From the NCBI GenBank assembly GCA_025358925.1, contig JANYHT010000050.1, forward strand, positions 1 through 64,000: a DNA stretch of 64,000 bases. Direction: 5' to 3'. The notes under the pieces were generated by a model. It had not been told where the DNA came from. It saw only the letters and a list, made by a program, of their open reading frames with translations, and did no database searches. Position 1 is the first letter of the stretch, and each line of letters opens with the position of its first letter. Below are positions 1 through 64,000 of the stretch, piece by piece. The position numbers were made by a program, and so were the translations under genes. The DNA is from Gemmatimonadaceae bacterium. GTDB taxonomy: Bacteria > Gemmatimonadota > Gemmatimonadetes > Gemmatimonadales > Gemmatimonadaceae.

Positions 1-189
1 AACATCATCATTGGTCACCTCATTCCTGCGGGTACCGGTATGTACCGGTATCACGAAGTGGATGTGGAGTCTGATGCGCTGCCAACACCGGAGCCAATCC
101 CGGAAGCGTTGGAGCCAGTTTTTGAACCACTGATACCGGTATCGTTTGCCGAGTCGGTGCCATTCACGATGGGTGATGAGCCGTTGTAA
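1..189 (+). CDS. rpoC: RNA polymerase beta' subunit, C-terminal end (partial)
   Basis: The first 62 codons run in frame 1 to a TAA at 187-189. They begin NIIIGHLIPAGTG, matching the conserved segment near the C-terminus of bacterial beta' (E. coli NVIVGRLIPAGTG). A Pro/Glu-rich acidic tail follows, as is common at the end of beta'. The protein is the catalytic largest subunit of RNA polymerase; only its end is visible. The place just upstream of rpsL-rpsG and fusA-tuf agrees with the usual rpoB-rpoC-rpsL-rpsG-fusA-tuf order, although about 5 kb separates it from rpsL here. The sequence ATACCGGTAT recurs three times (33-51 and 133-142), part of it in a perfect 12-bp palindrome at 132-143; this may be chance. 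Confidence 0.88.
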   Translation, partial: NIIIGHLIPAGTGMYRYHEVDVESDALPTPEPIPEALEPVFEPLIPVSFAESVPFTMGDEPL

Positions 190-215
190 GCTGATTTGTA
201 GCGACGTAACGAGCG

Positions 216-239
216 GGGCGGTGCCGAAAGGTGCCGCCC
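216..239 (+). other. GC-rich stem-loop after rpoC
   Basis: The sequence GGGCGGTGCC, loop GAAA, GGTGCCGCCC can form a 10-bp stem (two G.U pairs) closed by a GNRA-type tetraloop, 26 bases after the rpoC stop. No T-run follows, so it is not a classical terminator. It may stabilise the 3' end of the rpoC mRNA or slow polymerase ahead of the terminator at 363-412. A 24-codon ATG frame (259-333) lies between the two; it has no good ribosome site and is not called. Confidence 0.4.
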
Positions 240-362
240 TGTTCGCTGTATGGGGCAAATGAACAAACGATTGATTGAGGGGCTGACGCTTGTCGCTGAA
301 CGGTGTGGTGTTCCCTATCACACTGAAATGTAAGTCACCAAAGCTCAGGAACATTCCATAGA

Positions 363-412
363 AAGCGGATTATGACAAGCTACTTAGTCGTCATAATTCC
401 GCTTCATTTTTT
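363..412 (+). terminator. Intrinsic terminator of the rpoC transcript
   Basis: AAGCGGATTATGAC (363-376) pairs with GTCATAATTCCGCTT (390-404), with a single bulged base and a 13-nt loop. A T-run follows at 407-412. This is a standard intrinsic terminator shape. It ends rpoC transcription before the lipoprotein gene and rules out the ATG at 372, which lies inside the stem, as that gene's start. Confidence 0.85.
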
Positions 413-425
413 CAGGGCGCACACA

Positions 426-1907
426 ATGAACGTCAGAATTATCTTACTTGAGTCGTTGGTCGCGACGTTTCTAGTTGGGTGTAAATCCGCCGAACTTTTT
501 CACGTTGACGCTGAATCACCGAAGCAACGAGTGCAAGAAGCCAATTGGAATGCGCAGAACGCGGTAGCGAATGCTGGATGCGCTCTAGGCCTCCCAGACG
601 GAGCCGGAGGATCGCGCGTAGTGATGGTTGAGCGGAACCGGCTTCCGTTTCAACTTCCAGTCGCGTCTCCATCAAAGCACACCGGCGTGATGCGGATGAA
701 GGTCGCTCGTATTTTAATCCCGTTGAGTGCTCCTCGTGCACCGGCGCTGCTGGCGTGTCTTGTGTCCGCGAGTGGTCAAGACGCTTCCGTGCTGGCCAGC
801 TTTGTCCGGAAAACGACGATAGATGATTGGGACAAACTCGCCTACAAAGCGGCCAGTGAAGGAACGGCGAGACCCTTAGATCTTGATCGCGCAGTCGCTG
901 AAGTCCTGCTCGATTCCACTCTGAAGTCGAAATTCACAAAGACATCGCCGGCGGTCTTGGCTTTTCTGTGGGGCGGTGATCCGCAGCAGCTTCCCAAGAT
1001 GACCGTAACGGCTAGTGGTAACGTTGTGGTATTCGATATGAATTCTGTCAGGCGTTTCTTCGGAAGCATCGGTGAACCGCAGGTCCTCACATGGGATATG
1101 CAGGTCGCGCAGCAGCAGTGGAGTCAGGATTGCAACGAATGGAATTCGCAGATGGACGCATGGGATGTCACAAAGGGTGTAGTGGCAGCGGGAGCGGACG
1201 AAGAAGCGAATGAGCTCGAGGCTCTTGCTGACGCAATTCAATCGGGCTTGGGTTCAAGTTCTTTGGAGTCGGTAGACGCCAGTTGCAAACCGACGAACGG
1301 CAAGAAGATGTGCATCGACTTCTTCATCATGAACTGCGCCATTATAATATTTGAGGGCGACTGCCGATCATTCGATAGCAATGCAGAGTACGAATCTTCG
1401 CGCGTCCAATTCTACATCAATCCGAACACGATGGGCTGGGAGGTTAAGTATAACTGCTCTTCAGTAGTCGTACCCAACCCTATGACAGGCGGCAACTGGG
1501 TGATGCACACATTCTGTGACTCAGCCCAAGTGTTCAATCCTAGTGAAGACGTCAAAATCACACAACCGGACGCAAATGGCTGGCGGTCCGCAGAATTGAT
1601 ATTTCGAAACAACGTCTGTTCTCGCAGAATGATCAATCTGTGTTTGCCGATTACAGCAAAGGTCACGTTTCGACCGAATACGGCGGCCCCTGGCGGTTAC
1701 GAGCTGACGTTTGATCGCAGTGGATTTCCATCTATGGGAGTGTATACGCGGAACGCGGCGGATACTGGTTGGGACACCGTACAAGAGGACGCGCAAAAAA
1801 CTCGCAACGGAGTGAGTGCCATTCGAGCGTTAGCGGGACAGATTCGATCAAAGGGCTACAACTATCCTCCGCCGGGTGTGCAACCTCCCGGCTGCTACAG
1901 GAGCTGA
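426..1907 (+). CDS. Predicted lipoprotein of unknown function
   Basis: This 493-residue protein starts at the ATG at 426. The frame opens further upstream at 372, but that lies inside the terminator stem. The new N-terminus gives a short charged start, a hydrophobic stretch and a lipobox LVGC with Cys19, so the product is probably lipid-anchored and exported. The mature part has many cysteines, mostly between residues 280 and 420 (for example pairs around CKPTNGKKMC and NCAIIIFEGDC), which suggests disulfide bonds. No family is recognised. The stop at 1905-1907 sits just before the next gene, whose ribosome site (CAGGAG) overlaps the end of this one, so the two are likely co-transcribed. The region is visibly less GC-rich than its surroundings, which may point to transfer. 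Confidence 0.7.
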   Translation: MNVRIILLESLVATFLVGCKSAELFHVDAESPKQRVQEANWNAQNAVANAGCALGLPDGAGGSRVVMVERNRLPFQLPVASPSKHTGVMRMKVARILIPLSAPRAPALLACLVSASGQDASVLASFVRKTTIDDWDKLAYKAASEGTARPLDLDRAVAEVLLDSTLKSKFTKTSPAVLAFLWGGDPQQLPKMTVTASGNVVVFDMNSVRRFFGSIGEPQVLTWDMQVAQQQWSQDCNEWNSQMDAWDVTKGVVAAGADEEANELEALADAIQSGLGSSSLESVDASCKPTNGKKMCIDFFIMNCAIIIFEGDCRSFDSNAEYESSRVQFYINPNTMGWEVKYNCSSVVVPNPMTGGNWVMHTFCDSAQVFNPSEDVKITQPDANGWRSAELIFRNNVCSRRMINLCLPITAKVTFRPNTAAPGGYELTFDRSGFPSMGVYTRNAADTGWDTVQEDAQKTRNGVSAIRALAGQIRSKGYNYPPPGVQPPGCYRS

Positions 1908-1909
1908 AT

Positions 1910-2458
1910 ATGCTTTCGTCTTTCATTCTCAAGCTGGGCATCGTAAGTCTCCATTTCGCTACTTTTGCAACGCCCACATCGTTCGCATTCGCGTCGACCT
2001 ACGCGCAGCCGTGCCCGGTGGCAAAGGCAAAGCAATCTGATTGGGTGCGTCACGAAAGTGCAGAATTTGGGGTCGCGATATCTGGGCCTTCGTTTTTTGA
2101 ACAAGTCGACTGGGCCAGCCGTTCAGACCCAACCTCTCCTTTGTTTTCGTTGTGGAAAAATGCCGCCACGACAGTGGAAATTGTGAGTCCAACGGATCGA
2201 AGAGCCGTGAACAGTGGACTCGTCAAAGGAGCCTCGTGCGTTTTAAAGTCGGCAGCAGGTCTTTTCCGCCTAAAGCTGTGGCGCAGCATCGGAGTTCAAT
2301 ACAATGGACGCGACACCACGTACTTTAATGCGGGCGGGGAAGTCAGGTTACCTGGGCGGCCTCCGATGTTCCTGATAGTGAGCGCGCACGACAGCGTGAG
2401 CCTACTAACGAATTTGCAGATGCTCCAAACATTAAAGCTGCTTAAGCCAAATTCTTGA
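1910..2458 (+). CDS. Exported protein of unknown function, copy 1 of a tandem pair
   Basis: The protein has 182 residues from the ATG at 1910, preceded by CAGGAGCTGA. The N-terminus (about residues 1-33) is hydrophobic and ends in an Ala-rich stretch before AQPCPVAKAK, which fits a cleaved signal peptide. The mature part has two cysteines and ends LQTLKLLKPNS. It is a close paralogue of the next gene: the stretch WVRHESAEFGVAISGP and long parts of the C-terminal half are almost the same in both. No known family is recognised. The start lies two bases after the stop of the lipoprotein gene, so both are probably read from one mRNA. Confidence 0.72.
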   Translation: MLSSFILKLGIVSLHFATFATPTSFAFASTYAQPCPVAKAKQSDWVRHESAEFGVAISGPSFFEQVDWASRSDPTSPLFSLWKNAATTVEIVSPTDRRAVNSGLVKGASCVLKSAAGLFRLKLWRSIGVQYNGRDTTYFNAGGEVRLPGRPPMFLIVSAHDSVSLLTNLQMLQTLKLLKPNS

Positions 2459-2587
2459 CCGTCGCACACGGCGCCGCCGGCAGGATTGCGCTTTGTTGCA
2501 CCCGTCGACCATGCTATCTGGACGTTTTCATGGCTATACAGAGACAAGAAAAGGAAAAATCTTCAGGCCACGGCCAGACGGTTGAAA

Positions 2588-3142
2588 GTGCGTTCCGCGT
2601 CCATTCTTAAACTCAAACTGAGTGCGGTTCGTCTCCATCTCGCCGCTCTGACAGCGCTGACAGTGCTCGCCTTCGCCACGACCGATGCGCAATCGTGCCC
2701 CGTGGCCACGGCACGGCAAACTGACTGGGTGCGTCACGAAAGTGCAGAATTTGGGGTCGCGATATCTGGGCCTCCGTCTTTTGAACAAGTCGACTGGGCC
2801 AGTCGCTCAGATTCGTCGTCTCCCTTATTTTCGCTGTGGCAAGATGCTGTCACAACGGTGGACTTTGTGGGTCCGACGGATCGGAGGGCCGTGAACATTA
2901 TCGCCGTCACGGGTTCTTCGTGCCTGATGAAAACCGCGGCAGGTAGCTTCCGGCTGAAAATGTATCGGCACATCGGACGTCAATACAACGGACGCCACAC
3001 TACGTACTTCGACGCGGGCGGGGAGATCAAGCTGCCTGGGCGTCGTCCAATGTTCGTGAAATTGACGGCGCATGACAGCGTGACCCTGCTAGGAAATCTG
3101 CAGATGCTCCAAACACTCAAGTTGCTTAAGCCAAATCCTTGA
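2588..3142 (+). CDS. Exported protein of unknown function, copy 2 of a tandem pair
   Basis: This is the paralogue of the gene at 1910. The frame is open from an ATG at 2486, but alignment places the GTG at 2588 opposite the first copy's ATG (shared pattern S..ILKL...LHLA). That gives a 184-residue protein with a signal peptide ending near TTDAQS. The mature parts are nearly colinear, with shared WVRHESAEFGVAISGP, VDWASRSD, YNGR.TTYF.AGGE and LQMLQTLKLLKPN. DNA identity is essentially complete around 2042-2090 and 2727-2775, so the duplication is recent or kept alike by conversion. Function is unknown. The 75 bases between this stop and the convergent kinase gene hold no clear terminator. Confidence 0.68.
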   Translation: MRSASILKLKLSAVRLHLAALTALTVLAFATTDAQSCPVATARQTDWVRHESAEFGVAISGPPSFEQVDWASRSDSSSPLFSLWQDAVTTVDFVGPTDRRAVNIIAVTGSSCLMKTAAGSFRLKMYRHIGRQYNGRHTTYFDAGGEIKLPGRRPMFVKLTAHDSVTLLGNLQMLQTLKLLKPNP

Positions 3143-3217
3143 AGACAGAAATTAGCTACACCCTTGCTGCCCGGTAATCAAGAAGTAACACGCGTACTTA
3201 CCGATGCGTGGTCCGAA

Positions 3218-5197
3218 TCATTTGCGTTGTTCAAACTCCGATGGGAATGGTGGACGTCCGCGCGTCGGTTGTCCGCGCATCGACATCGCCTTCGCCGAGT
3301 CGAGCCACATGTTCACGTGCACGACCGAAGGATCGAAGGCGCGTTTGGGGTCGGTAGTTGGCGCGATCGATTCGGCGACGCGCGAAAATCGTCCGCCTCG
3401 CACATCGGTGAAGATCGTCAAGAGCACCAGCGAGTCGCCGCGCGCGCTGACGATTCCGCTCACGACATAGTCGGCGCGCAGTCCCCAGCCCAACGACATG
3501 CGATCGTCTGTGCTGTTCGCGGCGCGCATCGTCGTTTCATTGTCGACCACATCGTAGCGAGCCGATGACAACTTCTCGCGCAGATAGCGCGCAACTTCAC
3601 GGCCAACGCTGCTGTAGTCACGTCGACCCGTGGCGTTGGAGAAATTCGAAACCGCGACGCGAATACGGCCGTCGCTTGGTGGTGCAATGAGTGGCATCAC
3701 TGTGGTGGCAACGCGTGCGCCGTCGAAGCGCGCTATACCGCGTGGTAACCGCGCCATCGCGGAGTCCATCTGCAAATACGCACGCGCCATAGAGTCGGCA
3801 AAGACTTTACGAACTTCGGCGTATAACGCCGCGGCATCGAAGGCGACGGATGGCGCATTGGTGGGTGTGCCGATCACGGCTGGCGCTGTCGGCGGCGACG
3901 GTGCTTTCGGCTCTCCGGCCGTGCGTTTTTTATACGCCGCGATAATGGCCAACGTTTCGGCCTTTGTGATCACAACGGGCACTGTTGTCGCGCGACTGTC
4001 GTCGATGGAAATCGCGTCTCGTGCTGCGACCGCGTCGGTGTCGAGTGAGGCGCTGGTGGCACTCGGTGAAATCGAGACGCCGAGTGTACTTGCTCCTCCG
4101 CGACTCGCATCGCGTGCGCGAAGTGTTGCCGGATCGGACTTGCTTGCACTCGTTGCATCACGTCGCGTCGACCCGACTCGTTGCGCAACCGCAAATGATA
4201 CAGCAAGCACGATCACCGCAGCCACCACGAGCGTTGTCCAACGTTTCGCGCGCGATGGTGAAGCCGCCGACACTGATGCGCCGCTCGACATGGGCGGTAA
4301 GGCATCGAGCTCGGCAAGCAATGCGTGTGCGGTGGCGGGGCGCTTGCTCGCGTCCTTTTCCAGACAGTGCATGATGATGGCAGACAACGCCACCGGAATG
4401 TTGGACAGCGCTTGGTGCGGTGCGTCGGGCGTCTGCGTGAGTTGCGCCGCGAGTGTTTGCTGCGGTGATTGTCCAGAAAATGGCGATTTTCCCGTCAGCA
4501 ATTCGTACGCGAGAAGTCCTACGGCATAGATATCAACGCGATGATCTGCGGCAGGGTCGGCCGCAAGCTGTTCTGGCGCCATGTACGCGGGGGTGCCGAT
4601 TGCCATGCCGGTGGTCGTGCCACCCATCAACGGACTCGCGACGCTGAGTGCTTTGGCGACACCGAAGTCGGTCACGAGCGCGTGCAACCCGGACGTCAGA
4701 ATATTGTCGGGTTTGATGTCGCGATGTACGATGCCGCGCGCGTGCGCATAAGCGAGCGCGTCGACAACATCATGCAGAATGCGCACGACGTCGCGCACCG
4801 ACAGGCGCTGGTGTTGCGCCAAGGCGCCGCGTAGCGACTCACCTTCGATGTAGGGCATCGAGAACCACAACAGTCCGTCGCTGTCTCCTGCGGCCAACAC
4901 TGGCACGATGTGCGGATGCTGTAACTGTGCCGCGAGTTGGATTTCGCGACGAAAGCGCTCGATATTCACGCTGGCGGCGAGTTCCGGCGGCAACACCTTG
5001 ATCACCACGCGTCGCTGCAATGCGCGCTCGGTCGCGACAAAGACGCGCGACATGCCGGCGCCGCCGAGCTCCCGGTCAATGAGGAAGTCGGCGTCGAGGG
5101 CGCGCTGGAGACGGGTTTGGAATTCGGTCACGGCATGGTTTGGGTGATGCCAAGATAGGGTGCCGACGAGTTTGCTGACAGGAACGGCCGCAATCAT
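3218..5197 (-). CDS. Membrane Ser/Thr protein kinase with periplasmic C-terminal domain
   Basis: A Hanks-type kinase of 659 residues. The kinase domain is at about residues 36-300, with glycine loop ELGGAGMS, ATP-binding Lys67 (VVIKVL), catalytic HRDIKPDN with Asp160, DFG Asp177 and APE at YMAPEQ. It therefore looks active. One membrane span follows at about 320-338. A low-complexity Ala/Ser/Thr linker leads to a C-terminal domain of about 130 residues (from IRVAVSNFSNATG) resembling the N-terminal fold of TolB/CsgG-like proteins often fused to kinases in this phylum. The start is supported by GGAG six bases upstream. The gene diverges from rpsL across 296 bp. The likely role is sensing an envelope signal and phosphorylating cytoplasmic targets; the substrate is unknown. 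Confidence 0.88.
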   Translation of the reverse strand: MIAAVPVSKLVGTLSWHHPNHAVTEFQTRLQRALDADFLIDRELGGAGMSRVFVATERALQRRVVIKVLPPELAASVNIERFRREIQLAAQLQHPHIVPVLAAGDSDGLLWFSMPYIEGESLRGALAQHQRLSVRDVVRILHDVVDALAYAHARGIVHRDIKPDNILTSGLHALVTDFGVAKALSVASPLMGGTTTGMAIGTPAYMAPEQLAADPAADHRVDIYAVGLLAYELLTGKSPFSGQSPQQTLAAQLTQTPDAPHQALSNIPVALSAIIMHCLEKDASKRPATAHALLAELDALPPMSSGASVSAASPSRAKRWTTLVVAAVIVLAVSFAVAQRVGSTRRDATSASKSDPATLRARDASRGGASTLGVSISPSATSASLDTDAVAARDAISIDDSRATTVPVVITKAETLAIIAAYKKRTAGEPKAPSPPTAPAVIGTPTNAPSVAFDAAALYAEVRKVFADSMARAYLQMDSAMARLPRGIARFDGARVATTVMPLIAPPSDGRIRVAVSNFSNATGRRDYSSVGREVARYLREKLSSARYDVVDNETTMRAANSTDDRMSLGWGLRADYVVSGIVSARGDSLVLLTIFTDVRGGRFSRVAESIAPTTDPKRAFDPSVVHVNMWLDSAKAMSMRGQPTRGRPPFPSEFEQRK

Positions 5198-5493
5198 TCG
5201 GGGCTCCCATATTTCTACGTTGGAATCGTGCAGTTGTTCAGAGAAGGGTGTGTGCGTGCTGCTTATGGCAATGAGACACGCCGATCGAGTATTCCGATGC
5301 TTACCTAGTGCCTATTCCCTATTCGTCAGTGCCTGACTAAGCTTAGGATTCTGTTCCGTGCCGCGATTGGCAGTGCCCGTCGTCCGCTGCGAGCAACTTC
5401 GCAGAGAGCGGGCGTTTTGGTGTCTCCTGTCTGTGGGGATTCATCGCCACCGCGATTCACGTAGATGTCGGTTTCCGAACACCCTACAGGCGA
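5198..5493. promoter_or_regulatory. Divergent promoter region, kinase / rpsL, with a leader hairpin
   Basis: These 296 bases separate two divergent genes and must hold both promoters. A possible rpsL promoter is TTCGTC (5326) and TAGGAT (about 5348) with a 16-base spacer; the match is modest. Further on, CTGCGA (5387-5392) pairs with TCGCAG (5399-5404), and the outer GCCCG (5375-5379) pairs with CGGGC (5409-5413), followed by GTTTTGG. This leader hairpin could be an attenuator or a binding site for S7 or S12, which regulate str operons in other bacteria. No protein gene is seen here. Confidence 0.4.
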
Positions 5494-5922
5494 ATGCCAA
5501 CGATCAATCAGCTGGTCCGTCGCGCCCGAAAGGACGTGGTGGAGAAGTCCAAAGCTCCCGCGCTTAAAAGCAACCCGTTTAAACGTGGCGTGTGCACCCG
5601 CGTTTACACCACAACGCCCAAGAAGCCCAACTCTGCGCTTCGTAAAGTGGCGCGTGTTCGCCTCACCAATCAGCTCGAAGTCACCGCGTACATCCCCGGT
5701 GAAGGGCACAACCTGCAAGAACACTCGATCGTGCTGGTGCGCGGTGGACGTGTGAAGGACTTGCCGGGCGTGCGGTATCATATCGTTCGCGGTACGCTTG
5801 ACGCCTCTGGCGTGAACGGCCGTAATCAGAGCCGTTCGAAGTACGGCACCAAGCGCCCCAAGAAGGGCGCAGCGGCTGGTGCTAAAGGCGCCGCCGCCGC
5901 AAAGGGAGGTAAGAAGAAATGA
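5494..5922 (+). CDS. rpsL: 30S ribosomal protein S12
   Basis: S12 of 142 residues (124 in E. coli). It starts [14 protein letters not shown] and has the decoding-centre loop [12 protein letters not shown] and the second loop [13 protein letters not shown]. Both lysines whose change gives streptomycin resistance are unchanged. The protein helps select the correct tRNA in the 30S A site. It carries an extra tail of about 20 residues rich in Ala, Lys and Gly after KYGTKRPKK. The stop overlaps the rpsG start (ATGA). The weak ribosome site is ACAGGCG. Normally fusA follows rpsG, but in this genome a 13-kb block comes next. Confidence 0.98.
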
Positions 5923-6389
5923 GCCGCCGCAAGAGCGCCGTAAAGCGCACCGTGTTGCCTGATGCGCGTTACGATAGCCAAACCGTCTCCAAGTTCATCA
6001 ACTCGTTGATGATCCAAGGCAAGAAGTCCACCGCTGAAGGTATTTTCTATGGCGCGATGGACATTGTCGAAGCGAAGACCAGCCAGCCTGGCGTGGGTGT
6101 GTTCAAGCAGGCCTTGAACAACCTCAAACCTGTCGTGGAAGTGAAGAGCCGCCGGGTTGGTGGCGCCACGTATCAAGTTCCCGTCGAAGTGCGTCAAGAT
6201 CGTCGCACGGCGTTGGCTATGCGGTGGTTGATCGGGTATTCGCGTGATCGCAACGAGAAGAGCATGAAAGAAAAGCTGGCCAACGAAGTGCTCGCGGCGA
6301 GCCGCGGCGAAGGCAATGCGATCAAGAAGAAAGAAGACACGCATCGCATGGCCGAAGCCAACAAGGCGTTCGCGCATTACCGCTGGTAG
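5919..6389 (+). CDS. rpsG: 30S ribosomal protein S7
   Basis: S7 of 156 residues, the usual length. It begins [20 protein letters not shown] and has the typical core with [20 protein letters not shown]. It is a primary 16S rRNA-binding protein that organises the 30S head and, in some bacteria, represses its own operon. The ATG overlaps the rpsL stop by four bases and follows the strong site GGGAGGT, so the two are translationally coupled. A large hairpin (6408-6444) closes the transcript 18 bases after the stop. Confidence 0.98.
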
Positions 6390-6407
6390 TGTTGCCACGT
6401 TTCAAAA

Positions 6408-6444
6408 AAGGGCCCCGGATCTCCTCACGAGATCCGGGGCCCTT
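6408..6444. terminator. Perfect 16-bp hairpin between convergent rpsG and PEP-CTERM gene
   Basis: AAGGGCCCCGGATCTC (6408-6423) and GAGATCCGGGGCCCTT (6429-6444) are perfect inverted repeats around the loop CTCAC. On the minus strand the stem is followed by a T-run (complement of AAAAAA at 6404-6409), so it works best for the PEP-CTERM gene. On the plus strand it is followed by CTCATCTC, giving weaker but likely termination of rpsL-rpsG. It acts as a two-way barrier. Confidence 0.9.
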
Positions 6445-6471
6445 CTCATCTCAAGCGCATGCTGGAATTAT

Positions 6472-7314
6472 TTAGCGTTTGCGACGGCGGCGCACGACAG
6501 CTGCCGTAACACCAAGTCCCAACGCAACAAGTGCGAGCGACGCTGGCTCTGGCACGGTAGCGAAATCCAGCGCAATGACCGCGTCGTTAAAGTCGCCGTC
6601 GCTCACCCAACGATTGTCTTCAAATCCCAACACGGCATTCGCGCCGGTGCCGTCAAAGTATCCGCGACCAGGATTGTAAACCGACGTCCAGAACGCGGGT
6701 GAAGCCGCGCGTAAACCGCCCGAGAGCGCATCACTGACCGGCGCGGTACCACCCAAAAACAAGTTGGCAAAGCCTAGCTGTGGAGGATCGCCGACAATGC
6801 CATCATATCGTCCGACCGCATTGCGGCCTAACCCGTATCCGGAATAGAACCAATCCGTTTGATGCGTACCGTTGAAATTATCCGTGTTGACGCGCAGTCC
6901 GAACACCAATTCCTGCGACGCGGAGTACACGCCAGGCAGCGCGATCCACGGAGCTGGCGAATCAATAATACTCGAGCCGGCACCTTCTCCCTTGCCGCCA
7001 ATCAGCGTGTAGTCTGCCGCGTTTGCGAGTGGGTTTGCCACGTTGAACCCGCTATTGAAAAAGCCTTGGAAAAAGAAGAAATCACTCTTGAAATACGCAA
7101 TTCCACCAAGGTACCGAGCTGCGGCAACGACGGGCGTTGCTCCGCTGCCAACGCCGACGGCTTGCCCCGTGACGGTGGTCGACGCCACCGTGGACGGGAT
7201 AAAGCACTGCCCGGCAGTCGCCTGAGCGGGAGTACACGTCTGCGCGGAAACAACGGTCGGCGCGGATAGCGCCGCAGCGAATGCGCAGAAGAACAGGCGG
7301 GTGTGTCGTGGCAT
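6472..7314 (-). CDS. PEP-CTERM sorting-signal exported protein
   Basis: A 280-residue protein with a signal peptide (about residues 1-24, ending VVSAQ) and a C-terminal PEP-CTERM tripartite signal: VPEPASLALVALGLG, hydrophobic span, then RRRRKR. Such proteins are cut and transferred by an exosortase and are usually tied to extracellular polysaccharide production. The middle part is rich in Gly, Asn, Ser and aromatic residues, and has DNRWVSDGDFNDAV near the end, reminiscent of DUF4114-like regions; no catalytic motif is seen. No exosortase gene lies in this window. A sigma-54 type promoter (7393-7409) precedes it. It shares the block between rpsG and fusA with glycosyltransferases. Confidence 0.88.
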   Translation of the reverse strand: MPRHTRLFFCAFAAALSAPTVVSAQTCTPAQATAGQCFIPSTVASTTVTGQAVGVGSGATPVVAAARYLGGIAYFKSDFFFFQGFFNSGFNVANPLANAADYTLIGGKGEGAGSSIIDSPAPWIALPGVYSASQELVFGLRVNTDNFNGTHQTDWFYSGYGLGRNAVGRYDGIVGDPPQLGFANLFLGGTAPVSDALSGGLRAASPAFWTSVYNPGRGYFDGTGANAVLGFEDNRWVSDGDFNDAVIALDFATVPEPASLALVALGLGVTAAVVRRRRKR

Positions 7315-7392
7315 AGAGGGATAGTTTAAACCGACGTTTCGTGTGACGCTTTACCAACTATGACCTACGTCACCAAATCTCTAAAAGATTGC

Positions 7393-7409
7393 TGCAAGTG
7401 TCCTGCCGA
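7393..7409 (-). promoter_or_regulatory. Predicted sigma-54 (RpoN) promoter of the PEP-CTERM gene
   Basis: Read on the minus strand the sequence is TCGGCAGGACACTTGCA. It keeps the GG/GC pair with exact 10-base spacing and matches 11 of 13 positions of the consensus YTGGCACG-N4-TTGCW. Transcription would start near 7382, giving a leader of about 68 bases. An imperfect inverted repeat further upstream (TCGTCTAAGT at 7431-7440, ACTAGACGA at 7448-7456) could bind the activator this sigma factor needs. PEP-CTERM genes are known to be RpoN-controlled through PrsK/PrsR in some proteobacteria. Confidence 0.7.
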
Positions 7410-7560
7410 ACTCTACCTTATTGAGAGAACTCGTCTAAGTCGTTGCCACTAGACGAAATACGCTATAAGTAGCGTCGTCCTATTCGAGAAAAAATGAAGA
7501 GTTCCTTCAAATTCTTAGCGCGTATGCGGCTGTGTGTAGCACTGACGCAACATGGTTCGC

Positions 7561-9450
7561 TTAAAACACGGGTAGACATGGAGTGGCGGTGCTATCGGAT
7601 GATGTACGAACAATTCGTGACGCCGTGACCTCGTCGACAATGCGGTTCGCAACGCCAAGGAGGCGAACACGCACCACGTGTGCGCACCGTTGAGCGCCTT
7701 CACCGCCGAGAATGACGCGTCGAGAAAAACGCCCAGTGCGCAGATCGGGTGTGATCAGGGGGCCTTGCTGATACCAACGGTCGGTAAACACGTCGACTTG
7801 CAGCATCGCGCCCAGCGGCGACCGATCAACATGCCCCGTCACGTCTACCGTCGGACGCGGCCCCGCTACAATCACGGTATCTCCAGTTTTCGGCGTGTCC
7901 ACGACGAGCACCGGCGCATCGGGCGCACGACTGACGGCGGGAAACACGCGTTCGTAAATCACCGCGTCTTCACCGGTGTTGGGTTGCAGCGCGCGATTCC
8001 GTTCGACGTAGCGCATGCTGACTCTTGGTTCAATGGCGCGCTCGAGCGCGAGTGCACTCGAAGACGTTGTGCCATCAAAGACGATATAGTCAAACCATCC
8101 ATCAGCCACCGCCTGCGCATATGCGGCCGGACCCATCTTATTGCCGTACTGAAAGAAATACTGGTCGACGATGTGATCGCTCGGGAGCAAGTCACGCAAC
8201 ACATACCGCACCGCAGCGTCATCGACGAGTACACGTTGGCCAGACTGTACCCGTGCCTGTAAGAACTCCGATACGACGCCGGCATTGGGCCACAAAAACG
8301 GCAGCCCGCCACTGTTGGCCAGCAAACCTCTGCGGCCAAATCCAAAGATCAGGCCAGCCACAATAAGTAGGCACGCAGACGTCGGCACGGGTTGGCTTCG
8401 CATCAAGCGATCCGCCAATGACACCGCGCCCGCTGCGGTGGCAGGAATCAGAAAGGCGAGCGCATACACGGCGTGCTTCCACGTGTGATAGTCGAGACGA
8501 CGCGCCACATGCAGGGCGGAGAACGTCGCGGCGCCGACAAAGAGCGCTGCGATGATGATGCGTTCACGACGGCCACCGCGAAATACCGCCACCAACGCAA
8601 GCACAACACACAACCAGACATCGAGCCGATGCCTTACGTAAATGGTCCACATTTGATCAGTCGGCGCTCGAAATGCATTGAAGCCGGCCACAAATATTAA
8701 CAACGCACGGATCGTATCGAGATAGATGACCGCATACGTCGTCACTAGGATCGAGAGCAGCACGGCGAAGCCAAGTCCGCGCTTGCGATCAAGCAACACG
8801 GCGAGAATGCACACTGGTGGAAAAAAAGCAGCGAGGGGATGCTTGACCAAAAAGCAGCCAAAGAAACACAGGGCCGATCCGATCCAGTCGCGCCACTCGC
8901 CACGCTGCCAACCGCGAACGAATAAGAGCAATGCGAACATCAAGAGCGGTACACCTGCGGCGTCGTGTGTCGCGATGCGCGACGTCAGAATTGCCGGTGA
9001 GCTCACGGCAAATAGCAGTGCCGACGCAAGACCAATGCGATCACCAAACAATCGGCGCGCGAACAGATACATGCCCAGCACGGCCAGCGTACCAAGCGTC
9101 GCGGACATCAATCGCACACCAACAATTCCGCCGCTGAAATCCGCCAACGCCGTGGCGACGGGCCACAAGTACCAACCAAATGCGGTGCGCATGTAGATCG
9201 ACACATCCGGTGCGTGCGCAAGCACACTCCGGCCCATCAGGATCATGAAACTCTCATCTTCAAATGGTGAATTAAATCGTGGATTCCACGCGCGCATAAC
9301 AAACGCGACCGTGAGTACGAGCAACAACCAAATGCGGCGCGGACTCGCATCCACGTCGCGCTGGGCCACCAGTGACAGCGGGGTAAGCGCCGCCGCGCGA
9401 GCGCGTGCGCGCCCGCGCCTGCCATCCCCGCTCATATTACCACTCATCAT
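7561..9450 (-). CDS. GT-C family (GT39/ArnT-like) membrane glycosyltransferase
   Basis: A 629-residue protein. After a charged Arg/Ala-rich N-terminus there is a first membrane span (RRIWLLLVLTVAFVMRAW) and then the loop SPFEDESF. This acidic pair in the first periplasmic loop is the hallmark of GT-C enzymes that take sugar from a polyprenyl phosphate. About ten more hydrophobic spans follow up to residue 370, then a soluble C-terminal part of about 250 residues. It acts at the outer face of the inner membrane; donor and acceptor are unknown. The start overlaps the stop of the methyltransferase gene upstream by four bases (9447-9450). The UbiA-like gene nearby could supply the lipid-linked donor. 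Confidence 0.82.
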   Translation of the reverse strand: MMSGNMSGDGRRGRARARAAALTPLSLVAQRDVDASPRRIWLLLVLTVAFVMRAWNPRFNSPFEDESFMILMGRSVLAHAPDVSIYMRTAFGWYLWPVATALADFSGGIVGVRLMSATLGTLAVLGMYLFARRLFGDRIGLASALLFAVSSPAILTSRIATHDAAGVPLLMFALLLFVRGWQRGEWRDWIGSALCFFGCFLVKHPLAAFFPPVCILAVLLDRKRGLGFAVLLSILVTTYAVIYLDTIRALLIFVAGFNAFRAPTDQMWTIYVRHRLDVWLCVVLALVAVFRGGRRERIIIAALFVGAATFSALHVARRLDYHTWKHAVYALAFLIPATAAGAVSLADRLMRSQPVPTSACLLIVAGLIFGFGRRGLLANSGGLPFLWPNAGVVSEFLQARVQSGQRVLVDDAAVRYVLRDLLPSDHIVDQYFFQYGNKMGPAAYAQAVADGWFDYIVFDGTTSSSALALERAIEPRVSMRYVERNRALQPNTGEDAVIYERVFPAVSRAPDAPVLVVDTPKTGDTVIVAGPRPTVDVTGHVDRSPLGAMLQVDVFTDRWYQQGPLITPDLRTGRFSRRVILGGEGAQRCAHVVRVRLLGVANRIVDEVTASRIVRTSSDSTATPCLPVF

Positions 9451-10070
9451 ACGCCACTCTTCTCGAACACGAGCAGATCGTGCGCATACCAGTACCGGCG
9501 CACGTGCTCACGATGCATGAGCACAAAACCGCGCGACTCGGCGACTTGCGCCACGACGTCAGGCGCGACGTACTTGATCCACTGTCGCGCCAGCAGCAAG
9601 TCATGCGCACGATTGGCGACCGCGTGAAGGATGGGTCGCGCGGCCATGTCTTTGTACACGAAGCGTCCGCCGGGTCGTACGCGATCCAACACGGCCAAAA
9701 GAAAACTGTTCTGCGCGCGTGGCGCGATATGATGCAAGACATCGATCAATAGCACGCAGTCGAACAATGTCGTCGGCCAATCGACCGTGCTGCTCGTGTG
9801 CCGAAATTCGAGGTGTGTTGGCAGCACACGTTTAGCCATACGTAAGGCGCGTTGCAACGCGTTCGCATCTGCATCGATGCCGACGGCGTTCGCGATCCGA
9901 CCACTACGCGCCAACAACCCTAGAACGAGTCCTGCGCCGCAACCAATATCGAGCACGTTGGCGTTCGCCGGAATGCACTGTAGCACGCGCTCAAACGGAC
10001 AGATGACCGGCCGCACTGACTGCAACCGTGCGCGCCATCCCGGCTCTTCGGCAAACAATGCCTTAGCCAT
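9447..10070 (-). CDS. SAM-dependent class I methyltransferase
   Basis: A 207-residue protein if it starts at the ATG at 10070. The frame stays open to a GTG at 10148, giving 233 residues; neither start has a clear ribosome site. Motif I is VLDIGCGAGLVLGLLA, followed by the acidic end of strand 2 (GIDADANAL) and motif IV-like LIDVLHHIAP, then RPGGRFVYKDM. This is the Methyltransf_11/25 type. The C-terminal part has HREHVRRYWYAHDLLVFEK. The target is unknown; it may be a lipid or sugar intermediate, since the gene overlaps a GT-C glycosyltransferase and diverges from a UbiA-type prenyltransferase. Confidence 0.83.
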   Translation of the reverse strand: MAKALFAEEPGWRARLQSVRPVICPFERVLQCIPANANVLDIGCGAGLVLGLLARSGRIANAVGIDADANALQRALRMAKRVLPTHLEFRHTSSTVDWPTTLFDCVLLIDVLHHIAPRAQNSFLLAVLDRVRPGGRFVYKDMAARPILHAVANRAHDLLLARQWIKYVAPDVVAQVAESRGFVLMHREHVRRYWYAHDLLVFEKSGV

Positions 10071-10230
10071 GGATGTGACAGTGGCGCGCGAGGGCGAGAA
10101 CGAGAGATCCAGAGGCCGCGACGTATGGAGAATTAAACAAAAGACCACGCTATACTTAACCGCAGCGCGCCATCGGAAACCATGTGCTATTTACGAAACG
10201 GAAACGCCGAGCGATGCTTGCCCGTCAGCT

Positions 10231-11214
10231 ATGACGAGCCACGTCCGCGTTCGTCTCCCGTTTTCACTGCCCTTGATGACTGTTTCGGCCGAGAGTCACC
10301 GCACCGATCGTTCCACCCGCACGCTGTCGCGTACAGGCGCGGCGGCGCTGCGCGCGATGCGGCCCGCGCATTGGGCGAAGAATGGTCTCGTTCTGGTACC
10401 GACACTCACGGCGCATGCGTGGCGTGACCCACGCGTGTTCGTGCACGCCTTCTTGGTCACCGTCGCCTTTTCGTTGATTGCCTCGGCGATATATCTCGTC
10501 AACGACGTGCTCGATGCTCCGCATGATCGACAGCACGCGGTCAAACGCGATCGTCCAATCGCGTCGGGAGCGTTGGCGCCGTCGCTCGCCGTCGGTCTTG
10601 CCTTCGTGCTCGTAGTGATGGCGGGGTTGGCGATTCGCGACGTCGCGTCACCTGTACGCATCGTTCTGCTGGCGTACGGTGTCCTCATGCTTGCGTATTC
10701 GCTGTTGTTAAAGCGAGTGCTCGCGCTTGATGTGGTCGCATTGGCGATTGGCTACACACTGCGCTTAGCGGCGGGCGCCGCTGGCATCGACGTCAAACTG
10801 TCACCGTGGCTCGCTGCCTTCTCGTTATTTGTTTTTGCGAGCTTAGCACTGCTGAAACGCGCTGCGGAGTTACGAGCGCTGGTGCAACGCAAGTATCCAG
10901 CCGCGCTGCCCGCGCCCGGGCGTGCGTACGCGAGTGCCGATTTGCCAATCGTCTCCATGCTTGGTGCATCGTCGGCGATGGTGGCAGTGATGGTCCTCGC
11001 CTTGTACGTCACAAGTCCGGAAGTGCGAGTTCTCTACCGAGCGCCGGAAGTATTGTGGCTGCTCTGTCCAACGGTACTTTTTTGGCTGGTGCGACTGTGG
11101 GTTTTAGCGCTGCGCGGTGTCGTGCGTGAAGATCCGGTATTGTTCGCGCTGCGTGACGTCCCAAGTCTGTCTGTACTCGCGGCATGCGTGGGAGTTGTGC
11201 TGCTTGCACTCTAA
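10231..11214 (+). CDS. UbiA-family prenyltransferase, DPPR-synthase-like
   Basis: About 327 residues from the ATG at 10231; the ATG at 10276 is also possible and neither has a strong ribosome site. The protein has around nine membrane spans and the UbiA motif NDVLDAPHDRQH, followed by KRDRPIASGALAP. This closely resembles the decaprenyl-phosphate phosphoribosyltransferase branch (mycobacterial Rv3806c), with YTLRLAAGAAG as the second conserved loop. That branch moves phosphoribose to a polyprenyl phosphate, making donors for GT-C arabinosyl- or ribosyltransferases. Two GT-C genes flank it, which fits. The stop lies inside the next gene's start region, so the two are likely coupled. Confidence 0.82.
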   Translation: MTSHVRVRLPFSLPLMTVSAESHRTDRSTRTLSRTGAAALRAMRPAHWAKNGLVLVPTLTAHAWRDPRVFVHAFLVTVAFSLIASAIYLVNDVLDAPHDRQHAVKRDRPIASGALAPSLAVGLAFVLVVMAGLAIRDVASPVRIVLLAYGVLMLAYSLLLKRVLALDVVALAIGYTLRLAAGAAGIDVKLSPWLAAFSLFVFASLALLKRAAELRALVQRKYPAALPAPGRAYASADLPIVSMLGASSAMVAVMVLALYVTSPEVRVLYRAPEVLWLLCPTVLFWLVRLWVLALRGVVREDPVLFALRDVPSLSVLAACVGVVLLAL

Positions 11215-12757
11215 GCTTCCCGCAACAGACGCGCATATTGGACTTCGGCGCACGGCAACGGCAGTCACGCTCGGCGTGATCGCGACGGTGCAGTGGTCGT
11301 TATCGCACGCGCTGCAAACCGACGTGTTCGTTGACGAAGCGACATATGCCGTGGCTGGCCGAATGATCCACGAAGCGGGCGGCGTAGGCAGCGCTGGCCT
11401 GCCCGCGTTCGCGACCTATTTCTCCGGCGCACCACATTTGTATCCGTGGCTTGCTGCGGCGGCAAATCGCGCGGGAGGACTGGAAGGGGCCAGGCTAACA
11501 AGTTTTGTCTGCATGGTCATCGCAATGCTGGCGGTCTACGTCACGTCGCGTCAACTGTTTCGTGATCGACTGAGCGGCGTGTGTGCGGCTGCAATTTTTG
11601 CCATTCAGGCGCCCGTCTTATTTTTGGCGCGATTCGCCACCTTCGACGCCCCTGCCGTCGCGCTGCTTGCTGTTGCGATTGCTGCCTGCGCATTCGGTAC
11701 CAATCGAGAGCGTCACGCTGCAACGCTTGCGTGGCTAACGGTCGCCGGCGCGTGCATAGGTGTGGCCTCCGTCGTGAAGTACGCGTCCCTGCTGTATGTG
11801 CCGGCAGTCGGGCTCTTCGCCGTTGCACTCGAACCTCGACGATGGCTCACCCGCAGTCTCGCGGTGGGAATCAGTGCAGTTGTCGTTATCGTATTCTTGG
11901 TGTCGCTTGGCAATGCACGTGAGATTGCAACGGGATTTCTCACGACGACGCTGACTCGTGTGGCGCCAAGCGGTGGTCGCGCCGATGATATTCTTGCGTT
12001 CGCGGCGCAACTGGGAGGCGTCGTTGGTCTCTTGGCAATCCCCACGCTCGTCGCACCGAGGCCAGTCTCACGATGGGTGGTGGCGACGCTGTTGCTGTTC
12101 GCGCTGGCCGCTCCGCTCAATCACGCGCGCCTCCACGAGTTTGTGTCGCTCCACAAGCATGTGGCGTTTTCGCTGGTGTTGCTCGCACCATTGGCTGGAC
12201 GCGCCGTCGCTATCAGTGCGCGATGGATGCACTTTCAATTTGAGGAGCGCAGTGCCGCTCTCGCCCTTGCAGCAGCGTCCGTATCGCTCGTGCTCCTCGT
12301 GCGAGGAAACCTGATTCCGTCAATCAATGTTGCACACCGTTTGTTTACCTATTGGCCTAATCTCACGCGTCGCGCGTACCTCGCGCTCCGTCCCGTCGCT
12401 TCGCCAGAGTCGCGCGTGCTTAGCGAAGAACCCGACATTGGTTTCTACTATTTAGGCGACAAGATTTCGTACGCGCACTGGACGCACCCGTATTTCTTCG
12501 ACTACAACGGTGCCGTCGCGAAGGGTGTATCGGACGACAGTATTCCGCGCCGCGCCATTCGCGATGGATATTTTACGGCTGTCGTGTTGCGCTATGGACC
12601 ACAGCGCGCGTGGGCGCACCGCATCGAAGAAGAGCTGCTGCGATCCCAGCCACGCTATCGCCTTGCCGTGCGATTGCCCTTCCAGCTCGCGGATGGTCCG
12701 AGTGTCTACGAAGTGTGGGTGCGATCAGACGCGGTCGGGAGCGACGTGGTGCGCTAA
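11204..12757 (+). CDS. GT-C family membrane glycosyltransferase
   Basis: A polytopic protein of about 517 residues from a TTG at 11204, which overlaps the UbiA stop and follows GGGAG. The frame is open from 11117, but the first residues there look non-coding. The first span is followed by TDVFVDEATYAV, with the Asp-Glu pair usual in the first periplasmic loop of GT-C enzymes. About ten further spans follow and a C-terminal soluble part of about 130 residues. It resembles PMT/ArnT-type transferases that use polyprenyl-phosphate sugars. Its TAA overlaps the stop codon of the convergent gene by two bases, with no terminator between. Confidence 0.78.
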   Translation: MHSKLPATDAHIGLRRTATAVTLGVIATVQWSLSHALQTDVFVDEATYAVAGRMIHEAGGVGSAGLPAFATYFSGAPHLYPWLAAAANRAGGLEGARLTSFVCMVIAMLAVYVTSRQLFRDRLSGVCAAAIFAIQAPVLFLARFATFDAPAVALLAVAIAACAFGTNRERHAATLAWLTVAGACIGVASVVKYASLLYVPAVGLFAVALEPRRWLTRSLAVGISAVVVIVFLVSLGNAREIATGFLTTTLTRVAPSGGRADDILAFAAQLGGVVGLLAIPTLVAPRPVSRWVVATLLLFALAAPLNHARLHEFVSLHKHVAFSLVLLAPLAGRAVAISARWMHFQFEERSAALALAAASVSLVLLVRGNLIPSINVAHRLFTYWPNLTRRAYLALRPVASPESRVLSEEPDIGFYYLGDKISYAHWTHPYFFDYNGAVAKGVSDDSIPRRAIRDGYFTAVVLRYGPQRAWAHRIEEELLRSQPRYRLAVRLPFQLADGPSVYEVWVRSDAVGSDVVR

Positions 12758-14700
12758 AATGCGTGTCGCAATCCCGCACGAAACTGTCGCAAACGGAATC
12801 CGCCGAGGTTGTCGAGATACAGGTAACCGAGCGATCCGTCCCATCCCTGATGACCGACGATGCGCGCTTCACCGCCCGCCGCAATGTTCGTCGCACTAAA
12901 TCCCGCTTGCAAACCAGAGATCTGTCGTCCAAGCGCACCGTCGGCTCGCACCGTAAGCCGTCCGGTCACAGGCACACTGAGGCCGAGTGATGTGTAGGCA
13001 TTGGCAAAGTTTTTCGGACTCCAATAACCACCGACCTCGTTCGCCGGCGCAAATGCGGCAGATCGGTTTGCATCAAACGTAAAGCCGAGATACGACGCAC
13101 CCACACCGACTTCGACACGCAGACCGCCAAACGGAATGGGTCTAATCAGCGAAGCGTTGGCTTCGCGTTTGATGTTGGTCCGAAGTGCGCTCGCTGTATA
13201 CGTGCCAAGGCTCACCGTTGACGCGAATACGAGGCCGTTCGGCAATTCAGGAAGCCGAAGCGCCAGCGTACCAGTGTTCGCACGTACCGGTCCCACCGAG
13301 CGACCACCATCGGTTTGCCCACTCGCTGCTCGCCGCGAGTCTTCGACGGCCGCACGTCGCGCAATAACGCGCAGCGTCGCGCTGTGGCCGAGTTGTGCTT
13401 CGCCTTCGGCAGATGCACTCCACGCGTCCGCCGCATTCGGATAGCGCTCTACACCAACTTCGGCGCGAGCACTCCGCAGGCCCGGCAACTTCCCGTCTAC
13501 GGCAACGCCGAGCGCATTCGATGTAAAGCTGCCACTTGGCGCACGAAACCACGTGGGTCGACCGCTAATAGAAACACGCATGACGGTGGACAGCGGATAT
13601 GATATCGTGGCCACGACACGATTTAATGTGAGGCCGAGCGATGTATGCGTTGAGACGGCATCGACACTCACTGCTGCCGCCGATCCGCGACGTACCCAAT
13701 CGGCCGCGCCTGGACCAGCGCCTTCCGGAAGGGTACCAGCAAGCGCGTGTGCTTCTCGCAGATGGCCCGACGCAAGGAGTGCGTACGCCAATTGCTCGTT
13801 GAGTTTTGGGTCGGAGGGCGTACGCGCAATCAAATCTCGTAGCACGCTGACCGCTTCTGCCGGACGACCCACTTGCATAAGCAAAGTGCCACGTGAGCGC
13901 ACCAGCGCCGTATCATTCGGCGCCGCGACCAAGAGCGAATCAGCGAGCGCGAGCGCGGCGTTTGAACGTCCGGTCCACGTGAGCACGTTCAAACGCCCAA
14001 GCAATGCGCGCGAATTGCGCGCATCGCGTTCAGCGACACGCGCATACAACTGCATTGCTTCCGGGCGTGTATCGGCAACCCATGAAAGCGCATCTGCATA
14101 GTCGACCGTCGCTGAGAGATCAGTCGGTCGATCGCGGACGAGCGTTGCATAGCGTCGCAGTCCTTCGCCGCGCGTTGACGGATTCCACGATAGCGCGGAC
14201 GCGAGCGCGTGACGGAGCGCGGGATCGTCCGGCGTCCGACGTTCGAGTGATCGGAGCACCGCGATGCCTTCACCGCGTGTTGGCGGATTCCACGTGAGCG
14301 CCTGACCGAACGTGAGTAGCAATCCAAGCGAGTCTGGAGCGAACGCGACTGCCTTTCGAAGATGTATCACACCGGAGTCGGATTGTCCGGACCACGACAA
14401 CCATTGCCCGAGATCGCGTTCGAGCGAGAAATCAGAGACACCCAGCGCCGAAAGACGTCGTGCGAGCGGCAACGCTTCTGTCCAACGTCCATTCGACGAC
14501 AGTAGTCCAGACAGCTCGCGTAGTGCCGGCCGCGCGCTCGAGTCGGCGCGTATAGCGGCCTGATACAGCGTGATTGCTTGCGGTGTGGCGCCGAGTGCTG
14601 CGGCAGCGCGCGCAGAATCGAGTACGCTGCTGCCTTGAGCGCGCGCGTATCCGGAGCTGCCAAGAGCTGCAACGAGAAGAAACGCGCGGTGAATTTTCAC
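12754..14700 (-). CDS. TPR protein with C-terminal outer-membrane beta-barrel (BcsC/YaiO-like)
   Basis: The GTG at 14700 overlaps the upstream TGA (GTGA) and gives a 648-residue protein with a clean signal peptide (MKIHRAFLLVAALGSSGYARAQ). Residues about 25-330 hold some nine TPR-like repeats (AxxLYxxAI, LALADSLL, PNDTALV patterns). From about 340 on, alternating hydrophobic residues and Gly/aromatic turns suggest a beta-barrel, ending FRAGLRHAF with the terminal Phe typical of outer-membrane proteins. The layout is that of BcsC and PgaA: periplasmic TPR scaffold plus export pore. As last gene of an operon with a BcsA-like synthase it is the probable exporter of the glycan. Its stop overlaps that of the convergent gene. 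Confidence 0.84.
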   Translation of the reverse strand: MKIHRAFLLVAALGSSGYARAQGSSVLDSARAAAALGATPQAITLYQAAIRADSSARPALRELSGLLSSNGRWTEALPLARRLSALGVSDFSLERDLGQWLSWSGQSDSGVIHLRKAVAFAPDSLGLLLTFGQALTWNPPTRGEGIAVLRSLERRTPDDPALRHALASALSWNPSTRGEGLRRYATLVRDRPTDLSATVDYADALSWVADTRPEAMQLYARVAERDARNSRALLGRLNVLTWTGRSNAALALADSLLVAAPNDTALVRSRGTLLMQVGRPAEAVSVLRDLIARTPSDPKLNEQLAYALLASGHLREAHALAGTLPEGAGPGAADWVRRGSAAAVSVDAVSTHTSLGLTLNRVVATISYPLSTVMRVSISGRPTWFRAPSGSFTSNALGVAVDGKLPGLRSARAEVGVERYPNAADAWSASAEGEAQLGHSATLRVIARRAAVEDSRRAASGQTDGGRSVGPVRANTGTLALRLPELPNGLVFASTVSLGTYTASALRTNIKREANASLIRPIPFGGLRVEVGVGASYLGFTFDANRSAAFAPANEVGGYWSPKNFANAYTSLGLSVPVTGRLTVRADGALGRQISGLQAGFSATNIAAGGEARIVGHQGWDGSLGYLYLDNLGGFRLRQFRAGLRHAF

Positions 14701-16586
14701 GCCTGACTCTGCGTTGTCATCGCGAGAAACTTTCCATGTCGCGGTGCCACTTCCCAAAACATATGACGCATAATGGCGTCACCAGCGTCGGTATCGCTAA
14801 GCAGAAAGCGTACACCGTTCGCGTGACGCGAGCGACCGTTGACCTGAAATGCTTCGGTCCAAGCAATCTGTCCGAACGCCGTAACGGTACGTTCAGGCAG
14901 CGTGAGCTTCACGGTGACGTACGTACCGATGTCTAACCGTTCATCGAGTGTAAAAGACACACCCTGTCGATTCAAATTGCGCGCGAACGTTGCGTCTTGC
15001 ACAACAATCGAGCCATCGGCACTAAGCCGCTGCAGTTCGAAGCGCGCTTCAGTATCGAGATCTTGTGGAAAGCGGTACGTAGATCGCAGTTCGCGTCGAT
15101 CAAAAATACGCGCGACTCCCGGTGCGGTGACGACGAAAAAATATCCGCCAAACATTGCTGTAACGAGATACGCCCAAAGTTCGCCCTGATCGCGCGTTTC
15201 ATTGGCCTGCACGACTGCGACCACGGTTGAGGTGTAAACCAAAAACAGTAGGAGCACATACGGCCACGCTTGCGAAAGTTCAGCGGCTGCCGCGCGAGAT
15301 TTCGACGTGACTTGGAAGGCAGTGTCGCGACGAAAATAGCCTGACATCGCCGTCAGCGTCGCGTGAATTTTTACGAAATTGTAGCGCTCCATCAGAAACG
15401 GCGTGCGCCAGTTCCTCGCCAACACACTCGCGGCGGTAAAATTGGCAATGAGAAACGGCACATAATATCTGACGTACGCGAGTGGGTCGGTACGCAACGG
15501 GAAAATACCGGTCAGCGATGCAAAGATCACGGTCAGCACGCTTAACAGTCGAACCCAACTGAACACAATGTTGTACTCGTACGACGCCAGATAGCTGAGA
15601 CGTTGCGCGAGGCTCAGTCCGGGGCCGAGCAGCGGACGCTCAAGTCGCAAGACTTGGGTCGAGCCAACACCCCAACGTCGCCACTGATTCACGTAACCGG
15701 AAAACGTTTGTGGTGCGAGTCCGCGGGCAACGCTGCCGTTGAAGTAAAGCACGCGCCACCCCGCCTTCTGCAGCCGCAGACCGGTATGCAGATCTTCCGT
15801 GATGGTGCCGGTCGCAAACCCACCAATGGCGTCCAGCGCGGATCGTCGGAGCATAGCCGGACTGCCGCAGTAGATGGTGGCGTTCCAGTAATCTTTCGCT
15901 GGTTGAATGACATTGAAAAAGAGCTCCTGCATCTGCCAGCCGGCGCGATGTCGCCAGTCCATTTCATGTTGGAACGAGTCGAGATTGTAGCAGTCTTGAT
16001 TGGCTTGCACGATGCCCACGGGCGCTTCGCGAAAGAAACCAATCATCTCGTCAATCAGCGACGGGATGGCCACATGATCTGCATCAAGCGTTACAATAAA
16101 TTCTGCGCTACTATGACGCAGCCCGTTGTTCAGATTGCCGGCTTTCGCGTGCGTATTGTCGAGGCGGCCGAGGTATTCGCAACCAAACTCCGCTGCCAAA
16201 CTGGCCACGCCCGCACGATTTCCGTCATCGAGCACCAAGGTGCGATGCGGATAGCGAATGGCGACCGCACAGGCGATTGTGTCACGCAGAATATCCAACG
16301 GCTCGTTGTACGTCGCGATAAAAACATCAACGCGACGACCAGGTAGTACAGATGGCACCCGATAGAACCGTTGCCACCACGTGCCGAGTAGGAGCCCGAC
16401 CGTAGAAACAAAGGCAAGAAATTCCGTGACAAAAAAGATTATGAAAAACCAATGTGCTGACGGGTTGTCGGTATGAAACCATCGCCACCACAGATAGCGT
16501 CCACCGGTCACGATGGTGACGACCGCAAAAACACGACGGAGCCAAAGTCGGGACGCTTTCGTTGGCTGTTCAACGAGCGAACTCAC
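14697..16586 (-). CDS. BcsA-like family 2 glycosyltransferase with PilZ domain
   Basis: A 629-residue processive beta-glycan synthase. Two spans at about 14-70 precede the GT-A domain, with DDG (Asp120-Asp121), DAD (168-170), IYCGSPAMLRR, TED (263-265) and QWRRW (301-305): all residues needed by cellulose synthase. Further spans lie at about 340-490. A PilZ domain (about 497-610) has RSTYR (501-505) for the RxxxR site and NLNRQG (537-542) in place of the usual [DN]xSxxG, so c-di-GMP binding is likely but the second motif is altered. The product may be cellulose or a related glycan. Start and stop overlap the neighbouring genes by four bases. No bcsB, bcsZ or bcsD homologue is seen nearby. Confidence 0.88.
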   Translation of the reverse strand: MSSLVEQPTKASRLWLRRVFAVVTIVTGGRYLWWRWFHTDNPSAHWFFIIFFVTEFLAFVSTVGLLLGTWWQRFYRVPSVLPGRRVDVFIATYNEPLDILRDTIACAVAIRYPHRTLVLDDGNRAGVASLAAEFGCEYLGRLDNTHAKAGNLNNGLRHSSAEFIVTLDADHVAIPSLIDEMIGFFREAPVGIVQANQDCYNLDSFQHEMDWRHRAGWQMQELFFNVIQPAKDYWNATIYCGSPAMLRRSALDAIGGFATGTITEDLHTGLRLQKAGWRVLYFNGSVARGLAPQTFSGYVNQWRRWGVGSTQVLRLERPLLGPGLSLAQRLSYLASYEYNIVFSWVRLLSVLTVIFASLTGIFPLRTDPLAYVRYYVPFLIANFTAASVLARNWRTPFLMERYNFVKIHATLTAMSGYFRRDTAFQVTSKSRAAAAELSQAWPYVLLLFLVYTSTVVAVVQANETRDQGELWAYLVTAMFGGYFFVVTAPGVARIFDRRELRSTYRFPQDLDTEARFELQRLSADGSIVVQDATFARNLNRQGVSFTLDERLDIGTYVTVKLTLPERTVTAFGQIAWTEAFQVNGRSRHANGVRFLLSDTDAGDAIMRHMFWEVAPRHGKFLAMTTQSQA

Positions 16587-17812
16587 CGCGACGACCCGTC
16601 TCTCGCCAGTTCCGTGTTGAAGTACGGAAGCAGCGCATTGACCGCGACGATGTAATCATCTGCGGTGAGCTGCGGACCCGTGCGCACACGCACGCGATGT
16701 CGACAATCGAACTTGCGCATCGAGGCTATCTCCGGTGCCAGCGCCTCGAGCACCGTTGAGAGCGGACCGGTCACGGTGCGTACGCGGTAGCGATCAGCCG
16801 CGAGAATAGTCACTTCCGCAACGGCGCCCGAATCGACTTTCAGTTCGATGCATGTTGGCGTTTGGTTGGAGCGTCCTCGGCCCGAACCCGCTCCCAATGC
16901 AATCGCACCAATCGCGCGTGTGGAACGTCGACGACCGTCGGCACCGCTACTACCGTTCGCACCAGTGCCGGGTCCGGTTCCCGCTGCGCTGTTCGCACTC
17001 GCAACGCCACCTTCGCGAGTCGAATCGAGTCGTGAGGTCGCTAAAAGTTGGAGTGCGCGCCGAAGCTCGGCAGGCGTATATGATGACGCACCCGCGCCTG
17101 CACCCGTGCCGGCCGTTGCGCTGAGCGATCGCGGAGTCAGCGGCGCCGAAGCGATCGTTGCCACCGACGCCGCACCCGGAATGGCGCTCGACATCGCGTC
17201 ACGCGTTGCACGCAGCAACGTGGTTGGCGTCAACGCTTGCGCCAGCGACGGTGCGATAGAGTCCAATCGCAGTCGCACGGAATCTGTTTGACGCGCGGCC
17301 GTCGCGAGGGCAGTGGACGCGTTCGTACGCGAAAGTGACGACGTCGCAATCGTGCGTTCTACGTCGGTAATTTGCGCGGCGAGTGACGTGGCAAGTGGTG
17401 ATACCCCTGCGCGACCGGATTGCGTGAGCGGAACATCCGACGTGCCTTTGGTGCCGAGCATCAGGGAGCCAGCCGATGACTTCAGTGCGAGGAGCGAGTC
17501 GCGCTGTCGCTGCAACAGGGCAATCTGTGCGGCAAGCGCACTGTCCCGCGCGTAGGCGTTGCGCAACGCGCGTTCGAGCGAATCGAGCCGCTGCGCCAAC
17601 GCCAGCAATTTCGCGACACGTGGATTTTCCTTTGATAGCGAGTCGGGTACCGCGGCGACGCGTATTGGCGCGGCGGTACCGGCTTGTTTCAGTACGGACA
17701 ATCCAAAAATCAGCAGTGCGATGAACAGCGCGAGTTCGGCTTCCGTAAACCCGATAATCGACTGTCCGCCCTTTAATCGGCCCCGCCTACGCTGGCCGGT
17801 TGGCGCAGTCAC
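16583..17812 (-). CDS. Single-span membrane protein with coiled coil, possible MotB/ExbD-like partner
   Basis: A 409-residue protein. A basic N-terminus leads to one membrane span at about residues 21-42 (GFTEAELALFIALLIFG) with Glu24 and Glu26 at its cytoplasmic edge. This recalls the pattern of MotB and ZorB, whose span starts with an acidic ion-binding residue after an aromatic. A coiled coil follows (about 65-115), then a long Ala/Ser/Thr/Gly-rich segment. The last 90 residues look folded, with two cysteines (PTCIELKVDSG and FDCRHRVRVRTG). No database family is recognised by eye. It overlaps by four bases both the MotA/ExbB-like gene upstream and the synthase downstream. Confidence 0.75.
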   Translation of the reverse strand: MTAPTGQRRRGRLKGGQSIIGFTEAELALFIALLIFGLSVLKQAGTAAPIRVAAVPDSLSKENPRVAKLLALAQRLDSLERALRNAYARDSALAAQIALLQRQRDSLLALKSSAGSLMLGTKGTSDVPLTQSGRAGVSPLATSLAAQITDVERTIATSSLSRTNASTALATAARQTDSVRLRLDSIAPSLAQALTPTTLLRATRDAMSSAIPGAASVATIASAPLTPRSLSATAGTGAGAGASSYTPAELRRALQLLATSRLDSTREGGVASANSAAGTGPGTGANGSSGADGRRRSTRAIGAIALGAGSGRGRSNQTPTCIELKVDSGAVAEVTILAADRYRVRTVTGPLSTVLEALAPEIASMRKFDCRHRVRVRTGPQLTADDYIVAVNALLPYFNTELARDGSSR

Positions 17813-18609
17813 GTGTCGTCGCCATGGTTCGGAATGGTGCGCGTCGGGCCGACATAGGGCGTAGCGCGCGGCGTAGACGAGATTGGCGTCGCTGCGACGG
17901 GAGTGCCTGCAACCGTGGCGTTTCCGGTCTCTTCGTGACGTGCGGTAAAGCCCATCGCAGGTCGGTGTTCGTCAATGGCGCCGATGCTCACGTCCTGCGC
18001 TGGCGCATCGCGTGTGCTTGGCGTGCCGTGGAGCGCAGTTATTGGCGCAAGCGCGCTTTTCCCCAGTTCGTCGAGTCGGGCGAGAAAGCGTTGCTGGGTT
18101 GCTTCAAGTTCTTTCGATTGTTTGGCCCGTTCGTCGGACATTTCGCGAAAAAACTGTTGACGCGCGAGCTCGAACGCGACGGCGTGGCTCGTGACGGCGT
18201 TCGCCAGCGAGGCCAAGCGATCGTCTTCGGGTGGCGACTCATCGCGGACGAGTCCGAGAAGGGCCTGTCGGCTGAACAACCCGACGATCGTGGTGAGTAC
18301 CGCACCACCAACTTCTTGCGTCATCAGCTCGGGATTGCGACTGAACAGGGCAAAATTGTACGAGACATCATTAAAAATTTTGAAAAGCCCGAACATGGTC
18401 AGTAAGAAGCCGAGAAAGTACGGGGAATCTTTGAGGGAATCACTGTCCTGTTGTCCGACGGCCCCGCGATTCGCATACAAGTACAATGTGTATAGAACGA
18501 TTGGGACCGAGGGAAGGTACGGTTTCCCGATGTCCGTGAAGAGGGACCATGAGCTGGCGGCGAGCGCTACCGTGAAAGCAAAAAACGCTCGATTTGGGAA
18601 TTCGTTCAC
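17809..18609 (-). CDS. Four-span membrane protein resembling MotA/TolQ/ExbB/ZorA
   Basis: A 266-residue protein, first gene of the operon. Four hydrophobic spans are visible at about 8-26, 31-47, 64-82 and 96-116. The last two read YFLGFLLTMFGLFKIF and EVGGAVLTTIVGLFSRQALL, similar to the third and fourth helices of MotA/TolQ/ExbB/ZorA stators (pore-lining small and Thr residues, then Gly-Leu-aromatic-Ser). A cytoplasmic coiled coil (about 150-195) and a disordered tail follow. The fold assignment is inference from pattern. If right, it and the next gene form an ion-driven motor pair. Overlap by four bases (ATGA) with the next gene supports equal translation. Confidence 0.7.
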   Translation of the reverse strand: MNEFPNRAFFAFTVALAASSWSLFTDIGKPYLPSVPIVLYTLYLYANRGAVGQQDSDSLKDSPYFLGFLLTMFGLFKIFNDVSYNFALFSRNPELMTQEVGGAVLTTIVGLFSRQALLGLVRDESPPEDDRLASLANAVTSHAVAFELARQQFFREMSDERAKQSKELEATQQRFLARLDELGKSALAPITALHGTPSTRDAPAQDVSIGAIDEHRPAMGFTARHEETGNATVAGTPVAATPISSTPRATPYVGPTRTIPNHGDDT

Positions 18610-18682
18610 GCGGCGCCGGCGCGGGTGATGGGTCGCTCGTCGTTTTGGAGAGCTCGCCGTTGGAAGGACGCGCTGTGCGGAA

Positions 18683-18705
18683 CGACTGTCACAAACTGAC
18701 AGTCG
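18683..18705. promoter_or_regulatory. Perfect 9-bp inverted repeat upstream of the motor/synthase operon
   Basis: CGACTGTCA and TGACAGTCG are perfect inverted halves around CAAAC, 74-96 bases upstream of the first start codon of the operon at 18609. No T-run follows on either strand, so an operator for a dimeric regulator is more likely than a terminator. No promoter match could be fixed beside it. Confidence 0.45.
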
Positions 18706-19063
18706 ACGCCGCTATGCCGTCCGCGTCCAAGTTCATCGTGCTTTCTCTCGTACGCAACCCATCTGCAAGTAGAATTCACGAGTACTCTGGTGATCTACGT
18801 CACGTACTGTTTGTGAGATTTGTCGCTGTGGGTAAGCCTCTGCATTGTTGCGTGTGCGGCGACCGCGCCCATTGACTGCGGAGGGCAATGCATTACCTTC
18901 TCTTGGCTAGGGGTGGCCGGAAATCTCAGTCATCCTTGCTCCTGGGTTGGAGTTGCTGTTGCTGGACACAATTTGAACGTCGAAGCAGTCGTCGCGCACC
19001 CGCGCGGCTTCGACGCGCCATGGGTCCCCGGTCGCGCTCCAGCGGCGGCCGTACCCGGCGAGG
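18706..19063. other. Non-coding region between divergent operon and fusA
   Basis: The whole gap from 18610 to 19234 has no convincing gene: the frames there lack ribosome sites and known motifs. It must carry the promoters for the minus-strand operon and for fusA. TGACTG (about 18872) can pair with CAGTCA (about 18934), enclosing smaller hairpins, so a structured leader RNA ahead of the terminator at 19064 is possible. I could not match it to a known riboswitch, 6S, SRP, RNase P or tmRNA. Confidence 0.35.
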
Positions 19064-19114
19064 GCGGATGGACATCGGTTTCCTTCGGGAAGCGCCCGAT
19101 CCATCCGCATTTTT
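19064..19114 (+). terminator. Terminator-like hairpin in the fusA leader
   Basis: GCGGATGG (19064-19071) pairs with CCATCCGC (19101-19108). Inside it ATCGG pairs with CCGAT, and the tip is TTCC-TTCG-GGAA, a stable UUCG tetraloop. ATTTTT follows at once. This is the shape of an intrinsic terminator on the plus strand, but no plus-strand gene lies upstream. It is therefore either an attenuator in the fusA-tuf leader or the end of an unannotated small RNA. Confidence 0.7.
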
Positions 19115-19234
19115 GCTGATACGAACTTGCACCCGCGACCGGTTGCGAATTGCTGTGAGAGTGCCTTGGCACTTGAACCAGCGTTCTGACTGCGGCGCAG
19201 GATCCTCGAAGTAGAACGTTTCCGAGCACCGCAC

Positions 19235-21355
19235 ATGCCGCGTCTCACCCCGCTTCAGCAGTACCGCAACATCGGCATCATGGCCCACATTGATGCCGGC
19301 AAAACCACCACGACTGAGCGTATTCTCTATTACACGGGAAAGTCGCACAAGATTGGTGAAGTACATGATGGCGCGGCGACGATGGATTGGATGGAGCAGG
19401 AGCAAGAGCGCGGCATCACGATCACGTCGGCCGCGACGACCTGCTTTTGGCAGCGCCACGGGCAGAGCGACGTGAAGGGCGCTGGTCCGGAGTATCGTAT
19501 CAACATCATCGACACGCCGGGTCACGTGGACTTCACCGTCGAAGTCGAGCGTTCATTGCGTGTGCTGGATGGCGCGGTCACACTGCTCGATTCGGTGGCT
19601 GGTGTTGAGCCGCAAACGGAAACGGTGTGGCGCCAAGCAGATCGTTACGGCGTGCCGCGCATGATTTTCGCGAACAAAATGGATCGTGTCGGCGCAAATT
19701 TCGAGCGCTGCGTGGCCATGATTCATGATCGTCTGTCGAAGAGCGCGCAGCCGTTGCAGCTCCCGGTCGGATCAGGTGAGTTGTTTACGGGCCATCTCGA
19801 TATCATCGAACGCAAGCAGTATATCTTCGACGAAGTGACGCTCGGCAAAACCTTTACGGTGACGGATATTCCGCCTGAGTTTCATGACGCGGTAGAAGTC
19901 GCGCGTCACAAGCTCATCGACACCGTGGTGGAATACGACGAAGCGTTGATGGAAAAGTATTTGGCGGGCGAAGAGTTGTCGGTCGACGAAATTCGGAGCG
20001 CGATTCGTACGGCAACGTGCGCGGGCAAGTTCATTCCGATTTTGTGCGGCGCCTCTTTTAAGAACAAAGGCGTGCAGGCGTTGCTCGACGCGGTGATCGA
20101 CTTTTTACCGGCCCCGCTGGATGTGCCGGCCATCAAGGGTCATTTGCCACAGCACGACGAAACGTTTGTTGAGTGTCCGGTGACGGACGATGCCGCTTTT
20201 GCAGCATTGGCGTTCAAGATTGCCACCGACCCGTTCGTTGGAAAGCTCACGTTCTTCCGTGTGTATTCTGGTGTGTTGGCGTCAGGTAGCTACGTTTACA
20301 ACAGCACGAAAGACAAGCGTGAGCGCGTCGGTCGTTTGTTGCAGATGCATGCAAACAAGCGCGAAGAGATCGAGGAGGTGCGCGCCGGCGACATTGCGGC
20401 AGCAATCGGTCTGAAGGACACGCGCACCGGCGACACGCTGTGCACCGAAGATGCGCCGATCATTCTGGAAGCGATGAAGTTTCCGAACCCCGTCATCGAC
20501 GTCGCGATCGAGCCGAAGACGAAAGCCGACCAAGACAAGTTGGCCATCGCGTTGCAGAAGTTAGCCGAAGAAGATCCGACGTTCCGTGTGCGGTCTGATG
20601 CGGAAACGGGACAGACCATCATTGCTGGTATGGGTGAGCTCCATTTGGAGATCATTGTCGACCGCATGATGCGCGAGTTTAAGGTTGACGCGAACGTCGG
20701 TCGTCCGCAGGTCGCCTATCGCGAGACCATTCGCAAGCGCGTCGAAAAAATCGAAGGCAAGTTTATTCGTCAGTCCGGCGGTAAGGGTCAGTATGGCCAC
20801 GTCGTCATCAACATGGAGCCCAGCGAGCAGGGGCAGGGTTTCGTGTTCGAGGATAAGGTGGTTGGTGGCGTCATTCCGCGAGAGTTTATCGGACCGACGG
20901 AAGCAGGTATCAAGGAAGCGCTCGAAACCGGCGTGCTGGCCGGTTATCCGGTGGTGGACATCAAGGTGCAGCTTATTTACGGCTCGTACCATGACGTTGA
21001 CTCGTCGGAAATGGCGTTCAAAATCGCTGGTTCAATGGCGTTCAAGGAAGCTTGCCGACAGGCCAGCCCTTGTTTGCTTGAGCCGGTGATGAAGGTCGAG
21101 GTTGTCAGCCCGGAAGCGTACATGGGCGACGTCCTCGGCGACCTCTCCTCGCGTCGCGGCAAGATCGGCGGCATGACGCAGCGCGGTGAGGCGCAGGTGA
21201 TCTCGGCCACTGTGCCCCTCGCCGAGATGTTCGGTTACTCGACCAAACTGCGCAGCATGTCGCAGGGAAGGGCGGTCTACTCGATGGAGTTTTCGCATTA
21301 CGAGGAAGTGCCGAAGTCGAAGGCCGAAGAGATCATCAGCAAGGTGAAGGCGTAA
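19235..21355 (+). CDS. fusA: Translation elongation factor G
   Basis: EF-G of 706 residues, full length. The P-loop is [15 protein letters not shown], switch [14 protein letters not shown]3 [12 protein letters not shown] and G4 NKMD. Domains II-V follow, with domain IV containing [12 protein letters not shown]. The GTPase moves tRNAs and mRNA after peptide bond formation. The start has no strong ribosome site (CCGAGCACCGCAC before ATG). It is followed 39 bases later by tuf, in the normal order, but is cut off from rpsG by about 12.8 kb. Switch I is ordinary here, unlike in the EF-Tu next door. Confidence 0.98.
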
Positions 21356-21394
21356 GCCTCACCCACTCATTCACTACCCAACACACATCGGACC

Positions 21395-22597
<1,203 letters not shown>

Positions 22598-22604
22598 ATC
22601 AAAG

Positions 22605-22654
22605 CCGGGTGGGCAGCGATCATCGATCGTTGTCCACCCGGTTCTTGTCTTTTT
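22605..22654 (+). terminator. Intrinsic terminator between tuf and rpsJ
   Basis: CCGGGTGG plus GCAGCGAT (22605-22620) pairs with ATCGTTGT plus CCACCCGG (22626-22641), a 16-bp stem with three G.U pairs and loop CATCG. It is followed by TTCTTGTCTTTTT. It ends the fusA-tuf transcript. rpsJ starts only 13 bases after the T-run, so transcripts reading into the S10 operon must pass this hairpin, or a promoter overlaps it. Confidence 0.85.
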
Positions 22655-22666
22655 CCGAGACCCAGC

Positions 22667-22975
22667 ATGGTAGGACGTATCCGCATTCGTCTCAAAGCTT
22701 TTGACCACGCGGTCATCGACCAAGCGTCGGCTGACATTGTGCGTACAGCCGAGAAGACCGGCGCACAGGTGTCGGGCCCGATTCCGCTTCCAACAAAGAC
22801 GCAGCGTTGGACGGTCCTTCGGTCACCGCACGTGGACAAAAAGTCGCGAGAGCAGTTCGAGTTGAAGACGCACAAGCGGTTGATCGACATTCTTGATTCT
22901 CGTCCAGGTACGGTAGACGCGCTGACGAAGCTCGACTTGCCGGCCGGTGTGGATGTGGAGATCAAGGTCGAATAG
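22667..22975 (+). CDS. rpsJ: 30S ribosomal protein S10
   Basis: S10 of 102 residues, normal length, starting [18 protein letters not shown] and containing the long loop [29 protein letters not shown] (only its type is noted). It sits in the 30S head and is the NusE partner in antitermination. It is the first gene of the S10 operon. The gap of 111 bases to rplC is the longest within this operon and holds no clear hairpin. Confidence 0.98.
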
Positions 22976-23086
22976 TTCGGGTGTGTGGTTGCAGGTGATG
23001 GGGTACTGAGGGGTTCGCACACGGCGTTCTCCTCCACAGTCCAACGGTCAGAACCTTTGGTTCGCCGCGACTCGTACGAGGAATTC

Positions 23087-23770
23087 ATGATCGGCATTAT
23101 CGGCAAGAAGCTGGGGATGACCCAGCTGTTTAACGAGCAGGGGCAACAAGTGCCCTGCACGGTGGTGGAGGCCACTCCGAATCCTGTCACGAAAGTGATG
23201 ACGGTCGCGGACGCTGGTTTTGCCTCGGTGGAGCTCGGTTATGGTGCGCAGCGGGTGGCGCGCGAAAATAAGAAGGGTGAGCGCACGCCGAAGGGACGTC
23301 GCGCGACGCAGGCGGAAGTGGGACACGCGAAGAAGGCGGGGCTTGACGCACCGCCTTCGGTACTGCGGTCCTTTCGTCTCGACGATGCGCCGGGCAAAAA
23401 CCCGGAGGTCCCGACGTACACGGTGGGCGATACGGTGACGGTCGGCATCTTCGCGCCGGGTGAACGCGTGAAGGTTGAAGGCACCACTAAGGGACACGGA
23501 TTCCAGGGCGTTGTAAAGCGCTATGGATTTCATGGCGGTCCCAACACGCACGGCAACACGAAGCATCGTCGTCCTGGATCGATCGGCGCGGGTACTAATC
23601 CGTCGCGCGTCATCAAGGGCAAGAAGATGCCGGGTCAGTATGGCAATGTTCGCCATACGGCCATCGGAATTCGCATCGAGAAGATCGATGCGGAACGCAA
23701 TCTCATTTATCTGCGCGGTAGTGTGGCGGGGCCGACCAACGGCATCGTCTTCGTGCGGAAGCAGGGCTGA
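23087..23770 (+). CDS. rplC: 50S ribosomal protein L3
   Basis: L3 of 227 residues from the ATG at 23087, preceded by GAGGAATTC. The frame is open from 22985, but the family start MIGIIGKKLGMTQ fixes the beginning. It has the conserved loop HGFQGVVKRYGFHGG and the peptidyl-transferase-facing extension HRRPGSIGAGTNPSRVIKGKKMPG. It nucleates 50S assembly. rplD follows two bases after the stop. It is slightly longer than in E. coli (209), with a Lys/Arg-rich insert near residues 60-80. Confidence 0.97.
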   Translation: MIGIIGKKLGMTQLFNEQGQQVPCTVVEATPNPVTKVMTVADAGFASVELGYGAQRVARENKKGERTPKGRRATQAEVGHAKKAGLDAPPSVLRSFRLDDAPGKNPEVPTYTVGDTVTVGIFAPGERVKVEGTTKGHGFQGVVKRYGFHGGPNTHGNTKHRRPGSIGAGTNPSRVIKGKKMPGQYGNVRHTAIGIRIEKIDAERNLIYLRGSVAGPTNGIVFVRKQG

Positions 23771-23772
23771 TC

Positions 23773-24480
23773 ATGACTGAAACTCAGACGTTTGAAGCGC
23801 GCGCGTTTTCCGCGCAGGGTAAGCAGGGGGGCACGCGCACTCTGCCCGAGGCCACGTTCGACGGGATTGTCAACGTGCCGGTCATGCATCAGGCGGTGAA
23901 AGCATTTCTTGCCAATCGTCGTCAGGGCACGGCTTCGACGAAGACGCGCGGCAAGGTGGTGGGTGGTAACCAGAAGCCGTGGAAACAGAAGGGTACTGGT
24001 CGCGCTCGTCAGGGCTCGATCCGGGCGCCAAACTGGCCAGGCGGTGGTACGGTGTTTGGTCCGATTCCGCGCAAGTACACGCAGATCGTGCCGAAGCAGG
24101 TCAAGTCGCTGGCGCGCAAGAGCGCGTTCAATGCACGGGCCCGTGAGGGTGCGGTGATGGTGGTTGATGCGTTATCGTGGTCGGAACCGAAAACCAAGGC
24201 GATGACTGCATTGTTGGTCTCGATTGGTGCGGCCGATAAAAAGGTGTTGTTCCTGACGGATGGTGTGAAGCCCAACGTCTATTTGAGCGCGCGCAATCTC
24301 GAGACGGCGCACGTGATGCCGTATACCGACGCAAGTACGTATCACATTCTTTGGTCGGATGTGGTGGTGATTGAGGCGTCGGCGTTGAACGAGACCCAGG
24401 CCGTGGCCGCGGACGCCGAATTGGCGACTGTGAGAAAGCCGCGTGCCAAGAAGGCGGCGCCCGCCGCGTCGGAGGCATAA
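23773..24480 (+). CDS. rplD: 50S ribosomal protein L4
   Basis: L4 of 235 residues (201 in E. coli). The exit-tunnel loop is visible as KPWKQKGTGRARQGSIRAPNW. In other bacteria L4 also represses the S10 operon. The C-terminus has an added Lys/Ala-rich tail (PRAKKAAPAASEA). The two macrolide-contact residues of the loop, Lys and Gly in KGTGRAR, are present. rplW begins three bases after the stop. Confidence 0.97.
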   Translation: MTETQTFEARAFSAQGKQGGTRTLPEATFDGIVNVPVMHQAVKAFLANRRQGTASTKTRGKVVGGNQKPWKQKGTGRARQGSIRAPNWPGGGTVFGPIPRKYTQIVPKQVKSLARKSAFNARAREGAVMVVDALSWSEPKTKAMTALLVSIGAADKKVLFLTDGVKPNVYLSARNLETAHVMPYTDASTYHILWSDVVVIEASALNETQAVAADAELATVRKPRAKKAAPAASEA

Positions 24481-24483
24481 GCG

Positions 24484-24771
24484 ATGGCCACTCTGCATCG
24501 CACCATCGTGCGCCCCATTATGACTGAGGCCACGTCGTCCGCATATCAGGATCGCGGCGAATACACGTTTGAAGTGGCGCCTGACGCCAACAAGTACTCG
24601 ATCAAGACCGCCATCGAAACTCTTTTCGGCGTGAAAGTCGTGGGAGTTTGGACCTCGAATGCGCGTGGTAAGGCGCGTCGCGTTGGGCAGTCGATTGGTC
24701 GTCGTCCACATACAAAGAAGGCGATTGTGAAGCTCCGCGCGGGCGATTCCATCGCGATCTTCGAGGGCTGA
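24484..24771 (+). CDS. rplW: 50S ribosomal protein L23
   Basis: L23 of 95 residues, normal size. It begins [19 protein letters not shown] and ends [13 protein letters not shown]. It lies beside the peptide exit and is the docking point for trigger factor and SRP. Tightly packed between rplD (3 bases) and rplB (5 bases). Confidence 0.97.
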
Positions 24772-24776
24772 GGACC

Positions 24777-25607
24777 ATGGGCATTCGTCAATTCAAACCA
24801 GTTACGAAAGGCACGCGTTTTCGTTCGGTCTCCGATTTCGCCGAGATCACGCGTAGCACGCCTGAGAAGTCGTTGGTCGAGCCGAATAAGAAATCCGGTG
24901 GCCGCGACAATCATGGTCACATCTCGATGCGTCGCATCGGTGGCGGTCACAAGCGTCAGTATCGCATTATCGATTTCAAGCGCAACAAGCACGGCATTAC
25001 GGCCGTGGTGCGTGAGATCGAATACGATCCGAATCGTTCAGCGCGTATTGCGTTGCTCGAGTACGCGGACGGCGAGAAGCGCTACATCTTGCATCCGAAG
25101 GGGCTCAAGCAGCACGACACTGTTGTCTCGGGACCTGGTTCCGATGTGCGTGTTGGCAACTGCATGCCGCTGAAAGAAGTGCCGCTCGGTACGGCGGTGC
25201 ACAACATCGAGCTCAAGATCGCGAAAGGCGGTCAGATGGCGCGCTCGGCGGGTGCGTTTGCGCAGGTGGTCGCGAAGGAAGGCGAGTACGTGACGCTGCG
25301 CATGGGCAGCACCGAAATGCGTCTCGTGCACGGTAATTGTGTCGCGACGATCGGTGAAGTTGGCAACTCGGAGCATGAGCTGCAGTCGCACGGTAAGGCG
25401 GGCAAGAGCCGCTGGTTGGGCAAGCGTCCGAAGGTTCGTGGTGAAGTGATGAACCCGGTGGACCATCCGCACGGTGGACGTACACGCGGTGGTCGTAACG
25501 TGGTGAGTCCGTGGGGCAAGCCGGAAGGTGTGAAGACGCGCAACAAGAAGAAGTCGTCGCAGCGTCTGATCGTGCGCGGCCGCAAGCGCGGCAAAGCAAC
25601 GCAGTGA
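24777..25607 (+). CDS. rplB: 50S ribosomal protein L2
   Basis: L2 of 276 residues. It has the RNA-binding core and the C-terminal loop [11 protein letters not shown] with the His needed for peptidyl-transferase activity. The following residues are RTRGGRN, a slight change from the usual GGGEGR. The start ATG follows AGGACC. L2 joins the subunits and helps shape the catalytic centre. rpsS follows after 26 bases. Confidence 0.98.
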
Positions 25608-25633
25608 TCCGCTAGCGAGAACAGAGAACCGAT

Positions 25634-25939
25634 ATGTCAAGAAGTATCAAGAAGGGTCCATTCGTTGCTGAGCGCCTCGAGACGAAAGTCCTCGGGATGA
25701 ATGCTCGTAGCGAGAAGAAGGTGGTCAAGACGTGGTCGCGCGCGAGCACGATCCTGCCCGAATTTGTCGGGCACACCTTCGCCGTGCACAACGGGAACAA
25801 GTTCATTCCGGTGTACGTGACAGAAAACATGGTGGGACACAAGCTCGGTGAGTTTTCGCCGACGCGTCTGTTTCGCGGTCATGCCGGTCAGAAAGTGACC
25901 GACAAGAAGGCGTCCGGCGTTCCGAAGGGAGGCAAGTAA
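25634..25939 (+). CDS. rpsS: 30S ribosomal protein S19
   Basis: S19 of 101 residues (92 in E. coli), starting [15 protein letters not shown] and containing [23 protein letters not shown]-type core (signature of the family). It binds 16S rRNA in the head together with S13. A short Lys/Gly tail is added. rplV begins three bases later. Confidence 0.97.
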
Positions 25940-25942
25940 CCC

Positions 25943-26320
25943 ATGGCTACGAAACTGAAGGTTGGCATCGAGGCGCATGCCATCCAGCGCACGACGCGAC
26001 AGTCGCCGTACAAGATGCGTTTGGTGATCGATCAGATTCGCGGTCAGCGTGTGAACGACGCGCTGGCATTGCTGAAATTTTCGAAGAAGGGCGCGGCCAC
26101 GCAGATCGAAAAAACGCTGGCCAGTGCGGTAGCAAACGCCGAGCAGGCGGCCCGTAAAACCAACACGTCGCTGGATGTGGATGCGTTGGTGATTACGAAG
26201 GCCATTGTGAACGAAGGCCCGAAGCTGAAGCGTTGGACGCCGGCGGCCATGGGCCGTGCGACGCCGATGCTTAAGCGGACGAGTCACGTCGAGATCATCG
26301 TGACGGAGGTGGTGCGCTAA
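25943..26320 (+). CDS. rplV: 50S ribosomal protein L22
   Basis: L22 of 125 residues (110 in E. coli). The globular part has [18 protein letters not shown] and the exit-tunnel hairpin is in [20 protein letters not shown]. Changes in this hairpin give macrolide resistance elsewhere; none is obvious here. The stop and the rpsC start share one base (TAATG). Confidence 0.97.
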
Positions 26321-26979
26321 TGGGACAGAAAACCAATCCGATCGGGTTTCGCCTCGGTGTCACGAAGAACTGGCGCTCGACTTGGTACGCGAAGAAAGAG
26401 ATGCCCGCGCTCATCCGCGAGGATGCGTTGATCCGGAAGTATCTGAAGGCGCGCCTTGAGAACGCTGCTATTGCCGACGTGCGCATCGAGCGCAAGCCTG
26501 GGAAAGTGGTGGTCACCATTCACACTGGTCGTCCTGGTGTGGTGATCGGCAAGAAGGGTGCGGAAGTTGACAAGTTGCGCGACGAACTCACGCAGCTGAG
26601 CGGGAAGGAAGTCGGTATCAATGTCGAGGAGATCAAGCGCCCGGAGGTTGAAGCGCAGCTCGTCGCCGACAACATTGCCGCGCAGTTGGCACAGCGTATT
26701 TCGTTTCGTCGTGCGATGAAGCGAGCGGTGCAGAGCGCGATGCGCATGGGCGCGTTGGGTATCAAGATCAAATGCGGCGGTCGGTTGGGCGGCGCTGAGA
26801 TCGCGCGTGTGGAAGGCTACCATGAGGGTCGGGTGCCTCTGCATACGCTTCGGGCCGACATCGATTACGCAACGAGCACGGCGAAGACCACCTATGGCAC
26901 CATTGGTGTGAAGGTGTGGGTCTTCAAGGGTGAGATCGTTGATGATCGTCGCGGCAAGACTTACTCGACTGGCGTCTAA
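26320..26979 (+). CDS. rpsC: 30S ribosomal protein S3
   Basis: S3 of 219 residues. The KH domain carries [18 protein letters not shown], with the GxxG loop, and the C-terminal part has [14 protein letters not shown] and [13 protein letters not shown]. It forms part of the mRNA entry helicase. The start overlaps the rplV stop by one base. Confidence 0.98.
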
Positions 26980-26991
26980 GGAGACACGACG

Positions 26992-27414
26992 ATGCTAAGT
27001 CCGAAGCGGGTCAAGTTCCGCAAGATGTTTAAAGGCCGCACGACTGGGCTCGCGCACCGTGGTGCCGAGGTGTCCTTCGGGACCTTCGGTCTCAAAGCGC
27101 TGGAGCCTGGATGGGTCACGAGTCGCCAGATCGAAGCGGCTCGCGTGGCGCTCACGCGTCACATCAAGCGTGGCGGTAAAGTTTGGATTCGTATTTTTCC
27201 GGACAAGCCGATTACGAAGAAGCCGGCAGAAACTCGCATGGGTAAGGGCAAAGGACCGCCAGAAATGTGGGTCGCGGTGGTCAAGCCGGGCCGCGTGTTG
27301 TTCGAGCTCGAGGGTGTGACGCGCGAAGTGGCGGAAACGGCCATGGCGCTCGCGTCCGCGAAGTTAGGCGTGAAGACCAAGTTTGTCGTGCGTGAGGAGG
27401 CGGTAACCGAATGA
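26992..27414 (+). CDS. rplP: 50S ribosomal protein L16
   Basis: L16 of 140 residues, usual length, starting [16 protein letters not shown]. It has the conserved segment [27 protein letters not shown]-type (family signature) and the preceding [14 protein letters not shown]. It helps position A-site tRNA. AAGGAGA precedes the start; the stop overlaps rpmC by four bases. Confidence 0.98.
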
Positions 27415-27692
27415 CCACAGATGAGATCCGCGGACTCGCTGACGCTGAGTTGAAGGCTCGTATCGGAGAACTGGAGGAGGAGCGTTTTCGGCTTCGCTTT
27501 CGGAGTGGGACGGAAGCGCTGGAGGAGCCGTTACGGCTTCGCAGCATCCGCAGAGACATCGCGCGCTTGCAGACCATTCAGCGCGAGCGTGTGCTCGGAC
27601 TGGTGCGCGGCGTGAGTGCGCCTGCCGCAAGGAAAACGACCGCCACGAAAGCGGCGGCGAAGAAGGCCACTCCAAAGGCCCGCGGCCGCTAA
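27411..27692 (+). CDS. rpmC: 50S ribosomal protein L29 with basic C-terminal tail
   Basis: L29 of 93 residues (about 63 in most bacteria). The normal two-helix part ([19 protein letters not shown] ... [14 protein letters not shown]) is followed by about 30 extra residues rich in Lys, Ala and Thr. The start ATGA overlaps the rplP stop. The protein lies by the exit tunnel next to L23, so the tail could reach nascent chains or rRNA; this is speculation. Confidence 0.95.
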
Positions 27693-27707
27693 CCGGGATA
27701 TCGATCG

Positions 27708-28022
27708 ATGGCAAACATGCAAAACGCGACGGGCGCCACGCAGAATGGCGCCTCGCTAGACGAAGCTTCGGCTCGGACCGCGCGCAAGATGCGCATTGGC
27801 CTTGTCGTCAGCGACAAGATGGATAAGACGGTGGTGGTGCGCATTGATCGTCGCATGCCGCACCCGCAGTACGGCAAGATGGTGACGCGGACTCGGCGTC
27901 TCAAAGCCCACGACGAGGAGAACTCGGCGAAGGTTGGAGATACGGTACGCATCATGGAGACCCGGCCCTTGTCAAAGGACAAGCGGTGGCGCGTGGTCGA
28001 GATCGTTGAGCGCGCGCGCTAA
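27708..28022 (+). CDS. rpsQ: 30S ribosomal protein S17
   Basis: S17 of 104 residues (84 in E. coli). The OB-fold core starts [19 protein letters not shown] and includes [15 protein letters not shown]. About 25 extra polar residues, rich in Asn, Ala and Gln, precede it; the ATG at 27708 is kept because no better start follows before the core. S17 is an early 16S binder. Confidence 0.96.
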
Positions 28023-28034
28023 GGGGACCAAGCC

Positions 28035-28403
28035 ATGATTCAGCAGGAATCCATCGTGAAGGTTGCGGACAACAGTGGTGCCAAGCGCGCCCTGGTGATC
28101 CGTGTGTTGGGCGGCACGCGCCGTCGCTACGCGGGCCTTGGTGACAAGGTCATCGTGGCGGTGAAGGACGCATTGCCAAACGGCACCGTGAAGAAGTCTG
28201 ACGTTGCGAAAGCCGTCGTTGTGCGCACGGTAAAGGAGACGCGACGGAAGGACGGTAGCTACATCCGTTTCGACGAAAATGCGGTCGTCATTATTGACGA
28301 TAAGGGCGAGCCGAAAGCGACGCGTATCTTCGGTCCCGTGGCGCGTGAGTTGCGCGAAAAGCGGTACATGAAGATCGTCTCGTTGGCGCCAGAGGTGATT
28401 TGA
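28035..28403 (+). CDS. rplN: 50S ribosomal protein L14
   Basis: L14 of 122 residues, normal length. It begins [20 protein letters not shown], the classic start of the family, and carries [15 protein letters not shown]. It forms an intersubunit bridge. The ribosome site is AAGGGGACC. rplX follows after one base. Confidence 0.98.
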
Positions 28404-28404
28404 G

Positions 28405-28809
28405 ATGCGGATCAACAAGTATTACAAGACCGATCGTGGACAGCGCTTAGGCGCGGGGCGTCACGCGCTGAAGGCGTCGCGTGAAGCAATCCATGTGACG
28501 AAGGGTGACACGGTGCGCGTGATGCGCGGTGACGACAAGGGGAAGGAAGGGAAGGTGATGATGGTCTACCCCAAGACGGGCCGTATCAAAGTGGAAGGCA
28601 TCAACATCGTGAAGAAGCACCGCAAAGCGCGGACAGCAGAAGAGCAGAGTGGCATCATCGAGATGCCCGCTCCGTTTCATGCGTCCAACGTGATGCTGCT
28701 CGATTCCAAGACAGGGAAGCCGACGCGCGTGAAGGCGCGCATCGACACCGACGGCACAAAGGAGCGTGTCGGCGTGAAGAGCGGCGAAGTTATTCCTCGC
28801 GCACGCTGA
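28405..28809 (+). CDS. rplX: 50S ribosomal protein L24
   Basis: L24 of 134 residues (104 in E. coli). The KOW motif is [19 protein letters not shown], followed by [15 protein letters not shown] and the [14 protein letters not shown] segment. It has about 30 extra N-terminal residues with many basic side chains ([20 protein letters not shown]). L24 starts 50S assembly. Confidence 0.97.
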
Positions 28810-28826
28810 CCCCCGGAGCATAGACG

Positions 28827-29600
28827 ATGGCGACCAAGGATAAGGCCGGCGCAAAAGCCGGTGGCAAGACTGGTGGGAAGGCAGGCTCGGCACCAAAGAG
28901 TGCGGGCGCTGCCAAGGGTGGAAAGACGAACCGTGCGGGTAAAGCCGCGCAGCCGCGTCAGGCGCAAGACTTTACGAAGCGCGAGCATGCAGGCGCGGGT
29001 CTGGCAGTTGCAGCGCCGCGACTCAAAACGCATTACGAGCAGACAGTCCGTCCGTTGCTCGCCAAGCAGTTTGGGCTGGGTAATCCGCACGAAATTCCGA
29101 CGCTCGAAAAGATTGTCATCAACTGCGGCGTTGGCGAAGCGGTGAAGCAACCGAAGATGCTCGATGTCGTAGTGGAAGAGTTGGCACTGATTACGGGCCA
29201 AAAGCCGGTGCGTCGCAAAGCGAAGAAATCCATCTCCAACTTTGGGTTGCGCGAAGGCCAAGAAATCGGCGCGTCGGTCACGATGCGCGGCGCAAAGATG
29301 TGGGAATTCATGGACCGCTTCGTCACCGTCGCCTGCCCACGCATTCGCGACTTCCGCGGACTCGGCACGCGTTCATTTGATGGGCGTGGCAATTATACGA
29401 TGGGCATCAAGGAGCAGATGATCTTTCCGGAGATCAACTACGACATGGTGGAGCAGATTCACGGCATGGACATCACGTTCGTGACGACGGCGGCGAAGGA
29501 CGAACAGGCCTTTGCGCTCCTGCACCAATTGGGGATGCCGTTTAAGGGTGACGACAAGCCGGTGACGCCTAAGGTGGCGCAGCCGGCGGCAGCGGCCTAA
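28827..29600 (+). CDS. rplE: 50S ribosomal protein L5 with long N-terminal extension
   Basis: L5 of 257 residues against about 180 in most bacteria. The core starts near residue 65 ([20 protein letters not shown]) with conserved [18 protein letters not shown] and [12 protein letters not shown]. Before it lie about 64 residues rich in Lys, Gly and Ala, and a short Pro/Ala tail ends the protein. L5 contacts 5S rRNA and P-site tRNA. No alternative start close to the core with a ribosome site was found, so the extension is probably real. Confidence 0.95.
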
Positions 29601-29625
29601 CGGATTTAGAGAGAGAACCGAGACC

Positions 29626-29931
29626 ATGGCGAAGACGAGTAAGTTGGCCCGCAACGCGCAACGCAAAGAGCTGGTGGCCCGCCACGCAGCCAAGCGCGCG
29701 ACGTTGAAGGCTGTGATCCAGAACCCGAAGAGCACGGATGAGGAGAAGACGAAGGCGTATCATTCGTTGCGTAAGCTCCCGCGTGATTCGTCGGCGACCC
29801 GCGTCCGCAATCGCTGCTCGATGAGCGGTCGACCACGCGCGTTTCTCCGACAGTTCGGGTTGAGCCGCATTGCACTGCGGGACATGGCGCTGAACGGTCT
29901 GATTCCCGGAGTGCGTAAGGCGAGCTGGTGA
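29626..29931 (+). CDS. rpsN: 30S ribosomal protein S14 (zinc-free type)
   Basis: S14 of 101 residues. It lacks the CxxC pairs of the short zinc form and has the long-form core [34 protein letters not shown]. It binds the 30S head. A hairpin with T-run sits directly after the stop (29941-29985), before rpsH. Confidence 0.97.
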
Positions 29932-29940
29932 GTCTCTGGA

Positions 29941-29985
29941 ATGCGGAACGGTTGTGGTATGACCGTTCGGCATTTCTCCTTTTTT
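29941..29985 (+). terminator. Terminator-like hairpin inside the spc operon, between rpsN and rpsH
   Basis: ATGCGGAACGGT (29941-29952) pairs with ACCGTTCGGCAT (29962-29973) with one G.G mismatch and a 9-base loop, then TTCTCC and six T (29980-29985). In form it is an intrinsic terminator. rpsH and the rest of spc lie downstream, so it may lower distal expression or act as an attenuator. rpsH starts 51 bases after the T-run. Confidence 0.7.
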
Positions 29986-30035
29986 CATTCCTAAAGGTCC
30001 GGCGTGCCCGGATACCATAGGAGCAACATCCCCGC

Positions 30036-30437
30036 ATGAGCCTAAACGACCCTATTGCCGACATGCTGACGCGCATTCGCAACGCGTGTGCTTCCAAGCA
30101 TCGCCGCGTCGACATGCCGTTGTCGAAAATCAAGATCGAAATCGCGCGTATCCTGAAGGAGAATCATTTCATCCAGGATTATCGCACGGTGGAACTGGAG
30201 GATGGGCACGACGCGCTGCGCGTCATTCTCAAGTATGCGCACGGTGGCCAATCGGTCATTCGTGAAGCCAAGCGTATTTCGACGCCTGGACTGCGCAAAT
30301 ACGTCGGCGTGCAGGAGATCCCACGGGTCCGTAACGGGCTTGGCATGGCGATCCTGAGCACGTCCAAAGGCTTGATGTCTGGCCGGACGGCGCGCGCTAC
30401 GAATACTGGCGGCGAGTTGCTCGCCCTCATCTGGTAA
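30036..30437 (+). CDS. rpsH: 30S ribosomal protein S8
   Basis: S8 of 133 residues, normal size, starting MSLNDPIADMLTRIRNA and ending with GRTARATNTGGELLALIW. It binds the central domain of 16S rRNA and in E. coli represses the spc operon by binding the L5 region of the mRNA. It follows a 104-base gap with a hairpin, the longest break in this spc operon. Confidence 0.98.
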   Translation: MSLNDPIADMLTRIRNACASKHRRVDMPLSKIKIEIARILKENHFIQDYRTVELEDGHDALRVILKYAHGGQSVIREAKRISTPGLRKYVGVQEIPRVRNGLGMAILSTSKGLMSGRTARATNTGGELLALIW

Positions 30438-30446
30438 GGAGCCGAC

Positions 30447-30986
30447 ATGTCACGTATCGGCAAACGCCCGATCCCAGTTCCGGCTGGGGTGACGGTGGCG
30501 ATTACAGGAAATCACGTCAAGGTAACGGGTCCGAAGGGCGAATTGGCCCGGACGCTTCCGACGGACATCACCGTGTCACAAGAAAACGGTGAGATTCTGG
30601 TGAAGCGCCCGTCCGACGAAGAGAAGCACAAGGCGTTACACGGGTTGTCGCGAACGCTTGTGGCGAACATGGTGGATGGAGTGACGACTGGCTTTAAGAA
30701 GACGCTCGAGATCTCCGGTGTTGGTTACAAGGCGGAAGTCCGACCGTACGGGTTGCAACTGTCGTTGGGTTTTTCGCACACGATCGAGTACAAGTCGCCT
30801 GCCGGTGTGAAGCTCACTGCGCCCAATCCGACCACGGTATTTGTGGAAGGCATGAGCAAAGAGCTGGTCGGTCAGGTGGCCGCAGAAATTCGCAGCTTCC
30901 GCAAGCCCGAGCCGTATAAGGGCAAGGGCGTGAAGTACCAAGGTGAAGTCGTCCGGCGTAAAGCTGGCAAGGCGGGAGGTAAGTAA
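30447..30986 (+). CDS. rplF: 50S ribosomal protein L6
   Basis: L6 of 179 residues. It begins [19 protein letters not shown] and has the C-terminal signature [23 protein letters not shown]-type. It lies near the factor-binding site. AAGGAG precedes the start; its stop shares one base with the rplR start. Confidence 0.98.
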
Positions 30987-31342
30987 TGGCCAAGATCGCG
31001 ATCCCGCGTACGAAGCCGGAGCGGCGCGCACGGCGTCATCTGCGCGTACGCAAAGCGGTAAACGGTACGGCGGAGCGTCCGCGCCTGGTGGTGTTCCGGT
31101 CGCTAAAACACATCTACGCCCAGATCGTCGACGACATTACGCAGAAGACGCTGATGACCGTTGGCAGCGAAGGGATGAACGGCACGAAGTCAGAGCGCGC
31201 TCTCGCCGTCGGCAAGTCAGTTGCCGAGAAGGCGAAGGCCGCAGGCATCGCGAAGGTCGTTTTCGACCGCGCCGGTTACCAGTATCACGGTCGAGTGAAG
31301 GCCGTGGCCGATGGCGCCCGCGAGGGCGGCCTGGAGTTCTGA
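30986..31342 (+). CDS. rplR: 50S ribosomal protein L18
   Basis: L18 of 118 residues, normal length. Typical parts are [19 protein letters not shown] near the start and [20 protein letters not shown] at the end. With L5 it binds 5S rRNA. It overlaps rplF by one base and ends one base before the rpsE start. Confidence 0.97.
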
Positions 31343-31343
31343 T

Positions 31344-32159
31344 ATGGCAAACGCAACAGGTCAAGGTGGCGCGCCGGGTGGCAGCGCCCGTAGCGGTGGT
31401 GGCCCAGGTGGACGTGGTCGTGGCGGGCCTGGTGCCGGTCGTGGCGCGCCCGGTGGCGGTCGTGGACGCGGACCCGGTGGACCGGGCGGCGCTCCAAGCG
31501 GTCCCGGTGGCAATCGTGGCCGTGGTCCCGGCGGTGAGGGGGGCGGGCCGGGCGGTCGCGACGGGCGCGGTCGTGGTGGCGATGGTCGACCGGGTCAAGA
31601 TCGCGAGCAGAGCGATCTCGTCGAAAACGTGATCGCGATCAATCGCGTTGCAAAAGTCGTGAAGGGCGGACGTCGCTTTTCGTTCAACGCGCTGGTCGCG
31701 GTGGGCGATGGTCAGGGCAAGGTTGGATTTGCGACCGGCAAGGCGAACGAAGTGTCGGAAGCCGTGCGCAAGGCCGTGGAAGCGGCGCGTCGCAACATGG
31801 TGACGATTCCCATGACAGGTTCCACGATTCCACATGAAATCGTTGGCAAGCATGGCGCTGGTGAAGTGCTCATGAAGCCTGCGGCTCCTGGTGCCGGCGT
31901 GATTGCTGGTGGCGCGGTGCGCGCGGTGCTCGAGTGCTGCGGTATCCATGACATCTTGACCAAGTCGTTGGGCTCAACAAATCCGCATAACATGGTGTTG
32001 GCGGCATTGGATGGTCTGATGCATTTGATCACCGTCGAACAGGCAGCGAAAGAGCGTGGGATCGAGGTTTCGCAGATCGGGTACAGGTCGCGTGCGAAGT
32101 CCCGGACCGAGTCGCATGATCATCGCAAGGCGGCCGTGACGGCTGCTGGGGTGGTCTGA
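31344..32159 (+). CDS. rpsE: 30S ribosomal protein S5 with RGG-like N-terminal extension
   Basis: S5 of 271 residues from the ATG at 31344 (about 167 in E. coli). The core starts near residue 91 ([21 protein letters not shown]) and is complete, with [30 protein letters not shown] and YGSTNP-like [10 protein letters not shown]. Residues 1-88 are almost only Gly, Arg, Pro, Ala and Asp, with repeated [13 protein letters not shown] and GGNRGRG units, like RNA-binding RGG boxes. S5 acts in decoding fidelity and at the mRNA entry site. No start with a ribosome site is visible just before the core. rpmD overlaps by one base. Confidence 0.94.
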
Positions 32160-32413
32160 TGCCGCGTACATTTGTGTGGCATCCGTCAAAGGGACCAGCT
32201 AAAACGCCAAAGTTGCAGGCGCCGACGGACGGCAAGGTGCTCATTACGCAGGTGCGTAGCGCGATCGGTCATTCGTGGCGGATGCGTTTGACGCTTGCGG
32301 CGATTGGCCTTAAGCATCATCAGGCTAGCGTTGTGCAGCAGGATTCCGCCTCGCTGCGCGGTATGCTCAAGCAGGTTCGTCACTTGGTGTCGGTGACGCC
32401 GGTGGAGGAGTAA
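32159..32413 (+). CDS. rpmD: 50S ribosomal protein L30
   Basis: L30 of 84 residues (59 in E. coli). The core KVLITQVRSAIGHSWRMRLTL-type (family pattern, with IG...R.TL..LGL) is followed by VVQQDSASLRGMLKQVRHLVSV. About 25 residues with several Pro and Lys precede it. The ATG shares one base with the rpsE stop. An L30 is not found in all phyla, so its presence is informative. Confidence 0.94.
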   Translation: MPRTFVWHPSKGPAKTPKLQAPTDGKVLITQVRSAIGHSWRMRLTLAAIGLKHHQASVVQQDSASLRGMLKQVRHLVSVTPVEE

Positions 32414-32417
32414 GCAC

Positions 32418-32903
32418 GTGGCCGCAAAGCAAACGGGCGCTGAAAGCGTCGAGCACATCGGACTTCACAACCTGGCGCCAGCGCCGGGCTCGCATCGTGG
32501 GCGCAAGCGCATCGGTCGCGGTCCTGGTTCGGGAACCGGTAAGACGTCCGGCAAGGGTCACAAGGGTTCCATGGCTCGGTCTGGTCACGGCGGACCCGGT
32601 GGTGGCAAACCGCATTTCGAAGGCGGCCAGATGCCCATCACGCGCCGCATTCCGAAGCGTGGTTTCACAAACCCGTTCAAAGAGTATGCGCAGGAAGTGC
32701 GTCTTGACGCGCTGGCCATGCTGCCGGGTGATGAGGTCACGACAGAGGCGTTGGTGGCTGTCGGACTGATCCGCGAAGGACACGGTCCGGCCAAGCTGTT
32801 GGCGAACGGTGACGTTCCTCGCGCGTTCACGGTGCGTGGTGTCAAACTGAGTGCATCGGCAAAGACGAAAATCGAAGCGGCCGGTGGCCGCGTCGACGGC
32901 TGA
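32418..32903 (+). CDS. rplO: 50S ribosomal protein L15
   Basis: L15 of 161 residues with GTG start (32418). The family start is visible as LHNLAPAPGSHRGRKRIGRGPGSGTGKTSGKGHKG, shortened here to its type, and the middle has GHGGPGGGKPHFEGGQMP. About 15 residues precede this part. It is a late-assembly 50S protein beside L35. secY follows after 17 bases. Confidence 0.97.
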   Translation: MAAKQTGAESVEHIGLHNLAPAPGSHRGRKRIGRGPGSGTGKTSGKGHKGSMARSGHGGPGGGKPHFEGGQMPITRRIPKRGFTNPFKEYAQEVRLDALAMLPGDEVTTEALVAVGLIREGHGPAKLLANGDVPRAFTVRGVKLSASAKTKIEAAGGRVDG

Positions 32904-32920
32904 GGGAGACCTCCGGGCGA

Positions 32921-34270
32921 ATGGCAGAAGCCAACAACAAGGCGGCGCAGGCTGTCGCCAACATTTACCAAACGCCTGAACTGTGGGCGAAGATCACGTT
33001 CACGTTTGTGTGTTTGTTGATCTATCGCATCGGTGCGCACATCACGGCGCCCGGCATCGACGTTCAGGCGTTGACGGACTACTTCTCGCGAACACAAGGC
33101 GGCGGCGGACTGCTCGGCCTGTACGATCTGTTCGTTGGCGGTGGACTGTCGCGGGCAACCGTTTTTGCGCTCGGCATCATGCCGTACATCTCGGCCAGTA
33201 TTTTCATCCAGATCGCCGGCGCGGTACTGCCGACGGTTGACAAGATGCAGAAGGATGAAGACGGTCGAAAAAAGCTCACGCAGTACACGCGCTATTTGAC
33301 CGTGGTGTTGGCGTTGGTGCAGGCATATGGCTTTGCCTTGTTTACGGCGTCGTTGCCGGCGGCCGTGTCGCATCCGGGTCCGTTGTTTACAGTGCAGATG
33401 ATGTTGTTCCTCACCACTGGCGCGATTTTCGTGATGTGGTTGGGTGAGCAAATCACGGAAAATGGCCTTGGCAACGGTGCGTCGTTGATCATTTTCTTCT
33501 CGATTGTTGAGCGGATGTGGCCGGCGATTTTGCAGACGTTCCGCTTTGTCACGACGGGCGCCATTGCACCGCTTTCGTTGGTCGTGTTGGGATTGGTGAT
33601 GGTGGGCGTCGTTGCGGGTGTGGTAGCGATTACGGTCGCCGCGCGCCGCGTGCTCATTCAGATCCCGCAGCGCACGATGGCGCGTGGACGGCAGCGTGAA
33701 GCAGCGCGCAATTTCATTCCGTTGCGCATCAACACTGCTGGAGTGATGCCGATCATTTTTGCGCAATCGGTAATCGTCATTCCAGGTGCAATCGCACAGT
33801 TCAGCGGCAACGCGAAGGCGCAGGAAATTGCGGAGTTATTTAATCCGCAGGGGCCCAATCCGTGGCTCTATTTTATTCTGTCCGCCATACTCATTCTGTT
33901 GTTCACGTATTTCTACACGTCCATCATTTTTAATCCGGTGGATCTTGCAGAGAATTTGAAAAAACAGGGTGGTTTTGTCCCGGGTATCAAGCCTGGCGCG
34001 AAGACGGCGGAGTACATCGAGCAGGTGGTTGAGCGCATCACATTGCCGGGTGCAATTTTCCTCACGTTCATCGCGCTGATGCCAATTGTGATCGCACGTT
34101 TGGTGAACGTACCGTTCGCATTTGGTGGAACATCACTGCTGATCGTTGTTGGTGTTGCGCTGGATACGATGGCCCAGATGCAGCAGCATTTGTTGCTCCG
34201 GAAATACGACGGTTTCATGAAGAAAGGTCGCGTTCGCTTTCGTGGGCGTCAGACAACCACAGGCTTTTAG
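32921..34270 (+). CDS. secY: Protein translocase channel subunit SecY
   Basis: SecY of 449 residues with ten membrane spans. Clear marks are the plug region GGGLLGLYDLFVGGGLSRATVFALGIMPYISASI (family hallmark, abbreviated) and the cytoplasmic loops QIPQRTMARGRQREAARNF and KKQGGFVPGIKPG, which contact SecA and the ribosome. It is the channel through which exported and membrane proteins pass. It ends with RFRGRQTTTGF. The site TGAGGGAGACC precedes the start. adk follows after 15 bases, as in many spc operons. Confidence 0.98.
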   Translation: MAEANNKAAQAVANIYQTPELWAKITFTFVCLLIYRIGAHITAPGIDVQALTDYFSRTQGGGGLLGLYDLFVGGGLSRATVFALGIMPYISASIFIQIAGAVLPTVDKMQKDEDGRKKLTQYTRYLTVVLALVQAYGFALFTASLPAAVSHPGPLFTVQMMLFLTTGAIFVMWLGEQITENGLGNGASLIIFFSIVERMWPAILQTFRFVTTGAIAPLSLVVLGLVMVGVVAGVVAITVAARRVLIQIPQRTMARGRQREAARNFIPLRINTAGVMPIIFAQSVIVIPGAIAQFSGNAKAQEIAELFNPQGPNPWLYFILSAILILLFTYFYTSIIFNPVDLAENLKKQGGFVPGIKPGAKTAEYIEQVVERITLPGAIFLTFIALMPIVIARLVNVPFAFGGTSLLIVVGVALDTMAQMQQHLLLRKYDGFMKKGRVRFRGRQTTTGF

Positions 34271-34285
34271 GAGCACTCCAACTCC

Positions 34286-34933
34286 ATGGTGATCGTCCTT
34301 CTTGGACCGCCGGGCGCAGGTAAGGGAACTCAAGGCGAGCGGCTTGCTGCTCGCCTTGACGTTCCTAAGATCGCGACTGGGGATGTGCTGCGAGCTGCGG
34401 TGCGCGACGGAACGCCACTCGGACTCGAAGCGAAAGCGGCAATGGATCGTGGTGATTTAGTGCCAGATGCGGTCATCATGGGCATTATGGGTGAGGCGCT
34501 AGCGTCGCCTGATGCTGCGAAGGGTGCGATTCTCGACGGTGTGGTCCGCACTACGCCGCAGGCGGAAGGGTTGAATGCACAGCTTGCGCAATTAGGTCGT
34601 AAAGTGGATGCGGTGATCATGTTTGACATCGCTGAAGATGAGTTAGTACGCCGTTTGAGTGGACGCACCACGTGCGACATTTGCCAACGCCCGTTCTTTG
34701 GCCGCGAGCCAGGTGAGAAGTGTGCGGTTGACGGGCACGCGCCCGAAGGCACGCTGATTCGCCGCAAAGACGACGAGCCGGATGCCGTACGCAAACGTCT
34801 GACGGTCTATCGTGAACAGACGTCGCCGGTCATTAACTGGTATGACACACACGGTGCGCGCCTCGTCCACATCGATGCCATCGGAACACTCGAAGAAGTT
34901 GAGGCTCGCGTCATGAAGGCGCTTCAGCACTAG
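34286..34933 (+). CDS. adk: Adenylate kinase
   Basis: Adenylate kinase of 215 residues: ATP + AMP to 2 ADP. The P-loop is GPPGAGKGT. The LID holds Cys130, Cys133, Cys146 and Asp149, a CxxC...CxxD set that suggests a zinc-type LID, with FFGREPG between. The signature normally read DGFPRT is DGVVRT here (residues 84-89), an unusual change of two residues, while the Arg is kept. The gene stands between secY and map, the usual order. GAGCACTCCAACTCC before the start gives a weak ribosome site. Confidence 0.95.
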   Translation: MVIVLLGPPGAGKGTQGERLAARLDVPKIATGDVLRAAVRDGTPLGLEAKAAMDRGDLVPDAVIMGIMGEALASPDAAKGAILDGVVRTTPQAEGLNAQLAQLGRKVDAVIMFDIAEDELVRRLSGRTTCDICQRPFFGREPGEKCAVDGHAPEGTLIRRKDDEPDAVRKRLTVYREQTSPVINWYDTHGARLVHIDAIGTLEEVEARVMKALQH

Positions 34934-34935
34934 TC

Positions 34936-35721
34936 GTGGCTGTCGGATCTTCCGCCCCCGCTACGCAGCTGAAATCGCCGCGCGAAATCGAAATTATGGC
35001 GCGTGGTGGCGTCATTCTCGCCGGTGCGTTGTCGCTCATGCGCGCGTCCGTCACTCCCGGCATCTCTACTCTGGAGTTGGACGCGTTGGCGGAATCGTTC
35101 ATTCGATCACATGTGGGCGCGGAGCCGGCATTTAAGGGGCTGTACGGATTTCCCGGCAGTGTGTGCATCTCGATCAACGAAGAGATCGTGCACGGCATCC
35201 CGTCGAGAAAGCGCCTACTCAATGACGGTGATATTGTGTCGCTCGACGTCGGCGTGAAGCTCGATGGGATGTTCACCGATGCGGCGATCACCGTGCCTGT
35301 CGGAACGATTGACGAGGCGACGCGTGCCCTGCTTGACGTAACGCAGCGTGCACTTGTTGCCGGCATTGCCGCCGCGTTACCAGAGAATCACGTCGGCGAC
35401 ATCGGAGCGGCCATTCAGGCCGTCGTCGAGCCAGAGGGATTCGCCATCGTGCGCGAATTGGTTGGACATGGCGTTGGATTTTCGCCGCATGAAGAATTGC
35501 AAATTCCAAACTATGGCAAAGCGAAGCGCGGCAAGCGCCTCGCGCCTGGATTAACCATCGCGATTGAGCCGATGGTGAACGTCGGTACAGCGAAGACGCG
35601 TACGTTGGGCGACAAATGGACGGTGGTCACGGCTGATGGAAAGCGGTCGGCGCACTTCGAGCACACCGTGGCGATCACCGAGCACGGTCCACGCGTGTTG
35701 ACGGGTGCGTTAATCCGATAG
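34936..35721 (+). CDS. map: Methionine aminopeptidase, type I
   Basis: A 261-residue enzyme starting at GTG 34936, two bases after the adk stop. It removes the initiator methionine. Metal ligands are seen in SLDVGVKLDGMFTDAA (two Asp), GHGVGFSPHE (His), IEPMVN (Glu) and FEHTVAITEHG (Glu); the substrate-side His is in EEIVHGIPSRK. The short N-terminus marks type Ia. It is the last gene of the translation run; infA and the alpha operon genes do not follow. A small hairpin follows at 35773. Confidence 0.96.
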   Translation: MAVGSSAPATQLKSPREIEIMARGGVILAGALSLMRASVTPGISTLELDALAESFIRSHVGAEPAFKGLYGFPGSVCISINEEIVHGIPSRKRLLNDGDIVSLDVGVKLDGMFTDAAITVPVGTIDEATRALLDVTQRALVAGIAAALPENHVGDIGAAIQAVVEPEGFAIVRELVGHGVGFSPHEELQIPNYGKAKRGKRLAPGLTIAIEPMVNVGTAKTRTLGDKWTVVTADGKRSAHFEHTVAITEHGPRVLTGALIR

Positions 35722-35772
35722 CTCGCGAACGGCTGGCGGCAGATTGCAATGCCGATGGAGCAAGCAGATTTG

Positions 35773-35799
35773 CGCTCCAGCAAATTGGAGCGTTTGTTT
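35773..35799 (+). terminator. Likely terminator after map
   Basis: CGCTCC (35773-35778) pairs with GGAGCG (35787-35792) around AGCAAATT, followed by TTTGTTT. The stem is short, so it is only a moderate candidate. It lies 52 bases after map and would close the long ribosomal protein operon. Confidence 0.5.
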
Positions 35800-35840
35800 A
35801 CGCAGGAACAACATATCCTTCTCCTTTTTCGAGTCTCCAC

Positions 35841-35996
35841 ATGCGCCAGATGTTACGCGGCCACGCTGTTTCCGTCGCGTGCGAGCGCGACGATGACCAC
35901 GCCGTCGTTGTCAGCGCCGGTGGACATGTTCGGGCAGAAATCCAGTATGTACGCGCGCACGAACAACGTCGTACCAGCGTGGAGCAGGTAAGTTGA
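35841..35996 (+). CDS. Small open frame coupled to the amidase gene
   Basis: A 51-codon frame from ATG 35841 to TGA 35994-35996. The TGA overlaps the TTG start of the amidase gene (TTGA at 35993-35996), which suggests translational coupling. The product starts MRQMLRGHAVSVACERDD, is rich in Arg, Val and His and has no membrane segment. No family is recognised. The ribosome site is poor (GAG eight bases before ATG). It could be a leader peptide or a small protein. A competing frame at 35749-35991 is possible, so the call is weak. Confidence 0.3.
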   Translation: MRQMLRGHAVSVACERDDDHAVVVSAGGHVRAEIQYVRAHEQRRTSVEQVS

Positions 35997-37549
35997 GTGA
36001 CGCTACGTCGGACGAATTGAGTCGCCGCGACTTTGGACAGCTTATCGGTGTCGCGGCATTGACCGGTGCGCTGCCGAGCAAATTTCTTTCGACGCCACCA
36101 CTGTTGTCCTCATCGACTCACACGCGCATGGACCCTGCCACCATTCCGCCGGACGAACTCTGCGATCTTTCAGCCGTCGAACTCGCGTCGCGCATTCGTC
36201 GGAAGCAACTCTCAGCGCGCGAGGTCATGGCGGCGCACATTGCGCGCATCGAACGGGTGAACCCCAAGATCAACGCTATCGTCACGCTCGTCGCGGAACG
36301 CGCGATGGCCGACGCGACGCGTGCTGACGAACTTCAGTCGCGCGGCGGCCCGCTGGGCCCGCTGCACGGATTGCCCGTGGCGCACAAAGACTTGGTTAAC
36401 ACTGCCGGCATTCGCACGACGTATGGGTCCCCCATGTTTCGCGACAACGTACCGACCGTCGACGCGTTAATCGTCGCGCGCGTGCGAGCGGCTGGTGCGA
36501 TTACCTTGGGCAAAACGAACACACCGGAATTTGGCGCGGGCTCGAACACCTTCAACGCCGTGTTCGGCGCGACACACAATCCGTACAACCTCGAGAAAAC
36601 GGTTGGTGGCAGCAGTGGAGGCGCCGCCGCAGCGCTGCGTTGCGGTATGGTGCCCATCGCCGGTGGAAGTGATACCGGAGGGTCGCTGCGCAACCCGGCG
36701 GCTTTTACGAACGTCGTGGGCTTTCGTCCAACGCCAGGCCGAGTGCCCGATGACGATGGCTCGTGGTCGCCGCTCTCGACGAACGGACCAATGGCGCGCA
36801 CGGTTGCCGACGTCGCGTTGTTTCTGAGTGCGATGGTGGGTGACTACGCGTATGATCCGCTCGCGCTCGTCGATAGCGGCGCGATGTTTCGCGCACCGCT
36901 CGCCCGAAGTTTCAAGGGGTCACGCGTGGCGTGGTTTACGAACGTTGGCGGTATCCCTTTTGAATCGGAAATCACGCGCGTTGTGAACGCGTGTCAGTCG
37001 GTGTTCACCGATCTTGGATGCACCGTGCAAAGCGCCGAGCCGGACTTTACTGGCGTCGACGAGGCGTTTCCGATTTTGCGACATTTGTCGTATCACGCGA
37101 GCTACGCAACGATGGCGCGCGCGAATCCGACACTGTTCAAGGACACGGTCAAGTGGGAGATTGCAGAAGCGGAGCGAAATAGCGGAGCCGATGTGGCACG
37201 CGCCTCTGCGCGGCAAGCGAAGATGTCAATTGATGTCGCTCGATTTTTCGAGCAGTACGACTATTTCGTATTGCCGGTGACGCAAGTGGAACCGTTTGAC
37301 ATTACGACGGAATATCCGATGCGTGTCGCCGGCTCGACGATGCCAACGTACATCGACTGGATGCGCTCGTGCTGGTACGTCACGTTTATGGCCTGTCCGT
37401 GCATTTCGGTGCCGGCCGGATTTACGGCGAACGGCCTGCCAGTTGGGTTGCAGATTGTCGGCAAGCGACGCGCAGACTGGTCGGTGTTACAGATGGCGCA
37501 CGCGTTCGAGCAGGCGACGCACCATGGATCTCGGTGGCCAAAACTGTGA
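35993..37549 (+). CDS. Amidase signature family hydrolase, probably exported by Tat
   Basis: A 518-residue amidase. It starts at TTG 35993, overlapping the small frame upstream. The N-terminus has a twin-arginine-like signal (SRRDFGQLIGVAALTGAL). The Ser-cisSer-Lys triad is visible: Lys132 in VAHKD, Ser207 in VGGSSGG and Ser231 in GSDTGGSLRNPA. Such enzymes cleave amides such as aryl- or alkyl-amides; GatA is excluded by the leader and by the lack of gatB and gatC nearby. The exact substrate cannot be told. It ends eight bases before the stop of a convergent lipoprotein gene. Confidence 0.9.
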   Translation: MSDATSDELSRRDFGQLIGVAALTGALPSKFLSTPPLLSSSTHTRMDPATIPPDELCDLSAVELASRIRRKQLSAREVMAAHIARIERVNPKINAIVTLVAERAMADATRADELQSRGGPLGPLHGLPVAHKDLVNTAGIRTTYGSPMFRDNVPTVDALIVARVRAAGAITLGKTNTPEFGAGSNTFNAVFGATHNPYNLEKTVGGSSGGAAAALRCGMVPIAGGSDTGGSLRNPAAFTNVVGFRPTPGRVPDDDGSWSPLSTNGPMARTVADVALFLSAMVGDYAYDPLALVDSGAMFRAPLARSFKGSRVAWFTNVGGIPFESEITRVVNACQSVFTDLGCTVQSAEPDFTGVDEAFPILRHLSYHASYATMARANPTLFKDTVKWEIAEAERNSGADVARASARQAKMSIDVARFFEQYDYFVLPVTQVEPFDITTEYPMRVAGSTMPTYIDWMRSCWYVTFMACPCISVPAGFTANGLPVGLQIVGKRRADWSVLQMAHAFEQATHHGSRWPKL

Positions 37550-37557
37550 GCGCATGA

Positions 37558-37989
37558 TCATTTTCCGTCGCGTCTGCGGAGCGTTGCCGAAAGTTGCGCA
37601 GCGCAGTCCGCAGTGAGTGTGATGCGAGCGGCTGCGGTAATAAATCCGGGCATCGAAATCCGGACGTCGTATAACCCGCGCTCCAATTCGAAGCGGTGAA
37701 TCTGCTCGATGCTGTCGCGTGTGATGCTTTTGGTGGTTTCGCCTTCGATTTGAATTTTGGCGATCGCACCCGCGACGGGTGCCGGACTAAACGTGATTGA
37801 CAGCGTCGCGGTAGCATTGCGCGCGGGGCTGCTGCGCGATGTGCACGCAGTGAATGTCACGAGGGATTCGTTGTCCCGCGATCCGGTCGCGCCGTTGTGC
37901 GACGTCGAGGTCGAAGTCGATGTGGATGCTGCCGAGCGACAGGAAACGAGCGTCACGAGGGCGACAGCAAACAGCTCGCGTTTGCTCAC
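37558..37989 (-). CDS. Small predicted lipoprotein
   Basis: A 143-residue protein from GTG 37989, which overlaps the stop of the formiminotransferase gene (GTGA). The frame is open further upstream, but the GTG gives a good lipoprotein signal with LVSC (Cys19). A Ser/Thr-rich spacer follows, then a region of about 90 residues with a beta-rich pattern (ATLSITFSPAPVAGAIAKIQIEGE, abbreviated type; LERGLYDVRISMPGFITAAARI), which looks like a PEGA- or carboxypeptidase-regulatory-like sandwich. A cytoplasmic histidine-breakdown enzyme coupled to a surface lipoprotein is an odd pairing. Confidence 0.7.
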   Translation of the reverse strand: MSKRELFAVALVTLVSCRSAASTSTSTSTSHNGATGSRDNESLVTFTACTSRSSPARNATATLSITFSPAPVAGAIAKIQIEGETTKSITRDSIEQIHRFELERGLYDVRISMPGFITAAARITLTADCAAQLSATLRRRDGK

Positions 37990-39518
37990 GACGACAGCAT
38001 TGCGCGTTCCGCCGCTGCTTCTGCCCGACGTGCATGCGCACTGGCAACGGCGACCAGCTGTTGTGCTTCGACAACGAGTATCGCCCCTGCCGCAGCGCCG
38101 TCCGCGTCGACGGCGACGACGTTGATGCGCACATTCAGCGCTGCACCTTTGCACGCGGTTTCCGCGAGTAGCGCCGCTACGGTTGCATCGCTTACGGCAT
38201 TGGTGTTGCCCTGTTCGGCGGCGTTTGCAGCGAGTTCTGCCACCTGCGCTGCAGCGCGTGCGGACTCGAGCGGAATTTCCGCGGCGAACAACAATGCTGC
38301 ACGAATTGCTGTCTCCCGTGCGGCAAACGCGGTGTTCGGTTCACGGGGCATCGCGTAGGCCGAGCGTACGCGTTCGTATGCATCGGCGTCGCGCTGGACG
38401 AGCGACGAGAGTTCGCGGCGTAAGGTGCTCGCGCGTAGCGAGGTTTCTTGCATCGTCGTCTCGACGGACGCGTACTTTTTCTTACCCACCGTGAGGCCGG
38501 CCACCATTTGGGTTAGCGCCGCCGCTAGTGCGCCAGCGTGCGCGGCCACGGAGCCGCCGCCGGGCGTTGGTGCCGCCGCTGCGATGCGCGAGACGAAGAC
38601 ATCAAGCGCCTCACCTCCGCTGATGGCTTCACGAACTTTTGTTTCGAGTAGCATGTCCTTGGAAAAGCCGCGCAATTGCACGTGTCGCGCACCCGCTTCC
38701 AACAGCACGCGCTCGGGCACAAGTCCCACAATCTCGGTCCATGTCGGGACGACGCCGTGCGCTGCCGCTTCGGATTTTACCAGTTCAAACACGCGATGCA
38801 GCGGCGTCTTTTCGGTATCCACCAAGTTCATGGATACTTGCGCCTGTCCATCAATGTCGAGTCCAAGTCCTTTGACATTGCGCAGTCCACCACTGGAGCC
38901 GCGCACTGCTTTCGCTACGGCTTTCGCGACATGAAGGTTGCTCGCGTCACCCAGATACACGTTGTACGCAACGAGAAATGGCCGTGCACCGATTGCCGTT
39001 GCGCCAGCGGTTGGATGTACGGCTGCACTACCGAAGTCGGGTTGCCGCGCGGCGTTGCCCCCGATCTCGTCGCGTAATCCTTCGAATTCGCCACGACGCA
39101 CATCCGCGAGGTTTTCGCGATCTGCGCGCGTCGCTGCGCGTTCGTAGAGGTACACGGGAATGCCAAGGTCGTGTGCTGCTTTCGCACCGAGCTCACGCGC
39201 GAGCGCGATGCAGTCGTCCATGGTCGCACCATCTAGTGGAATGAACGGGACGACGTCGGTTGCACCCATGCGCGGATGTGCGCCAACGTGCGTCGTGAGG
39301 TCGATGCGATCTCGCGCGACCTGCATGGCCGCGAACGCCGCCGGCACTGCAGCCTCGAGTGATGCGACGAACGTCACGACGGTCCGATTGTGTGACGCGT
39401 CCGACGAAACATCGAGTACATGTGCGCCCGGTACTGACGCAATGGCATCGCGAATCGCCGCGATGACATGCGGATCACGACCTTCAGAAAAATTCGGAAC
39501 GCACTCGACGAGTGTCAT
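37986..39518 (-). CDS. ftcD: Bifunctional glutamate formimidoyltransferase / formimidoyltetrahydrofolate cyclodeaminase
   Basis: A 510-residue protein from the ATG at 39518 (family start MTLVECVPNFSEGRD); an upstream ATG at 39593 adds 25 unlikely residues and would overlap the next gene. Residues 1-300 are the formiminotransferase part (HNRTVVTF, GAHPRMGATDVVPFIPL with the catalytic His, VNLVD-like MNLVDTEKTPLHRVFE). From about 310 the cyclodeaminase helical domain begins (APTPGGGSVAAHAGALAAAL). The fused form, as in animals, moves the formimino group of histidine breakdown to folate and releases ammonia. No hut genes are adjacent. The short lipoprotein gene downstream is coupled. Confidence 0.93.
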   Translation of the reverse strand: MTLVECVPNFSEGRDPHVIAAIRDAIASVPGAHVLDVSSDASHNRTVVTFVASLEAAVPAAFAAMQVARDRIDLTTHVGAHPRMGATDVVPFIPLDGATMDDCIALARELGAKAAHDLGIPVYLYERAATRADRENLADVRRGEFEGLRDEIGGNAARQPDFGSAAVHPTAGATAIGARPFLVAYNVYLGDASNLHVAKAVAKAVRGSSGGLRNVKGLGLDIDGQAQVSMNLVDTEKTPLHRVFELVKSEAAAHGVVPTWTEIVGLVPERVLLEAGARHVQLRGFSKDMLLETKVREAISGGEALDVFVSRIAAAAPTPGGGSVAAHAGALAAALTQMVAGLTVGKKKYASVETTMQETSLRASTLRRELSSLVQRDADAYERVRSAYAMPREPNTAFAARETAIRAALLFAAEIPLESARAAAQVAELAANAAEQGNTNAVSDATVAALLAETACKGAALNVRINVVAVDADGAAAGAILVVEAQQLVAVASAHARRAEAAAERAMLSS

Positions 39519-39562
39519 CTGGATAGGTGATAGGCGGAAGTACGATGATGGTACGACTCCGT

Positions 39563-40381
39563 TCAACGCCGAGCCAGTTGTTGGAGTAACCAATCGTGCA
39601 GTACACCGTTGCTGGCAACAACGGGACCGTGTTGCAGTGGAGCGTCCGTACCGTCAAGCGTTGTTGCGACTCCGCCCGCTTCACGCACGATGAGGAGTCC
39701 GGCCGCAACGTCCCATGGCGCAAGCGTCAGTTCCCAAAAGGCATCGAGCCGCCCCCGTGCGACGTCGCACAGATCCAGTGCGGCGGCGCCCGCGCGACGT
39801 ACGCCAGCGAGCAGCGGAATGAGCGTACGAAGCTGCGTCAGGAACGCATCGGCCTCGGCGAGACTCTTAAATGGAAACCCTGTGCCAACAAGCGCACGGG
39901 CCGGCGTGTTGATCGTTGACACACGCAACGGTACATCATCAATGAATGCGCCGTTCCCTGCAGTGGCACTGTACACGCCGCCGCGCGCGACATCGTGGAC
40001 CACTCCAACGAGCGGAATGCCATCCAGCGCAATGCAAATGGACACGCAATACGCGGGATAGCCGTGCAAGAAGTTCGTGGTACCGTCCAATGGATCAACG
40101 ATCGCGACCAATCCGGTCCTCGTGTCACCTGTCGGGCCTAATTCTTCACCAACGAGTCGAAGCTCCGGAATGTGTTGCGACAGCATGCTATTGATGCGCT
40201 CTTCCGCGCCGATGTCGACTTCGCTTACGAAATCCGTCGCGGACTTCTCCTGCCACTCCAGCGCCCGTCGCGTTTTGGCGCGCTGCGCGATAAATGACGC
40301 GGCATCGGCGGCGGCGGCAAGAGCGATGGTGCGCCAATGTGCGAGGTCCCGACGCTGCGGAGATTGTGCAAACGAAGTCAT
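39563..40381 (-). CDS. Inositol monophosphatase family protein
   Basis: A 272-residue protein of the FIG superfamily. Metal and phosphate residues are all present: GEE (79-80), DPLDGTTN (96-103) and the C-terminal APWDVAAG. It may act on inositol-1-phosphate, on histidinol phosphate (HisN-type) or as SuhB, which also helps rRNA transcription and S10-NusB processes; sequence alone does not tell. Its start faces trpS across only 42 bases, so both promoters are packed in or overlap the coding starts. Confidence 0.92.
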   Translation of the reverse strand: MTSFAQSPQRRDLAHWRTIALAAAADAASFIAQRAKTRRALEWQEKSATDFVSEVDIGAEERINSMLSQHIPELRLVGEELGPTGDTRTGLVAIVDPLDGTTNFLHGYPAYCVSICIALDGIPLVGVVHDVARGGVYSATAGNGAFIDDVPLRVSTINTPARALVGTGFPFKSLAEADAFLTQLRTLIPLLAGVRRAGAAALDLCDVARGRLDAFWELTLAPWDVAAGLLIVREAGGVATTLDGTDAPLQHGPVVASNGVLHDWLLQQLARR

Positions 40382-40423
40382 CGTTGCGTTGCTCGGGGAA
40401 TCGGCGTCTGATACGTTTGGTGG

Positions 40424-41437
40424 ATGTCACGCATCTTTAGCGGCATCCAGCCTTCGGGCGAGCTGCATATCGGAAACTACCTTGGTGCCGTCAAGAACTG
40501 GGTGGCGTTGCAGTCGACGCATCCGGGTGCCTTGTTCTGCATTGTCGACTATCACGCGATCACCGGCAACTATGATCCGGCTGTTTTGCGCAGTCGTCGT
40601 TGGGAAATGGCGAAGTCCTTGCTCGCGACGGGGATTGATCCGGCCTTGTGCGCACTCTTTCAACAGAGCGACATCCCCGAGCACACCGAGCTGGCATGGG
40701 TGTTCACCACGCTCACGCCGCTCGGCGACTTAGAACGACAGACGCAATTCAAGGAAAAGTCGTCGAAGCACGAGAGCATTCCGGCCGGGATCTTGATGTA
40801 CCCCGTGCTACAATCGGCGGACATTTTGCTCTATCGCGCCGACTTGGTGCCGGTTGGTGAAGATCAAATCCAGCATCTCGAACTCGCGCGCGACACGGCT
40901 CGCAAATGGAACGCGCGTTTCGAGCACGCATTTTTCCCAGAGCCCAAACCACTGCTCACGCCAACGCGTCGCATCATGGGACTTGATGGTCAGTCGAAGA
41001 TGTCGAAATCGCTGGGCAACACGATCGGGTTGCTAGAGAGCGATGACGACATTTGGGCGAAGCTGCGACCGGCAATGACGGATCCGCAGCGCGTACGCCG
41101 TACCGATCCAGGCCGTCCCGAGGTGTGCAATATTTATTCGTTGCACCAAGCCTTTAACCCGCCCGACGTCGTGGAAAACGTGGCTGTCCAATGTCGATCG
41201 GCAGGCTGGGGCTGCGTGGATTGCAAGAAAGTGCTGCTGGAAGGCATGGTTCGCGAACTGACGCCGATTCGTCACCGTGCGGTGTTATTGGATGCGGACC
41301 CGCAACGTGTACTTGATGCGCTCGCTGATGGTGCGCGGACGGCGCGTGCGATTGCACAGGAAACGATGCGCGATGTGCGCGCGCGGATGGGCCTTGATGC
41401 GCTCGTTGCACCCACGCCCAAATCGGCCCTCGCGTGA
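40424..41437 (+). CDS. trpS: Tryptophanyl-tRNA synthetase
   Basis: A 337-residue class I synthetase. The signature HIGN is in GELHIGNYLGAVKNW and the KMSKS loop is in GQSKMSKSLGNT. The start MSRIFSGIQPSG is typical. It charges tRNA-Trp. The C-terminal part carries CRSAGWGCVDCKK, a Cys-rich piece seen in some TrpRS. The TGA overlaps the GTG of the next gene (GTGATG at 41434-41439). Confidence 0.97.
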   Translation: MSRIFSGIQPSGELHIGNYLGAVKNWVALQSTHPGALFCIVDYHAITGNYDPAVLRSRRWEMAKSLLATGIDPALCALFQQSDIPEHTELAWVFTTLTPLGDLERQTQFKEKSSKHESIPAGILMYPVLQSADILLYRADLVPVGEDQIQHLELARDTARKWNARFEHAFFPEPKPLLTPTRRIMGLDGQSKMSKSLGNTIGLLESDDDIWAKLRPAMTDPQRVRRTDPGRPEVCNIYSLHQAFNPPDVVENVAVQCRSAGWGCVDCKKVLLEGMVRELTPIRHRAVLLDADPQRVLDALADGARTARAIAQETMRDVRARMGLDALVAPTPKSALA

Positions 41438-42477
41438 TGGGCGTCTCGTCGCGTCGCTTGGTGGTGGACTTAATGAGTAGTTCGCCCCACATGCGCTTGC
41501 CGCAGTCGGGTGCCGAGCAATTGCGCGCGCACGCACCAGCGGGTTGGGAGGTTGTGGTGGTTGAGGCCACGACGCTGTCGAAAGGAGAGGGGACCAATAC
41601 GGTGAGTGCGGAGACGCTTTCCGCCGTACAGACCGCCGAGGTGTACTTCGGATTCGGTGCATCGGCTGCGCTTATCGAGGCGGCACCGGCCCTCAAGTGG
41701 GTACATAGCGCTGCGGCTGGTGTGACGGGATCGATCACGCCGGCGCTTTTGCAGGCGGGCATTGTTTTGACGAACAGCGCCGCCGTGTACGCCGAGGGTA
41801 TTGCCGACACCGTGTTGGCGGGTGTGCTGCATTTTGTTCGCGGATTGGATTACGCGGTACACCAGCAGGCCGAGTCGCGCTGGGACCAAACGCGGTTCAC
41901 GCAAGCGTCAACGCCGCTGCAAGAATTGAATCAATGTCGCATTCTGGTGATCGGCGCCGGTGGCATCGGTAGCGCGTGCGCGGTGCGCTTCGCGGCGTTG
42001 GGATGTACGTGTGTCGGAATTCGTCGTCGCCCCGAACTTGGCGTGCCGCCCGGGTTCGCGCGCGTTACGTCTCCGGACGCGCTGCAGGACGAACTTGTCA
42101 CAGCGGACGTGGTCGTGCTCGCGGCGCCGCTGACAACGTCGAGCCATGCGCTGTTAAACGCGCATCATCTGGCGTTGCTCCCGCCCTCCGCAATCGTCGT
42201 GAACGTAGCGCGTGGTGGACTAGTGGCGGACGATGCGTTGCTGGACGCTCTCGATACGGGAAGGTTGCGCGGTGCGGTGTTGGATGTATTCGACACTGAG
42301 CCGCTCCCGGCGGAGAGTCCGTACTGGCGGCATCCAAGCGTGCTCGTTACTCCGCATGTGTCGGGCGTCTCTCCGAAGCGTTGGGAGCGCGCGCTCGACC
42401 TTTTCGAAGACAATTGGCAACGTTGGGTAGCGGGCGAACCGTTGCGTAACGTTGTGAACTTCGACGTCGGCTACTGA
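41434..42477 (+). CDS. D-isomer-specific 2-hydroxyacid dehydrogenase
   Basis: A 347-residue NAD(P)-dependent oxidoreductase; start at GTG 41434 or the adjacent ATG 41437. The nucleotide-binding motif is VIGAGGIGSACAVRF. The catalytic Arg is in NVARGGLV, the Glu in DTEPLP and the His in TPHVSG. It fits the glyoxylate/hydroxypyruvate reductase branch (GhrA-like) better than SerA, as no ACT domain is present. The substrate is not certain. It is translationally coupled to trpS, with no obvious metabolic link. Confidence 0.9.
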   Translation: MMGVSSRRLVVDLMSSSPHMRLPQSGAEQLRAHAPAGWEVVVVEATTLSKGEGTNTVSAETLSAVQTAEVYFGFGASAALIEAAPALKWVHSAAAGVTGSITPALLQAGIVLTNSAAVYAEGIADTVLAGVLHFVRGLDYAVHQQAESRWDQTRFTQASTPLQELNQCRILVIGAGGIGSACAVRFAALGCTCVGIRRRPELGVPPGFARVTSPDALQDELVTADVVVLAAPLTTSSHALLNAHHLALLPPSAIVVNVARGGLVADDALLDALDTGRLRGAVLDVFDTEPLPAESPYWRHPSVLVTPHVSGVSPKRWERALDLFEDNWQRWVAGEPLRNVVNFDVGY

Positions 42478-42516
42478 GTACACGCCGACGTCGGGGACCC
42501 GGGACGGAACCCGATC

Positions 42517-43848
42517 GTGGCGATAGAGCGGATCATAAAGGCAGCGGTTGAACGCGGTGCATCAGACGTCCACATCAAAGCGGGCGACGTGGTGCGTGCG
42601 CGCATTGATGGGCGGTTGATCGTCCTGACAAAACAGGCGCTCACGGCCGAGCAAACTCGTGCGATCGCGTTGCATTTTATGAGTAGTGACCTTGACCGTT
42701 CGGCCATTGATACGATTCGTGATCACGATTGCTCATGGTCGGCGGCAGGCATTGGTCGCTTTCGCGTGAATATCATGCGACAGCGAGCGTCGCACTCCGT
42801 AATTTTGCGTGTCATTCCTGAAAACATACCGACGTTCGAGTCGTTGCAATTGCCGCAAGTGCTTAATCGAGTCGCGCGCGCGGAGCGCGGGATGGTGTTG
42901 GTAACCGGGGTGACTGGCTCTGGTAAATCGAGCACGATGGCGGCGTTCGTGAATGCGATCAACGCGTCAGACGAGAAGCATATTCTGACGCTGGAAAATC
43001 CGATTGAATTTATTCATTCCGACTTGCGAAGCTCGGTGACGCAACGTGAAGTGGGCATAGATACGGAGAGTTTTCGCATGGGCCTGCGCGCGGCCCTGCG
43101 TCAGGATCCGGATGTGATTTTGATCGGTGAAATGCGCGACGCGGAGACGATTGATACCGCGATGAAGGCCGCCGAGACGGGACATCTGTTGGTGTCAACA
43201 CTGCATACGCCGGATGCGACGAGCACCATCTTGCGTATTTGCGCGATGTTTCCGCCCGAAGAACAGTCGGTCGTATTGCAGCGTTTGTCGGAGTCACTGC
43301 ACGCGGTTGTGTCGCAACGTTTGCTGCCGCGTGCGAGCGGGCAAGGACGCGTTGTGGCAGCGGAAGTCATGGTGGTCACACCAACGATTCGCGATCTGAT
43401 TGCAGAGAATCGCATCAGTGAAATTCGCGACTACATCGCCGACGGTTCTCAATACGGCATGCAGACGTTCGACCAACATTTGAGCGAGCTCGTGACGACT
43501 GGGCAGGTGATGTTCGAGGTTGCACTTGCGGCATCGACCCGGCCGGCCGATTTCGAACTGATGTTTCGCATGATGAAAGGGCGCCAGACGCCGGAGCTTG
43601 GCACGTCGGCGATTGCTGCGCGTCCCTTTGCGCAGTCGACGACGGTGGGGGCGCGGACCGCATCAGGAGTCGCGCAGCGCGGCGGCGTGGCGCAACCCAA
43701 CGGTCTCGGACCAAATCCGCTCGGGACTGGCAATAATTTGCCGCCGCTGGCCACCAGTCCCAGCGGCCACCACACGGTGACGAGTCCGAATCCGTTGGTC
43801 ACCGATACGGTATTTGGCAGCGGTTTCGAGAGCCTCTTTGGCGGGTAG
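42517..43848 (+). CDS. PilT/PilU-like type IV pilus retraction ATPase
   Basis: A 443-residue protein starting at GTG 42517. The N-terminal PAS-like domain has GASDVHIKAGD, then Walker A GVTGSGKS (131-138), Asp box, Walker B LIGEMRDAETI and the His box AAETGHLLVSTLHT. The C-terminal part has the PilT-like sequence GMQTFDQHLSELV. The last 90 residues (rich in Gly, Asn, Thr, Pro) are an extra tail. It powers pilus retraction or a related movement. Other pilus genes are not in this window. PilT and PilU cannot be told apart safely here. Confidence 0.9.
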   Translation: MAIERIIKAAVERGASDVHIKAGDVVRARIDGRLIVLTKQALTAEQTRAIALHFMSSDLDRSAIDTIRDHDCSWSAAGIGRFRVNIMRQRASHSVILRVIPENIPTFESLQLPQVLNRVARAERGMVLVTGVTGSGKSSTMAAFVNAINASDEKHILTLENPIEFIHSDLRSSVTQREVGIDTESFRMGLRAALRQDPDVILIGEMRDAETIDTAMKAAETGHLLVSTLHTPDATSTILRICAMFPPEEQSVVLQRLSESLHAVVSQRLLPRASGQGRVVAAEVMVVTPTIRDLIAENRISEIRDYIADGSQYGMQTFDQHLSELVTTGQVMFEVALAASTRPADFELMFRMMKGRQTPELGTSAIAARPFAQSTTVGARTASGVAQRGGVAQPNGLGPNPLGTGNNLPPLATSPSGHHTVTSPNPLVTDTVFGSGFESLFGG

Positions 43849-43898
43849 CCGGTCGAGTGGCTTGGTCGTTGTGTCGGCAATGTTGGTAGATTTTGGTC

Positions 43899-44798
43899 AT
43901 GACTAAAACTTCCGTTGGCGGGCTGATGGTGCCCGCCGTCTCCACGTTTGATGCGCACGGAGCGCTGGACCGCCGCGCGTTCGAGACGAACCTTGATGCG
44001 CATTTGGGTTTCGGCATGGACGGCGTGTTGGTGGCCGGATCGAGCGGCGAGTCTGCATTGCTCGATGACGAGGATCGGCGCAGGTTGCTCATGTGGGCGC
44101 GCGAACGAGTGCCGAGTCACAAGTGGTTGTTGGCGGGCATTGGCAGTGAGAGTACGCGACAGACGATTGCGCGCGCGCAGGATGCGAAGGCCATTGGTGC
44201 CGATGCCGCGCTGATTGTGTCGCCGCACTACTACCTGAAGCGCATGACGCAACCAGCGCTGCTCGCGCATTTTCGGGCGGTCGCCGATGCCAGTCCGTTG
44301 CCGGTAATGTTGTACAATATTCCGGTGTACGCGCACGTTGTGCTCTCGCCGGAATTTGTGCACGAGATGGCGCAACACGAGAACGTGATTGGAATGAAAG
44401 ACAGCGCGGGGAACATGCCGATCTTTACCGAATATCTGCAGGCCCAGAGCGCAACGTTTCGCGTGTTGACTGGTAGTGGTGGAACGACGGTAGCGGCGCA
44501 TGTTGCGGGTGCCGCCGGCGCGATTCTCGCCGTGGCGTTATACGCGGGACCGATGGTGCGCGCCATGCTTGACACCTTGCGCGCGGGCGACGTCGTCTCG
44601 GCGACCGTAATGCAAGAGCGCGTGAAGACGCTGGCAATCGATATCGCGGGCGCGATGGGACCTGCAGGCATTAAGGCTGCGATGACGATGGTGGGATTGC
44701 ATGGCACCGTGCCGCGCGGACCGCTATTGCCGGTGGATACCGTCGAGTTGACCACGATTCGTGAGCGCCTCGCGACTGCGGGTTTATTGCCAACGTGA
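43899..44798 (+). CDS. DapA/NAL-family class I aldolase or lyase
   Basis: A 299-residue TIM-barrel enzyme starting at ATG 43899 (a TTG at 43893 is also in frame). The Schiff-base Lys is in GMKDSAGN and the conserved Tyr in LYNIPVY. The motif usually GTTGE is GSSGES. This fits the dihydrodipicolinate synthase superfamily, perhaps 4-hydroxy-2-oxoglutarate aldolase or another 2-keto-acid aldolase; the loss of the second Thr makes true DapA less likely. The next gene overlaps it (GTGA). Confidence 0.88.
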   Translation: MTKTSVGGLMVPAVSTFDAHGALDRRAFETNLDAHLGFGMDGVLVAGSSGESALLDDEDRRRLLMWARERVPSHKWLLAGIGSESTRQTIARAQDAKAIGADAALIVSPHYYLKRMTQPALLAHFRAVADASPLPVMLYNIPVYAHVVLSPEFVHEMAQHENVIGMKDSAGNMPIFTEYLQAQSATFRVLTGSGGTTVAAHVAGAAGAILAVALYAGPMVRAMLDTLRAGDVVSATVMQERVKTLAIDIAGAMGPAGIKAAMTMVGLHGTVPRGPLLPVDTVELTTIRERLATAGLLPT

Positions 44799-45316
44799 AC
44801 GGTTTTGCGCTCACGTTGCTGGCGCTCTCGTTACTTGGCGCGCTGGTGTTAGTGCCGCTTGGCTTGCCCGGCTTATGGGTGATGTTAGGAGCGGCGCTTA
44901 CGTATTGGGTGGTGTTGCCCGAGGGTGGGATCGGCGCGTGGACCATGGCGGGTGCTGCACTGCTTGTCGTGACGGCCGAGGTACTTGAGTACACCATTGC
45001 CGGACGCTACACCCGCAAGTACGGCGGCTCGCGTCGAGCGTCGTGGGGTGCCATTACCGGCGGGCTGGTGGGGGCTGTTGTGGGAGTGCCGCTTCCGCTC
45101 CTCGGTTCACTGCTCGGCGCATTTATTGGGGCGTTCGTCGGGGCGTTTGTTGGCGAACTGACGGTGCATCGTGATGCGCGAGCTAATCCGACGCGGGTGG
45201 CGACAGGCGCGTTGGTCGGGCGTGCTGTCGCGGCGGCGGCGAAGAGTGGTTTGGGGGTTGTGGTAGCGAGCTGGATCATGGCCGCAGCCGTTGTTGGAAG
45301 CTTAGCTAGCGGTTGA
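44795..45316 (+). CDS. DUF456 membrane protein
   Basis: A 173-residue protein starting at GTG 44795, inside the stop of the previous gene. It has about five membrane spans, rich in Gly, Ala and Val, with the DUF456 pattern PGLWVMLGAAL, EYTIAGRYTRKYGGSRRASWGAITGGLVG (abbreviated) and PLLGSLLGAFIGAFVGAFVGE. The glycine-zipper-like repeats of GAFxG are striking. Function of the family is unknown. A strong hairpin follows after 29 bases. Confidence 0.9.
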   Translation: MNGFALTLLALSLLGALVLVPLGLPGLWVMLGAALTYWVVLPEGGIGAWTMAGAALLVVTAEVLEYTIAGRYTRKYGGSRRASWGAITGGLVGAVVGVPLPLLGSLLGAFIGAFVGAFVGELTVHRDARANPTRVATGALVGRAVAAAAKSGLGVVVASWIMAAAVVGSLASG

Positions 45317-45340
45317 TTACGCACGGCCCCGAGATAGATT
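45313..45340 (+). promoter_or_regulatory. Possible promoter ahead of the purA terminator-like hairpin
   Basis: TTGATT (45313-45318) and TAGATT (45335-45340) stand 16 bases apart, a fair match to a housekeeping promoter. The predicted start would be near 45346, exactly where the hairpin begins, so purA transcripts from it would start with the hairpin. The match is moderate and could be chance. Confidence 0.35.
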
Positions 45341-45345
45341 CGACC

Positions 45346-45379
45346 AACGCCCCGTGGATTGTTTCCGGGGCGTTTTTTT
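45346..45379 (+). terminator. Intrinsic terminator between the DUF456 gene and purA
   Basis: AACGCCCCG (45346-45354) pairs with CGGGGCGTT (45366-45374) around an 11-base loop, and seven T follow (45373-45379). This is a strong intrinsic terminator for the genes up to DUF456. purA starts 52 bases later, so its promoter must be squeezed between or lie before the hairpin. Confidence 0.88.
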
Positions 45380-45431
45380 GTGTGCGGACCACGTCTGCGC
45401 CCCCAATTCCGCCCTAGACGACGAGAGCCGC

Positions 45432-46724
45432 ATGTTTGATTTGACAACGCGCACGCTGGTAGTGGTCGGCGCGCAGTGGGGCGACGAAGGCAAAGGCAAG
45501 TTGGTGGACGTGTTAGCCGAGCGGGCCGATTGGGTGGTGCGCTATCAGGGCGGCGCGAATGCGGGCCACACGGTCCATATCGCCGAGAAGTCGTTCGTCC
45601 TGCATCAGATCCCGAGCGGCATTTTACATCCGGGTGTGCGCTGTGCGATTGGCAACGGCGTGGTTATGGATGCGGAGACGTTGTTCGTTGAAGTCGACGA
45701 GCTAGTCGCCGATGGCGTTGATGTCGAAGGTCGTTTGTATGTGAGCGAACGCGCGCATCTCGTCATGCCGTATCACAAGCTTATTGATCGCGCGAGTGCG
45801 TCGAGCAAAGCCATCGGCACGACTGGACGCGGCATTGGACCGGCGTACGAAGACAAAGTGGCACGTCGCGGCGTACGCGTGTTGGACTTGCGGCACGTCG
45901 ATCGTTTACGCGAGTTGGTTGCGGCTGGTGTTGAGCGTTCCAATTGGTTGCTCGAGCGTTCTGGGGGCGACGTGCGTGCGTCGATCGACGAAACGATGGG
46001 TGCGTTGGCCGCACTCACGCCGCGACTCCTCGCGATTGCGGACGACGTTGGACTGTGCGTGCACCGCGCGATCAAGAGCGGTGCGGCAGTCCTATTTGAA
46101 GGCGCGCAAGGTTCGTTGTTGGACGTGGATCACGGTACGTATCCATTTGTCACGTCGAGCAATACGACGGTCGGTGGTGCCGCCACCGGTGTTGGTATTT
46201 CCCCGCTGGCAATTCAATACGCCTTAGGCGTGGTGAAGGCGTACACAACACGCGTGGGCAATGGACCGTTACCGACAGAACTCGCGGAGCCGCTACACAC
46301 GACAGTGCGTACGCTCGGCAACGAGTTTGGTGCGACCACCGGGCGGCCACGTCGATGCGGCTGGTTTGACGGGGTGGTGGTGCGTTACGCGGCGCGCGTG
46401 AACGGTTTGACGGGACTCGCGGTCACGAAAATGGACGTGCTGGACACGCTCGACGAACTCGCGATCTGCACCGGCTATCGCGTCGATGGTGAGTTGCACA
46501 CAGAGTTCCCCGCCGATGTACAGATGTTGGAGCGTGCCGAGCCGGTGTACGAATGGTATGCGGGATGGAAGCAGTCCACGCAGGATGCGCGCACGTTGGA
46601 GGCGTTGCCAAAAGAAGCGCGCGTTTATTTAGATCGGATGGAAGCGTTGTGTGAAACGCCGATCGCGTTCGTGAGCGTGGGCACGAGACGCGATCAGATT
46701 ATCGGGGTGCACGCCTCCGTCTGA
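45432..46724 (+). CDS. purA: Adenylosuccinate synthetase
   Basis: A 430-residue enzyme from the ATG at 45432 (family start after MFDLTTRTLVVVGAQWGDEGKGK). It joins IMP and aspartate with GTP, the first step to AMP. The P-loop GDEGKGK, the catalytic His of GGANAGHTVH, and GTTGRGIGPAYEDK-type and TRVGNGPLPTEL motifs are complete. The last base of its TGA is the first of the next gene's ATG. Confidence 0.97.
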   Translation: MFDLTTRTLVVVGAQWGDEGKGKLVDVLAERADWVVRYQGGANAGHTVHIAEKSFVLHQIPSGILHPGVRCAIGNGVVMDAETLFVEVDELVADGVDVEGRLYVSERAHLVMPYHKLIDRASASSKAIGTTGRGIGPAYEDKVARRGVRVLDLRHVDRLRELVAAGVERSNWLLERSGGDVRASIDETMGALAALTPRLLAIADDVGLCVHRAIKSGAAVLFEGAQGSLLDVDHGTYPFVTSSNTTVGGAATGVGISPLAIQYALGVVKAYTTRVGNGPLPTELAEPLHTTVRTLGNEFGATTGRPRRCGWFDGVVVRYAARVNGLTGLAVTKMDVLDTLDELAICTGYRVDGELHTEFPADVQMLERAEPVYEWYAGWKQSTQDARTLEALPKEARVYLDRMEALCETPIAFVSVGTRRDQIIGVHASV

Positions 46725-47755
46725 TGGCGCCGTCCGCGGCAGTAGAGGTGGTGGACGTTGTGGTCGTCGGCGCGGGACCTTGTGGTCTCGCGTGCGCGAT
46801 TGCTGCGCAGCGCGTGGGACTCTCGGCGGTGGTGATTGATCGCGGTCCGATTGTCAGTGGCATCGCGTCCTATCCCACATTCATGTCGTTCTTTTCGACC
46901 GCGGAACGTTTGTCTATTGGCGGAGTGCCGTTCATTGTCGCGACGGATAAGCCGACGCGTCGGGATGCGTTGGCGTACTATCGCGGTGTGGCATCGTTTC
47001 ATGCGTTGGATGTGCGGCAGTATGAAACGGTGTTGGAGATCGTGTCGATTGCGGTCGACGAGACGCCGTTGCGGTGGATGGTGCACACGCGAGGTCGATC
47101 GGTGGGCGAACGTCAGTATGCGGCGCGCGCTGTGGTTGTCGCGACCGGATATTTCGGCAAACCCAATCGATTGGGTGTGCCCGGGGAAGCGTTGCCGCAC
47201 GTGCAACACGGATATACGGAAGGGCACGGGGCATGGAACGAGTCGGTGGTCATCGTTGGCGGTGCCAACTCGGCGGTCGATGCTGCGCTCGACATGTATC
47301 GCGCCGGCGCACGCGTGACGATCGTGCACTTTGGGCCGGAGCTCGACAAAAACGTGAAGCCGTGGGTGCGGCCGGAAATCATGGCGCGCATCACGGAGGG
47401 GAGTATCGCGGCGCGCTATCAATCGCGTGTGATTGCGATTGAACCGGACGCGGTGGTTATTGCCGGTCCCGACGGCGAGGTGCGCGTCACGGCAACACAG
47501 GTTTATGCGATGACCGGATATTTGCCGGAGACCGGCTTGCTTGAGCACGTTGGCGTGCCGATTGATGCGGTGACTGGTGTGCCGCACCATGATAGCGCGA
47601 CAATGGCGACGCCGGTTGAAGGCATCTACCTTGCGGGAGTGATCGCGTCGGGGTTTGACGCCAACAAGATCTTTATCGAGAATGGCCGGGATCATGGCGA
47701 CCGTATCGCTGCGAGTATCGTCGGTCGTATGTCGTCCTCCGAACATCAATCCTGA
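46724..47755 (+). CDS. YpdA-type FAD-dependent reductase (bacillithiol disulfide reductase family)
   Basis: A 343-residue flavoprotein. FAD motif VVVGAGPCGLACAIAA at the N-terminus and NAD(P) motif VIVGGANSAVDAALD in the middle. The parts YPTFMSFFSTAERLSIGGVPF and KPTRRDALAYYRGVA are those of YpdA/Bdr, which reduces bacillithiol disulfide with NADPH. There is no CxxC redox pair apart from the single Cys in GAGPCG, as expected for YpdA. This hints that the organism uses bacillithiol. It shares one base with purA and lies six bases ahead of glyS. Confidence 0.88.
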   Translation: MAPSAAVEVVDVVVVGAGPCGLACAIAAQRVGLSAVVIDRGPIVSGIASYPTFMSFFSTAERLSIGGVPFIVATDKPTRRDALAYYRGVASFHALDVRQYETVLEIVSIAVDETPLRWMVHTRGRSVGERQYAARAVVVATGYFGKPNRLGVPGEALPHVQHGYTEGHGAWNESVVIVGGANSAVDAALDMYRAGARVTIVHFGPELDKNVKPWVRPEIMARITEGSIAARYQSRVIAIEPDAVVIAGPDGEVRVTATQVYAMTGYLPETGLLEHVGVPIDAVTGVPHHDSATMATPVEGIYLAGVIASGFDANKIFIENGRDHGDRIAASIVGRMSSSEHQS

Positions 47756-47761
47756 GCCACT

Positions 47762-49108
47762 ATGTCCAGCACGCCTGACGTCATGGAAAAACTTGTGTCG
47801 CTCTGTAAGCGGCGCGGTTTCATCTTCCAATCGTCGGAGATCTACGGCGGCGCGGGCTCCGTGTGGGACTATGGTCCCCTTGGTGTTGAGCTGAAGAAAA
47901 ATATCAAGGACCGATGGTGGCATTCAATGGTGCGGTCGCGTGATGATATCGAAGGGCTTGATGCCGCGATTCTTATGCACCCACGCACATGGGAAGCGAG
48001 CGGACACGTTGCCGGGTTTGTTGATCCCTTGGTGGATTGTCGGACCTGCAAAGGGCGTTTTCGTGCTGACAAATTGGAAGATGCACGTTGCCCGCAGAAG
48101 CCCAGTAAGCAACCCGGTCAGACTGAGCAGTGTCAGCTCACGGACGCTCGCAATTTCAATTTGATGTTCAAGACGCACATGGGTGCGTTGGAAGAGAGCG
48201 CGAGCGTTGTGTATCTGCGACCGGAAACGGCGCAGGGAATTTTCGTGAATTTTCTGAACGTGCAGCAATCGATGCGGCAGAAAGTACCGTTTGGCATTGC
48301 GCAAATTGGCAAGGCGTTTCGCAACGAAATCACGCCCGGCAATTTTATTTTTCGTACGCGTGAGTTTGAGCAGATGGAGATGCAATTCTTCGTCGAGCCG
48401 GGCACGGACATGTCGTGGTTTGACCAGTGGAAGCAGTTGCGCATGGAGTGGCATTTGGCGCTTGGATTGTCGCCGGAGCGGCTCAAGTTTCATCAGCACA
48501 CGGCGGGTGAACTTGCGCATTATGCACGAGCGGCATTCGATGTGACGTTCGATTTTGGCGGTACGTTGGGCTTTCAGGAAATTGAGGGCGTGCACAATCG
48601 GGGCGACTTTGATCTCTCGCAGCATCAGCAATTTTCTGGAAAGAAGCTGGAGTACTATGACCAGCCCAACAACAAACGCTACTTACCATATGTCATCGAA
48701 ACGTCTGTGGGTGCGGACCGTGTGACGTTGGCGGCGCTGGTGAACGCATATCGCGAAGAGGCGGTTGCGGGCGAAGACGAAGGACGCGTGGTGCTAGGAC
48801 TGCACCATAGCATTGCGCCAATCAAAGCGGCGATCTTTCCGTTAACGAAGAAGGATGGTCAGCCGGATCTCGCGAAGGCCATCGTGCAAGATCTGCGCGC
48901 TGCATACGCGGTGGACTATGACGAAACCGGATCGATCGGGAAGCGCTATCGTCGGCAGGACGAAGTCGGTACACCGTTTTGCATCACGATCGATGGGCAG
49001 AGTGTGAGTGATCAGACGGTGACGGTGCGCGATCGCGATACGCTGATGCAGGAGCGAATCGCGGCGGATCAGCTCAAGCAATATCTCGCGACAAGGCTGG
49101 TCGGATGA
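47762..49108 (+). CDS. glyS: Glycyl-tRNA synthetase, dimeric (eukaryote/archaeal-like) type
   Basis: A 448-residue class II enzyme, starting [19 protein letters not shown]. It is the single-chain alpha2 type, with [22 protein letters not shown] at the start, motif 2 [22 protein letters not shown] (abbreviated) and GLHHSIAP in motif 3, then the anticodon-binding domain. CRTCKGRF and [10 protein letters not shown] suggest a partial zinc knuckle in the insertion. It charges tRNA-Gly. The next gene overlaps by four bases. Confidence 0.96.
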
Positions 49109-49818
49109 CCAGACCAATTGCGCTCGTCACCGGCGCTTCACGGGGCATTGGTCGCGCAATCGCCGAACGACTTGCTGAGACACACGATCTGATTCTCGTC
49201 GCGCGTGACGAGGCGCAACTGCAGGATGTATCCATTGCCTGTCAGGCGACAGGCGCACGTACAGATTGCATCGCGGTTGATGTCACAAACTTTCTCGCGA
49301 CCGCCGAGCGGCTGACCGGTTTGCACGTTGACGTGTTGGTGAATAACGCTGGCGTGGCAGTGATGAAGCCGTTTCTCGACATGACGGCTGAGGAATGGCA
49401 TCGCATGGTAAACGTCAACGTCAACGCGTTGTACCACGTCACGCGCGCGGTTTTGCCGGGTATGGTGGAGCGTGGCCACGGGCACGTTTGTACGATCGGC
49501 AGCACGGCGGGGCGCAACACGTTTGTGGGCGGCACAGCGTACGCGGGTACCAAGCATTTCGTGATGGGCTTCAGTGAATCGTTGATGCTGGAGGTGCGCG
49601 ACGCTGGCGTTGGCGTATCGGTCGTGATGCCGGGCTCCGTCGATACAGACTTATTTCCTGCGAGCACGAACCGTACGTGGATGCTTGAGCCGCGTGATGT
49701 TGCTGACGCTGTTGCGTTTGTGGTGCACACGCCGCCGCATATGCTCGTCCATCGCATTGAAGTGCGGCCATTGTCTCCCAAACGGCCGCGCGAATCGAGC
49801 ACGCCGCAGTCGCATTGA
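49105..49818 (+). CDS. Short-chain dehydrogenase/reductase
   Basis: A 237-residue classical SDR. Cofactor motif [10 protein letters not shown], structural NNAG, the catalytic Ser in IGSTAGRN and YxxxK in YAGTKHF. It most resembles 3-oxoacyl-ACP reductase or sepiapterin-reductase-like enzymes; the substrate is unknown. The ATGA overlap ties it to glyS. The last residues ([12 protein letters not shown]) are disordered. Confidence 0.9.
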
Positions 49819-51027
49819 GTGTCGATGCCCGATGCACGTGCTGTTGAACCGCTCGCACTTCGAGAACTACGGGCGGTGCGGGAGATCGCGCACGCGTTTC
49901 TTGTTGCGGACGCTCCAAGCGACGTGTATCAGTTTGCCTTAAGTCGCGTCACTCCGCTCCTCGGCGCAGCTTTCTCGTTGATTATGCAGTTGGGCGAGGA
50001 TGGCGAACTGTTACGTCCCGTTGCGCAACACGAATGGCCGACGAAGCATCGCCATTGGATTGGTGCACTTCGCGTGCGCGTCGGTGACGGACCGAGTGGC
50101 GTGGCGGTCGCAGAGCAACGCGTGGTGGAAATTGCGGATTTGTTCGCGGAGCCCTCACTGCACATGTGGTATGAGGTGGCCGAGGAGTTGGGTTTTCGCT
50201 CAATTGTAGCGGCGCCCCTGATTGGTGCGCGCGGCCCTGTTGGAGCCATCGCGTTTTACTTCACCGATGCGACGCAGGTAACGGTAGAGCAGGGTGCGTT
50301 GGTACGCCTGGTTGCCGATCAGTTGGCAGCGACGGCTGACAAGTCGGTACTCATTGACGAACTGCGTCGGGCCAATGCCGCGCTTGCGGAAGCGAATGCT
50401 GAGTATGAAGCGCAAGCCGCATTATTGGCCGCGCGGCAGCAGAGCAATGAAAAATTTGTAGAGACGCTAACGACCGCACTCACGTCCGCCCTGCACGATT
50501 CGTCGACGCGACAGGATCCGGTCGCCGGAGCAGCGGCGATTGCCCGCGCAGCGCGCGAGCTTGTCTCCATCGAACGCGGTGCGGTGGTGTTCGATGAGTC
50601 GGACACCGATCCACGCACTCCGCTATTGGACGCGGTGCACCACTGGCGGTCGCGCGCGCGCGACGTGCCGATTCTTATCGGCGAACCAACGGTGCTATTG
50701 CCAACGATGCGGACTGACGTCGCTTGGCTCACGCGTTTGTTGGAGTTGGTGCTCGGGCTGGCAATCACTGATGGAGCGACTGCTGAAGCGCTGGTCCATG
50801 CAGATGTCGAGCTCGGACGTGGTTTTGTCGCGCATCGTGTACGATGGCGCGCGCGCAAGGCGGACGATGTCGCGCGTCACGTGGATTCTGCGATGACGCC
50901 GTTTGATTGGCCGTTAGCGCAGGCCATTGCGAATCGGCTCGGTGGTGAATTACAACGTGATGAGGTCGATGCGAATGACGCGGATCGCGGACTGACGCTG
51001 ATCTTTCCAATGGAGTTCGCGGAGTAG
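49819..51027 (+). CDS. GAF-domain protein with degenerate histidine-kinase-like C-terminus
   Basis: A 402-residue protein starting at GTG 49819 directly after the SDR stop (ATG 49825 possible). Residues 10-180 form a GAF domain (PLLGAAFSLIMQLGEDGEL; RSIVAAPLIGARGPVGAIAFYF). A coiled coil follows at about 185-220. The C-terminal 180 residues have the outline of a kinase catalytic part, including WPLAQAIANRLGGELQRDE and the ending GLTLIFPM, but no clear H-box or N-box residues, so it is probably inactive as a kinase. It may sense a small ligand for the MoxR run that follows. Confidence 0.72.
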   Translation: MSMPDARAVEPLALRELRAVREIAHAFLVADAPSDVYQFALSRVTPLLGAAFSLIMQLGEDGELLRPVAQHEWPTKHRHWIGALRVRVGDGPSGVAVAEQRVVEIADLFAEPSLHMWYEVAEELGFRSIVAAPLIGARGPVGAIAFYFTDATQVTVEQGALVRLVADQLAATADKSVLIDELRRANAALAEANAEYEAQAALLAARQQSNEKFVETLTTALTSALHDSSTRQDPVAGAAAIARAARELVSIERGAVVFDESDTDPRTPLLDAVHHWRSRARDVPILIGEPTVLLPTMRTDVAWLTRLLELVLGLAITDGATAEALVHADVELGRGFVAHRVRWRARKADDVARHVDSAMTPFDWPLAQAIANRLGGELQRDEVDANDADRGLTLIFPMEFAE

Positions 51028-51133
51028 CGTACCTCTGGTGGTGCCGTCCGACCTGAACCGCGGACAGATTTCATCCGTGCACCGTTGCCTCGTTTTCGAC
51101 GAGGGCGTCGCGAACCGTCCCACCATTGACCTC

Positions 51134-51442
51134 ATGCATCAGCAGACCAATCGTCAGCTTCAGGAACGCATTACGACGCTTGATGTCGCGAGCGTGCTAC
51201 GCGTAGCCACGCAATTTTTTGGCAGGCGCGGTGGTGTGTACGCGGCGTTCGTTGAGACACAGGGTCCATCACATCTCGTGTTGCGTGGGCAAGGTGGTGA
51301 GGAGCTGATCATCGCCGCGCGCGTCGCGCCTGGTGGGTCCGCGGTGTCCGGTTCGAGTTATCTGTTCGATCAACAAGTCGCACAGTTTCTCGACTCGCTA
51401 CCCCCAGCCTCGTCCCTCGCGACAGAGCCAGTACTACCATGA
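51134..51442 (+). CDS. Small protein of unknown function before the beta-grasp gene
   Basis: About 102 residues if it starts at the ATG at 51134; a GTG at 51038 in the same frame would give 134. It holds a helix (QLQERITTLDVASVLRVATQF) and a beta-rich stretch (GGVYAAFVETQGPSHLVLRG, GGEELIIAARV). No membrane span and no known family. Its stop overlaps the next gene's start (ATGA), so the two products are likely made in equal amounts and may form a complex. Confidence 0.6.
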   Translation: MHQQTNRQLQERITTLDVASVLRVATQFFGRRGGVYAAFVETQGPSHLVLRGQGGEELIIAARVAPGGSAVSGSSYLFDQQVAQFLDSLPPASSLATEPVLP

Positions 51443-51768
51443 GCGGTCGCTTCGTTACGACGTTGCGAACACGCACCGCGCCCATTCGACTCGTGAACGA
51501 CAACGCGCCTCTCGTTTGGACACTACGCGTGCAAAGTGCGGAGGCGTGGGATGCGATCAAAATTGAAGTCGCACCGGACACGCTCGTGCGCGATGTAAAG
51601 CAAGCAGCGATGGGTGCACTGATGCCTGATGTCGATACGATCGATCAATACGTCGTCAAATTAGGCGGATTTGAAATCGTGAACGAGCGCGAATCAATAC
51701 AGTCCAGTGGCGCGATTGATGGATCAACGCTTCTGCTCATGTCTCGTCGCCGACGAGCGGTGCGATGA
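51439..51768 (+). CDS. Beta-grasp (ubiquitin-like) small protein
   Basis: A 109-residue protein. Residues 26-104 show the order of a ubiquitin-like fold: LVWTLRVQSAEAWDAIKIEV (two strands, abbreviated), a helix TLVRDVKQAAMGAL, a strand YVVKLGGFEIVN and DGSTLLLMSRR. It ends RRRRAVR and lacks a terminal Gly-Gly, so it is unlikely to be conjugated. Such folds occur as YukD or as adaptor proteins. It sits between the small protein and the MoxR ATPase with four-base overlaps on both sides, suggesting a function in that complex. Confidence 0.68.
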   Translation: MSGRFVTTLRTRTAPIRLVNDNAPLVWTLRVQSAEAWDAIKIEVAPDTLVRDVKQAAMGALMPDVDTIDQYVVKLGGFEIVNERESIQSSGAIDGSTLLLMSRRRRAVR

Positions 51769-52808
51769 CAACGCCGATGGTGAGACATGCCGGTATTTCC
51801 ACCAGCGAACTCTCCACTGAGCGCGCCTCAATACTTGTTGCCGCTGCGCAACGTCTGCGCGCAGAAGTGGGGAAGCGGATTGTTGGACAGGATCAAGTAC
51901 TCGAAGAGATCATGATGGCACTCGTCGCCGGCGGACACGCGCTCCTCGTTGGTGTGCCGGGGCTCGCAAAGACGCTCATGATCAAATCCTTGTCGGAAGC
52001 CATGCGACTTGACTTCCGGCGCATTCAGTTCACGCCGGATCTCGTGCCAAGTGATATTACGGGTACAGAGATTCTCGAGGAAGGTGCGAATGGAGCGCGT
52101 GCGTTTCGTTTTGTGCGCGGACCAATTTTCGCGAACATCGTACTTGCGGACGAAATCAATCGTGCGCCGCCGCGCACGCAGGCCGCGCTACTCGAGGCGA
52201 TGCAAGAGCACAGTGTGACGGCTGCAGGACAAACGATGCGGTTACCGGAGCCGTTCTTTGTGTTGGCGACACAAAATCCGATTGAGCAAGAAGGCACGTA
52301 TCCGTTGCCAGAAGCACAACTTGATCGCTTTTTGTTTGACATTCGGGTTGGCTATCCGGATGAAACGGAGGAGATCGCGATTTTGCGTACCACCACCGGA
52401 CGTCGCGGTGAGGCGATTGAAGCGGTGTTTGGAGCAGAGGAAGCGATTGCGTTGCAACGACTCGTGCGCGAACTGCCCTGCAGCGAACTCGTGTTACGAT
52501 ATGCGGCGCAGCTCGTGCGCGCCTCTCGTCCTAGCGAAGCCACGGCACCCGCGATCGTGCGCCAATACGTGCGGTGGGGCGCAGGGCCGCGCGCGGGTCA
52601 AGCACTGATCCTCGGCGCGAAGGCGGCTGCGCTGCTTGCCGGCCGCGCGGCCGTTGCACCAGCCGATATACGGCGCGTGGCGTTGCCTGTCTTGCGGCAT
52701 CGCATTTTGCCAAATTTTGCGGCGGAGGCCGACGGTGTGTCGGCCGAACCCATCGTCGACGCATTGTTGGCGCACGTGGCGCCGCCGTCGAGCGCAATTT
52801 CTTCCTGA
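51765..52808 (+). CDS. MoxR-family AAA+ ATPase
   Basis: A 347-residue AAA+ protein. Walker A is GVPGLAKT, Walker B LADEINRAPPRTQAALLEAMQE (abbreviated), followed by sensor 1 FVLATQNPIEQEGTYPLPEAQLDRFL (abbreviated) and an Arg finger region. The C-terminal lid domain is present. MoxR ATPases help assemble or insert cofactors into protein complexes, usually with a vWA or DUF58 partner, as here. Start ATGA overlaps the beta-grasp stop. Confidence 0.95.
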   Translation: MTTPMVRHAGISTSELSTERASILVAAAQRLRAEVGKRIVGQDQVLEEIMMALVAGGHALLVGVPGLAKTLMIKSLSEAMRLDFRRIQFTPDLVPSDITGTEILEEGANGARAFRFVRGPIFANIVLADEINRAPPRTQAALLEAMQEHSVTAAGQTMRLPEPFFVLATQNPIEQEGTYPLPEAQLDRFLFDIRVGYPDETEEIAILRTTTGRRGEAIEAVFGAEEAIALQRLVRELPCSELVLRYAAQLVRASRPSEATAPAIVRQYVRWGAGPRAGQALILGAKAAALLAGRAAVAPADIRRVALPVLRHRILPNFAAEADGVSAEPIVDALLAHVAPPSSAISS

Positions 52809-52833
52809 CGCGCGTGCGACTCTGGAATTACAC

Positions 52834-53709
52834 GTGAGCGACTACGGTCCACTGCTCGATGCACTGCGTGGACTGCGCTGGCCCGCGCGTCGGGCCGTCG
52901 GTGCGGCGCTTCCCGGCGCACATCGATCACGTCAGCGCGGTACTTCCGGTGAATTCACTGAGTATCGCGTGTATCGACAAGGTGATGATCCAAAACAACT
53001 CGATTGGAAGTTGCTAGGGCGGAGTGACCGCGCATTTGTGCGACTCACTGACGATCGCGCGATCGTTGCAACGTGGTTGATTGTCGACGGTTCAGCGAGC
53101 ATGGCTTTCCCAATCACTGGTAGTTCCTCCATCGCTACGAAGTGGTCTGTCGCGCGCGCGGTGGCCATTGGACTCGGTACTGTGGCGAATGCGTCGAGTG
53201 ATCCCGTGGGTCTGTTCGCTGTGAGCGCGGACGGCACAACGCGGCTCGCGGCCCGTACGCGCAGTGGCACGATTGCCGAGATGGCTCGCACGCTCGATGC
53301 CCTGACGTGCGGCGGCCGCGAGCCGCTCGCACCGTTACTGACCATGACGCCTGTATCGTCGCGGATCGTCATCATCTCGGATTTGCTTGGTGACGTAGAC
53401 GCGTTGTTGCGAACGGCGGCACAACGAACGGCCGCGGGTGCCATCGTTGAATGCGTGCACGTGGTAGCGGCGGAAGAGATCGCGCCACCGTCCGGCGTTT
53501 ATCTCGCGACGGATCCCGAGCATACGGAGATGCATCGCGTGTTGGATAAGCGTGCCTTGGCTTCTTATCACGCACAATTCGCTGAATTTCGCGCAGACGT
53601 CGCGCGTCGCTGGCGTGCCGCAGGCGCAGGCTATACCGAGGTACGTACGGACGCGCCCTTGCCGCGCCTCGTGCGACAAGTCGTTTCGTTACAAGGTGCT
53701 CGCTTGTGA
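52834..53709 (+). CDS. DUF58 protein (vWA-like partner of MoxR)
   Basis: A 291-residue protein from GTG 52834, with TCTGGAA as ribosome site, 25 bases after moxR; the frame is open further upstream, overlapping moxR. The DUF58 hallmark is visible as GTSGEFTEYRVYRQGDDPKQLDWK (abbreviated) with Arg, Asp and Trp. A vWA-like part follows: VDGSASM (MIDAS-like DxSxS) and IIISDLLGD-type. Such proteins pair with MoxR. The stop overlaps the next GTG (GTGA). Confidence 0.9.
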   Translation: MSDYGPLLDALRGLRWPARRAVGAALPGAHRSRQRGTSGEFTEYRVYRQGDDPKQLDWKLLGRSDRAFVRLTDDRAIVATWLIVDGSASMAFPITGSSSIATKWSVARAVAIGLGTVANASSDPVGLFAVSADGTTRLAARTRSGTIAEMARTLDALTCGGREPLAPLLTMTPVSSRIVIISDLLGDVDALLRTAAQRTAAGAIVECVHVVAAEEIAPPSGVYLATDPEHTEMHRVLDKRALASYHAQFAEFRADVARRWRAAGAGYTEVRTDAPLPRLVRQVVSLQGARL

Positions 53710-55055
53710 TCGGTTTCGTGATGCCGTGGGTGCTTGGTGCGGCCGTGTTCGGCACGATTGCCGTCACTGCGTTGCATTTCCTCTCGGTGCGACGGCCGCC
53801 GGTGTTACTGCTACCAACCGCGCGATTCCTCGCGAATCGTGACGCCCGCGCAGTATCAAGGTCGACGCAGCCGAGTGATGTGCTGTTGCTACTGCTGCGC
53901 GTGCTCGCTCTGCTGTTTGCAGGTATTGCGTTTGCTGGCCCGCGATGGACGCCCGTTTCGCGACGTGTCGTCAATCTTATCGTCGCGGATCGTTCGTGGA
54001 TGCGCGACAGCAGTGCGCTCCTCACGCTGGTACACGCAGGTCACACGTCGAAATCTGGTGTCGACGGGGATAATCGCATGGTGTGGAGCGATACCGTTGC
54101 GGTAAACGGCTCCCTCAGCGGTATGCGGGCCGAACTTGCAGCGGCGTTCCCATTGGCATTGCGCGCTGCATCACAGGTGACCGCTACGCTGCGCGATGCA
54201 GACTCGGTTGCACTTAACATCGTCTTACCGCTTGGTGGCAGCGCCAGCAGCGAAGCGTGGAGGGTGTGGCGAACGGCGTGGCCGGGCGCGATTCGCGTGT
54301 ACTCGTCAGTGCCGACGGGATTGGCGTCGGCGCCAATCAATGACTCCAGCATGCGAGTCGTTGTGCAAGTGACAAGCGCCGATGCTGATGACGCGGTGAC
54401 GGCGGCATACGCATCACACGCGGTCGCTGCCGCGGGCGCAAGTTTCGCACCGGCGACGCAAACGAGGACAGTGCGCGTGCTTCGCCAAGCAATCGACACG
54501 ACGACCATCGGCAATGACGTCACGGTGCTTTGGCCCACAGACGGTGTGCCGGCACACTGGCGCGCGGTCAACGATACGGTTGGCGCGTTTGCCGCGCGTG
54601 GTATCGCGATGGTCGCACCGTTTACGCGGCGCGCGCGGATGTCGGCGGAACTGTTGCGCACGTCACGCGCGATTGCGTGGTGGAGCGATGGCGACGTTGC
54701 CGCGGTGGAGCAGATGAAGAACGGTGCTTGCGTGCGCCACGTTGGCATTGCGCTGCCTTCGTCGGGTGACGTGCTTCTCAGCGAGTCGGCGCGAGGTCTT
54801 CTTGATGCGCTTATCGCGCCGTGCGGCGTGCAACGCCGTGTGGTACCCATCGCAGAAGTGGCCGACGATCCAACACAACACGCGACGCTTGCAGTCGCTG
54901 CCGCATTGCGCATTGCTAACATAGACGAGACATCGTCACAACCAGCATGGCTCGCACCCTTGCTGTTGCTAATCGCGCTGACGCTGCTGTTCGTGGAATG
55001 GGCGGTGCGCGATCGCCGCCGAGCTCTGGGTACGCCGACCCCAGAGTCCGCATGA
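53706..55055 (+). CDS. BatA-like membrane protein
   Basis: A 449-residue protein starting at GTG 53706. Two N-terminal spans bracket a BatA-type domain: MPWVLGAAVFGTIAVTALHFLSVRRPP and LLLLLRVLALLFAGIAFAGP (abbreviated), typical of the aerotolerance BatA/BatB N-terminus. The middle part is a beta/alpha domain without a MIDAS motif (VADRSWMRDSS in its place), so it is a degenerate vWA. A C-terminal span (LAPLLLLIALTLLFVEWAV) ends the protein. Role: membrane partner of the MoxR-DUF58 unit. Confidence 0.82.
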   Translation: MIGFVMPWVLGAAVFGTIAVTALHFLSVRRPPVLLLPTARFLANRDARAVSRSTQPSDVLLLLLRVLALLFAGIAFAGPRWTPVSRRVVNLIVADRSWMRDSSALLTLVHAGHTSKSGVDGDNRMVWSDTVAVNGSLSGMRAELAAAFPLALRAASQVTATLRDADSVALNIVLPLGGSASSEAWRVWRTAWPGAIRVYSSVPTGLASAPINDSSMRVVVQVTSADADDAVTAAYASHAVAAAGASFAPATQTRTVRVLRQAIDTTTIGNDVTVLWPTDGVPAHWRAVNDTVGAFAARGIAMVAPFTRRARMSAELLRTSRAIAWWSDGDVAAVEQMKNGACVRHVGIALPSSGDVLLSESARGLLDALIAPCGVQRRVVPIAEVADDPTQHATLAVAAALRIANIDETSSQPAWLAPLLLLIALTLLFVEWAVRDRRRALGTPTPESA

Positions 55056-57169
55056 CGGCGAGCGTCGTGTCAGTGCTTGCATCAGTTGCGTCGGTGCGAC
55101 GTTCCCTCACGGCCCTCGTGTGGATGCGCGCCGCACTCGTCGCGCTCGGCGCAGCGGGCGCAGCGTGGCTCATCGTGCGATTGGTGTCGCCGTCGGCGCG
55201 AACGTCGGCGGTGTACCTCGTGCTGATGGTGCTGGGCGTGACACTCGCTCTCGTTGCCTTGCAATGGCGTCGTCGCGGACGAATTGATGCAGTGCGCGCT
55301 GCTTTGTGGATGGAAGAGCAAATGCCGTCAGACTTTGCGTTAGTGACGTTGGTTGAGCGCGCGGTTTCGGTTGGTGAGTCAGAAGCAATGCATACCCTTG
55401 ACTCACCAACGAATCTCCGTCTCGCGGCCGCATATAACGGGACGACGTCTCACGCCGATGCCGCAACTGTCCAAGCGCGTCGTGCGTTACACGGCGCCGC
55501 GTTGCATCAGCTACGTGGGCCCGCGCTGTTTACAGTTGGCATTGTTGCAGTTTTGGCTTTCCTACGAGATGAACGGCCGTCGGCATTTCGGAATGCCGAT
55601 TCTGATGCGCTCGTTACCACGACGCGCGCCACGTCGAAAAATAGTGCACCGATTGGTGCCTGGCGTGTGCGCATCGTCCCGCCGAATTATGCGGGATTAC
55701 GTATGATCGACGGTGGCGATGCTGAGTCCGTTCGCGCACTCGCAGGTAGCCGCCTGGAACTTGTTGGTAGCGGAGAGGTGCCGCTGTCAAGCAGCGCGCG
55801 CATCCTCACGGACTTGAGCACAACCGCAACGCACATCGCTGCGCTTGCAACCGCGAGCGGTTGGCAAATGACGGTTGCTACGGTCGCATCGCCGACAGAA
55901 TTGCGCGTGTCGCGCGGATCGGTGACGCGATTGCTATTGATTGACGGATACGCGGATTCGATACCGCGCGTTGACCTGAAGCTTCCCGCCCGCGACAGTG
56001 TGCTACGTCGTGCGACCGGTGCGCTGCCGCTTGAAGCGACACTGCATGATGACCTCGGCCTCGCGAGCGCGGCTTTTGAATTGATCATGAGTAGTGGCGA
56101 AGGGGAGCGCTTCACCGCTCGCACGGTGCGTGTCGGCGCGCGCACCTATACGCGTAGCCGCGATGCGAATATTCGCGACGCGGTGCTTCGCGTCGTGCTC
56201 AACCTGGATTCGCTGCTGCTTGGACCTGGCGATATCATCCACCTGCGCGCGGTTGCGCGCGACGCACACCCAGCGGCGTCGCGCGAGATGGGAACGAGTG
56301 AGACGCGATCGTTTCGTATCGCTCGCGTGGCAGAGTACGATTCGATCGACGTGGAGCCTGCGCCTCCGCCTGAAGTGGATAAATCGTTGATGAGTCAGCG
56401 TATGTTGCTCTTGCTCACGGAGAAACTTGACGCGCGTGGTCTTCGTTTGGCTCGACCTGTGTTGCTGGATGAATCGCGCAAGCTGGCTCGGGATCAAGTG
56501 CGATTGCGCCTTGCGGTCGGCGACGTTGTGTTTCAACGACTTGGAGGCGCGTCCTCCGCCGCGCATGCGGAAGGCGCTGCTGATAATTCTGGACCACCAG
56601 TCGGCAAAGCAGATTTGTTGGCCGAAGAAGAAGGTGATGATTCTCCGGTAGTGGCGATCAACAAACCACTCCTCGAGGCATACAACGCGATGTGGGATGC
56701 GGGCCGTGCGTTAGAGCAGGGCGATACAAAAGGCGCGATTCCGCACATGAAGATTGCGCTTGCCGCGATCGAGCGATCGCGTGCGGCCTCGAGACTCTAT
56801 TTACGCGGGAAGTCGCCCACTGTAATCGTGGATCTTGCGAAGGTGCGACTGGCGGGTCGTGACACCGGTATCACGAACGCACGCATTGCACGCGGTAGAC
56901 TGTCGGTGAAGTCGGCCCAGCGTGAAACACGCCTGCTTGCGGCGGCGGTGCTTGCCGTGCGCAACGCCTCCGATGCACGTGACTCGATCGCCGTGCTACG
57001 ATTGGAGTCCGTGTCCGATGCGCCGGATTTTGCGCGCTCGCTCGACGCGATGCTGGCCGAGCTCCGTCGTGGTGGCGACGTAACGGCGCGGTTCGTTCAG
57101 GCGCGGCGAGTGCTCGGTGGAATCGTGCGTGAGAATGGCGGTGCGTGGTCGCGCGCGAGTTCTCCGTGA
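55052..57169 (+). CDS. DUF4175-like membrane protein
   Basis: A 705-residue protein from ATG 55052, overlapping the previous stop (ATGA). Two N-terminal spans (about 25-45 and 52-72) and a third at about 165-180 are followed by a long soluble part: a region with IVPPNYAGL, a domain LEATLHDDLGLASAAFEL (abbreviated), then EYDSIDVEPAPPPEVDKSLMSQRM and helices to the end. This layout matches the DUF4175-type proteins found beside MoxR-DUF58-BatA-DUF4159 genes in several phyla. Function is unknown; the DDLGL part suggests a sandwich domain facing the periplasm. Confidence 0.75.
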   Translation: MTASVVSVLASVASVRRSLTALVWMRAALVALGAAGAAWLIVRLVSPSARTSAVYLVLMVLGVTLALVALQWRRRGRIDAVRAALWMEEQMPSDFALVTLVERAVSVGESEAMHTLDSPTNLRLAAAYNGTTSHADAATVQARRALHGAALHQLRGPALFTVGIVAVLAFLRDERPSAFRNADSDALVTTTRATSKNSAPIGAWRVRIVPPNYAGLRMIDGGDAESVRALAGSRLELVGSGEVPLSSSARILTDLSTTATHIAALATASGWQMTVATVASPTELRVSRGSVTRLLLIDGYADSIPRVDLKLPARDSVLRRATGALPLEATLHDDLGLASAAFELIMSSGEGERFTARTVRVGARTYTRSRDANIRDAVLRVVLNLDSLLLGPGDIIHLRAVARDAHPAASREMGTSETRSFRIARVAEYDSIDVEPAPPPEVDKSLMSQRMLLLLTEKLDARGLRLARPVLLDESRKLARDQVRLRLAVGDVVFQRLGGASSAAHAEGAADNSGPPVGKADLLAEEEGDDSPVVAINKPLLEAYNAMWDAGRALEQGDTKGAIPHMKIALAAIERSRAASRLYLRGKSPTVIVDLAKVRLAGRDTGITNARIARGRLSVKSAQRETRLLAAAVLAVRNASDARDSIAVLRLESVSDAPDFARSLDAMLAELRRGGDVTARFVQARRVLGGIVRENGGAWSRASSP

Positions 57170-57789
57170 GGTGGACGTCGGAAGCATTCGTTTTTGCGAC
57201 GGCGCAATACGACTCGGGCGATTGGGATTCCGCACCACTCGTTCCGGCGAACGTGATTGATGCCATCGCGCGCTACACGAGTTTGCCGGTGCGACCGCAG
57301 GGCGTATCGGTGCCGCTCGCATCAGAAGCCATTTTTCAATATCCTTTGGTGTATCTCACCGGGCATCTGCCTGTGCGTTTTACCACCAAGGAAGCGGAGG
57401 TTGTACATAAGTATTTGCAACGGGGTGGCCTCTTGTTCGTCGACGACCACAATCACGACGTTGACGGGGCATTCAACAAAACGATTCGGGAAGAGATTCG
57501 GCGCGTTGCCGGACCGCTCGTTGCACTATCCAACACGCACGAGCTCTACAAGGCGTTCTTTCACTTCGAAAATGGGCCACCCACCACATCGCACGAAATG
57601 AACGGGTGGGGGGACAACCTTATTCACGAGCATCTCGAGGCGGTGCTGTTGGGCAAACGTATTTCCGTATTGTATAGCAACAAAGATTACAGTTCTGAGT
57701 GGAGTTACCATCCGGATAACAAGCGCTTTCTCTCAATCGACAATACAAAGTTTGCCGTGAATCTCGTCGTTTACGCACTCACGCGTTAA
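57166..57789 (+). CDS. DUF4159 protein
   Basis: A 207-residue protein starting at GTG 57166, whose TGA overlap with the previous gene (GTGA) favours it over the upstream GTG at 57145. DUF4159 signs are FVFATAQYDSGDWDSAP, the segment YLTGHLPVRFTTKEAE, and YLQRGGLLFVDDHNHD, then HELYKAFFHF and GPP. The fold is related to class I glutamine amidotransferases, but without catalytic Cys. No signal peptide. It often lies beside MoxR modules. The next gene shares one base (TAATG). Confidence 0.88.
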   Translation: MRWTSEAFVFATAQYDSGDWDSAPLVPANVIDAIARYTSLPVRPQGVSVPLASEAIFQYPLVYLTGHLPVRFTTKEAEVVHKYLQRGGLLFVDDHNHDVDGAFNKTIREEIRRVAGPLVALSNTHELYKAFFHFENGPPTTSHEMNGWGDNLIHEHLEAVLLGKRISVLYSNKDYSSEWSYHPDNKRFLSIDNTKFAVNLVVYALTR

Positions 57790-59162
57790 TGATGGAAACA
57801 CCCACCCGTCGGATAGTGGAGCTTGTGCTTCGTGTCGTGGCGTTGGCCGCGTTCGCGACAGCGGTGGGAATCTCATGGCGCGCATCTACGCGCACGTCCA
57901 GTGCGCCCGCTGTCGTGATCTCACGTGCCGCGCTCTCGGACACGACGGGTTTGACAACAATCGGCGAGCTTACACGCCAACTGGCGCGTGAGACCAATGC
58001 GACGACAACGAGTTGGCCACGCGCGTACGCTTCCATCGGAAGTATTCCCGCGCTTGCGCAGCGCCGCGCCATCTCGGTCGCCATTGCTGCGGGTGTTCCC
58101 TTCACTTGGTATGACGGCACGAATGCCAGCGGACTTGCGCTCTCAGCAGAGGCGATCCTCGATCCGAACGGCGGAGTGCTTTTGCGAAGTTCGGTGGGAT
58201 CCAGCCCGATGGTTCGGCCTGCGCGCGCGCTGGTGCTACGCGATGCTGCGGGCGTGCTTGATTCGGGAATGACTGACGCGGTTGCGCTCCGGGCGATGCG
58301 TATTGCCGGGCGTCCATTCGCGTCAAGTGGTGCATCGAAGGCGAATGTCGATCCTCCAACCCTACCTACACTGCGGCATGTGCTATTGCTGGCACGCGTC
58401 GGCTGGGAAGCGAAGTTTGTCGTCGCAGCACTAGAAGAACATGGCTGGACGATTGACGGTTCGCTGCAACTCTCGCCGAAGACGTCAGTGACGATTGGTA
58501 CGCCATCGACGCTGGACACGTCACGCTTTGCAGCGGTCGTTGTGTTGGATAGTGGGGTTACTCGTGTCGCGGCGCTGGCGCGCTTCATCAAACAGGGCGG
58601 CGGATTGGTCATCGCCGGCGACGCACTGCGCGACGAGGCGCTCACGTCGATCCTCCCCGCGAACGTAAACGGACAACGAAGCGCTGTCCCGGGTGCACTG
58701 CTTACCGACGCGCCGCGCGATGGACTCGCGCTGTGGCGCGTTACGCCGCGTGCTCGCGCCGTTGTGTTGCAGTACGACGGGTCTGGCGCGCGGCGCACGC
58801 CTGCCGTCGTTGTGCAACGGCGCGGTGCCGGACGCGTTGTGGCGAGTGGCTACCGGGATACATGGCGCTGGCGCATGGAAGGCAATGACGAGGGCATCGA
58901 CGCGCATCGTGCGTGGTGGAGTGCGTTGATCAGTGACGTCGCGTTCGCACCGCGAGCGAAACGCGACAAATTCGCGGCTGCGTGGCCCGGTGACGCTGCA
59001 CCCTACGCTGATCTTGTTGCGCGTTGGGGCACACCCGTAACAAGCCCGTTCGTTGCATCGTCCAGCGAGCATACCCGATCACGTCGCTGGCTACTCTACG
59101 TGCTCGCCGTGTGTGCGCTGCTCGGTGAATGGACGTCTCGGCGATTGCGTGGTGCACCGTAG
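57789..59162 (+). CDS. Membrane protein with GATase-I-like domain
   Basis: A 457-residue protein starting ATG 57789. One N-terminal span (about 10-30) and one at the C-terminus (SRRWLLYVLAVCALLGEW). Between them lies a domain of alternating strands and helices with VVLDSGVTRVAALARFIKQGGGLVIAGD (abbreviated), the G-G-G-L turn shared with glutamine-amidotransferase-like membrane proteins of BatA modules. No catalytic Cys. It ends the run of overlapping genes that starts at 51134. Confidence 0.7.
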   Translation: MMETPTRRIVELVLRVVALAAFATAVGISWRASTRTSSAPAVVISRAALSDTTGLTTIGELTRQLARETNATTTSWPRAYASIGSIPALAQRRAISVAIAAGVPFTWYDGTNASGLALSAEAILDPNGGVLLRSSVGSSPMVRPARALVLRDAAGVLDSGMTDAVALRAMRIAGRPFASSGASKANVDPPTLPTLRHVLLLARVGWEAKFVVAALEEHGWTIDGSLQLSPKTSVTIGTPSTLDTSRFAAVVVLDSGVTRVAALARFIKQGGGLVIAGDALRDEALTSILPANVNGQRSAVPGALLTDAPRDGLALWRVTPRARAVVLQYDGSGARRTPAVVVQRRGAGRVVASGYRDTWRWRMEGNDEGIDAHRAWWSALISDVAFAPRAKRDKFAAAWPGDAAPYADLVARWGTPVTSPFVASSSEHTRSRRWLLYVLAVCALLGEWTSRRLRGAP

Positions 59163-59197
59163 CATGTCTGTTTCTTCTCTGCTTTGACACTCGGCAT

Positions 59198-60130
59198 ATG
59201 AAACGCCAAATCGCGCTTATCTCTCACTCGGACTGTGGTCGCCACGACACGGGATGGGAACATCCCGAACACGTTGGTCGACTCCGTGCCATTCCGCGCG
59301 TGCTGCGATACGAACTCGAACTGTTCGAGACCTTGTTGCATCACGAAGGGCGACACGCAACATCATCAGATCTGGAGCTCGCGCATGACGCAGCATACGT
59401 AGAACGGGTTGCAGCACTCGTTGCTGGCGGCGGTGGCAGACTTGACCCCGATACGGTCGTTAGTGAGGGGTCGTGGGACGCAGCGATTGCGGGTGTAGGC
59501 TGCGTGCTGGACGGAGTGGACATGGCATTCGATGGTCGGGCAACGCGCAGCTTTTCCGCAGTACGCCCGCCCGGTCATCACGCGCTACATGATCGCGCCA
59601 TGGGGTTTTGCGTTTTCGGCAACGTCGCCATCGCGGCGCACTACGCGTTGACCGCGCACCCATGTGCACGAGTACTGATCGTCGATTGGGATGTGCACCA
59701 TGGCAATGGCACACAAGCGCTGGTCGAACACGATCCGCGCATTCACTTTGTCTCGATGCATCAGTGGCCGTGGTACCCCGGCACCGGGGCCGCCGCCGAC
59801 CGTGGACCGCTACAAACGGTGTGGAATGTTCCGATGGCACCGTCCCTTCCGCCGTCCGAGTACGTTGCTGCACTGCTGACAGCGGTCGATGCGGCTACGG
59901 AAAACTTTACGCCGGATCTTGTGCTCCTCAGCGCTGGCTTCGACTGTCTCGATGGCGATCCACTCGGTGCATTTACACTCACCCTCACCGAGATCCGTAT
60001 TCTGACTCTCGCTTTAGTTGAGCGGGCCGAGCGTTGGTGCGATGGTCGCCTCGTGAGTGCACTTGAAGGCGGTTACGCGCCCGACGTGGTCGCTCAGGCA
60101 GTCATCGCGCACCTTGAAGCGCTTGCGTAG
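59198..60130 (+). CDS. Histone-deacetylase-family hydrolase (AcuC/HDAC-like)
   Basis: A 310-residue zinc hydrolase from the ATG at 59198; an upstream ATG (59129) overlapping the previous gene is less likely. The motifs RPPGHHA, MGFCVFGNVAIAA and IVDWDVHHGNGTQ with zinc ligands Asp and His, and SAGFDCLDGDPLG (third ligand), are complete. The closest outline is class II HDAC-like deacetylases of bacteria, acting on acetyl-lysine or acetyl-polyamines. The substrate is not fixed. Confidence 0.93.
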   Translation: MKRQIALISHSDCGRHDTGWEHPEHVGRLRAIPRVLRYELELFETLLHHEGRHATSSDLELAHDAAYVERVAALVAGGGGRLDPDTVVSEGSWDAAIAGVGCVLDGVDMAFDGRATRSFSAVRPPGHHALHDRAMGFCVFGNVAIAAHYALTAHPCARVLIVDWDVHHGNGTQALVEHDPRIHFVSMHQWPWYPGTGAAADRGPLQTVWNVPMAPSLPPSEYVAALLTAVDAATENFTPDLVLLSAGFDCLDGDPLGAFTLTLTEIRILTLALVERAERWCDGRLVSALEGGYAPDVVAQAVIAHLEALA

Positions 60131-60138
60131 CTTGTGGA

Positions 60139-61137
60139 ATGACATCGATCGCTGCTGACGCGTTACCGCGCTTGATCTATCGCTCGCCGAACGGAGGCGA
60201 TGTGATCGACTGTCATCCACGCGATGTGCCACAATTGTTGGTCGAGGGCGGTCCGCTGTGGGTGGACATCGATTCGACCGTGCGGTCGCAGCACGCGCTA
60301 TTGGAGAAGGTGTTCAAGTTCCATCCCCTCGCGGTGGAAGACACGCTCAATCCAAATTCGCGCGTGAAGCTGGAAGAGTATGATGGATATCTGTTCATCA
60401 TCATTCGAGGAATCGCCTTCGCGCATCGCACCGACGACCCATATGACCTCGAAACGAAGGATCTATACTGTTTTCTCGGCGCACACTATCTCGTGACCGT
60501 GCATGCCGGTGACTTGCCCGGTGTCGTGCGCGTCGCGGAAATACTGCGACGTTCACCGGAACTGCTCACGCGTGGAGTCGAGCGTGCGCTCCACGCGATT
60601 CTGGACGATACGATTGACAGTTTTTTCCCAATTCTCAATCAGATCGACGAGTTCATTGACGGCCTCGAAGAGCGCGTCTTTGTGACGTTTGATGACGCGG
60701 CGCTACGCGACCTGTTTCTTGTGAAGCGGTTGGTGCTATCACTCCGTCGATACTTGCAGCCATCACGGGAGGTGCTGAACGTGCTCACGAATCGGCCGAG
60801 TATTTTGTTGACGCCAGATGTGCAGATTTATTTTCGCGATATCTACGATCACGTGTTGCGCATCAACGATTCGCTGGACATTTATCGCGAACTCCTGAGC
60901 AGCACGATGGATTCGTATCTCACGCAAGTATCAAATCGACTTGGAGCCACTACCAAGGCGTTGTCCGTGGTGGCGACGATGTCGATTCCGTTTGTCGTCG
61001 TGAGCGGTATGTGGGGCATGAACGTGTCAAAAATCCCGTTTGCCGACGCTCCGTACGGGTTCGTCATGCTGCTGGTGGTGCAGCTCGCGTTGGGTGTGGC
61101 ACTGCTTACCTTTCTGCGTTGGCGGCGGCTGCTCTGA
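60139..61137 (+). CDS. corA: CorA-family magnesium/cobalt transporter
   Basis: A 332-residue protein. A large cytoplasmic domain is followed by two C-terminal spans, with the selectivity motif GMN in SGMWGMNVSKIPF between them and the conserved charged C-terminus RWRRLL. It forms a pentameric divalent-cation channel. The start is eight bases after the deacetylase stop (GTGGA ribosome site). Confidence 0.94.
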   Translation: MTSIAADALPRLIYRSPNGGDVIDCHPRDVPQLLVEGGPLWVDIDSTVRSQHALLEKVFKFHPLAVEDTLNPNSRVKLEEYDGYLFIIIRGIAFAHRTDDPYDLETKDLYCFLGAHYLVTVHAGDLPGVVRVAEILRRSPELLTRGVERALHAILDDTIDSFFPILNQIDEFIDGLEERVFVTFDDAALRDLFLVKRLVLSLRRYLQPSREVLNVLTNRPSILLTPDVQIYFRDIYDHVLRINDSLDIYRELLSSTMDSYLTQVSNRLGATTKALSVVATMSIPFVVVSGMWGMNVSKIPFADAPYGFVMLLVVQLALGVALLTFLRWRRLL

Positions 61138-61174
61138 GCTGCTAACTCGCACTCTTCTCACAGCACACCGACAG

Positions 61175-62182
61175 ATGTTCTGCCCAGAATGCGGTACGTG
61201 GAACCGCGCGGCGGCGGCTCGTTGCACGCGCTGCGGCGTGCCGCTCCCGGAGGTTGCTGCGCCACCGCTCGATGTGCCTGATGACGAACTGCGCGCACTC
61301 CGCCAAGCAACAGGGAATCGCTACACCATCGTCAAACGCCTCGGCAGCGGCGGCATGGCGCACGTGTACCTTGCGCGGCACGCCATGCTCGCGCGCTCGT
61401 TGGTCATCAAGGTGTTACATCGCTCGTTGGCCGCCGATGCGGAAATGCGCGAGCGGTTTCGTCGAGAGGCAGAAGCGGCAGCGCGTCTGGTTCATCCGTA
61501 TGTGTGTGGCATTGTGGACATGGGAGCCGCCGACGATATCGAGTATCTTGCGATGCCGTATTACGCGGGTGGTTCGTTGGCCGATCGTCTCGGACGACAA
61601 AAAACGATCGGACCAACGGCCGCGGCGTCGATTTGTGTACAAGTCGCCTGCGCGTTGGACTACGCGCATCGTCATGGAATCGTGCATCGCGATATAAAAC
61701 CCGACAATATCTTGTTCGATGAAGACGGCAACGTGGCACTCACGGACTTTGGTATTGCGACCGCACGCTTTCATGGACGCCTCACAGTCACTGGTCGGGC
61801 CATGGGCACGCCGCACTACATGTCCCCAGAGCAGGCGATGGGGAAGCTGGTCGATGGTCGCAGCGACCTGTACGCCGTTGGTTTGCTCCTGTACGAAATG
61901 CTGCTCGGCAATCCGCCGTTTGACGGGGAAGATTCGTACGCCGTTGGCTACAAGCACGTACATGAAACGCCCGTATCGCCCGATCAAGTCGATACTCGCA
62001 TTCCGAGTACACTTAGCGCCGTCGTCCTGAAGTGCCTCGCGAAGCAGCCCGCTGATCGGTACGATCGCGGATTCGAACTTGCCGATGCCCTCGTTAGCTT
62101 CTTGTCCGGCAGCGGCAGCGGCAACGCAGCAGATTTGCGCGCCGCGCGCGCCGCACGTGCGACGGGTCTCACACCGCTTTAG
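61175..62182 (+). CDS. Cytoplasmic Ser/Thr protein kinase with N-terminal zinc ribbon
   Basis: A 335-residue kinase from the ATG at 61175; the frame is open from 61040, but that part overlaps corA and looks non-coding. Cys3, Cys6, Cys17 and Cys20 (CPECG, CTRCG) form a zinc ribbon. The kinase domain (from about residue 50) has GSGGMAHVYLAR, Lys79, HRDIKPDN with Asp173, DFG Asp191 and MSPEQ. No membrane span follows, unlike the kinase at 3218. It is probably a cytoplasmic signalling kinase; target unknown. Confidence 0.9.
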   Translation: MFCPECGTWNRAAAARCTRCGVPLPEVAAPPLDVPDDELRALRQATGNRYTIVKRLGSGGMAHVYLARHAMLARSLVIKVLHRSLAADAEMRERFRREAEAAARLVHPYVCGIVDMGAADDIEYLAMPYYAGGSLADRLGRQKTIGPTAAASICVQVACALDYAHRHGIVHRDIKPDNILFDEDGNVALTDFGIATARFHGRLTVTGRAMGTPHYMSPEQAMGKLVDGRSDLYAVGLLLYEMLLGNPPFDGEDSYAVGYKHVHETPVSPDQVDTRIPSTLSAVVLKCLAKQPADRYDRGFELADALVSFLSGSGSGNAADLRAARAARATGLTPL

Positions 62183-62193
62183 CCTTCACATCT

Positions 62194-63216
62194 ATGAAAC
62201 TCTCTGCCGAAATTCTGACGGTCCACACGACGCATCCGTTCATCATTGCGCGCGGCGGTCGCAGCGAATTTCACGTTGTGTGGGTGCGGTTGCAGGACAT
62301 TGATGGCGCGGAAGGTTGGGGTGAAGCGGCGCCAAGTCGGTTTTACGGTGAGAGCGCCGAGAGTGTCATAACGGCTATCGAACGTTTCGCGCCGTTGCTC
62401 GAGCACGCCGACGCATGGTCGATCGATGCGATCGAGCGTGAGTTGGAGAAGTCGTTGCGTTGGAACGCGGCCGCGCGATGTGCCGTGAGTTCCGCCCTGC
62501 ACGACTTAATGGCCAAGCGACTCGGCATTCCACTTTACAAAGTGTGGGGACTCGATGCCAAGGCAGCGCCACTCTCCAGCTTTACAATCGGTATTGCACC
62601 AGATGACGAAACACTGCGGTTGCGCGTGCGCGATGCGGCTGCATATCCCATTCTAAAAATCAAACTCGGGACAAAGCGCGACGCGGACATCGTCCGTATT
62701 GTTCGTGAAGAGGCACCGAACGCCACGTTGCGTGTCGATGCCAATGCCGCATGGACGCCGAAGCACGCCCTCGCCATGTTGGAGCCGCTCACGCGTTATG
62801 GCGTGGACATGCTTGAGCAACCGCTGGCACCGCATGATCTCGCCGGCTTGCGCTTCGTGCGCGAGCGCTCGCCAATCGATGTGATTGCCGACGAATCGTG
62901 TCTGATCGCCGCAGATATTCCGAAACTTGAAGGTGTGGTTGACGGCGTCAATATCAAGCTCGCCAAGTGCGGATCGTTGCGCGAAGCGCTGCGCATGATT
63001 GCCGTTGCGCGTGCGCACGGGATGCGGGTCATGTGCGGTTGCATGATTGAAACGTCACTCGGCATTGCGGCAGCCGCGCATTTTTCTCCGCTCCTCGATG
63101 ACGCGGATCTCGACGGCGCGGCCTTGCTGTCCGACGATCCATTCATTGGACCGCACATCCCCAATGGACAAATCAGAATCGGCGAGGCACCCGGCCTCGG
63201 CGTGCGCAAGCGGTAA
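62194..63216 (+). CDS. Enolase-superfamily dipeptide epimerase (L-Ala-D/L-Glu epimerase-like)
   Basis: A 340-residue enzyme. The two catalytic lysines are in KIKLG and NIKLAKCG, the metal ligands in VDANAAW (Asp), LEQPL (Glu) and IADES (Asp). The acidic end of the barrel with SDDPF is typical. This pattern is that of L-Ala-D/L-Glu (dipeptide) epimerases, which recycle peptidoglycan peptides; other muconate-cycloisomerase-group reactions cannot be excluded. ATG 62194 lies 11 bases after the kinase stop. Confidence 0.88.
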   Translation: MKLSAEILTVHTTHPFIIARGGRSEFHVVWVRLQDIDGAEGWGEAAPSRFYGESAESVITAIERFAPLLEHADAWSIDAIERELEKSLRWNAAARCAVSSALHDLMAKRLGIPLYKVWGLDAKAAPLSSFTIGIAPDDETLRLRVRDAAAYPILKIKLGTKRDADIVRIVREEAPNATLRVDANAAWTPKHALAMLEPLTRYGVDMLEQPLAPHDLAGLRFVRERSPIDVIADESCLIAADIPKLEGVVDGVNIKLAKCGSLREALRMIAVARAHGMRVMCGCMIETSLGIAAAAHFSPLLDDADLDGAALLSDDPFIGPHIPNGQIRIGEAPGLGVRKR

Positions 63217-63227
63217 TTGAGGAGCAC

Positions 63228-64000
63228 ATGGCCACCCGATGTGTAGAGGTGGCGATCGCGGTTCCGCTCTTTCGCACGTTTACATACGAAGTGCCGGACG
63301 GCATTGCGACGCCAATTGCACCAGGGTCTCGTGTGCTCGTGCCGTTTCGTAATCGCCGCGAGCTTGGCATTGTTGTCGGAGATGCTGAACCGCCGACTGA
63401 CGTTCCGCTTAAAGCGCTCTTCGGCGTCGCGGATGCTGTGCCGTCGTTGCCGCCCGCGCTCGTCGCTACCGCGCAATGGATTGCCAAGTGGTATGCAGCC
63501 CCCATTGGTATTACGCTGCGCGCGATGCTGCCAGCGGCGCTGACTGGTGCGCAATCGCAGCGCGCGCTGCACAAAACGCAGCGTATCGTACGCATCGAAC
63601 AAGAACTTCCCTCACTGCTGCAGCGCGAACAAACCTTCGCGCGCGCGAAACAACAGCGTGTCGTTTATGATCTGCTCGACGCACAGGGAGGCATGGCATC
63701 GTTCGACGCACTGCGCACGCAGGCGTCGTGTTCGGCTGGCGTAATTGCAGCGATGGTCAAGCGTGGCCTCGTGACAGTGCGCGATGAAGTTGCGCAGCGA
63801 GACCCGTTTGCGGATCGCCCAGGCGTTGTACCACCACCCCGCCCGAGTGATGCCCAACGTGTGGCCGTCGCTGCAATTCTGGCTGGCAATCCCGGACAAT
63901 CATTTTTGTTGCATGGTATTACTGGTAGCGGGAAAACACTTGTCTACATCGAGGTGCTGCGGGCGGTGTTGGCGCGGCAAAAAACGGCCATCGTTCTCGT
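63228..64000 (+). CDS. priA: Primosomal protein N' (PriA helicase), N-terminal part
   Basis: The frame starts at ATG 63228 after GAGGAGCAC and stays open to the end of the window (257 codons). The N-terminal 3'-DNA-binding domain (AVPLFRTFTYEVPDG, GSRVLVPFRNRRELGIVVG), a winged-helix part and the start of the helicase are visible, with Walker A HGITGSGKTLVY (229-240). PriA reloads the replisome at stalled forks. The gene is cut by the window edge. Confidence 0.93.
   Translation, partial: MATRCVEVAIAVPLFRTFTYEVPDGIATPIAPGSRVLVPFRNRRELGIVVGDAEPPTDVPLKALFGVADAVPSLPPALVATAQWIAKWYAAPIGITLRAMLPAALTGAQSQRALHKTQRIVRIEQELPSLLQREQTFARAKQQRVVYDLLDAQGGMASFDALRTQASCSAGVIAAMVKRGLVTVRDEVAQRDPFADRPGVVPPPRPSDAQRVAVAAILAGNPGQSFLLHGITGSGKTLVYIEVLRAVLARQKTAIVL

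What the first reader, a model, noticed from the sequence alone, without database searches (positions are those of the whole stretch)
14697..18609. A motor-like MotA/ExbB plus single-span pair leads a BcsA-like synthase operon
Four minus-strand genes overlap by exactly four bases each. The first encodes a four-span protein whose last two spans look like MotA/TolQ/ZorA; the second has one span beginning GFTEAELALFIALLIFG, with an acidic residue where MotB and ZorB have their ion-binding Asp, then coiled coil and a periplasmic domain. Third is a complete GT2 synthase with PilZ domain, fourth a TPR-barrel exporter. The pair takes the place of bcsB-type genes. I infer an ion-driven motor acting in glycan synthesis or export, which to my knowledge is not a described arrangement.
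Basis: inference. Interest (0 to 1): 0.75.

Follow-up and report, generated by a model that had tools for sequence, protein, structure and literature searches.

The report
Possible ion-driven motor for glycan export
An uncultured bacterium carries a pair of membrane proteins distantly related to the ion-driven motors of flagella and nutrient uptake, locked into one operon with the machine that makes and exports a cellulose-like sugar chain; if the pair works as a motor there, it would be a new job for this kind of motor.

Summary
Four minus-strand genes overlap by GTGA at three junctions: a MotA/ExbB-like protein (A), a single-span protein (B), a GT2 beta-glucan-type synthase (C) and a BcsC-like TPR-barrel exporter (D). 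A falls below Pfam's cut-off, but profile-profile comparison with ExbB/TolQ, an unbiased profile scan whose inspected hits all read as ExbB/TolQ, and conserved Thr positions show that it is a distant relative of the MotA/TolQ/ExbB superfamily. B has the expected partner layout; Glu26, not Glu24, is the membrane acid kept across divergent relatives. Its C-terminal domain resembles TolR/ExbD weakly; it has no OmpA-like domain. Four of 30 genomes of the genus carry the pair, and exactly those four carry this synthase, in the same order and under purifying selection; none has BcsB. Synthase relatives at 35% identity elsewhere in the phylum lack the pair. I conclude: a divergent ion-driven-motor pair recruited to a synthase-dependent exopolysaccharide locus. 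That it is a motor is likely; that it drives or gates export is plausible but unproven. The PilZ domain is atypical and the polymer unknown. The open papers searched describe no such arrangement.

The parts
17809..18609 (-). Gene A: divergent MotA/TolQ/ExbB-like membrane protein, 266 aa, four predicted spans then a cytoplasmic coiled coil and disordered tail
18268..18426 (-). Gene A residues 62-114: core SPYFLGFLLTMFGLFKIF...GGAVLTTIVGLFSR that aligns with the last two spans of ExbB/TolQ; T71 (18397-18399) and T106/T107 (18289-18294) are invariant in nine divergent relatives
   Evidence: hhalign; invariant columns
16583..17812 (-). Gene B: single-span partner, 409 aa (basic N-terminal end, one span, coiled coil, periplasmic domain)
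17687..17758 (-). Gene B residues 19-42: transmembrane span IIGFTEAELALFIALLIFG; Glu26 (codon 17735-17737) is the acid kept in distant partners (FSLAEIS, LTLAETF)
17231..17623 (-). Gene B residues 64-194: long coiled coil, modelled as two helices of about 56 residues
16607..16864 (-). Gene B residues 317-402: C-terminal periplasmic domain (QTPTCIEL ... CR ... NTEL), TolR/ExbD-like topology, weak support
14697..16586 (-). Gene C: processive GT2 synthase of the BcsA/BgsA type, all catalytic motifs present
14772..15098 (-). Gene C residues 497-605: PilZ-like C-terminal region, RxxxR present, second motif NxNxxG
12754..14700 (-). Gene D: BcsC-like exporter, TPR repeats plus outer-membrane barrel; best start GTG at 14700
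11117..12757 (+). Flanking PMT_2-type glycosyltransferase; a PMT_2-type gene lies between C and D on the opposite strand in G023 (Pfam) and, by sequence, in G025
9787..11214 (+). Flanking UbiA-type prenyltransferase; a UbiA gene also lies in the G023 locus (the true start is probably downstream of the listed ORF start)
9447..10148 (-). Flanking methyltransferase; a similar ORF lies in the G023 locus
7561..9450 (-). Second flanking PMT_2-type glycosyltransferase; similar ORFs in the G025 and G023 loci

Best explanation
A and B are a divergent inner-membrane ion-driven motor pair of the MotAB/ExbBD/TolQR/ZorAB kind: A the ring subunit, B the axle, with Glu26 as ion-binding acid and a coiled coil plus small periplasmic domain reaching outward. 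The pair is a dedicated part of a synthase-dependent exopolysaccharide machine in which C polymerises and extrudes a beta-glucan-like chain through the inner membrane and D carries it through the outer membrane. The most likely role, inferred, is that ion flow through A-B moves B in the periplasm so that it acts on the TPR exporter D, or on the chain between C and D, to open the exporter or help the chain along, as ExbBD-TonB energises outer-membrane transporters and GldLM powers type IX secretion. Shown here: homology of A, conserved acid, gene order, co-occurrence, selection, no BcsB found. Inferred: assembly, ion flow, contact with C or D, effect on export.
For: A against ExbB/TolQ: hhalign E 3.8e-5, prob 71 with Pfam-found ExbB/MotA; E 1.2e-7, prob 94 with 37 ExbB/TolQ, and E 1.2e-5, prob 81 with the four window-type sequences alone; no column shuffle or windowed shuffle (100 each) reached these scores. 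The A profile run over 125 Cloacimonadota genomes found, besides its own member, hits at E 1e-5 to 1e-3; all 29 inspected read as ExbB/TolQ and nearly all have an ExbD-like gene next to them. Pfam MotA_ExbB matches the same segment, sub-threshold, in three divergent subfamilies. Foldseek's first seven hits for A are ExbB or MotA chains, though at E 0.18-0.33. Thr71, Thr106, Thr107 invariant in nine relatives; a Ser/Thr ring around a partner acid is the ion site in ZorAB and MotAB (PMC11890865). B: Glu26 in FTEAEL invariant and matched by AE in distant partners; TolR periplasmic domain among the Foldseek hits; hhalign with ExbD E 0.0036, 0 of 200 shuffles. Linkage: A and B in 4 of 30 same-genus genomes, synthase in exactly those 4, same order; purifying selection; no BcsB.
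Against: A does not reach Pfam's cut-off (12.7 against 22.9 bits), and its structural matches tie with unrelated helical bundles. B has no recognised ExbD, MotB or OmpA domain, and the ExbD resemblance of its C-terminal domain weakens without the Cloacimonadota sequence (E 0.049, 5 of 200 shuffles reach it). BcsA couples elongation directly to translocation through its own channel (PMC11379886), so no motor is needed at that step. The cluster was found in one genus only; conserved gene order does not prove a physical machine.
Confidence: 0.5

Rival explanations
1. The pair is an ion-driven motor, but its work is movement or surface positioning (a gliding-type or adhesin-moving motor), and the polysaccharide is its slime or adhesive; export itself is not energised by it.
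For: Related motors power gliding (GldLM, PMC8986121; review PMC13104615). In Komagataeibacter, motA or motB overexpression raised motility and cellulose yield together (PMC6570709).
Against: No gliding genes were seen among the genes read around the locus (not searched genome-wide); B lies immediately upstream of the synthase in all four copies.
Confidence: 0.13
2. The pair forms a channel or sensor that regulates the synthase (reports ion gradient or wall state to C through the cytoplasmic coiled coil of A) and does no mechanical work, as proposed for ZorAB signalling in phage defence.
For: A carries a cytoplasmic coiled coil and tail, as ZorA does; C has an atypical PilZ-like end, so another regulator would be useful.
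Against: The end of the tail is poorly conserved; B lacks an OmpA-type wall-binding domain.
Confidence: 0.17
3. A and B are a structural co-polymerase scaffold replacing BcsB or BgsB: they keep the old fold but no longer conduct ions; B's coiled coil and periplasmic domain simply bridge synthase and exporter.
For: No BcsB in the genomes; the nearest annotated synthase relatives in plasmids follow a periplasmic adaptor gene (PMC9495663); BcsB is needed for BcsA activity and contacts BcsC TPRs (PMC11379886).
Against: The acid and the Thr positions that serve ion conduction elsewhere are kept across divergent subfamilies in unrelated contexts, which a mere scaffold would not need. B is not HlyD-like.
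Confidence: 0.15
4. The resemblance of A to MotA/ExbB is convergent membrane-helix sequence and the pair has some unrelated function.
For: Sub-threshold Pfam score and weak fold matches.
Against: Profile searches found ExbB/TolQ rather than other membrane proteins; none of 100 full or 100 windowed shuffles reached the score in any of the four comparisons.
Confidence: 0.05

Closest known systems
MotA/TolQ/ExbB superfamily with MotB/ExbD/TolR partners (Ton, Tol, flagellar, AglRQS, GldLM motors)
   Same: A aligns with the two core spans including the conserved Thr positions; B is a single-span partner with a conserved acid at the inner part of the span; genes adjacent
   Different: A is below the Pfam threshold and lacks the large cytoplasmic domain between spans; the acid is Glu, not Asp; B has a long coiled coil and no recognised ExbD or OmpA domain; the context is a polysaccharide operon
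ZorAB of Zorya anti-phage defence
   Same: Spans without a large cytoplasmic domain followed by a cytoplasmic coiled coil; a ZorAB chain (8vvi_C) is among the structural matches of A, Z 8.5, rmsd 3.2, 96 residues, tied with unrelated bundles
   Different: No ZorB OmpA-like domain, no PADLOC hit, no Zorya effector gene recognised nearby
Bacterial cellulose secretion (BcsA-BcsB-BcsC)
   Same: Synthase with all GT2 motifs and BcsC-like exporter
   Different: No BcsB in the genomes; atypical PilZ; TIGR03030 at 317.5 of a 699.1 cut-off; motor-like pair in front
Mixed-linkage beta-glucan synthase BgsA with BgsB (rhizobia)
   Same: Synthase 36% identical to the S. meliloti pSymB glycosyltransferase preceded by a periplasmic adaptor gene, which I take to be bgsBA; no BcsB
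   Different: BgsB is HlyD-like (PMC9495663); B is not
MotAB and cellulose in Komagataeibacter hansenii (PMC6570709)
   Same: A motor pair of this superfamily affects bacterial cellulose yield and ribbon form
   Different: There motA-motB are MotAB-type genes studied for motility, by overexpression, and the effect is tied to motility and cell length

Membership tests
MotA/TolQ/ExbB (PF01618) | Reaches Pfam's curated cut-off | tested here: not met
   12.7 bits against 22.9, E 0.11; distant relative L031 E 0.004, also below cut-off
MotA/TolQ/ExbB superfamily | Statistically significant homology over the two core spans | tested here: met
   hhalign E 3.8e-5 and 1.2e-7, shuffles negative; profile scan finds ExbB/TolQ
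MotA/TolQ/ExbB superfamily | Conserved Thr/Ser in the two core spans lining the ion path | tested here: met
   T71, T106, T107 invariant in nine relatives and aligned with ExbB Thr
MotA/TolQ/ExbB superfamily | Pentamer around a dimer, ion conduction | not testable with these tools
   No complex prediction or experiment available
MotB/ExbD/TolR partner | Single N-terminal span with a conserved acid | tested here: met
   Invariant FTEAEL; Glu26 kept in distant partners
ExbD/TolR (PF02472) | ExbD domain by Pfam profile | tested here: not met
   No such hit at E 10
ExbD/TolR | ExbD/TolR periplasmic fold | tested here: inconclusive
   TolR domain 2jwk at Foldseek rank 9, E 0.13, TM 0.60 on target; hhalign E 0.0036 or 0.049 depending on the set
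MotB/ZorB | OmpA-like peptidoglycan-binding domain | tested here: not met
   No such Pfam hit in B
Zorya | ZorA/ZorB profiles and effector genes | tested here: not met
   No PADLOC hit for A or B; neighbours named are glycan and translation genes
Bcs cellulose system | GT2 motifs of BcsA | tested here: met
Bcs cellulose system | PilZ c-di-GMP site | tested here: inconclusive
   RxxxR present, NxNxxG variant, no Pfam PilZ hit
Bcs cellulose system | BcsB present | tested here: not met
   0 of 4 genomes; control genomes ring
Bcs cellulose system | BcsC exporter | tested here: met
   BCSC_C 35.6 bits, cut-off 23.5
Bcs cellulose system | BcsZ cellulase | not tested
   Not searched genome-wide
BgsA-BgsB | HlyD-like partner | tested here: not met
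   No HlyD Pfam hit, no BLASTP similarity to the adaptor

The most novel reading that the evidence does not exclude
A dedicated ion-driven rotary motor of a new subfamily powers or gates the passage of a beta-glucan-like chain from a processive synthase through a TPR-barrel exporter, in a system without BcsB: an energised form of synthase-dependent polysaccharide secretion.
Probability: 0.42. Interest if true: 0.85.

Novelty: new variant of a known kind. Interest (0 to 1): 0.66.

Why it matters
In the best-studied synthase-dependent system, BcsA couples chain growth to transport through the inner membrane; how chains are moved across the periplasm and outer membrane, and whether that step is energised, is open. 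A motor pair wired into such an operon would make the question testable by changing one acid. It also adds a divergent branch, found in at least two phyla and missed by curated profiles, to the ion-driven motors, whose range of jobs is still being charted.

Tried and rejected
Defence system: no PADLOC support for A or B and only noise in PHROGs. Membrane-fusion (HlyD/BgsB) identity of B: rejected. Orthodox MotB/ZorB identity: no OmpA domain. Structure route: A's fold matches are consistent but not significant (Foldseek E 0.18 or worse), and the VIA rows mix ExbB/TolQ/ZorA with unrelated bundles; B's VIA list is filled by coiled coils and says nothing on the C-terminal domain. Search of PDB sequences with the single proteins or the A profile gave nothing useful. 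Viral contigs: no relative. Plasmids: no relative of A; the hits of the Cloacimonadota homologue are coiled-coil matches to phage tail proteins. The first ExbD comparison used a poorly aligned set and failed; redone. Promoter and terminator scan is at chance level; no Rfam family in 9000-22000.

Full report
Setting. The window lies in a 4.0 Mb draft genome.

Observation. Genes A (17809-18609), B (16583-17812), C (14697-16586) and D (12754-14700) follow one another on the minus strand, with three 4-base GTGA overlaps. The finding's interval holds A, B and C; D extends beyond it. The genome has three ordinary MotA_ExbB genes elsewhere, so the pair is an extra one.

Is A a MotA/ExbB relative? Pfam alone says perhaps: 12.7 bits, E 0.11, cut-off 22.9. 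Distant relatives of A were found in other Gemmatimonadota (family f5) and in one Cloacimonadota genome. Members of three subfamilies match the same part of the Pfam model below threshold. A nine-sequence profile compared by hhalign with ExbB/MotA proteins collected independently through Pfam gives E 3.8e-5, probability 71. Against a wider ExbB/TolQ set it gives E 1.2e-7, probability 94, and the four window-type sequences alone give E 1.2e-5, probability 81; none of 100 column shuffles or 100 shuffles within six-column windows, which keep local hydrophobicity, reached these scores. The wider set was partly found with the same profile, so one search is the cleaner number. The same profile run over 125 Cloacimonadota genomes hit 48 genomes; every one of the 29 inspected hits reads as ExbB/TolQ, and nearly all are followed by an ExbD-like gene. 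In the alignment, A's FLGFLLTMFGLFKIF...AVLTTIVGLF lies on LIGFLGTVIGMVKVF...ALLTTIGGLI. D61, S62, Y64, L66, G67, T71, G101, A103, T106, T107, G110 and R114 are among the residues invariant in all nine. AlphaFold gave a moderate model whose best Foldseek hits are ExbB and MotA chains, without significance. I take homology as established and membership in the curated Pfam family as not met.

Is B the partner? B starts inside A's stop codon, is basic before its single span, and has Glu24 and Glu26 in an invariant FTEAEL. In the partners next to distant A relatives the span reads FSLAEIS (Cloacimonadota) and LTLAETF (f5): Glu26 is kept, Glu24 is not. Glu rather than Asp serves in another motor, GldLM, although there the key glutamate (E49) is in the ring subunit GldL (PMC8986121). 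The periplasmic part is a long coiled coil and a small domain of beta-beta-alpha-beta-alpha order. Foldseek lists the TolR periplasmic domain at rank 9 (E 0.13, TM 0.60 on the target); hhalign with ExbD gives E 0.0036 (0 of 200 shuffles) when the Cloacimonadota partner is included, but only 0.049 (5 of 200) without it. Suggestive, not proven.

The synthase and exporter. C has LDDG, TLDAD, TI/VTED and QW(R/K)RW in all four orthologs; TIGR03030 at 317.5 bits against a cut-off of 699.1 says relative, not equivalog. It is 36% identical to a S. meliloti pSymB glycosyltransferase that follows an adaptor-protein gene; I read this as BgsA, the mixed-linkage glucan synthase (inference from gene order and the literature, PMC5567048, PMC9495663). 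Cellulose should therefore not be assumed. The PilZ-like end keeps RxxxR but has NxNxxG, and Pfam does not see it. D is BcsC-like.

Linkage. Among the 30 genomes held for the genus, A was found in 4, B in the same four and C in exactly those four, in the order A-B-C, with D directly after C in the window and G018, and after an opposite-strand glycosyltransferase ORF in G025 and G023. fusA lies divergently next to A in the window and G025, and by its antisense ORF in G023. All four genes are under purifying selection (window against G018: dN/dS 0.16, 0.17, 0.06, 0.09 for A to D). C homologues at about 35% identity in other genera of the phylum have no A or B in the stretches read around them. 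No BcsB was found in the four genomes, while control genomes ring.

Other contexts. In f5 Gemmatimonadota an A-B pair follows two genes without named families; in Cloacimonadota L031 it lies between two small genes of unknown family. The pair thus looks like a motor-like module used in several settings, of which the polysaccharide operon is one.

How it probably works. Shown: homology of A, conserved acid and Thr positions, operon, co-occurrence, selection. Inferred: A makes a ring, B the axle; ions pass at Glu26; B moves or changes shape in the periplasm and acts on D's TPRs or on the chain. Since BcsA couples elongation to translocation through its own channel (PMC11379886), the periplasmic and outer-membrane step is where added energy makes most sense. 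Gating, signalling and scaffold roles remain open, and so does a gliding role.

Literature. Searches of open papers for motors in synthase operons found none; most subscription papers and preprints were not covered. A 2025 survey of MotAB and its non-flagellar homologues has no mention of polysaccharide, cellulose or glycosyl terms, and a survey of exopolysaccharide operons does not mention ExbB. The nearest report is the effect of MotA or MotB overexpression on cellulose in Komagataeibacter.

Verdict. A real, conserved and apparently undescribed arrangement; the superfamily identity of A is well supported, the partner role of B moderately, the function in glycan export plausible.

Noticed in passing
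L109, L111, L113 (family f5 Gemmatimonadota): A conserved four-gene unit: a protein of about 480 aa or more, a ~275 aa protein with LVDPSDSLT...VSDMIQNS, an A-like protein with a long coiled-coil tail and a ~410 aa B-like partner (LTLAETF). No named family for any of them; function unknown.
   Followed up: partly
L031:6673-9525: Cloacimonadota A-B pair, with a 140 aa minimal partner, between two small genes without family; the tail of the A-like protein gives ZorA coiled-coil matches.
   Followed up: partly
L080, L085, L088, L089, L092, L094, L097, L098, L100, L102, L103, L108: Cloacimonadota ExbB-like genes, most of them seen followed by an ExbD-like protein that has Asn (LVPIMNLF, LIPIMNLF) where ExbD has its ion-binding Asp; possibly a non-conducting or differently fuelled ExbBD.
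   Followed up: no
window 6472-7314 (-): Exported protein ending in a PEP-CTERM-like sorting signal (VPEPASLALVALGLGVTAAVVRRRRKR) next to the glycosyltransferase at the edge of the cluster.
   Followed up: no
window 1769-3142 (+): Two neighbouring, similar secreted-type proteins (229 and 218 aa) of unknown family.
   Followed up: no
window 3218-5197 (-): Ser/Thr protein kinase-like protein; a similar kinase ORF also lies near the locus in L016 (16617-18632).
   Followed up: no
L015 11113-12714 (-) and L016 5981-7495 (-): PMT_2-type glycosyltransferase gene on the opposite strand between synthase and exporter in two relatives; outside the operon in the window.
   Followed up: partly
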